This document shows positions 1-27,910 of a stretch of DNA of 27,910 nt, piece after piece (position 1 is the stretch's first letter; every line of letters begins with the position of its first letter). The position numbers and the translations under genes were made by a program. Source of the stretch: a virus; IMG/VR virus record IMGVR_UViG_3300040960_001553, positions 1 through 27,910 of that record, one strand, 5' to 3'. A model generated the notes under the pieces. That model made no database searches. It had not been told where the DNA came from and saw only the letters and a list, made by a program, of their open reading frames with translations.

Positions 1-153
1 CTTCGTATCGGGGACAAGATGAAACGTGTTCAGACATATTGCAAGCGCGGTGAGCTTCAGGCAAGTAACGAGGGAATCGAAGATGCCTTCGAGGACCTAA
101 TTGGATACTCCACAATTGCCTTGGCTATGTTGGCGGGGAGGAAGTATCCATGA
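1..153 (+). CDS. DUF1599/Nmad1-like protein, C-terminal fragment
   Basis: The reading frame is open from the window edge to a TGA at 151-153, leaving the last 50 residues. They contain LRIGDKMKRVQ, then a short charged linker, then GIEDAFEDLIGYSTIALAML. This order (R-I-x-D-K-x-x-R, later E-D-x-x-x-D-L-x-x-Y-x-x-I-A) matches the end of the DUF1599 family, also called nucleotide modification associated domain 1. That family is found in phages, often near genes for modified nucleotides; its exact reaction is not settled. The true start lies upstream of the window. The stop overlaps the next start by ATGA. The assignment rests on a short fragment, so it is moderate only. Confidence 0.55.
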   Translation, partial: LRIGDKMKRVQTYCKRGELQASNEGIEDAFEDLIGYSTIALAMLAGRKYP

Positions 154-227
154 AACCCAAAAGCTTAGTCATAGCCATCGTGTTACTCGCAGTGGCAATT
201 TCCTTAATCGAGGCGTTAATCAGTTAA
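150..227 (+). CDS. 25-residue single-pass membrane mini-protein
   Basis: A short frame starts with an ATG overlapping the previous stop (ATGA) and ends at TAA 225-227. The peptide has a basic start (MKPKS) followed by a continuous hydrophobic run of about 20 residues, LVIAIVLLAVAISLIEALIS, so it should sit in the inner membrane with its N-terminus in the cytoplasm. The function is unknown. Small membrane peptides in early phage operons sometimes act on host membrane proteins, but nothing here shows that. The following gene lies in the same reading frame, separated only by this TAA and 36 nt. The tight overlap and textbook membrane profile argue that it is real. Confidence 0.5.
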   Translation: MKPKSLVIAIVLLAVAISLIEALIS

Positions 228-256
228 TCACCAAACAGCAGATCACCAAATGGTAG
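227..256 (+). repeat. Two tandem degenerate 15-bp repeats in a short intergenic gap
   Basis: The gap between the membrane mini-protein and the next gene consists mainly of two 15-bp units, TCACCAAACAGCAGA (228-242) and TCACCAAATGGTAGA (243-257), identical at 12 of 15 positions. Both carry the octamer TCACCAAA. The same octamer and the same 15-bp spacing recur inside the FN3 gene at 7214-7242. No SD sequence is visible between this repeat and the start at 264, so it may be part of the translation initiation region. Confidence 0.5.
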
Positions 257-263
257 AATTAAT

Positions 264-464
264 ATGAAAAAAGAAAAGAAAAGATGGAGAGCTAAAGTCA
301 ATCGGCCTTATTACATTATTGATTTCGCTGGTTCAATTTCTAAATTGAGGGAAGATGGGTATATGGTCGATACTGACGCTTGGGAGTTTGGAAACTACTT
401 CAAGACAAGGAAAAATGCTGAAAGAGCGCGTCGGAAAATTGGAAAGGTTTTACGTAGCCTATGA
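264..464 (+). CDS. Small basic phage protein, unknown function
   Basis: The product is 66 residues, strongly basic at both ends (MKKEKKRWRAKVN at the start, RARRKIGKVLRSL at the end). The centre reads DAWEFGNYFKTRKNAERAR. The pattern N-Y-F-K-T-x-x-x-A-E-x-A-R recurs in small phage proteins of many groups, where it forms a beta-strand followed by a helix. No catalytic motif is visible. There is no SD upstream of the ATG; the preceding 36 nt is the tandem repeat. The gene is in the same frame as the mini-protein before it and overlaps the following start by ATGA. The functional role is unknown. Confidence 0.65.
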   Translation: MKKEKKRWRAKVNRPYYIIDFAGSISKLREDGYMVDTDAWEFGNYFKTRKNAERARRKIGKVLRSL

Positions 465-667
465 AAGCAATACTCGAATTTGAACTTCCAGAGGATCAAG
501 ATGAACTCAATTTATTGTTAAGCTCCAGAACGATGGCATCGGCAATTTTTGACGTGGACAACAGGATGCGGTCAGAGCTCAAGTACGGGATAACATTCTC
601 TTCAATTGAGGACGTTTGTGAGTGGGTAAGGGAAGCCTTGACCGAGGCCCAGGAATCAATTTACTAA
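461..667 (+). CDS. Conserved small phage protein of a recurring type, unknown function
   Basis: The product is 68 residues and acidic. It reads ILEFELPEDQDELNLLLSS, then a helix with FDVDNRMRSELKYG, then a C-terminal helix. A beta-strand with 'LPE-(D/E)-x-x-(D/E)', followed by 'D-x-(D/N)-x-x-(L/M)-R-(S/N)-x-x-K-Y-G', is a pattern I associate with a widespread family of uncharacterised phage early proteins. The start ATG overlaps the previous stop (ATGA), which indicates coupled translation. A role in the early programme is inferred from position only. Confidence 0.65.
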   Translation: MKAILEFELPEDQDELNLLLSSRTMASAIFDVDNRMRSELKYGITFSSIEDVCEWVREALTEAQESIY

Positions 668-677
668 TTAAAAGAAT

Positions 678-1010
678 ATGGATGGAATATATATGGAGGA
701 CATGGCCGACAAAATAAGGAGGTGCAGGAACGCCCTTTCTTCGTATGATGGACTCTTTGATGAGTCACAAGGCGTGTGTCTTGGTGGCCCTATACATGGA
801 GAGCTTGTTGCCATTGACCACAATCAACCAGAATTTCCTGTAATTGGGCTTACATATAGGATGACGCACTACGACTTCGACGGGGAGGGGCTTTGGGCCT
901 GGCGACTTGACGGACTTAATGACATTGATTGCAAGAAAATGCTGCTAGCAATGGTCCCCACCATGTTGAGGGAGGCTAATGAAGCACTGATTGGGCAAAT
1001 TAAAATATGA
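678..1010 (+). CDS. Hypothetical protein, 110 residues
   Basis: An acidic protein without a recognised family. It has an N-terminal helix with paired arginines (KIRRCRNAL), a middle segment rich in Gly, Asp and aromatics (LTYRMTHYDFDGEGLWAWR) that looks beta-structured, and a C-terminal helix. The start at 678 is used because it leaves the smallest gap after the preceding stop; the ATG at 693 (five residues later) is an equally good alternative, since neither has a clear SD. The end overlaps the nuclease start by ATGA, placing it in the same operon as the nuclease and helicase. No function is proposed. Confidence 0.55.
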   Translation: MDGIYMEDMADKIRRCRNALSSYDGLFDESQGVCLGGPIHGELVAIDHNQPEFPVIGLTYRMTHYDFDGEGLWAWRLDGLNDIDCKKMLLAMVPTMLREANEALIGQIKI

Positions 1011-1765
1011 GCCACTTCTACACGCAACAGAAAAACGGCAAGGTGAAGCTGCTTAAAAGCATAGACACCATTGCTAAGGCAAGGGGTCATGGCAACTGCG
1101 TTAAGAGTGTTACCACCGTCCTGTCCTTGTTTCCCCGGCAGCTACGTGGGTTCGACATCAACGAATGGCGTGAGCGTAAGCTGGTTCAGTTGGCTAGGGA
1201 GTTCCCCTGCGACACGGAGGACAAGCTTAGGGAGAGACTGTGGGGTTACCGTACCGACCTTGACGGGAGCGAACTGACCTCATCAGAGTTTGGCACTAAG
1301 CTACACTCAGAGATGGAGGAGGCGATCAACCAGCGTATGCTGGGGGCAGACTACCATAGCGACTACCGTCACTTCTACCAGCCATTCCTAGCGTGGATGG
1401 ATGCCAACGGAGTTGTTCCGCAGCTCGTGGAGCATTCGGTTATCGACACTGAACGCAGGGTGGCAGGCATGATTGACTTCATCGGGGAGCGTGACGACAA
1501 GCCGGTCTTGATGGACTTCAAGTTTAGGCAGGGAGATCCACGCAAGAAGAGCTACGAGACCGACCTGTGCCAACTTGCCGTGGAGGCAGACATAATAGCC
1601 GAGGAGTGGGGACATGAGCTTTGCGACATCGACTGCTACAGTGTCATCTACGACTGCGAGTCTACGCAGATGCACGTTAAGAAGTGGCCCTTGCACAAGG
1701 TTGAGTGGGGAATTGAGGCATTTGACTACCTGAACGGATCATACAACTTCTTTACTGGACTTTGA
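1007..1765 (+). CDS. PD-(D/E)XK nuclease of the Cas4/RecB exonuclease type
   Basis: The product is 252 residues. The RecB-family nuclease motifs appear in order: G-T-K-L-H (His100), an acidic residue in VEHSV (Glu142), GMIDFIG with Asp157, LMDFKFR with Asp170 and Lys172 as the D-x-K core, and CQLAVEA with Gln189. This set is what Cas4, AddB and RecB nuclease domains use to bind metal and cut DNA. The Cys cluster of Cas4/AddB iron-sulfur enzymes is not evident. The next gene, a helicase, starts inside this gene's stop, so the pair may work as a small helicase-nuclease for end processing or recombination, in the manner of AddAB/RecBCD. That pairing is inferred from overlap, not shown. Confidence 0.8.
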   Translation: MSHFYTQQKNGKVKLLKSIDTIAKARGHGNCVKSVTTVLSLFPRQLRGFDINEWRERKLVQLAREFPCDTEDKLRERLWGYRTDLDGSELTSSEFGTKLHSEMEEAINQRMLGADYHSDYRHFYQPFLAWMDANGVVPQLVEHSVIDTERRVAGMIDFIGERDDKPVLMDFKFRQGDPRKKSYETDLCQLAVEADIIAEEWGHELCDIDCYSVIYDCESTQMHVKKWPLHKVEWGIEAFDYLNGSYNFFTGL

Positions 1766-3099
1766 GCCTATCCCTACAGCAGCAGGAGGTATTTGACCTC
1801 ATCAAAACACGCAAGTGCAGGTTCATTCGCTTGGACGGATCGGCTGGCACTGGCAAGAGTTACCTTATTGACCAAATTAGACAATATGAAACAGCAGTTT
1901 GCATCGTCGCACCAACAGGCAGGGCAGCATCCAATGTTCGCGGGGAGACTCTCTATCGAATGTTTGGCGTACCAAGTGAGGAGGCGCTTAACCCAGAAGA
2001 GAGAGTCACTACACTCAGGGCAAAGCAGATCGAGACTAGATTCTTTGGGAGGAAGAAGGATCGGCTTTTGCAGCTCATATCTTGGATCGTAATTGAGGAG
2101 TACACGATGGTCAGGTGTGACCACATCGACTTCATCGACAAGGCAATGCGTAGAGCCACCGGCAACCCAGAGTCGTTTGGTGGCAAGCACGTATTGTTTG
2201 TCGGAGGACCAGGCCAACTACTTCCTGTCGCTGACGAGAAGGACACCAAGAGCTTGCTGGGCTACGACTACCCTCCCCCATTCGGACTAGAGCAGTCTCG
2301 GTTCTGGCGCGAGAACGTAAACCACATAAGGATTTGCAGTCTTAACCACATATTTCGTCAGTCCAATCCGATTGAGGCCAACATATTGGAGCGTGTCAAA
2401 GTGGGCAGGCAAACAAGCATGGACTTGCGGATAATAAATAGCAGGGTAGGGGAGCCACACAATGCTTCCATGATCCTGACCCCGTACCGCAAAAGGGCTA
2501 GTCAGATTAACGAGGCTAGACTGTCTGAGCTTAGGAGTAAGGAGTACGTCTTTGAGGGTACCAAGAAGGGTGACATGGACGAGGTGAAGAGCATGGACCG
2601 TACACTAAAACTGAGGGAGGGTTGCCGTGTCATCATTAAGAAGAACATCCGCAAGAAGATTCGGGGGGAGATGCAGCACGTTGTCAACGGGGACACTGGC
2701 ACCTTTGTGGGCGTGGACAAGTACCAGCGTCTGGTCATAATAAGGGACAGGGACAGCGAGTATGTCTGGATCGGCCAAGAGAAGGAGAGTAAGTTTAAAC
2801 ACGAGGTTGATGAAGATGGAAACGTAGAATCCAAGGAGATTGCCTATTTTAAGCAGTACCCAGTGCGGCTAGGCTATGCCATTACGGTACACGCAAGTCA
2901 GGGACTAACCCTAGAGCGTGTCCACTTAGAGCTACCCAGTCATGTGATGAAGGACTGGTTCGGGCTGCTGTACGTCGCGGTTAGCCGTGTCACATCCTTT
3001 TCGGGGCTCACAATCAATAGACCCTTGACACACGGAGACATATCATCAACGATAGCAGACTTTGAGGAACCGCAACAGCAGTATGAGCTCGCAAACTGA
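1762..3099 (+). CDS. SF1B DNA helicase, RecD/Pif1/Dda-like
   Basis: The product is 445 residues and starts with TTG, its TTGA overlapping the nuclease stop. Superfamily 1 motifs are in order: Walker A GSAGTGKS (26-33), motif Ia APTGRAA (50-56), motif II IEEYTM (111-116), motif III FVGGPGQLLPV (146-156), LNHIFRQ (194-200), motif V AITVHASQG (373-381) and motif VI YVAVSRV (404-410). Layout and length fit Pif1-like 5'-3' helicases used in phage replication and recombination. Two motifs depart from the usual form: D-E-x-S-M is EEYTM, and the Asp of G-D-x-x-Q-L-P-P-V is Gly. ATP binding looks intact; whether hydrolysis is normal cannot be judged here. Confidence 0.88.
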   Translation: MSLSLQQQEVFDLIKTRKCRFIRLDGSAGTGKSYLIDQIRQYETAVCIVAPTGRAASNVRGETLYRMFGVPSEEALNPEERVTTLRAKQIETRFFGRKKDRLLQLISWIVIEEYTMVRCDHIDFIDKAMRRATGNPESFGGKHVLFVGGPGQLLPVADEKDTKSLLGYDYPPPFGLEQSRFWRENVNHIRICSLNHIFRQSNPIEANILERVKVGRQTSMDLRIINSRVGEPHNASMILTPYRKRASQINEARLSELRSKEYVFEGTKKGDMDEVKSMDRTLKLREGCRVIIKKNIRKKIRGEMQHVVNGDTGTFVGVDKYQRLVIIRDRDSEYVWIGQEKESKFKHEVDEDGNVESKEIAYFKQYPVRLGYAITVHASQGLTLERVHLELPSHVMKDWFGLLYVAVSRVTSFSGLTINRPLTHGDISSTIADFEEPQQQYELAN

Positions 3100-3289
3100 A
3101 CAGCCAGAGGAGGGCACAATAGAACTTGTTTACCGTGAGTTGTCGAAAGCAATTAGGGGAGTCCAAGCGGTGGACCCAGAAGCATACTTGCAAATGCCCG
3201 ATCTATGGGACACTTGGAAGAGGGCAGAGACTGACTGCCTGCTATCGGTATGGAGTGCCTTGCAGAAATATGAAGATAGAAATGATTGA
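3083..3289 (+). CDS. Hypothetical small acidic protein
   Basis: The product is 68 residues, acidic and mostly helical, with EEGTIELVYRELSKAIRGVQ and a Trp-containing C-terminal helix. I do not recognise a family. The start chosen is ATG 3083, which overlaps the end of the helicase gene by 17 bp; a TTG at 3062 in the same frame would add seven residues but is less likely. The end overlaps the next start, continuing the operon of overlapping genes. No function is proposed. Confidence 0.5.
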   Translation: MSSQTEQPEEGTIELVYRELSKAIRGVQAVDPEAYLQMPDLWDTWKRAETDCLLSVWSALQKYEDRND

Positions 3290-3572
3290 TAACGACAATG
3301 AGGAGTACGGGACATTCATGTTCCCCGAAGATGAGTTCAATGGGTACTGGCGAATTCAAACCGACAACCCAGGAATCAGATCGAAGATGCGTAAGATTAC
3401 ACGCGACAATAAATCACCTTGGACTAGGGTGGGGTGGGGAACCTCTGATTTGTTTCGACGCACCTTTACTCGCAAGGCTACAGCATTGGCCTTCTTTGCT
3501 AAATTAGGGCTTGAGTATGGGTTTAGGGTCATTCAACCAAACAAAACGACGTGGGAGCTAAGAAAACGATAA
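3270..3572 (+). CDS. Hypothetical protein, about 100 residues
   Basis: The reading frame is open further upstream, but the first ATG codons that make sense are at 3270 (100 residues) and 3282 (96 residues); both overlap the end of the preceding gene. The protein begins acidic (DNDNEEYGTFMFPEDEF) and ends basic and aromatic (TRKATALAFFAKLGLEYGF, then NKTTWELRKR), perhaps a small alpha/beta fold. I do not recognise it. It precedes the HNH gene and partly overlaps its earliest possible start. Confidence 0.5.
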   Translation: MKIEMIDNDNEEYGTFMFPEDEFNGYWRIQTDNPGIRSKMRKITRDNKSPWTRVGWGTSDLFRRTFTRKATALAFFAKLGLEYGFRVIQPNKTTWELRKR

Positions 3573-3595
3573 AAACTGCAGGTGTCTCGGCGGTT

Positions 3596-3997
3596 ATGAA
3601 GAAACCTAAGCCACATAATTCAGGTCAATGGACTGACGCTCGCAAACGTAGCTTTGCTATGTCTGCTTTGCGTGGTGCTAGGTGGCCGGTTAAGTACCAA
3701 ACAATTAAGGATGCCTACGTCAAGGATGGGGTCAATCCTGCGACGGGACGCAAGTGCAAGCTGCACAAGTGTGCCCAGTGTGGAAACCTATTCCCTCAAA
3801 AGGACATGGCCGCTGACCACATTGAACCAGTGGTTCCCATTGAAGGATTCGCTGGAGAAACTTACTTGGGTTACAACTGGAACGAACTAATCCAGCGTCT
3901 GTACTGTGAGGCTGATGGCTTTCAAGCGTTATGCGGGGATTGCCACAAGCTCAAGACGGCAGATGAAAGAACACTGAGGAAGGCTAGAAAGTCGTGA
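3596..3997 (+). CDS. HNH endonuclease
   Basis: The product is 133 residues from ATG 3596. It opens with KPHNSGQWTDARKRSF, an N-terminus I associate with a T7-type phage HNH family, which supports this start over GTG 3551. A zinc-knuckle pair C-A-Q-C (59-62) and C-G-D-C-H (113-117) brackets the HNH core: DHIEPVV (Asp74, His75) and the helix ADGFQALCGDCHKLKT. Such proteins are metal-dependent DNA-cutting enzymes; in phages they act as homing nucleases, packaging helpers or host-DNA degraders, and the sequence does not say which. It is the last gene of the left block, and its final 14 bp are shared antiparallel with the tailspike gene. Confidence 0.8.
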   Translation: MKKPKPHNSGQWTDARKRSFAMSALRGARWPVKYQTIKDAYVKDGVNPATGRKCKLHKCAQCGNLFPQKDMAADHIEPVVPIEGFAGETYLGYNWNELIQRLYCEADGFQALCGDCHKLKTADERTLRKARKS

Positions 3998-5717
3998 ACC
4001 AGCAATATCCCAAACTCCTAGACGCGCCTGTTCGATTTTCAATATAGACGCTTCCATCCGAGTGGCTGCTAATGGTTAGCTTTGTGTCCGTACCCGTTGT
4101 GCCAGTCAACGCTCCAGTGGTCAGCTCAGTGTTGGCTCCCTTGTATCCCTCTTCGGTTAGGGGAGTGCCGCTAACACGATAGTAGACCTCTGCAAAAAAG
4201 CCACTTGCAGTGACCACCCACACCTTTAAAATGCCAGAAGTTCCAGCAGGGGGAGTTATTGAAGTGGCTGCGTCATCTGCTATTGTAAGGCTACCAGAGT
4301 ATAGCGACTTGCTAAGAGTTTGACCCTTGTAGTTTACAATGAAGGGAGCTACGTTTCGGCTAAGGCTTGTGGTGCTTTCATACAGAAGCAAAAAGTCCCC
4401 TTGACCTTGGGTTCCGTTGCCCCCATGAGCCATGAAATAGGCCACACTCGCAAGGCACGGCTGGCCTGATCCAGTTCGAGCCATGTAAGCATAACTCATC
4501 TGATCGGTGTTGGCTACACCAGCCCCAGCAACTTGGACTCCAGCAGTACAGCCATTGTCCATGTGAGCCCGTATTCCAACCGCCTCAGAGGCTGAGTTGC
4601 CGTTTCTGTAGACAGTTGCCAATATGCCAGTTAGGGCTCCAGTGAATCCACTGGCTGCTTCGGCATCTGCAAATCCATAGATAGCACGGAGGTTTGAAGC
4701 CCCACCTGTAGCGTAAACCCTGCCTTTGATACCACGAACTTCGCCATCTAAATTAGCTACATTGGTTCCAAGGTCAAAAGACAAAGCCCTAAGCTCACGC
4801 TCAGTAGTTTGGGCAGCATCTTCACTCATGAACCCGTCAACGTGTATAGCGTACTGCCTGGTAGTGTTGTTGGCATCTGCTGTTGTTTCGCCAACCCTGC
4901 GATAATCATGCACGTAAACATTGCGATTGGATTGGAACGTAGTCTCTGGCAAGCTGTAGTTCCCAACGATCAAGTAAATGCCAGGGAGATCGGCTTCAGT
5001 GGTGTTGTCTAACTCATTAACCACACTTCCATCTAAGATCCAGTTTACAACCTTGGTTCCTACAGTTAGCGATGCTGCAGTCACGAGGTAGTTTCCAGAT
5101 GCGGAAGGCACCAAGATGTTGCCACCTTTGCTGGAGAGTGCATTGATTGCAGACTGAAATGCAGAGGTGTTGTCCGTAGAGGAGTCGCCAACAGCAGAGT
5201 AATCAAGTACGCTTACATAAGAATCATTCTTGGCTGCGGTTGTTGGGTTTCCGTTTGAGTCAAACCCCAGCAGCTTGTTTGCCCGATCCGTTTTGTTGGG
5301 CAAGTCCGTGGACGCTGTGTCGCTAATTGGTAGCTTTAATGCACGATCAGCTTTACCGTCTGCTTCTTGGGTGCCAATGGCTAGCTTGTCAAAGGTGTAC
5401 TCCAAAGACTTTGCAGGGAACTCACCGGCAGTTGTTAGTGTTGTGGCTTGGGCGTTCCCAGCATCAGAGTACATTACCCAATTAGTGCCCGTAGGAATGG
5501 CCGAGGCTGGAGTAATGGTAACACCAGAGGACGTGTCCCCAGCACCCGCTACGGTGAAGTCAGTGCCGTTTACCAACGCTGTCTCGACGTATGTGGTGGT
5601 GTCGTACTTGAACCCCTTGATGTCAGTTGAGTTAAACACTTTGCGATTAAACGCAATTGTGGGAGTTGACCCGTCGCCGACAACATTAACTTTATAAAGT
5701 TCTGATGATACACTCAT
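3984..5717 (-). CDS. Tailspike / receptor-binding protein
   Basis: The product is 577 residues. Residues 1-115 resemble the virion-attachment domain of T7 tail fibres: a 'V-G-D-G-S-T-x-x-x-x-F' start, a strand-rich body and alternating Gly/Pro turns. A linker follows with the repeated element 'D-R-A-x-K-L' (ADRALKLP, DRANKLLGFDSNGNP at 123-158). From about 170, VLDYSAVGDSSTDNTSAFQ is the usual entry to a right-handed beta-helix as in pectate-lyase-like spikes. The rest is Gly/Ser/Thr-rich beta structure that probably contacts the host surface. No clear catalytic residues for polysaccharide cleavage can be assigned. Its ATG overlaps the previous stop (ATGA). It is the last gene of the - strand block. 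Confidence 0.8.
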   Translation of the reverse strand: MSVSSELYKVNVVGDGSTPTIAFNRKVFNSTDIKGFKYDTTTYVETALVNGTDFTVAGAGDTSSGVTITPASAIPTGTNWVMYSDAGNAQATTLTTAGEFPAKSLEYTFDKLAIGTQEADGKADRALKLPISDTASTDLPNKTDRANKLLGFDSNGNPTTAAKNDSYVSVLDYSAVGDSSTDNTSAFQSAINALSSKGGNILVPSASGNYLVTAASLTVGTKVVNWILDGSVVNELDNTTEADLPGIYLIVGNYSLPETTFQSNRNVYVHDYRRVGETTADANNTTRQYAIHVDGFMSEDAAQTTERELRALSFDLGTNVANLDGEVRGIKGRVYATGGASNLRAIYGFADAEAASGFTGALTGILATVYRNGNSASEAVGIRAHMDNGCTAGVQVAGAGVANTDQMSYAYMARTGSGQPCLASVAYFMAHGGNGTQGQGDFLLLYESTTSLSRNVAPFIVNYKGQTLSKSLYSGSLTIADDAATSITPPAGTSGILKVWVVTASGFFAEVYYRVSGTPLTEEGYKGANTELTTGALTGTTGTDTKLTISSHSDGSVYIENRTGASRSLGYCWFTTF

Positions 5718-6007
5718 TTCTTTGCTTTTCTACCTTTTGGTGAACTTTTAGTCCTGCCACCCTTGCCTGCCCATAACTCGGTACAGGCTAAATGCTTTGC
5801 TGTTCCTGGTTTTGCCGTGCTACACTTGTGCCTGGCCCTAAAAGATTTACGAGCAGCAGCAGAGTAGTTGTGCCCGTAACCAGTAGCTCCAGCATGGACC
5901 AGCTTCTTCTTGCCGTCTATACAGTAGAGCTTCATTATCTTCTTACCTGGACGGGTGCTTTTCTTCACCTGCCCACAACTCATTGATGATTTAGGACTTT
6001 TTGCCAT
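5714..6007 (-). CDS. Basic Cys-containing protein with a SFRARHKC core
   Basis: The product is 97 residues, rich in Lys and Arg, with a conserved-looking centre: KLVHAGATGYGHNYSAAARK, then SFRARHKC, then a second Cys-containing stretch ACTELWAGKGG, and a Lys-rich tail. I recognise this general pattern (H-x-G-x-x-G-Y, S-F-x-A-R-H-x-C, A-C-x-x-L-W) from uncharacterised proteins of marine phages and some large DNA viruses. The function is unknown; a nucleic-acid-binding or zinc-binding role would fit the charge and paired Cys/His but is inference. It follows two tiny Lys/Cys-rich frames and is coupled to the tailspike by ATGA. Confidence 0.7.
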   Translation of the reverse strand: MAKSPKSSMSCGQVKKSTRPGKKIMKLYCIDGKKKLVHAGATGYGHNYSAAARKSFRARHKCSTAKPGTAKHLACTELWAGKGGRTKSSPKGRKAKK

Positions 6008-6010
6008 GTG

Positions 6011-6112
6011 TCACTTCTTCTTTCTACCGGAACATTTCTTGCATTTGCACCCTCTGGCAAATATCGCCATGACGGTAGCTCCTGCATTTTTAAGATCGAA
6101 CAAACACTTCAT
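6011..6112 (-). CDS. Tiny Cys/Lys-rich protein (33 or 19 residues)
   Basis: The frame starts at an ATG sharing its A with the previous TAA (TAATG) and stops at TGA 6013-6011. The C-terminal part is GCKCKKCSGRKKK: three cysteines spaced C-x-C-x-x-C within a basic stretch, like a minimal metal knuckle. An internal ATG at 6070-6068 has a good SD (AGGAG, 8 nt upstream) and would give the 19-residue MAIFARGCKCKKCSGRKKK; this may be the main product. No family is known to me. It is kept because the gap between its neighbours is filled exactly by two coupled frames with the same unusual composition. Confidence 0.45.
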   Translation of the reverse strand: MKCLFDLKNAGATVMAIFARGCKCKKCSGRKKK

Positions 6113-6174
6113 TAGCGTTTCTTCCCGCCCTTAGATCCGTAACCGCCTTTACCTTTTCTTTTTCCGCAAGCCAT
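6112..6174 (-). CDS. Tiny Gly/Lys-rich protein, 20 residues
   Basis: The frame starts two nucleotides after the preceding stop, with AAGGA 8 nt upstream of the ATG, one of the few good SD sites in this block. The product, MACGKRKGKGGYGSKGGKKR, is nearly half Lys/Arg and a third Gly. Similar Gly/Lys-rich mini-proteins occur in some marine phages, without a known role; nucleic-acid or membrane interaction is conceivable. It is coupled by TAATG to the 33-residue frame. The size makes the call tentative, but the SD and exact fit support it. Confidence 0.45.
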   Translation of the reverse strand: MACGKRKGKGGYGSKGGKKR

Positions 6175-6175
6175 A

Positions 6176-6397
6176 TCAATCATCCTTCGTTTCTTTTTTC
6201 CTAATCTTAATTCCAAGTACAACAAAATATATGCCTAGGCTGGTAGATACCAAACTAAGGACTCCACCAACCACTCCAAGTATTGTGTTTAGTTCTGCTA
6301 TCCTGTCCAACATAGTACCCGTTGCAGCCAATAAACCACCAAAGGAAAAACCAAACCCCCTTAAGAAAGATTCATGTGCTGCCTCTGGTAAGTTCAT
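6176..6397 (-). CDS. Small membrane protein, holin candidate
   Basis: The product is 73 residues from ATG 6397, which overlaps the stop of the preceding gene (ATGA); a longer frame to 6442 exists but would overlap more. Residues 10-30 are moderately hydrophobic, and residues 35-63 (ILGVVGGVLSLVSTSLGIYF and onward) form a clear membrane helix, followed by a highly charged tail IRKKETKDD. One or two membrane passes with a charged C-terminus match class II or III holin or antiholin architecture. There is no sequence family I can name. Its overlap with another three-segment membrane protein suggests a holin/antiholin-type pair in the lysis module. Confidence 0.5.
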   Translation of the reverse strand: MNLPEAAHESFLRGFGFSFGGLLAATGTMLDRIAELNTILGVVGGVLSLVSTSLGIYFVVLGIKIRKKETKDD

Positions 6398-6858
6398 TCT
6401 GAAAATAGTCTCTTGTTTAAGTCCCGTTGCCCGAAATACCACCCGCCGTAAGCGAATGCTATTGTGAAAATTTGCTGGAGAATGATGTCCTGGTATTGCT
6501 CAGGCATCTGGAAGTACAGGATGCCAGCTAGAATGTGTACGCCTACAGCCAGCAATGGACGCACAGATCCCTTAAATACGAAGTGCCATATCAACAGACC
6601 CTTCTGCCAAGGTTTCTCTGCTATGCTCGCTACAGATACCAACGCATCACTTTCATGCTGGGCTGCTTTCTGAGACGCTTGAAAGTCTGCACTATCAGCC
6701 TCAATGGTTCCCTTGTCGATTTGGAGCTTTACCATCTCCCTTTCGATTTCGGCTTGAGCCTTCATGCCCTTAATCTTCAGCCAGCCAGACGCAACGGAGC
6801 CGACAATTCCAAGAATGCCACCAGTGCCTGCGTTAGTTAATGCTTGAATCCAGTCCAT
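6394..6858 (-). CDS. Holin-like membrane protein (3-TM type)
   Basis: The product is 154 residues. A Gly-rich N-terminal segment (AGTGGILGIVGSVASGWL) is followed by an amphipathic, charged helix of about 50 residues. Two hydrophobic segments then appear at roughly 88-118 (GLLIWHFVFKGSVRPLLAVG and onward) and 125-146 (IILQQIFTIAFAYGGWYFGQ). The 'R-P' inside the first membrane segment and the ending 'W-Y-F-G-x-R' resemble the holin family of three transmembrane helices known from gene transfer agents and phages. Holins time lysis by permeabilising the inner membrane. No endolysin gene lies beside it, so the lysis role rests on family resemblance and position. Confidence 0.6.
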   Translation of the reverse strand: MDWIQALTNAGTGGILGIVGSVASGWLKIKGMKAQAEIEREMVKLQIDKGTIEADSADFQASQKAAQHESDALVSVASIAEKPWQKGLLIWHFVFKGSVRPLLAVGVHILAGILYFQMPEQYQDIILQQIFTIAFAYGGWYFGQRDLNKRLFSE

Positions 6859-6862
6859 AGTT

Positions 6863-7114
6863 TTAAGGAGTATAACTTTTAGCGTACTCGTACACCAATC
6901 TAACAGATAGTGTTCGATCCTCTAGTGCCTTCCTCAGTTCTTGGCGATCAGTCAATCCGAAGCACTCATCACTAAACAAAACATGATCCCTGAACCCCTC
7001 AAACTCCCAGTCGTTCTGCTTGCAAAGTTCGTTAATTACGTGGGCATAGTCCTTGAACCCCAAGAATCTTTCACTTGAGGAGTTGTTTAAAGTCTTTACG
7101 TTGCAAGCAATCAT
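6863..7114 (-). CDS. Hypothetical protein, 83 residues
   Basis: A soluble, mildly acidic protein with predicted helices around YAHVINELCKQNDWEFEGF and LTDRQELRKALEDRTLSVRL. Three cysteines are scattered without a motif. I do not recognise it. No SD precedes the ATG; the 26 nt upstream contain a weak hairpin followed by TTGTTTT. It lies between the secreted FN3 protein and the holin candidate, so a role in lysis or its timing is possible but unsupported. Confidence 0.5.
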   Translation of the reverse strand: MIACNVKTLNNSSSERFLGFKDYAHVINELCKQNDWEFEGFRDHVLFSDECFGLTDRQELRKALEDRTLSVRLVYEYAKSYTP

Positions 7115-7123
7115 TTAAAACAA

Positions 7124-7140
7124 GGGAGTGCTTCCGCTCC
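7124..7140 (-). terminator. Possible weak intrinsic terminator between FN3 and the 83-aa gene
   Basis: Read on the - strand, GGAGCGGAAGCACTCC can fold with a GGAG/CTCC stem (one internal mismatch, then one more G-C pair) and is followed by CTTGTTTT. The stem is short and the T run is interrupted, so any termination would be partial. It lies directly after the FN3 stop. Confidence 0.2.
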
Positions 7141-7584
7141 TCATGATCTTGATATAACAATCCTTCCTAGACTGTCTCTGTAGGTTCTAATTCTTACTTC
7201 GCGTGTCAGTAAATCACCGTTCGGTGAATCACCGTTTGGTGACCTAAAGCTCACCTCTTTGCTCTTAATTGCTGAACCTTTTAGGCTAGTGGGAGCTGCT
7301 GGAGGATATGTTTTAATACTAACGATGTTAGTCCAGCCCGATTCGCCGAATTGATTCCAAGCTCGGACCCGATAAGCTAGCGTCGCTCCGATGGGAATCA
7401 CGCCATCGGTAAATGTATCGGCATCCGCATTTGTCGCAGCAATAAGCAACCACTCGCCACCATTTTGCTGCCGCCAAATCTCAAAGCCATCCTCGTTGTC
7501 CGAGTTGTCCTGCCATTCCAAACGCAGGTCTGCTGCGTTTAGAACGGTTCCAAGAAATGCTAATGATAGGAGTATAATTTTCAT
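7141..7584 (-). CDS. Secreted fibronectin type III domain protein
   Basis: The product is 147 residues. Residues 1-18 are a typical Sec signal peptide (MKIILLSLAFLGTVLNA, likely cleaved after the final Ala; no lipobox Cys). Residues 19-98 form one fibronectin type III domain: LRLEWQDNSDNEDGFEIWRQ is the first-strand pattern, and YRVRAWNQFGESGWTNIV gives the later strands. The tail has a tandem SPNGDSPNGD and ends basic. A signal peptide is unusual for a virion gene, so the protein is probably exported to the periplasm or outer surface rather than built into particles; superinfection exclusion or help with lysis are possible roles. Similar FN3 domains are common in Planctomycetes and Verrucomicrobia. 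There is no SD. Confidence 0.7.
   Translation of the reverse strand: MKIILLSLAFLGTVLNAADLRLEWQDNSDNEDGFEIWRQQNGGEWLLIAATNADADTFTDGVIPIGATLAYRVRAWNQFGESGWTNIVSIKTYPPAAPTSLKGSAIKSKEVSFRSPNGDSPNGDLLTREVRIRTYRDSLGRIVISRS
7214..7242. repeat. Two tandem palindromic 15-bp repeats inside the FN3 gene
   Basis: On the + strand, TCACCGTTCGGTGA (7214-7227) is a perfect inverted repeat with a 2-nt centre, and TCACCGTTTGGTGA (7229-7242) is a near-copy with one changed base. The unit is 15 bp and encodes S-P-N-G-D twice on the - strand. Read on the - strand the units are TCACCAAACGGTGA and TCACCGAACGGTGA, sharing the TCACCAAA octamer with the repeats at 227-256. Confidence 0.75.
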
Positions 7585-7586
7585 GA

Positions 7587-8267
7587 TTAAGGCTTCAACG
7601 CCACTGCTAACATAGAACTTGTACCTGATATACTAGGCGTGACGGTTCTGGTTTTAGATCCAGTAGTAGCTTCTAGTTTTTCATTTATAGAAACAGCTGC
7701 GCCACCGCTATAGTATGCAGTATCAATCAACTCAGTACCATCTGACCAAGTATGCGTTATGCCTCCATTTGTGTTCCCAGCTATAGTTACGATCATAGTG
7801 TCTGCAGTTGTTGTCGTAACATCGACAGACCACGTCGGACCAAAAGCATTTGCGGCTGACCCGTAGGCATCAACTGGCGAGCCACTTGTCACGCAACCAG
7901 AATAAGCTCCGACCCAGATATAGTAAGCTTCACCATTAGGAAAAAACGCAGACCAAGTTTCCGTTGTGGCTGTCGCCGAAGAAGAAGCACGTTTCCAGTA
8001 AGCCGCTACAGTTGGTACGCTGCTTGCTGCTCCATCTTGTTCGGCTATCTTTGTCCAATCAGCTGGAGGAGAATCAGTTGGAGCGCTTCTATCGTTGGTT
8101 GTGCAAAACAGCAATAGAATGTCGTTGGCAGAAACCGCTGGTATGTTGACATCTATGTTAAGTGGTGAAGAGAATTTAAGCCCCGTTGTTACGTCAGAAT
8201 CCTCAAATGCGATGTCCGTAGTAGGGGCCGCAGCAGCAGGCTTTAAACTGGACTTCCAACGTAGCAT
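7587..8267 (-). CDS. Adhesin-like beta-sandwich structural protein
   Basis: The product is 226 residues, rich in Ser, Thr, Ala and Gly. The pattern 'ANDILLLFCTTND', 'SPPADWTKIAEQDG', 'AAYWKRASS', 'YIWVGAYSGCVTSGSPVDAY' is the recurrent scaffold of a phage and bacterial surface domain (D-x-L-L-x-F, P-x-x-W-T, W-K-x-A, Y-x-G-x-x-x-x-x-P-x-D). Such domains are thought to be accessory adhesins or tail-tip proteins; no enzymatic residues are visible. Its start shares an A with the previous stop (TAATG). It lies in the fibre cassette behind promoter P1. Confidence 0.6.
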   Translation of the reverse strand: MLRWKSSLKPAAAAPTTDIAFEDSDVTTGLKFSSPLNIDVNIPAVSANDILLLFCTTNDRSAPTDSPPADWTKIAEQDGAASSVPTVAAYWKRASSSATATTETWSAFFPNGEAYYIWVGAYSGCVTSGSPVDAYGSAANAFGPTWSVDVTTTTADTMIVTIAGNTNGGITHTWSDGTELIDTAYYSGGAAVSINEKLEATTGSKTRTVTPSISGTSSMLAVALKP

Positions 8268-8947
8268 TACAGCTTCTCGTACTCAGATTGGAACGTTACA
8301 GTGAGGTCGCCAGCATCAGCTTTTGCCAGTGCGTTCTCCTCAGCCGTAAAACAATTCTTGATATGGGTGCTGACTAGAGAAACCATTTCGTTCCAGTCAT
8401 CTAGTGTGTTGTGCCTAAATTCTTTTTGCCAAACCTCTTCGGTGTATTCAACTTCATTACCTTCCTCGTCGAAGTCTGTGTGCGTAATAGTAACTTTCTT
8501 GTCCATCTTCCAGCTAGCGTAACCAGTTGAAGATGGATCTGCATTTAGCATAGCCAAAACGGAGGTCATTTTTACCTGACTGTTCTCGTCTGTAGCTATA
8601 CGCCACAAATCAAAATTTTCATCAAGCCATTCAACGCCAGCCTGCTCCATGTCCCAACGATCAGAAGTAATTGAGCTTTTAAGTCTATTTATTGAAACCT
8701 GTTCGCTAAAACTTACGACATCCCAAGCCTGTACCCAACCATCATCCCTTCGCTCAAATACAGAATTCAGATTTTGCAAAACTGGATTGTATTCTGGTTT
8801 TGAGTCAATCGTATATGTATAGCAGTCAAAATCTGCAAGCACTGCAGCATTTAGTTCGCTCGGAAAACTTACATTTGGATTGTCCCGCTTGAGACGAGAC
8901 TGTGAATACGCAACAGGATTGCCGTCTTTGATTTTCAATATGTTCAT
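8267..8947 (-). CDS. DUF4376-type tail fibre accessory or assembly protein
   Basis: The product is 226 residues from ATG 8947 (TAATG overlap with the fibre gene); a longer in-frame extension to 9070 runs back into the fibre gene and is rejected. The C-terminal half has RWDMEQAGVEWLDENFDLWR, then KMTSVLAMLNADPSSTGYAS, a W-K segment, and a final amphipathic helix with HNTLDDWNEMVSLVSTHIKN. This layout (short strands, 'wk..dg', long C-terminal helix) matches DUF4376-like domains that follow phage tail fibres. Proteins of this kind are thought to help fold or attach the fibre. Position directly after the fibre gene supports this. Confidence 0.6.
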   Translation of the reverse strand: MNILKIKDGNPVAYSQSRLKRDNPNVSFPSELNAAVLADFDCYTYTIDSKPEYNPVLQNLNSVFERRDDGWVQAWDVVSFSEQVSINRLKSSITSDRWDMEQAGVEWLDENFDLWRIATDENSQVKMTSVLAMLNADPSSTGYASWKMDKKVTITHTDFDEEGNEVEYTEEVWQKEFRHNTLDDWNEMVSLVSTHIKNCFTAEENALAKADAGDLTVTFQSEYEKL

Positions 8948-10185
8948 TATGATGCGACCCCCGATGACATCCCGTAGAGTGTGCTGTTTACTTTCCATAC
9001 AACTACTATCGTCTCGTTTGTTGTGTCTAATGTTGGAGCAGATCCTCCGACCCATTCCATAGTAGGCCAAGTGGCAGTGTATGCAGTTCCGTCGTCAATA
9101 TGAAGTGTTATGGATTCGCCGTCTACTAACGAATCCGTAAACGTAACCGCTCCCGAAAACGTCAGCCTCTGAATCGTTCCGTTGGCTGGATCTAAAGCAG
9201 TTGATCCAGTGACGCTCGTTGTGTTTACTGCTAGCTCCTGTATAGGACCAGCCATGTCTAGGGTGGTGACATCTAGCTCAGTAAGAGTGGCGGAAGTAAC
9301 AAAAGACAAGTTTCCACTGCCATCGCTTTGAACTAAGCTATTAGCGGCACCATCATCATTTGGCAAAGTGAGTGTGTAAGTAGCTGCGGCACTGTGCGGT
9401 GGCCCCTTGATTGTAACCCCGTGCGAATTGGCTTCGCAGTTTAGGACAAGTTTTCCTGACGTGTCGTTCCCCTTGACAACAACTGAACCCGTTCCATTAG
9501 GAGCCAGGTCTATGTCAGCGTTAGAAACAGAAACAATGTCATGGGTAGATACGTCAAGATCTCCTCCTAAAACAGGTGTTGTATCTTGGGACACCTCAGA
9601 AAAACCACCAGAAGCAGCAGTAAGTCTTCCCTGTGCATCTACAGTAATATCTGCTGATGTGTAACTACCAGCACTAACAGTAGTATTAGCTAGCGATACA
9701 GTGCCTGTAGATGTAATAGGGCCTCCACTTAACCCCGTTCCCGTTCCTACGCTGGTTACTGTTCCACTTGTCAAAGTGGGCTTGTTTAGTATTTGAGAGT
9801 CCCCAGAAGAACTATTCCAGTCAGCGTTTACGTTTACCTGCGCGCCAGCTTCTACAGCAGACAATCTAGTTATATCTGAATCGTTAGTAAACTTATTGGT
9901 TGTTGAGCTGTCATCAATGTCGTCAGCATCTAAAACAACAGCACCAGTTTGAGTATTAACGGTAGTTACTGCACTACCCATAAATACCCACGCAGATCCA
10001 CTGTAACGATAAAACCCAGCAGGATACCCGGTGGTTGCAGCGATAACTAAGTGAACATCCCCTGACGTTGCACTACCAGGTAGACTAGCATAGTTTGCAA
10101 CCTCACCTTTAATTTCAGGAATTTGAGTGGCCTTGCGAACGCCCTCATCCACTTGTGGGCCAGTATACGAACTATTATATGCCAT
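8947..10185 (-). CDS. Tail fibre protein
   Basis: The product is 412 residues, rich in Ser/Thr/Gly/Ala with repeated beta segments. The N-terminal 80 residues include 'YASLPGSATSGDVHLVIAAT' and 'GFYRYSGSAWVFMG', a connector seen in phage fibres. The middle has 'DSQILNKPTLTSGTVTSVG', 'GTGLSGGPITSTGTVSL' and 'ITVDAQGRLTAA', phrases typical of trimeric fibre shafts. The C-terminal 90 residues are a separate beta domain ending in LYGMSSG. No enzymatic site and no intramolecular chaperone domain is evident; the following gene probably assists assembly. It starts with TAATG coupling after a 54-residue gene. Confidence 0.75.
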   Translation of the reverse strand: MAYNSSYTGPQVDEGVRKATQIPEIKGEVANYASLPGSATSGDVHLVIAATTGYPAGFYRYSGSAWVFMGSAVTTVNTQTGAVVLDADDIDDSSTTNKFTNDSDITRLSAVEAGAQVNVNADWNSSSGDSQILNKPTLTSGTVTSVGTGTGLSGGPITSTGTVSLANTTVSAGSYTSADITVDAQGRLTAASGGFSEVSQDTTPVLGGDLDVSTHDIVSVSNADIDLAPNGTGSVVVKGNDTSGKLVLNCEANSHGVTIKGPPHSAAATYTLTLPNDDGAANSLVQSDGSGNLSFVTSATLTELDVTTLDMAGPIQELAVNTTSVTGSTALDPANGTIQRLTFSGAVTFTDSLVDGESITLHIDDGTAYTATWPTMEWVGGSAPTLDTTNETIVVVWKVNSTLYGMSSGVAS

Positions 10186-10349
10186 TATTGTATTACGTTA
10201 AATGCTTCGTTAGATGGAGCAACATTGTAGGCTTGGTGTCCACCTGCCCCGTCGCTTACATTGTACTGATGACGTGACACAGCAGCAGCATCGCCCCCTA
10301 ATAAAAGGGAGGTCACAAAGGCTTTGACCTTAACTATGGTTGCCGACAT
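10185..10349 (-). CDS. Small hypothetical protein, 54 residues
   Basis: This frame fills the gap between the beta-rich 84-residue protein and the tail fibre exactly: its ATG (10349-10347) shares an A with the upstream TAA, and its TAA shares an A with the fibre ATG. The product begins MSATIVKVKAFVTSLLLGGD, with a short hydrophobic strand or helix, and continues with Gly/Asn/Tyr-rich sequence (RHQYNVSDGAGGHQAYNV). I know no family. The double TAATG junction strongly argues that it is translated; a minor fibre or connector role is inferred from position. Confidence 0.6.
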   Translation of the reverse strand: MSATIVKVKAFVTSLLLGGDAAAVSRHQYNVSDGAGGHQAYNVAPSNEAFNVIQ

Positions 10350-10603
10350 TAGAGCCTAGCTGCTATAAGTGGCGTAGCTGTGGTTCCTGTTGACAGGATG
10401 TGGGTGCCTTGTACTGGGTGATAGCTGTTAGCTGCAACGGGGATAGTGACATTTGACTGTCCACCACCTGGGCTAACTACGACGTTTCCAGCCGTACCTC
10501 CCACGTAAATCCATTGAAACTTAGCATCAGTAAATACCCTATTCGTGTCGTGAGGGCTTACAGTTTTGTAAACTTCTGCTGGTGATCCTATTGTTTGTGC
10601 CAT
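10349..10603 (-). CDS. Small beta-rich virion protein (decoration or spike-base type)
   Basis: The product is 84 residues, almost all beta-strand in composition. The order 'P-H-D-x-N-R-V-F', 'IYVGGTAGNVVVSPGGGQ', 'VTIPVAANSYHPVQGTHI' and 'STGTTATPLIAARL' is a recurring small-protein pattern in phages, where the ending 'x-T-G-T-T-A-x-x-I-x-A' is typical. Relatives lie beside tail fibres or capsids and are described as spike-base or decoration proteins; which applies here is unclear. It is the first gene behind promoter P1, so it should be made in quantity. The leader has no SD but carries ATAACAAC before the start. Confidence 0.6.
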   Translation of the reverse strand: MAQTIGSPAEVYKTVSPHDTNRVFTDAKFQWIYVGGTAGNVVVSPGGGQSNVTIPVAANSYHPVQGTHILSTGTTATPLIAARL

Positions 10604-10636
10604 AATTAGTGTTTGTTGTTATGGGGAATGCTGCGT

Positions 10637-10665
10637 ATTATACCACATTGCCCTGTGATTGTCAA
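10637..10665 (-). promoter_or_regulatory. Consensus sigma-70 promoter P1 (fibre and lysis module)
   Basis: On the - strand, TTGACA (10665-10660), a 17-bp spacer and TATAAT (10642-10637) match the sigma-70 consensus at all 12 positions. TTTAC precedes the -35 box. The expected start is near 10630, giving a leader of about 27 nt to the ATG at 10603. The -35 box begins 9 bp after the internal virion protein gene ends. P2 and P3 are close relatives. Confidence 0.85.
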
Positions 10666-10673
10666 GTAAAAAG

Positions 10674-13600
10674 TTAGAAATCCCACTTTTCCGAAATGCT
10701 TTTTCTCTTATCCTTATCTTGTTTAGTTATTGATTTTAAATATTTGTCTGCAGCGTATGAAAAATAATTAGCCCCAGGAACGCCAAGCAACTTAGACAAA
10801 GCCGAAATATAATTATCTCTATGAGCATCCTGAAACGCAGAAGTAAAAACCATATTGTTTTGACTCAGGAACCAAGCAGCCGCATCATCGCCCACAAGTT
10901 GTGCAGTTTTGCCTTCTACCAATTGACCAACAAATGGTATGCCTCCGACAAATTGAGATACTCCATAACGTGACGCATCTCGCCAAAACTGCTTGTCCCT
11001 TTCGTTGTCTTCATCTCGAAGACCTATTACTTCTTTTAATGAATCTCCTATAAAGTCTGTTCCAGCTAGATATAGAGAAGACAACACGACAGGAAATGCG
11101 ACAAACATTATAGCTTCTTGCACCTTACCATCTTTAAGCTGAGTCCCAGAATATCCAAGATTCAACATTCTGTTCATGTCTGCAGTAAATGCAGTAAGCT
11201 GCTTTTCCAAACCTCCAGAAGTAAAAAAGAAAGGCAACTGGTCTATTCTTCCAGAGGGAAAATAAACATTAATAATCCTATCAGCCTCTTTTATCGCTAA
11301 TTCATGGTTGCCAGTTTTCCCAGCAACTTCTTTGTACTTAGCTGTCCAAGCCATAGTTGTGGAATAGGAATCCAAAGCACCATAGACTGCCCATCCAGCT
11401 TCTTTAAATTTTTTAGATACTTTTTTATAGCCAGATAAAACTTGAGAGGTAATCTCTCCAGTTGGAATAATCCTGCTCCGAAGGGATTGCTCAGACAGTT
11501 CCGCAACTTCAATGCGATTAGTATCTCTTCTAGTCGCCATTAATTTTGACGAATTCACGGCAAATTCGTGCAGCTTGTCGTAGTTGCCAAAATCAGATAA
11601 AGTGTCAAACCATGCACCAGTTTCAACATCTTTCTTAATTGCTATTAAAGGAGCAAATGTTTTAAGCCAAGATGCTATATTTAATGCGGTTAAACTTGCT
11701 GCAGCGTTTTGCCTTAAGTGAGAAGTAAGCTCTATTATTGCACTACTTGGAGAATCAAATGTACCTCTGGCAACTTTGCTTAGATATTTTTTTATCCATT
11801 GTGCGGCAACGTCACTAGATTTGTTTAATTCTTTTCGTACAGCCTCGGAATTAAAAACCGATTCGGCTCTTCTTATTGTAGAATAAGTGGCTATTACATG
11901 CTCTGTGTTAGCAACGCTTGACAAAACGTCTCCAATAAAATCTAGGTTTCTGTTTCCCCAACCTATCCTTGCCCCTGTCCTAAACTTCTGATTGTTCATC
12001 TTAAAACCAGCATATTGAGCGTGGTCGTTAAAGATGTTTGATCCTGCAGAAATGTTGCTTAACCCGGTTATAGGCAAGTACCTTTCTTCCTTGGGCATGT
12101 CTACTCCAAAGCGTTTTTTATAAATGTTATTCAGCCTTGGGTAAACATCGTCATCAAAATAATCTATTACAAAGTCGACAAGGTCTTTGTACTTTTGTGG
12201 AAGCGCTTCTTCAATTAACCTTATTTGCTCGCCCTTCAGCGCTACACCGCCAAAGTTAGTAGCAGAAAGATGCCCACGGCCACGGGCATTTTGGTTGTGC
12301 CCATATACAAACATTGCCTCATGGAGAGACATTGCTCGATTGCCAACAGTCAACAATTGGTTCGTTCCAACAGAAGAAATATCTATTTCCAGCTCTTCTA
12401 GCTTTTTTTCTAGCAATCCATTTTTGCCAGAAAACCTTTGCTGCATTAATATGCCTTCGCTAAAAGCCTCAGAAATAGAATCAAACAAAGACTCAATCTT
12501 GGACCTTTTTTTGCCAGTAAGCATAACAGACATTGTTTGGTAGGTAGCAAGCTCCGATCCATACTTAGCAATAAAACTACGAATTTGAGCAACCTCCCGA
12601 GCGTCAGCCCTTCCTTCCGTTTTCGAAAGTTCTAGCTTTATTGTTTCAGATAAAGCTTTTATCTTTCTATTTTCGTTTAATACGTCTGCTTTTCTTTTTG
12701 TAACGCCTTCTTTTTTTATTGCTTTAATGTTTTCCGAAATATCATTTATTATGTCTTCCGTTAAATCTTCTTTAAGCAACGGGATTTGAGAACGCTCAAC
12801 AATGTCATTGTCTTCATCCGTAAGCTCATAATTTTCTTGCTCGTCAATTCTTCTGTTTAAATCTTCTAGGTCTAATCGTGCCTGGTTTCTTGCGGCTTCT
12901 GAATTATCTGTTAAGCCAAGCAAATCTAAATAATTGGTTAAGCCCTCTGTGTACTCGGGTGCCCAAGGAGTTTTCTTTTTCCCCTTCTTTGCTTGCTTTA
13001 TATCTTTGATTATTTTTGTAAGCTCTTTTTCAAGATTGGCTTTTTTAACAGCAACAATTTCTTCTTGAAAACTAGTCTCAATATTTTCTAGTTTTTTATT
13101 TAAAAGATTTTCTAAAGCTTCTAGTTTGGTTTTGCTAGATATATCTGCAACCGTCATTGGCTTTAGCTTATTGCCCTTAGGAAGTTTGGCATTTAACTTT
13201 CGGTGAAGTGCTTCAACTTGACGAATAGCTTCTGTTACTGATCTACGCTTTTCGGATTCCTCCCATCTCTTGTTTCTGGCTTGTTGCCTTGCTTCTTCTT
13301 TAATTTCTTTAACTCTATCAGAATGTTTTTCCCTTAAATCGCGAATAGTAGCCCTAAGCTTAAGTCCAAGTGTATTGATTTTTTGAGTTAATCCTTCCTC
13401 TCTATTTGCGGCTTTTTCTTTTTCGGCAAAAACACGAGCATCAGCTTTAGTTCGTTCAGCTTTTATTGCGTCTTGCCTGCGAATCAATTCTTTTTGAACA
13501 CGCTTTGCAAGCCTAACATCTCCACGAATTTTTTCTCTAGTTACCGCAAGTTCTTTAGGAGACAATTTTTTTCCTTGACCAGATATATGATTAAGAAGTT

Positions 13601-15377
13601 TTGAAACAGACGCTTCCTCCCTTTGGGTCAATTTTTTTGGCGGCTTTGCCTTGCCCTCTTCTGGTTGGGCCCTTTCCAACTGAACCTCTATAGCGTCATT
13701 TATTTCCTTTAATTCCGACTGAATTTCTGCCTCTATGTTTTTGGCCTTTTGCTCTTCTGCCGCCGCTTGCTTTGCTTTGTCTCTTTCGTTCGGACCACGA
13801 ATTGGCATTTCTTTGCCCTCAAGCTCAACGCCAACGGTTTCATCCACTACGTCAAGATCAACGCCAGCTTCTACTTCGGCGGCTCTAATCCCCTCAGCCA
13901 ACAACAAAAGCTCTTCTTCTTGAACTTCTATTGGCTCTCTAGGCGGCGTAAACTCTTCAGCAATTCCCAAGCCCTCTACGGCTTTTTGGGACTCTACTAT
14001 CTTTGCGACAAGCCCTTCAGCTCCAGGACTATCCTCAATAACCTTTTCAAGAACAAGAGCCTCCTCTGGCGTCATCCCCTCGGTAAACTCCTCCATCGAT
14101 GTTGCCTCAACCATTTTCTTAATAAGGCGGGAATCTGGAGGTGTGGCCTCATCCATCATCATTGCTTTCCACGCAGATGATCCATTTAACAATCTTTGCG
14201 AAAGCACCTCAACAGATCCCACAGGCAACTCAATAAGCATTTCCGTAGCAATATCTTTAAAGCTAGGGTCTTCCCCGACAATCAAATCTGCAGCCAAAGC
14301 CCCAAGGCCAGCCGCCCCTGGCTGAATGGCAAGGGCATTAAAAGCAGCAGATCCAATTTTTCCAGCAGAAGCAAAAGCCAATGATTCAACTATAGCCTCT
14401 GGGGCAGCACGAAGCATTGCGTAGTCAAGTGCTTCTTGAAAAAACTTTTTGTCGTTTAGCTTCTCTGTTACAGCTTGTTGATTTGAAATGTCTACGCCGT
14501 TTTGCGAAAGATAACCAAAGAAATTGGCAGAAGTCGATTGAGCCATTGTTGCCAACGCTCCCGCACCAACTCCAGTTACGATTCCCCCCAAGGCAGATCC
14601 ACCAACCATTGCAACAAGTGAAGGTGAAGACGCTGTTAGTTCCTCTATGAGCAACTCCCCAAAAGTAGTTGGACTAAACAATTCAGTTAAACTACCCTCT
14701 TCGGTGCGGAATCGCTCTAGTCCTTCAGATACTGGAATGGCTAATAGATTAACTTGTTTCCGGACAAAATCTTTTATTTGTTCATCTCTCTGAGCCTCAA
14801 GCTTTGCAATTTGTTCTTCATACTTTGGCAAAGAGTATGAATAATTGTCAAACATTTCCTTAGAAGTCATTCGCTTGGGCCAAAGAAAACCAAGCAAAGA
14901 AGCCTCTCTTTGCATGTTGTACTTTTCAGCTATTTCTTGCTGCTCTTCTAACTCCCCAGCGTTCCATTTTTCAATAAAAGACTTTTCCCTGTCAGCAAGT
15001 GTTCTAAGGCCCTCTATTCTATTTTGAATTAGCAAAGCAGGAATAGAATCTGCATATTGGGCTGCACGAACCCCACCTCTTTTAAAACCATTAGACCACG
15101 CCTGCAAGCCCTTTGAGTTTAATTTTGCATAACTTCCTATTGCTTTAAGTTGTTCCTGTTGAAAATCTAAATCAAGGTTGCCTGTTCTTCCTGTTTCCCT
15201 AGAAATTACCTCATAAGAAGCACCAGAAAAATCTCCGTCAAGACCAAGCTCGTCGGCAATGATCCCAGACATAATAATTTTTTTTTCAATGTCTGGATCT
15301 AGAGTGGTAGCCAAATCAATTGCCTCTGATTCCGCTGCTTTACTTGCGAAAGGATCTACTATTTGACCTATTGGCAT
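10674..15377 (-). CDS. Giant internal virion protein (gp16-position), polyvalent-like
   Basis: The product is 1567 residues. Roughly 1-250 is helical; 250-400 contains Gly/Ala-rich membrane-like stretches (SPSLVAMVGGSALGGIVTG). About 480-960 is a very Lys/Glu/Arg-rich coiled-coil region; about 960-1567 is a folded C-terminal part with EERYLPITGLSNISAGSN and a hydrophobic segment IMFVAFPVVLSSLYLAG. In T7-like phages the protein at this place is ejected with the DNA and forms the channel through the envelope. The T7 gp16 lytic transglycosylase domain is not visible. The C-terminal part resembles large polyvalent proteins carried by some phages. The middle is markedly AT-rich compared with the capsid gene. 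The start, one nucleotide after the previous stop, has no SD. Confidence 0.7.
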   Translation of the reverse strand: MPIGQIVDPFASKAAESEAIDLATTLDPDIEKKIIMSGIIADELGLDGDFSGASYEVISRETGRTGNLDLDFQQEQLKAIGSYAKLNSKGLQAWSNGFKRGGVRAAQYADSIPALLIQNRIEGLRTLADREKSFIEKWNAGELEEQQEIAEKYNMQREASLLGFLWPKRMTSKEMFDNYSYSLPKYEEQIAKLEAQRDEQIKDFVRKQVNLLAIPVSEGLERFRTEEGSLTELFSPTTFGELLIEELTASSPSLVAMVGGSALGGIVTGVGAGALATMAQSTSANFFGYLSQNGVDISNQQAVTEKLNDKKFFQEALDYAMLRAAPEAIVESLAFASAGKIGSAAFNALAIQPGAAGLGALAADLIVGEDPSFKDIATEMLIELPVGSVEVLSQRLLNGSSAWKAMMMDEATPPDSRLIKKMVEATSMEEFTEGMTPEEALVLEKVIEDSPGAEGLVAKIVESQKAVEGLGIAEEFTPPREPIEVQEEELLLLAEGIRAAEVEAGVDLDVVDETVGVELEGKEMPIRGPNERDKAKQAAAEEQKAKNIEAEIQSELKEINDAIEVQLERAQPEEGKAKPPKKLTQREEASVSKLLNHISGQGKKLSPKELAVTREKIRGDVRLAKRVQKELIRRQDAIKAERTKADARVFAEKEKAANREEGLTQKINTLGLKLRATIRDLREKHSDRVKEIKEEARQQARNKRWEESEKRRSVTEAIRQVEALHRKLNAKLPKGNKLKPMTVADISSKTKLEALENLLNKKLENIETSFQEEIVAVKKANLEKELTKIIKDIKQAKKGKKKTPWAPEYTEGLTNYLDLLGLTDNSEAARNQARLDLEDLNRRIDEQENYELTDEDNDIVERSQIPLLKEDLTEDIINDISENIKAIKKEGVTKRKADVLNENRKIKALSETIKLELSKTEGRADAREVAQIRSFIAKYGSELATYQTMSVMLTGKKRSKIESLFDSISEAFSEGILMQQRFSGKNGLLEKKLEELEIDISSVGTNQLLTVGNRAMSLHEAMFVYGHNQNARGRGHLSATNFGGVALKGEQIRLIEEALPQKYKDLVDFVIDYFDDDVYPRLNNIYKKRFGVDMPKEERYLPITGLSNISAGSNIFNDHAQYAGFKMNNQKFRTGARIGWGNRNLDFIGDVLSSVANTEHVIATYSTIRRAESVFNSEAVRKELNKSSDVAAQWIKKYLSKVARGTFDSPSSAIIELTSHLRQNAAASLTALNIASWLKTFAPLIAIKKDVETGAWFDTLSDFGNYDKLHEFAVNSSKLMATRRDTNRIEVAELSEQSLRSRIIPTGEITSQVLSGYKKVSKKFKEAGWAVYGALDSYSTTMAWTAKYKEVAGKTGNHELAIKEADRIINVYFPSGRIDQLPFFFTSGGLEKQLTAFTADMNRMLNLGYSGTQLKDGKVQEAIMFVAFPVVLSSLYLAGTDFIGDSLKEVIGLRDEDNERDKQFWRDASRYGVSQFVGGIPFVGQLVEGKTAQLVGDDAAAWFLSQNNMVFTSAFQDAHRDNYISALSKLLGVPGANYFSYAADKYLKSITKQDKDKRKSISEKWDF

Positions 15378-15378
15378 A

Positions 15379-17103
15379 TTACAATGGCTTTTTAGCCTGT
15401 TCTTGTTTAAAGAATATTAATCGGTTTAATTGCTCTGGAATTGAATCTTTATAATGTTTACTTATTAATCCGTCATCTGGATCATAAAAAACTTCTTGTA
15501 TTTTCTTGGAAAGATCAGACGTTGTTTTAAGTTCTTCAGACTTTTTAAACTGTGACACAAAAAATTCAGAATTTATTGTTCTGTAAACTTCAAGAATTTG
15601 CCTTGGTCTTAGTAAAGATTTTGTCCAATCTTTCTCCTCGGCCACCTTTCCAATTAAATTACTAAGCGACGTTGAAACCGATTTAATCATTTTCCTTTGA
15701 AAGTCATCCAAGTAAATAACTTTATTGCTCCAATCAGTCATTTCATATACTGGTTTACCATCTGGTCCTATTGTTTCTTTGTATCCTAAAGCAGCCTCTA
15801 AAGTCGAAGCGTCATCGAGAGCGGCTCTAGCTACTAGTAATTCAGCTGCCGCAAACCTGGCATTCATAGAAGTATTTGGATCTAACACAAAGTCCTCAAC
15901 CCTTTTAATTGTTTCTCCAGAAATAACATCGAACAACCCACGATCACTGTCAACCAAATCAACTAATTCCAAAAACTCGGGATCAGCGATACCACGAGTT
16001 CCGTCGCCTAAAGAAAACGACTTACTTAAAAAGTTTTTAATTTCTGGGTCAAAAACTCCCGCCAACGCCGCATCAAGACTTTCAATGTCGCCACTTCCAA
16101 TCCCTTCCATTCTTGTTGACAAAAGCTTTATTTGGTCGTTAATACGTTGAGCGTTTCGAGTAACCAATTCTCTTTCCCTGTTGTCACGAGCTATTTTAAG
16201 GTTGCTTTTAAGGGTTTCGCTATACTTATCAAACGGTAAACTATTATAAAGTTTGTCCAAATCTTCTTTGCTTTGAACAACATCCATTTGGTTAATAAGA
16301 CCATCTTTAATTATACTCTCATCTCTGCTAACAAGTGATCTCTCTTTCCTTTTTATGGATTGAAGTAAAAGACTTTTAGTTCTTTTTCCATACTCACTTT
16401 GCTCATATATAATGTCACTTTCAACTTTTTGTTCAAGTTCTGCAAGATCTTCTAAATTTTCAGAAGACAATATTAAATAATCAAGAGATTCTTTTTCTGT
16501 TTTTAAAAGATTGTTATTATCCGCTTCTTCTTTTTGTCTAATTTTATACAAGCCTTTTTCAATTTCATTTTTTTGCTCAACTGGGCTAAATAAACTAGAA
16601 TCATAAGAAGCTTTTAGTGCATCCTCGTCTTTCTCTTCAATTGCGTTCATAGCAGCTACTGCTGCAGCCTCTCTGGCTTGTTTATAAGCAGTTGCTGTAG
16701 ATTGAGCAATAAAAGAAGACCTAGCGTTTTGAATAAAAAGATTATTATTTTGCTGAAGTTTTTCTCTGGCTGAATTGCTAACACCTGGACGCAAGTTAAG
16801 ATTGACAGTGTTGTCTGCCCATTCGTCTATAATTGCCTCGTGCTTGGTTACGTCCGTTTCCTCTGCAAGTCTTCTTTGAATCTCGGCTTTTCTTTCATTT
16901 TGAAAAACAGCAACTTCATTGGCTTCTTTAAGATCAATTAGTTGTTGCTTTTCAATTTGAGCTTTTTCAATAGCGGCTCCAGCCTCGGCTGACGCTGCTG
17001 CAATGCTTCTAAAAAATGAGTCTTGGGAGTTGATGTTTACTTGGCCCCCAACAGATGGCTTGGCCCTAACGTCCTGTGGTTTGCTTGTAGGTATCCTCGG
17101 CAT
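15379..17103 (-). CDS. Internal virion protein (gp15-position), coiled coil
   Basis: The product is 574 residues, mostly charged helix. An Ala/Glu-rich N-terminal region (FFRSIAAASAEAGAAIEKAQ) leads to long heptad-like stretches with few Gly or Pro, a more compact Asp/Leu-rich region around 330-450 and a basic end. There is no enzymatic motif. Position between a small Gln/Ala-rich virion protein and the giant 1567-residue protein matches gp15 of T7, which forms a ring of the ejected core. Sequence similarity to T7 itself is not apparent. AGGAA, 9 nt before ATG 17103, is a usable SD. The stop is one nucleotide from the next start. Confidence 0.65.
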   Translation of the reverse strand: MPRIPTSKPQDVRAKPSVGGQVNINSQDSFFRSIAAASAEAGAAIEKAQIEKQQLIDLKEANEVAVFQNERKAEIQRRLAEETDVTKHEAIIDEWADNTVNLNLRPGVSNSAREKLQQNNNLFIQNARSSFIAQSTATAYKQAREAAAVAAMNAIEEKDEDALKASYDSSLFSPVEQKNEIEKGLYKIRQKEEADNNNLLKTEKESLDYLILSSENLEDLAELEQKVESDIIYEQSEYGKRTKSLLLQSIKRKERSLVSRDESIIKDGLINQMDVVQSKEDLDKLYNSLPFDKYSETLKSNLKIARDNRERELVTRNAQRINDQIKLLSTRMEGIGSGDIESLDAALAGVFDPEIKNFLSKSFSLGDGTRGIADPEFLELVDLVDSDRGLFDVISGETIKRVEDFVLDPNTSMNARFAAAELLVARAALDDASTLEAALGYKETIGPDGKPVYEMTDWSNKVIYLDDFQRKMIKSVSTSLSNLIGKVAEEKDWTKSLLRPRQILEVYRTINSEFFVSQFKKSEELKTTSDLSKKIQEVFYDPDDGLISKHYKDSIPEQLNRLIFFKQEQAKKPL

Positions 17104-17107
17104 GGTA

Positions 17108-17599
17108 TTATGTTCCTAAGTCTGGGGCCGGTCCAGTAGATCCACTAATCGCCCTAGCCCCAAGTCTTTTTGATGTTTTATATGCTCCCATCCCAATTGA
17201 TGTCAAGCCCCCAACGGTGGAAGCAAGTTGGGCACTACGTCCCTGAAACCTCATAGCGTCAGCACCACGCCGTAGACGGGACGCTTCAGCCTGACCCTGC
17301 ATCATAACATTCCCAACTCTCTGGGCGGCCATAGCGGCCTCCTGAGCGGCTAAAACTGCAGGTGTGCCGGTGGTTGTCACGACACCTCCTGCTGCAAATC
17401 CAACCCTTTGTTCGCCAACAATCATGCGACCTTTTTGCAGTTCAATAAACGCTTGGGTTTCTGCGTCCTGCATTGCCTGCTGTGCGTCTAATTCTGCAAT
17501 CTTGGCATTGTGTTCAGCTAATGCCCTTTGCTGGCGGCCCATTGCAATTTGAGCACCGCCTTCTATGCCGCCAAATATAGCTTGTGCGAAGTCTCCCAT
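17108..17599 (-). CDS. Small internal virion protein (gp14-position)
   Basis: The product is 163 residues, rich in Ala, Gln, Gly and Arg. It begins FAQAIFGGIEGGAQIAMGRQ, continues with a long Ala/Gln helix (HNAKIAELDAQQAMQDAETQ), then 'RVGFAAGGVVTTTGTPAVL' and another Ala/Gln helix. The pattern 'N-A-x-x-A-x-x-x-A' followed by 'E-x-x-x-G-x-x-x-A-x-G-V-x-x-x-x-G' is characteristic of the gp14-like internal virion proteins of T7-type phages, which insert into the outer membrane on infection. AAAGGA, 5 nt before the start, is a good SD, and the ATG shares an A with the preceding TAA. Confidence 0.7.
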   Translation of the reverse strand: MGDFAQAIFGGIEGGAQIAMGRQQRALAEHNAKIAELDAQQAMQDAETQAFIELQKGRMIVGEQRVGFAAGGVVTTTGTPAVLAAQEAAMAAQRVGNVMMQGQAEASRLRRGADAMRFQGRSAQLASTVGGLTSIGMGAYKTSKRLGARAISGSTGPAPDLGT

Positions 17600-20391
17600 T
17601 ATTGTCCTTTAGGTAAAATTTGTGGCGACATGTACTGTATTGTCGCGGGAAGTGGTTTGGTTTGTTTGTAAAATAAAGAGAAGTAGCGAAAGTTTCCGTG
17701 CGGTAATGGCAAAATCTTTTCGCCAGTAAACAGCGGAATGGCTGTGTCCATGTTGTCCTGGGGAGTGCGGAACTGTATCTCGTAGGAGTTTTCCCCGGTC
17801 TGACCATCTTCGTAGTCATACCTTACACCGATGTCCCCACCTAATGTTCTGAAAAAACCAACACCTACATTGACTGCCCTTTTGTTTTTGTTCCTGGACA
17901 TGCCATCGCCTGCTGGTGCCTGCAACTTCATTGTCTCAATCTCTGACGGGTAAGCTACCCCGTAAATGATTGAATTGTAACTAGCGCTAAACTCTCCGTC
18001 TACGCTAAACCGATCTCCGTGTACCTGATATGGGCCAAGCACCAGTCCATCTCCTAAAACATAAACGTCATCCCTGCCACGAGCTAGTTCAAACGAAGCC
18101 CCAGACAATGCTGGACTAAAGGCGTTTGTCGTAGTTAAAGAAGTATCGCTAGCAATTGACTCAACACGCTGGGTCTTGCCACCGGCTTTGATGTAACTTC
18201 CAACAGAAAGATCAGAAGTAAAAGTGGTTGAGGTTCCCGTTACAGTTGTACCGCTAGAGCTAACAGTTCCAGTTAAGGACAAGTAAGAGCCTAAATGTTC
18301 TGCTCCCGTAACAAGGGTAAAGTCGCTGCCAAGATCAGGATCGGGATAAGTCGCTTCGCTGTCGTTTCCAAGTATAACCTTGCCAGCATCCAAAAACCAT
18401 TGGTAGTTTCTTGTGTTTTCAGAAGAACGCAAACGCATTATCTGAAACTTGTTGTCTATAATTCCAGTTATGGAGTTTTGGTAAATGGCCCAAACATTGT
18501 CTTCATCCGATCCGTAAACCGATGCAACACTTAAGAACTTATCTATTCCATTGTCATTTGGCTTGCGTTCAAACCAAGCTTGAACTTCCTCTTGCTTTTC
18601 TACAACCAAACAATCAATTTGACCATTTACGTTGGGTAACCAAAGTATTCTGTAGGGATCTTGGCTGTAAGCAATTTGAGTGTATGCTCGACCAGTAGCT
18701 CCAGTGTTTTTAGCGTTAAGCCTAGTCAAGTCTTCAGCAGCGTAACCCCTAGCTCTCCAGTCGTATGACAATTCGTACACGCGTTGTCTTTCAGGACTAA
18801 CAAAAACCACCGTGCCGCCAACCTGTCTTGGCTGTATGTACGCACTGCCAACGGAACTTTGAACTTGAATTAGAGGAGCAGAGGTAGCAGATATAGCATT
18901 GTTGTCGGCTCCACGCAAGGAGTATTCTTCTCCAGACGTTCCAATTAGCAAAGCATCTTCTCCAGCAAACCACCTAATCTTATTCTGCTCTACGCTAGAC
19001 AACGTGTAGCTTACGCCATCGCTTGCCAATACGTTAGGAACGGATGTTCCAAAGTTTTTAAAATCGTCAATTCCAGAACCCCAAATAGTTTGCTTGCGAT
19101 TGTCTGTACCACCAAACCAAATGCGTCCTTGGTAAAAGCAAACAGCAGCAGGCCATCCTTGTACATTGCTAAATGCACCCTCCGACCATAGTTTAGTAGC
19201 AGTCACTGCACCGCCTGCTGTAGAGTCAAGCGACTCAACCCAATCCGCTGTTACGCTAGTAGAGCTTGTGTATTGAGTAATTTTAAAACTCCCCTTAACT
19301 TCTATTGCGGGAACAATTAAAACAGCAGCAGAATGCCCAGATCCTCCGTTTGTTGATTGCCTAATTTCATATTGGGCTTTAGGATTAGACTCGCTGCCAG
19401 TAACAGTAAAATCTAATTTTCCTCCACCATTTCCTTGAAGTTGTTGAATCTTTTCTTCAGTTACCCAATTGTCTACACTTCTGTAAAGATAAAGTTCATC
19501 AATAAAACCGCCATTAGTAGTTAATGTCCAGTCTCCAAAAACAGGAATGGGACCACTAACCAATGGACCAGAATGCAAATCCAAAGATGCTTCTTGGGCT
19601 TCACGTTTTTCGCGTATCTCCCAGTAGCTGCCAACGTGACCTGCTTCAAATAATGCAGATGATGCAGTAACGGTTACCCCGCTTCCAACATACCCATTAA
19701 CAGCCAGAGTGGTTGTACTAGAGTTCTGTTCAATTACTGGAGGTAGGGTAAATTCAATTTCCTCTATTCGCCAATCAGTTTTTCCGTAGCGAGACAATGT
19801 TAGTGGCTGGTAATTCTGATTCACCAGATAGACTACATCGTTTACTTGTGCCCTCATTGGGTATTCTAAGTAAGATGTAAACTGGCTCATTGGCAACGGG
19901 ATTTCGTAAATAAATGTGCCCGTTGTTTCCGTCTCTGTCAAAGTGTGCCAATTGCCTACTGTAAAGGTAGCAGCAGATGTTCCACCGCCCAAAGTATTAA
20001 ATGCGTACACAACTCCACCATTGCTAACCAGTTCGCCATACCTGTATGTCGTACTTGCCTGCCAAGCCGACACATCACCTATGTCAACAGTAACTTGAGT
20101 ATTGCTAATGTCGTTTTGAGAACTGTCAAAGAAACGCATGTACGTTCCGTCAGTCTCAATAATGTAGTTTACCGACTGGCTAAACTTAAATGGCAACAAT
20201 ATGCTTCTGCTAGTCTTAGCCTCAGCCGCATACTCAAAGCCCCACATACGTTCAGCAGGTCCATACTTAAGTGGGATAAAGCCCGTGCATGTTTTAAGGG
20301 CTGAGTCGTAATCCTCAAGATCGGTACGTCCGTCAAGAAGCGGCGACCACAATCCACCATTAAATCGGTTAATCCTGGTCCACAAACTCAT
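17599..20391 (-). CDS. Tail tubular protein B (nozzle)
   Basis: The product is 930 residues from ATG 20391, which overlaps the tail tubular A stop (ATGA); an extension to 20424 is not needed. The N-terminus reads 'RINRFNGGLWSPLLDGRTDL' and then 'GFIPLKYGPAERMWGFEY', the signature of T7 gp12-like nozzle proteins ('N-F-x-x-G-x-x-S-P-x-x-x-x-R-x-D', 'P-x-x-G-x-x-x-R-x-G'). The centre has 'QGRIWFGGTDNRKQTIWGS', another family hallmark, with beta-propeller-like repeats. About 720-790 carries an inserted Ser/Thr/Gly-rich domain. The protein closes the short tail and binds fibres. Confidence 0.82.
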   Translation of the reverse strand: MSLWTRINRFNGGLWSPLLDGRTDLEDYDSALKTCTGFIPLKYGPAERMWGFEYAAEAKTSRSILLPFKFSQSVNYIIETDGTYMRFFDSSQNDISNTQVTVDIGDVSAWQASTTYRYGELVSNGGVVYAFNTLGGGTSAATFTVGNWHTLTETETTGTFIYEIPLPMSQFTSYLEYPMRAQVNDVVYLVNQNYQPLTLSRYGKTDWRIEEIEFTLPPVIEQNSSTTTLAVNGYVGSGVTVTASSALFEAGHVGSYWEIREKREAQEASLDLHSGPLVSGPIPVFGDWTLTTNGGFIDELYLYRSVDNWVTEEKIQQLQGNGGGKLDFTVTGSESNPKAQYEIRQSTNGGSGHSAAVLIVPAIEVKGSFKITQYTSSTSVTADWVESLDSTAGGAVTATKLWSEGAFSNVQGWPAAVCFYQGRIWFGGTDNRKQTIWGSGIDDFKNFGTSVPNVLASDGVSYTLSSVEQNKIRWFAGEDALLIGTSGEEYSLRGADNNAISATSAPLIQVQSSVGSAYIQPRQVGGTVVFVSPERQRVYELSYDWRARGYAAEDLTRLNAKNTGATGRAYTQIAYSQDPYRILWLPNVNGQIDCLVVEKQEEVQAWFERKPNDNGIDKFLSVASVYGSDEDNVWAIYQNSITGIIDNKFQIMRLRSSENTRNYQWFLDAGKVILGNDSEATYPDPDLGSDFTLVTGAEHLGSYLSLTGTVSSSGTTVTGTSTTFTSDLSVGSYIKAGGKTQRVESIASDTSLTTTNAFSPALSGASFELARGRDDVYVLGDGLVLGPYQVHGDRFSVDGEFSASYNSIIYGVAYPSEIETMKLQAPAGDGMSRNKNKRAVNVGVGFFRTLGGDIGVRYDYEDGQTGENSYEIQFRTPQDNMDTAIPLFTGEKILPLPHGNFRYFSLFYKQTKPLPATIQYMSPQILPKGQ

Positions 20392-20996
20392 GCGTCTTCT
20401 CCACCGTAATGGATTGAATCCCAAACAGAGGAAGCATACATGTTGTCAACCGGCCTGCGACGTTGCAGACTGTCTGTAAATTTGGCTTCCTCTACCTTTC
20501 TTTCATACAACGAAAACAATCCTTGAGACAAACCTTTATCATCTGTTATTGCCATGCAGCACGAAGCGGCTAAATGCAAAGCTATAGACTCGACCAACAA
20601 AGCATCAAATACAGATGTGTCTTCTTCGTCTCTAATGTACGTAATCTTTAAAGGAGCAGCCAAGTCCGTGTGTATGTACTGACCTTTGAGTTCGTACTCT
20701 TTGTAGTGCAAGTCGTCGAGGTCGGTGTTGCCAATGTTGACAAGCCTTAACGATTCTTGAGGAACTAAAAATCTTTTGCCCCATGTGTGCTCAGGAGCAG
20801 TTGCGTCTGCGGAAAGGCTAACATCTTTTTTAGCGCATCCCCAGGTATGCGACCTCAGCACTTCTTTTCTGCTAAAGTCATACCGAAAGCTAAGAAGCTC
20901 GGCTGTTGGGCTAGTGTCGGTAAAAGGATCGGCGTATCTTCTTTCACCCAAATGGGTTGCCGCCAAATTTACTATATCGGTTTTTGTTACTGCCAT
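20388..20996 (-). CDS. Tail tubular protein A (gatekeeper/adaptor)
   Basis: The product is 202 residues, about the size of T7 gp11. It begins TKTDIVNLAATHLGERRYAD, then 'D-T-S-P-T-A-E-L-L' and 'R-K-E-V-L-R-S-H-T-W-G-C-A': a helix ending in 'A-x-x-x-L-G', an 'S-x-x-A' turn, then 'L-R-x-H-x-W' is the fold signature of this family. The C-terminal half has 'DALLVESIALHLAASCCMAI' and a long terminal helix. The protein forms the ring between portal and nozzle. It follows the capsid gene after 82 nt containing three hairpins. The RBS is weak. Confidence 0.82.
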   Translation of the reverse strand: MAVTKTDIVNLAATHLGERRYADPFTDTSPTAELLSFRYDFSRKEVLRSHTWGCAKKDVSLSADATAPEHTWGKRFLVPQESLRLVNIGNTDLDDLHYKEYELKGQYIHTDLAAPLKITYIRDEEDTSVFDALLVESIALHLAASCCMAITDDKGLSQGLFSLYERKVEEAKFTDSLQRRRPVDNMYASSVWDSIHYGGEDA

Positions 20997-21023
20997 GCTT
21001 CTTTTATGTTAAACTCCCAGGCC

Positions 21024-21041
21024 CACCTCCCGAAGGAGGTG
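21024..21041 (-). terminator. Stable C(UUCG)G hairpin downstream of the capsid gene
   Basis: On the - strand, CACCTCC-TTCG-GGAGGTG forms a 7-bp stem closed by the very stable C(UUCG)G tetraloop. No T run follows (GGGCCTGGGAG), so it is not a standard intrinsic terminator; RNA stabilisation, processing or partial attenuation fits better. The left arm TCACCTCCTT is identical to the anti-SD end typical of 16S rRNA. Confidence 0.55.
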
Positions 21042-21052
21042 AGCTAAAGAGA

Positions 21053-21066
21053 CTAGGAAAACCTAG
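21053..21066 (-). other. Short hairpin CTAGG-N4-CCTAG after the capsid gene
   Basis: A perfect 5-bp inverted repeat with a 4-nt loop (TTTT on the - strand) lies 8 bp from the neighbouring hairpin over the capsid stop and 11 bp from the UUCG hairpin. It is the middle of three consecutive hairpins. Confidence 0.5.
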
Positions 21067-21073
21067 AATTTAA

Positions 21074-21089
21074 AGAGCCTATGGGCTCT
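21074..21089 (-). other. Hairpin spanning the capsid stop codon
   Basis: AGAGCC-CATA-GGCTCT on the - strand forms a 6-bp stem. The capsid stop codon TAG (21081-21079) lies at the loop and first base of the right arm. It could protect the 3' end of the capsid message or affect termination of translation. Confidence 0.5.
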
Positions 21090-21972
21090 GATCGCAGAGT
21101 ACCTCTACTACGCCTTCTTCTTGAATGCGAGTAGCGCCAATGTCCTGCTCACACCAAACTTGGTACGAGTAGTTCTTGGTGGGCAGTTGCTCAACGCGAG
21201 CGTCGAAAGCAGAAGTGATACCAGCAACAAGAGCGCTGCGAGTATAAGCAATCGTGCTTGCGATGTCGCCAGCGGAAACGCTAACCAACTGAGTCGGGCA
21301 AAACTCGAATCCCATGAAGTAACTAACTTCACCGTTTACGAGAGCCTTAACAGCGGCAAAGTCAGAATCGCTGACCTTATCTACGTTGTTAAGCAAGTCA
21401 TCCAACTGCTCTTGGCGGTGGACGAAGTATTTCTGCTCACCCATTGGAACTTCATTTTTACCAAGAATAGACTTGGCTTCAATGAGCTTGGCAAGGGTCA
21501 GTCCCTCAGTGGCTCCACTCAGGTTGACAACAACCTGTTGAGAAGAAGGAAGGGCAACCGAAGATTCGGAGGTCGATCCTGCTAGCTTAGCAGTGGCAGT
21601 TCCCGTAGCAGCCGCGATAACCGTGGAGTCATAAGAACGTCCAAAGAAAGCAGACGCGATTTCGACGTATGGCCCGAGGAAGTCGGCAACGCTACGATTG
21701 CGGTCAGGCATATCAATAAGATCTGCCCAACGAGTTGGGGTTGCAGTGAGTTTGCGAGTTTCGTGTACCGTATCAATGTACGCAGTATCAGAGCCGCGAG
21801 TGTAAGAGGTGCTGCCTGTAATTGCTCCAACCTGGGGCAAAAACATAGCTTCTCCACCAACCATGCTACGCTCAGCGAGCTTACCCTTTAGACGAGAAGC
21901 TCCCTGCTGGTATTGAATATGTACGTCCGAAGCAAACTTCTGTGAGAATGCATTAGGATATTGTGAGGACAT
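21079..21972 (-). CDS. Major capsid protein
   Basis: The product is 297 residues. It starts MSSQYPNAFSQKFASDVHIQ, with an N-terminal helix, 'Q-Q-G-A-S-R-L-K', then a beta-rich body with Gly/Ser/Thr loops ('LPQVGAITGSTSYTRGSDTA') and a long helix region near 115-200; it ends with the short strand QEEGVVEVLC. The size, the immediately upstream scaffold gene, its own strong promoter and the tail tubular A gene downstream identify it as the capsid subunit, probably HK97-fold of the roughly 300-residue type seen in marine podoviruses. There is no SD; the leader carries ATAACAACTAATTACATTAC before the ATG. Confidence 0.75.
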   Translation of the reverse strand: MSSQYPNAFSQKFASDVHIQYQQGASRLKGKLAERSMVGGEAMFLPQVGAITGSTSYTRGSDTAYIDTVHETRKLTATPTRWADLIDMPDRNRSVADFLGPYVEIASAFFGRSYDSTVIAAATGTATAKLAGSTSESSVALPSSQQVVVNLSGATEGLTLAKLIEAKSILGKNEVPMGEQKYFVHRQEQLDDLLNNVDKVSDSDFAAVKALVNGEVSYFMGFEFCPTQLVSVSAGDIASTIAYTRSALVAGITSAFDARVEQLPTKNYSYQVWCEQDIGATRIQEEGVVEVLCDQSP

Positions 21973-22010
21973 ATTGTAATGTAATTAGTTGTTATAGTTC
22001 AGGTTTATTT

Positions 22011-22035
22011 CCTGTTCCCAGTCAACACTGGCAGG
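22011..22035 (-). promoter_or_regulatory. Hairpin in the capsid mRNA leader
   Basis: The leader between P2 and the capsid start contains CCTG-CCAGT-GTTG-ACTGG-GAA-CAGG on the - strand, a 5-bp stem extended by 4 bp across a 3-nt bulge. It lies about 40 nt before the ATG. A 5'-end stabilising role, as found for other abundant phage messages, is possible. Confidence 0.45.
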
Positions 22036-22081
22036 GGCTTCCGACACAGGGCATAAAGCTTGTCTGATTGGAATGCCGCAT

Positions 22082-22110
22082 ATTATACACCATTTTATTT
22101 AAAATGTCAA
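22082..22110 (-). promoter_or_regulatory. Consensus sigma-70 promoter P2 (capsid)
   Basis: On the - strand, TTGACA (22110-22105), a 17-bp spacer and TATAAT (22087-22082) match the consensus fully. ATGGTG precedes the -10 box, as in P3. The start is expected near 22075, giving a leader of about 100 nt. An 11-bp perfect inverted repeat (22095-22105 with 22116-22126) encloses the -35 box. Confidence 0.88.
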
Positions 22111-22126
22111 GTAAAATTTTAAATAA

Positions 22127-23020
22127 TTACCCAAGAGCTAGTGATGACTTTTCTTCAAAAAGCTTTAACACCTTTTGGTGAGCAGCACGATCTCCGTCTC
22201 GGTATGCAGTGTAGTAAGGATTGGACGGGTTGTTTTGAATGTCATGAATCTGCTCATCAATGCTTTGAGCTGACGTTATGCTAGTATTCTCAACACCCCT
22301 AATCTTAGACCCCATCAACGTATCATACTGAGACGCTAGGCGAGATGCAAAACCAGGCATGGTCCAGAAGTCGGCAACATCCAGTCCCAAATGCTTTGCA
22401 ACTACCTGAGCCTTGTCCAAAGCTTGCTGATAGCTTTCTCCACCTCGTGGACCAAAGTCTGCTTCCAATGCTTGAACCGCCTGCTCTATGCTTTGAGTAG
22501 ACTGTTGCTGCTGATTGTTAGCGTTGTCTTCAAGGGCTTTAGCAATTTGACCATAAAGCTTGGATGCTTGGCGTTGCGAAAGCCCAGCTTCATGAAAGAT
22601 TGCATCAGTTGCTGCCTTTGCATCTGGATCTATTCCCTCTGGAGCCTGATAACCCTGTGGAGTTTCTGGCCTGCCCAAAGCTTTGTAAGCCTGATCCCAA
22701 ACCTCATCACCATCGTTGTCTGTAGGGATGGGCATCTTTTCCTTGGAAAGCATACGCTCCAAGTTTAGGTAGGACTTAGCTAGGCTGCTTACCGAATTAA
22801 ATTTATCGCCAAGGGCTTTATACTTATCAACATTTTCGCCCTCTTCCAAAGGCAATCTGTCAAATATGTTCTCCTTGAACGACAAATCATCGCCAATAAA
22901 ATCCTTCAAGTTTGTAGTAGCAACTGGCTGTGCAGGGGCGGCGGGTGCCGCCTCGACTTGTTCAGCTACAGGTGCTTCTGTTGGTTGTGCGGCTAAAGGA
23001 TTAACTGTTTCTTCGCTCAC
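22127..23020 (-). CDS. Scaffolding protein
   Basis: The product is 297 residues, starting with GTG 23020 (GTGA overlap) behind one of the best SD sites of the region (GGAGGTG, about 6 nt away). The N-terminus is an Ala/Pro/Glu-rich disordered stretch. 'KALGRPETPQGYQAPEG' at about 113-129 is the phrase typical of podovirus scaffold proteins. The C-terminal half is charged helix with Gln-rich parts (ANNQQQQSTQSIEQAV). Scaffolds direct capsid assembly and leave before DNA is packaged. Position between portal and capsid fits. Its stop is 17 bp from the -35 box of P2, so transcription of the capsid can be raised independently. Confidence 0.78.
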   Translation of the reverse strand: MSEETVNPLAAQPTEAPVAEQVEAAPAAPAQPVATTNLKDFIGDDLSFKENIFDRLPLEEGENVDKYKALGDKFNSVSSLAKSYLNLERMLSKEKMPIPTDNDGDEVWDQAYKALGRPETPQGYQAPEGIDPDAKAATDAIFHEAGLSQRQASKLYGQIAKALEDNANNQQQQSTQSIEQAVQALEADFGPRGGESYQQALDKAQVVAKHLGLDVADFWTMPGFASRLASQYDTLMGSKIRGVENTSITSAQSIDEQIHDIQNNPSNPYYTAYRDGDRAAHQKVLKLFEEKSSLALG

Positions 23021-23430
23021 AGCACACCTCCGCCATTTTCGTACCCAACCTCATACTCATGCCTGATTATGCCCTCGTAACCATGCTCATCGGCACAGTA
23101 ACCAAGCCTTTGCCTGGCATCTTCAAAGCCTCTTCTTTGGGCATCTACGCACTGTCTAGTCAAAGATGGACCACTGCGTTTCTCTCGATCATCAAGAATA
23201 GTGTACCTATACTTGTACCTAATCTTGTAATCTTCGGGATAATTATAGTTTAGCCAAGTAATGAATTCTGGATTCTTATCTCCATATGCGGTATATAAAC
23301 CAGGTGCATCGGGATAAGCTTCTTCAATGGGCATGGCTAGTCTTTCTTCAAGCGTCGGACCCTCGGGTTTAGACGCAGTTTTAGTGGCTACCTTTTTGGT
23401 AACCTTCTTTGCTGTTTTCTTTGTAGGCAT
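23017..23430 (-). CDS. Hypothetical virion-module protein with Lys/Ala/Thr-rich N-terminus
   Basis: The product is 137 residues. The first 23 residues (TKKTAKKVTKKVATKTASK in the core) resemble histone H1-like tails: repeated K-K-x and A/T/V spacers. The remainder has 'EAYPDAPGLYTAYGDKNPEF', 'YNYPEDYKIRYKYRYTILD' and a C-terminal 'RHEYEVGYENGGG', a compact aromatic/charged domain of unknown fold. It lies between a Bbp19-like gene and the scaffold, joined by TAATG upstream and GTGA downstream. DNA binding by the tail is an inference from composition. Confidence 0.55.
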   Translation of the reverse strand: MPTKKTAKKVTKKVATKTASKPEGPTLEERLAMPIEEAYPDAPGLYTAYGDKNPEFITWLNYNYPEDYKIRYKYRYTILDDREKRSGPSLTRQCVDAQRRGFEDARQRLGYCADEHGYEGIIRHEYEVGYENGGGVL

Positions 23431-23687
23431 TATACTTCGTTGATTATCCGAAATGGACCATCCACTTCAGGTCTTTGAAAGTTCTCAAGCCCCCGCATGT
23501 ACTCAATATAGTTGACGATTCGGCTTAGTAAGTGGTAGCTTCTAAGCTCGTCATTGGTTACATTCGGGTCTACGCCAAACTGATTCATTCTACAAACATC
23601 CTTAAGGTGCTCCAGAACAGTTTCGCCGTAATCACTATTAAAGCATTCTTGATATGCTTTAACTAAGTCCTTCTCTCCTTTTTCCAT
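23430..23687 (-). CDS. Bbp19-like small phage protein
   Basis: The product is 85 residues, helical and acidic. It reads 'LVKAYQECFNSDYGETVLEHLKDVCRMNQ', 'VDPNVTNDELRSYHLLSRIV' and 'NYIEYMRGLENF'. The order 'F-x-x-x-x-G-x-x-V-L-x-x-L', then Cys, then 'D-P-x-x-x-x-x-x-x-R-x-x-x-x-R-I' resembles the Bbp19 family, found beside portals and scaffolds in Bordetella-type and other podoviruses. Its role in the particle is not known. It begins 3 nt after the portal stop without an SD and shares TAATG with the next gene. Confidence 0.55.
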   Translation of the reverse strand: MEKGEKDLVKAYQECFNSDYGETVLEHLKDVCRMNQFGVDPNVTNDELRSYHLLSRIVNYIEYMRGLENFQRPEVDGPFRIINEV

Positions 23688-23690
23688 AAA

Positions 23691-25352
23691 TTAAAGACCA
23701 GCACCGCCCATTTGGGACACGGCCTGCCCAGCCATTTGCAATTGCTGCAACTGCTGAGTAAGCATTGCGATTTGCTCATCGCGTTGCTTAAGCTGATCTA
23801 TCGTAGCATCATCATTAACAATTTCGGCAGGCACCGTAGAGTTAATGGCAATTTCCTTTAGTCCACGCTCCCAGTCAAGGGATCTTGCACCAGCACCTGG
23901 AACAAACGCTTCTACGACCTGTGCGGCTTGCGCGACTCTAAGCAGACCTTGTGTGCGTTGTGCCTTAACTGCTAAAGCAATGCGGCTGTTGTATACTACG
24001 CTAAAATTGCTAATGTCTTCAAGACCCGAATCTTCAAGCAAGTCATCAAAGTCCCCAACCAAAGACATCTGGATAAACACGTTCTCAATAACTTGATTGA
24101 GGCACTCGTCTACAATGTTTTGGAAGATTGGGGTAAAGAGTTTGAGTTGCTCTTCCGCCTGCATCTGAACTTCAAACGCTGTCTTCTCAGTGGTAGCAAT
24201 TTCCTGCTGAGTAAAGAACTTAAACATCTCGTTAAAGAACGCAGAACGTATCTGCCCTTCTAGCCTGCGAATAAACCAGTCAACACTTTGAATGTTAAAT
24301 GGAACAATGTAGGGCTGAGGCACGCCATTTGGAATGTGGGGATCAAACATGATTTCCCCACCAGCACGGTCGTCCTTTCGATAAGAACTGTCCTTGGGGA
24401 TCAGCATCGGAGGACGCACCCCCTTCTCAACGGCTACGCTAATGTCCCGTATAGCACGGTTTAAGACCCGAACAGTTGGGTATGCCTGCGTACCTGGAGA
24501 ACGGCCAAAGCCTGCGTCATGCCTGCTTTTAAGTATGCGTGTAACAATGTAGGGCTGGTAGTACAGACCATCATTGTCTAGGATTGTGCTGCTGCTTTCC
24601 TTGCAAATGTAGACCGACTCGAACGGACGGTTCTCTGGTGCAGCCGGTATGTTGCCCTCGGACCCTAGCCGTGGCTTAACCATGTGAATGATTGTAAACT
24701 TCTTATTGCGAGCAGAAGGATGTTCGGCCTTCATTGCGTCCATGATAACTTCTGGAAGCTCTGCATTACCGTCTTCTATGTCTTCCTTGAAATAGGCGTA
24801 AATTTGTTCAGCAGTCTTGCCGTCCCACTCGTGAAAGACCGTGGTGGCATACCCGTCTTCATCTTCACGGAATCTAAACTTGCCAAATGGAATTTCTACA
24901 AAGTTAAACGCACGTTTCTTGGATGGCATCATAGCCAAGCAGAACGTGCCAAACATGCCTCCACTATGCACTGCCTCATGGAATGCACGATAAAAGTTGG
25001 ACTGACCAATGCGAGTGCGAATGCGATCTGACGCACCGTTATAGAACATGCGTTCGCTTTCAACAACCTCTGGGTCAAAGCTCTGTGACTCAAGCTCTAG
25101 CCATCGCTCGTTTTGTGGAGTTAGGTCTGACACAATGCCAGCACTAAACACCTCTAGGGCATCACGGAACGTAGTGTCAAATATGCGAGTGCTGTCAATC
25201 TGACCTGCGGTGCGACCACCAATCTGTCCAGACTTACGCTCCTCTCCATAAATTGCTATGTTGTTTGCGTAAGACTTCCACTTTTCCATTTCTGGAAAGT
25301 CGTTGAAGTCAGCAAGGATGGCTCTCGCCCTTGATGAATCTTCTTGAGGCAT
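23691..25352 (-). CDS. Portal (head-tail connector) protein
   Basis: The product is 553 residues, close to the size of T7 gp8 (536). It begins with helical sequence 'RARAILADFNDFPEMEKWKS', followed by 'SGQIGGRTAGQIDSTRIFD', 'LEVFSAGIVSDLTPQNERWL', 'FYRAFHEAVHSGGMFGTFCL' and 'FNFVEIPFGKFRFREDEDG', the pattern of the podovirus head-to-tail connecting protein family: D-S-T, the 'S-x-L-x-P-x-x-x-x-W' element and a beta domain with a 'H-E-W' turn. The end is Gln/Met-rich coiled coil (AMLTQQLQQLQMAGQAV). Twelve copies form the DNA entry ring. The start shares TAATG with the preceding gene. Confidence 0.85.
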   Translation of the reverse strand: MPQEDSSRARAILADFNDFPEMEKWKSYANNIAIYGEERKSGQIGGRTAGQIDSTRIFDTTFRDALEVFSAGIVSDLTPQNERWLELESQSFDPEVVESERMFYNGASDRIRTRIGQSNFYRAFHEAVHSGGMFGTFCLAMMPSKKRAFNFVEIPFGKFRFREDEDGYATTVFHEWDGKTAEQIYAYFKEDIEDGNAELPEVIMDAMKAEHPSARNKKFTIIHMVKPRLGSEGNIPAAPENRPFESVYICKESSSTILDNDGLYYQPYIVTRILKSRHDAGFGRSPGTQAYPTVRVLNRAIRDISVAVEKGVRPPMLIPKDSSYRKDDRAGGEIMFDPHIPNGVPQPYIVPFNIQSVDWFIRRLEGQIRSAFFNEMFKFFTQQEIATTEKTAFEVQMQAEEQLKLFTPIFQNIVDECLNQVIENVFIQMSLVGDFDDLLEDSGLEDISNFSVVYNSRIALAVKAQRTQGLLRVAQAAQVVEAFVPGAGARSLDWERGLKEIAINSTVPAEIVNDDATIDQLKQRDEQIAMLTQQLQQLQMAGQAVSQMGGAGL

Positions 25353-25693
25353 TATCCTAATTTATTTTTTCTTTTATCCCGCCCAGCTATAATTGTGCTG
25401 AGCAAGTCCATCTGATTGTCGCCTTCGTATTTTTTGGATTGTTCACCAGCGGCTATTACTGTAGGTGCTTGACTTATTTGAGTTGGCGTAGCTGGTGGCT
25501 TTGGCGCAGCCCCTTTCATTACCGCAGATGTAACCGCAGCAGGTCCACCGTATTGGGCTGCCGCCTTAACTATTGGAGTTGCTACTTTAACAGTGTTAGC
25601 AGCAATAGCAGCAGTTTTTACCGCAACTCCCGCTCCCTTTGCTATAGTTCCTCCTTTTAGTACACTGACAAATGCTGGAATAAATTGACCCAT
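25352..25693 (-). CDS. Ala/Val-rich hypothetical virion-module protein
   Basis: The product is 113 residues. Residues 1-65 are Ala/Val/Gly/Lys-rich (AKGAGVAVKTAAIAANTVKV) with regularly spaced lysines, giving an amphipathic or membrane-active helix; residues 66-80 are Pro-rich, and the end is charged (DKRKNKLG). No family is known to me. It is the first gene behind P3 and precedes the portal, so it is probably a head-associated protein. The leader is only about 14 nt and lacks an SD. Confidence 0.5.
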   Translation of the reverse strand: MGQFIPAFVSVLKGGTIAKGAGVAVKTAAIAANTVKVATPIVKAAAQYGGPAAVTSAVMKGAAPKPPATPTQISQAPTVIAAGEQSKKYEGDNQMDLLSTIIAGRDKRKNKLG

Positions 25694-25713
25694 AGTAATA
25701 AAAGTTGCCGAAC

Positions 25714-25742
25714 ATTATACACCATTGTACAATAATTGTCAA
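25714..25742 (-). promoter_or_regulatory. Consensus sigma-70 promoter P3 (portal and scaffold module)
   Basis: On the - strand, TTGACA (25742-25737), a 17-bp spacer and TATAAT (25719-25714) match the consensus fully, with T-rich DNA upstream that could act as an UP element. The spacer contains the palindrome ATTGTACAAT. The -35 box lies 17 bp after the small terminase gene ends. Confidence 0.85.
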
Positions 25743-25758
25743 GTAAAAAAACAAAAAA

Positions 25759-26226
25759 CTATTCCTCAATGACATCTATAACTCTTTCGGCTTGCTTTAT
25801 GTTCTTGTTCTTGTCCCGCAACTGCTTCATGAGTTCGCCAATAAGGGCGTTGCCTTGCTGCAACTTTGCATCCCCTTGCTCATCAGACCTTGTGTGCCCC
25901 TGCATTTCATTGTCCATACGCACTAGCTTGATGTAGTTTTCCTTATCCCTAATCCGGTAAGCCTCGTCGATTAGCACCCGATTCTGGATAAGTTTTTCAT
26001 CCTTAGTCATGGGATCGGTAGATGTTTCAATCTGCTCAAGCCGATCTTTTTCTCGAATGAACTCAGCATGCTTCATCCAGTCCCACGCTTTCTGCTGGGC
26101 ATAGCTAAGGCTAACGCCAAACACAGCGGATGCTATCTTGGGTATAGTTTGCGATGCGTCCTTCTTGTGAATGCGAAGGGCATACTCCGCATACTTGTCG
26201 TCTGTAAATCTATTGTGCTTGCCCAT
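25759..26226 (-). CDS. Terminase small subunit
   Basis: The product is 155 residues from ATG 26226; the frame opens at 26295, but the next upstream gene occupies that space. The N-terminal 60 residues form a helix-turn-helix-like unit: 'DDKYAEYALRIHKKDASQTI', then 'PKIASAVFGVSLSYAQQKAW'. The C-terminal part is charged coiled coil ('LMKQLRDKNKNIKQAERVID'). DNA-binding HTH plus coiled coil is the usual architecture of small terminases, which recognise the packaging site. Position next to the large subunit, with a small gene between them, supports the call. It overlaps the previous gene by 17 bp. Confidence 0.65.
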   Translation of the reverse strand: MGKHNRFTDDKYAEYALRIHKKDASQTIPKIASAVFGVSLSYAQQKAWDWMKHAEFIREKDRLEQIETSTDPMTKDEKLIQNRVLIDEAYRIRDKENYIKLVRMDNEMQGHTRSDEQGDAKLQQGNALIGELMKQLRDKNKNIKQAERVIDVIEE

Positions 26227-26560
26227 ACCACATAACTGATTGATAAGGTTGTAGCCCAAACGCAGGCATAAATCTAAATGCTGGACTGTCATCATTCAGG
26301 GCCACTAAGTAGTCCTGGAATCCCGCATTAGATATTGTGTTCTTGCCCTGCTTCATAACCTCACGGAATACATAGGGTGAGTCAACCTCCTTGGAAATAA
26401 ACGCAGTGATTAGCGGCACTCCACCAATTGACAAACTGCCTTTAATCTTTCCGTCTACCTCAATAATGCTAGTTGGTCGCCAAAGTCCGTGGCCGTCTTT
26501 CTTAGCTAAGTCCACCAACTCCTCTACGTCTTCTTCCTTTATGTCTCTTATATTTGTCAT
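26210..26560 (-). CDS. GNAT-like small protein, possibly degenerate
   Basis: The product is 116 residues. It begins 'IRDIKEEDVEELVDLAKKDG', as acetyltransferases of the GNAT superfamily usually do, has a central strand segment 'SIIEVDGKIKGSLSIGGVPL' and ends 'SPAFRFMPAFGLQPYQSVMW', like the last helix-strand of that fold. The acetyl-CoA loop (Q/R-x-x-G-x-G/A) is not visible and the length is below the usual 140-180, so it may be inactive, or only a look-alike. It lies between the terminase subunits, 2 nt after the large subunit stop. Confidence 0.4.
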   Translation of the reverse strand: MTNIRDIKEEDVEELVDLAKKDGHGLWRPTSIIEVDGKIKGSLSIGGVPLITAFISKEVDSPYVFREVMKQGKNTISNAGFQDYLVALNDDSPAFRFMPAFGLQPYQSVMWYGQAQ

Positions 26561-26562
26561 AA

Positions 26563-27910
26563 TTAAAAGCCATTAACGGGCTCTTCAACATAGACCGGCC
26601 CTTTGCGTTTGTTTTGAGTGTACCCGACCGTTGTGTTTAACAAGCCATGCTCGATGCCTTCTGCTACATACCTAGCAGCATCAGCAGCGTGAGAAGTAAA
26701 ATCGTGAACAGGTACAGTGCCTAGTATGCCAGCAGCATCGTTCTTCTTAGCCCTATACTGCTGCAACATCTTAAGCCCATCCTCCATGTTGGGGCGATAG
26801 AAATAGGACTTGTGTAGCAAACTTCTCAAGTTGTTAATACCACGCCACACATCCCTAGTCTTGGGACACACCTTGATGTTGTTACCGCCACAATCACGCA
26901 GCTCCATAACATAGTTCTTGGTACCAGTCTTGTCCATGTACGCAGCATCATGCGGCAGGATGTGACCGTACACTTCGTAGCCCGACATGGCAAGTTCAGA
27001 CACATACTCCCTAGTCTGCTTCTGACTACCCTGGGTAAACCATAGCCACTTAAGCGTAACGCCATCCCACTGCACTAGCCATATAGCTGTGTAGTCTCGG
27101 AAACCCAAATCCCATACCGCCCATATCGGCACTTCCTTACTGGCTGGCAGATCGTTCCGGTAGTGACCCTTTCTCCTGACAACCTCTAGTATGTCAGCGT
27201 ATATGGCACCATCGACAGGGGCAGCCATTGCCTCTTCTGGCGTAGACGGAAACTCTCGCCCCATAAACAAGCCAAGAAGGTCGCTTTGCTTCTGCCACCA
27301 TATCTTCTGGGGCACAGAAAACTTTCTGTCTAATCGCTTTTCTAGTTCCGCAAAGTAATCTATTGTGCTTTGAGTAAGCAGCGACTCATTGCCCACCATT
27401 CGATAGCTTGAGTCATCGTACCAGGGATAGAACAGAAACTTAAAGTCCATTTCCGTAATGTGCTCATCCGTGGTGTTCATCGCCTGCACTACCTGATTGT
27501 AGAAGTGCCCAGCTTGTCCACCCTCATAGGTAGACTCAATAAAGACTATGGCCCCCTGACCAGCGGTAGGCAAAGCACCGGTAAGAATTTCCTCAGACCT
27601 AATAGGATCTTTAGCAGCAACCTTGCCCCACTCCGATATGTGCAACACCTGACTTGTACCACCCCTAATCTTAACCTTAGACCTAATCTTCCATACTGGG
27701 CTAAACACCAACTCGTTTAAGTTGCTGTTAACCACGTCAACCGTAGCCTTCAAGGAATCATCTAGCTGGTTAAAGGGCTGAATAACCTTTTCCCTTAACA
27801 GATCCTTTGCTGCCTCGTCATTGTGAGACTGGATGTTGAACGTACTGTTCTCGTGAGTTAGCACATAGTCTAGGCCAATAATGGCAATGAGGGTTGACAT
27901 GCCAAGCTGC
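26563..27910 (-). CDS. Terminase large subunit, C-terminal part (window edge)
   Basis: The frame is open through the window edge; Gln-Leu-Gly precede the first in-window Met, so the ATG at 27900 is internal. 'QLGMST' matches the end of the deviant Walker A of phage terminases ('R-Q-x-G-x-S-T'). From that Met, residues 85-91 (VLHISEW) hold Walker B and the catalytic Glu, and IESTYEG (121-127) the coupling motif. The nuclease domain has WDLGFRD (Asp264), LPHDAAYMD (Asp318) and HDFTSHAADAARY (Asp400/407) as likely metal ligands. It packages the genome at the portal using ATP. About 445 residues plus the missing N-terminus agree with usual lengths. Confidence 0.9.
   Translation of the reverse strand, partial: QLGMSTLIAIIGLDYVLTHENSTFNIQSHNDEAAKDLLREKVIQPFNQLDDSLKATVDVVNSNLNELVFSPVWKIRSKVKIRGGTSQVLHISEWGKVAAKDPIRSEEILTGALPTAGQGAIVFIESTYEGGQAGHFYNQVVQAMNTTDEHITEMDFKFLFYPWYDDSSYRMVGNESLLTQSTIDYFAELEKRLDRKFSVPQKIWWQKQSDLLGLFMGREFPSTPEEAMAAPVDGAIYADILEVVRRKGHYRNDLPASKEVPIWAVWDLGFRDYTAIWLVQWDGVTLKWLWFTQGSQKQTREYVSELAMSGYEVYGHILPHDAAYMDKTGTKNYVMELRDCGGNNIKVCPKTRDVWRGINNLRSLLHKSYFYRPNMEDGLKMLQQYRAKKNDAAGILGTVPVHDFTSHAADAARYVAEGIEHGLLNTTVGYTQNKRKGPVYVEEPVNGF

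Follow-up and report, generated by a model that had tools for sequence, protein, structure and literature searches.

Consensus sigma-70-type promoters ahead of the portal, capsid and fibre modules of an uncultured T7-like phage group, probably read by the host RNA polymerase

The window analysed here spans an entire virus record, 27,910 bases long. Its minus strand carries a virion block in T7 order: terminase, portal, a gene in the scaffold position, capsid, tail tubular proteins A and B, genes in the positions of the internal proteins (163, 574 and 1567 amino acids), an 84-amino-acid protein of a tail-fibre family, and tail or spike genes. The large terminase subunit (26563..27900) is truncated by the window end; it has 520 amino acids in the relative G008. 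Behind it lie the portal, or head-tail adaptor (23691..25352, phrog_332), the scaffold- or protease-position gene (22127..23020, assigned from phrog_3742/458 and its position), the major capsid protein (21079..21972, phrog_3437), tail tubular protein A (20388..20996, phrog_394) and tail tubular protein B (17599..20424, phrog_376), all on the minus strand. The 1567-amino-acid protein (10674..15377, minus strand) occupies the position of T7 gp16 and finds no match in PHROG or Pfam; the gene in this position encodes about 2640 amino acids in the close relatives G008 and G012. The 84-amino-acid protein (10349..10603, minus strand, phrog_12296) is 87% identical in the relative G011. On the plus strand, convergent with the late region, is the distal early operon (1007..3997), with an exonuclease, a Dda-like helicase and an HNH protein. 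A nucleotide search of known phages with the window gave no match, and a provirus search of genome contigs for the host found no relative.

Three minus-strand sites in this block have the form TTGACA-N17-TATAAT. P3 (25714..25742) lies 5' of a 113-amino-acid open reading frame that is followed by the portal gene. P2 (22082..22110) lies 5' of the major capsid gene, with the scaffold-position gene upstream of it. P1 (10637..10665), which also has an extended -10 element (TGG), lies 5' of the fibre-family gene, the first gene past it, which tail genes follow. The original prediction had described these sites from the letters, and its description holds: each site agrees at 12/12 hexamer bases, each is preceded by TTTAC, P2 and P3 have AATGGTG in common, and P1 and P2 have GCATTCC in common. 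The sites do sit close behind the upstream stops, at measured distances of 8, 16 and 16 bases for P1, P2 and P3 (stops ending at 10674, 22127 and 25759). The hallmarks of sigma-70 recognition (a -35 TTGACA, a -10 TATAAT and a spacing of 16-18) are present at all three, with a spacing of 17. A search of the window at N17 allowing one mismatch returns these three alone, so that no other copy is present there, as had been said. Base composition predicts 0.0068 exact sites per window, and dinucleotide shuffles of the window gave a mean of 0.00, with 0 as the largest count. Weaker promoter-like sites occur at background level, as do terminator-like sites overall; no intrinsic terminator is listed immediately upstream of P1, P2 or P3.

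A search with the capsid protein gave 37 uncultured loci. The relatives include clade A (capsid 88-100% identical), clade B (74-76%) and clade C (66-73%; G013, L164 and L159/L069). The same promoters recur in more than 30 related uncultured contigs and, in clades A and B, stand in the same places in nearly all of the capsid loci that cover them. The region upstream of the capsid gene was read directly in 33 loci, and the promoter is present in the clade A and B loci so read. P3 is conserved in 15 distinct promoter windows; P2 is exact in 17 of 18, and P1 in 11 of 11. Over six promoter positions, both hexamers are exact in 61 of 63 distinct windows, all gathered at a cut-off of at most one mismatch, which further-decayed promoters would escape. 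Mean pairwise identity is 1.00 for the -10 box in every class and 0.96-1.00 for the -35 box; for spacer positions 1-10 it is 0.43-0.84. Exceptions in clade B are TTGACT at a fourth promoter, P4, and at P2 in two records. Because the hexamers stay invariant while the spacers diverge, the hexamers must be under selection; judged from these alignments, purifying selection holds those of P1-P3 at full consensus. That the three sites are instead non-functional, the work of chance or of recent duplication of one promoter, is exceedingly improbable: they are alike inside one genome, but the invariance of their hexamers across many contigs, the divergence of their spacers and a probability of about 5e-8 for three or more such sites all stand against it.

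In G011, the long gene is separated from P1 by an inserted 490-amino-acid gene, and P1 still lies directly 5' of the 84-amino-acid gene; P1 therefore belongs to that gene. In 80 other, mostly distant capsid loci (mostly 35-46% identical), the 300 nt preceding the capsid gene hold an exact promoter in 0 cases and a single-mismatch one in 5, which makes the trait specific to clades A and B.

Relatives reveal perfect copies past the window: two stand about 0.8 kb beyond its right end, and the early operon has another. The two, in records that reach further, form a divergent pair, P4 facing the terminase side and E1 facing the early operon; in clade A neither has a mismatch. The pair (L028:2839-2869, with equivalents in L014, L019, L022, L029 and L030) splits the early and late arms. 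A start codon lies 10 nt past the -10 box of P4, and its predicted mRNA is nearly leaderless. The perfect promoter inside the early operon was seen in three genomes (G008:21306, G009:8704, G006:27907), where an operator-like repeat, GGCCTAGTCGGCC or GGCCTGGTCGGCC, comes directly after it.

The transcript leaving P2 would begin with a conserved capsid leader (21973..22075, minus strand) in which alignment and folds place a hairpin, CCAGT-GTTG-ACTGG, replaced in clade B by CCGGA-TGG-TCCGG. Comparison of clade A with clade B shows both partners replaced in two of its pairs (A-U to G-C, U-A to A-U), as read by eye where the alignment is one column off. An Rfam search of the window, this leader included, gave no match. 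The core GGGAACAGGAA of the leader is also present in a clade C leader (L039). A 10-codon open reading frame in the leader was dropped as a candidate, its ATG not being conserved. Between the capsid and tail tubular A genes lies a GC-rich hairpin (20997..21078, minus strand), in the place of the T7 terminator Tphi and with no clear T-run. This strong hairpin is found in clade A only; in clades B and C another gene follows the capsid gene directly. In clade C contigs, a tRNA gene (Gln or Thr) lies just 5' of the capsid promoter (L159:1335-1407, L069:1127-1199, L164:3859-3931).

Few genes in the window have a recognisable Shine-Dalgarno sequence, a possible clue to the host. Ribosome-binding-site cores precede 13-19% of ATG open reading frames in most genomes of the group, against 4-10% at random and 38% in HTVC010P, and some leaders are very short. 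Together, these suggest that the host probably tolerates initiation without such cores.

The T7-type RNA polymerase family (PF00940) is absent from the window, from G000, G006-G009, G011 and G013, and from HTVC010P; a first search had no positive control, and the rerun recovered the T7 enzyme. Phage sigma factors (PF04542, sigma-70 region 2) are likewise absent from records of the same group, with controls found. Family-A DNA polymerase (PF00476), the one DNA polymerase family covered, is absent too, including from G008 and G011, again with controls found. The window is a fragment, so the absence of an RNA polymerase leans on G008 (38,351 bp) and G011 (41,841 bp). Their exact end repeats (119 bp and 91 bp) are typical of closed assemblies, and their near-complete status rests on these repeats, which resemble assembly k-mers. 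The check for a phage polymerase gene that had been proposed thus ends with none detected in two near-complete relatives. Many early open reading frames have no family match.

With the sites, their conservation and their placement established, and with no RNA polymerase or sigma gene detectable in the relatives, P1-P3 are very probably genuine promoters of the host housekeeping type (sigma-70 or sigma-A), belonging to a phage that encodes no RNA polymerase and relies on the host enzyme for early and late genes alike. The exact site ahead of the capsid gene of the cultured phage ZP6, and the hairpin retained by paired changes in the capsid leader behind P2, also favor this. The proposal of host-type promoters ahead of the portal, capsid and fibre modules accordingly stands, in that the promoters are real, of sigma-70 type and under selection. 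Use of the host polymerase throughout is well supported, on the assumption that the sigma factor of the host reads TTGACA/TATAAT. Against reading by the host, clade C relatives have no TATAAT at the positions of P1-P3.

A very divergent or unrecognised phage polymerase is still conceivable beside reading by the host. One might suppose that it, or an alternative sigma factor of the phage, reads an extended motif, TTTTACTTGACA...AATGGTGTATAATRTGCGGCATTCC, as the flanks of P1-P3 are more alike than sigma-70 requires. This is very unlikely. A perfect housekeeping consensus makes a special factor unnecessary, and neither PF00940 nor PF04542 has a match.

Under the reading by host polymerase, P1-P3 would be successive internal entry points into one long virion operon. 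Transcription would start at each of them and give overlapping transcripts, boosting those of the portal, capsid and fibre modules, the part played with T7 RNA polymerase by phi6.5, phi10 and phi17. Early and late genes would both be transcribed by the host enzyme, the phage having none. P1-P3 may fire late, with timing coming from a regulator, perhaps one that reads a dyad in the spacer, or from template copy number.

Timing is the more difficult matter. The same perfect hexamers occur at E1, at the early-operon promoter and at P1-P3. Since early and late promoters share these, lateness cannot come from sigma-70 recognition alone, and the late expression and similar strength suggested in the original prediction are conjectural. 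The late promoters do share additional sequence: TTTTAC before the -35 box in clade A, and AAT at spacer positions 11-13. They also contain a weak spacer dyad, ATT-N7-AAT, that is not found in the early ones. Compared with shuffles, spacer self-complementarity is high in the late P1, P2 and P3 (p 0.0055, <0.0005 and 0.0015) and not in the early P4, E1 and E2 (p 0.67, 0.10 and 0.81), the axis of the dyad having been picked after the sequences were viewed and the p values ignoring relatedness. Paired, symmetric changes occur in the dyad at P2 (TTTT..AAAA to TTTC..GAAA) and at P3 (ATTGA..TCAAT to ATTAA..TTAAT).

Clade C offers a different arrangement. Here, the late positions keep CTTGACA and have no TATAAT; a palindrome near TGAGAC-N3-GTCTCA stands 9-12 bases past TTGACA. 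G013 has it behind CTTGACA at each of the three late positions, L164 at two. In G013 its left half-site is degenerate at P3 and P2, and the P1 position was confirmed through a 1547-amino-acid gene ending at 15515. A second copy of the palindrome, without a promoter, lies about 12 bp past the stop of that gene. Clade C palindrome sites lie at L054:8, 3611 and 15779, L164:231 and 3958, L159:1435 and L069:1227; L159, L069 and L164 have an extra copy within a coding region. The palindrome is suggestive of a regulator shared by the late positions and specific to them.

These observations allow the late promoters to be seen as dual sites, where the hexamers are recognised by the host polymerase and a spacer dyad (for clades A and B ATT-N7-AAT, for clade C TGAGAC-N3-GTCTCA) is bound by a dedicated regulator, from phage or host, that holds the promoter off early or turns it on late. 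The excess self-complementarity of the late spacers, the two paired changes and the clade C palindromes favor this reading. Against it, the dyad axis was chosen post hoc among phylogenetically related sequences, weak dyads arise easily in AT-rich spacers, P1 in the window itself has a poor dyad, with 3 pairs, and the early open reading frames tested yielded no regulator gene. Dual sites are therefore possible but doubtful. A bolder form of the idea is that the late promoters make up a regulon, read by host polymerase and under the control of a dedicated late regulator. Its binding site would have been rewritten between clades in concert at all late promoters, being a spacer dyad with TATAAT in A and B and a palindrome in place of the -10 box in C. 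This we would offer only tentatively, as rather improbable.

The simpler possibility is that the promoters are constitutive from entry, with virion genes transcribed throughout infection and lateness coming only from DNA replication and translation. The same perfect hexamers at early and late promoters are what this would predict, and neither a phage RNA polymerase nor a phage sigma factor was found. It does not readily account for the sequence that late promoters share beyond the hexamers and that early ones do not have. We regard it as a serious candidate, if something short of an even bet.

T7-like phages without an RNA polymerase, very abundant marine groups among them, have only the host polymerase with which to order early and late expression. 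In this group the promoters are few, conserved, recognisable by eye and arranged as in T7, so that one can ask directly why a host promoter of consensus sequence would be late. A natural comparison is offered by the clade whose late sites, as far as seen, all lack the -10 box.

The window shares with T7 the order portal, scaffold, capsid, tail tubular A and B, internal proteins and fibre. P3, P2 and P1 stand at the boundaries that the T7 record gives to phi6.5 (ahead of the portal module), phi10 (ahead of the capsid) and phi17 (ahead of the fibre). The T7 promoters also come right behind the upstream gene, phi17 lying 15 bp after gene 16. The original prediction had set these promoters apart from T7, and this is correct for the polymerase: it is T7 RNA polymerase, and not the host enzyme, that reads phi6.5, phi10 and phi17, and the single-subunit phage enzyme of Autographivirales is absent from the window and its relatives (PF00940). 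The layout, however, is the same as in T7. T7 phi9 and phi13 have no counterpart in the window.

Other phages share parts of the strategy. By capsid, the nearest are the HTVC010P-type pelagiphages (34-36% identity; portal 24-26%); these, including HTVC010P and Skadi, have T7-like head and tail genes, early and late arms, and neither an RNA nor a DNA polymerase. Skadi is predicted to use host polymerases and is reported to have four sigma-70 promoters near its replication genes (PMC10504331); these reported promoters are not at virion modules. HTVC010P has one site within one mismatch, inside a gene, and none at a late-gene boundary; HTVC028P has no site within one mismatch. Alteromonas phage ZP6 (Mareflavirus) has an exact TTGACA-N17-TATAAT 15 bases past the gene upstream of its capsid gene and no annotated RNA polymerase, but its portal is distant (about 23% identical), it encodes a DNA polymerase, and its paper does not mention promoters. 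In T5, host sigma-70 polymerase is likewise reported to transcribe all temporal classes (PMC7472727), although T5 is larger, differs in kind and has an RNA polymerase-binding protein of its own. Seen beside these, the group described here is a clear variant, sharply defined and new, of the known strategy by which T7-like phages without an RNA polymerase use host promoters.
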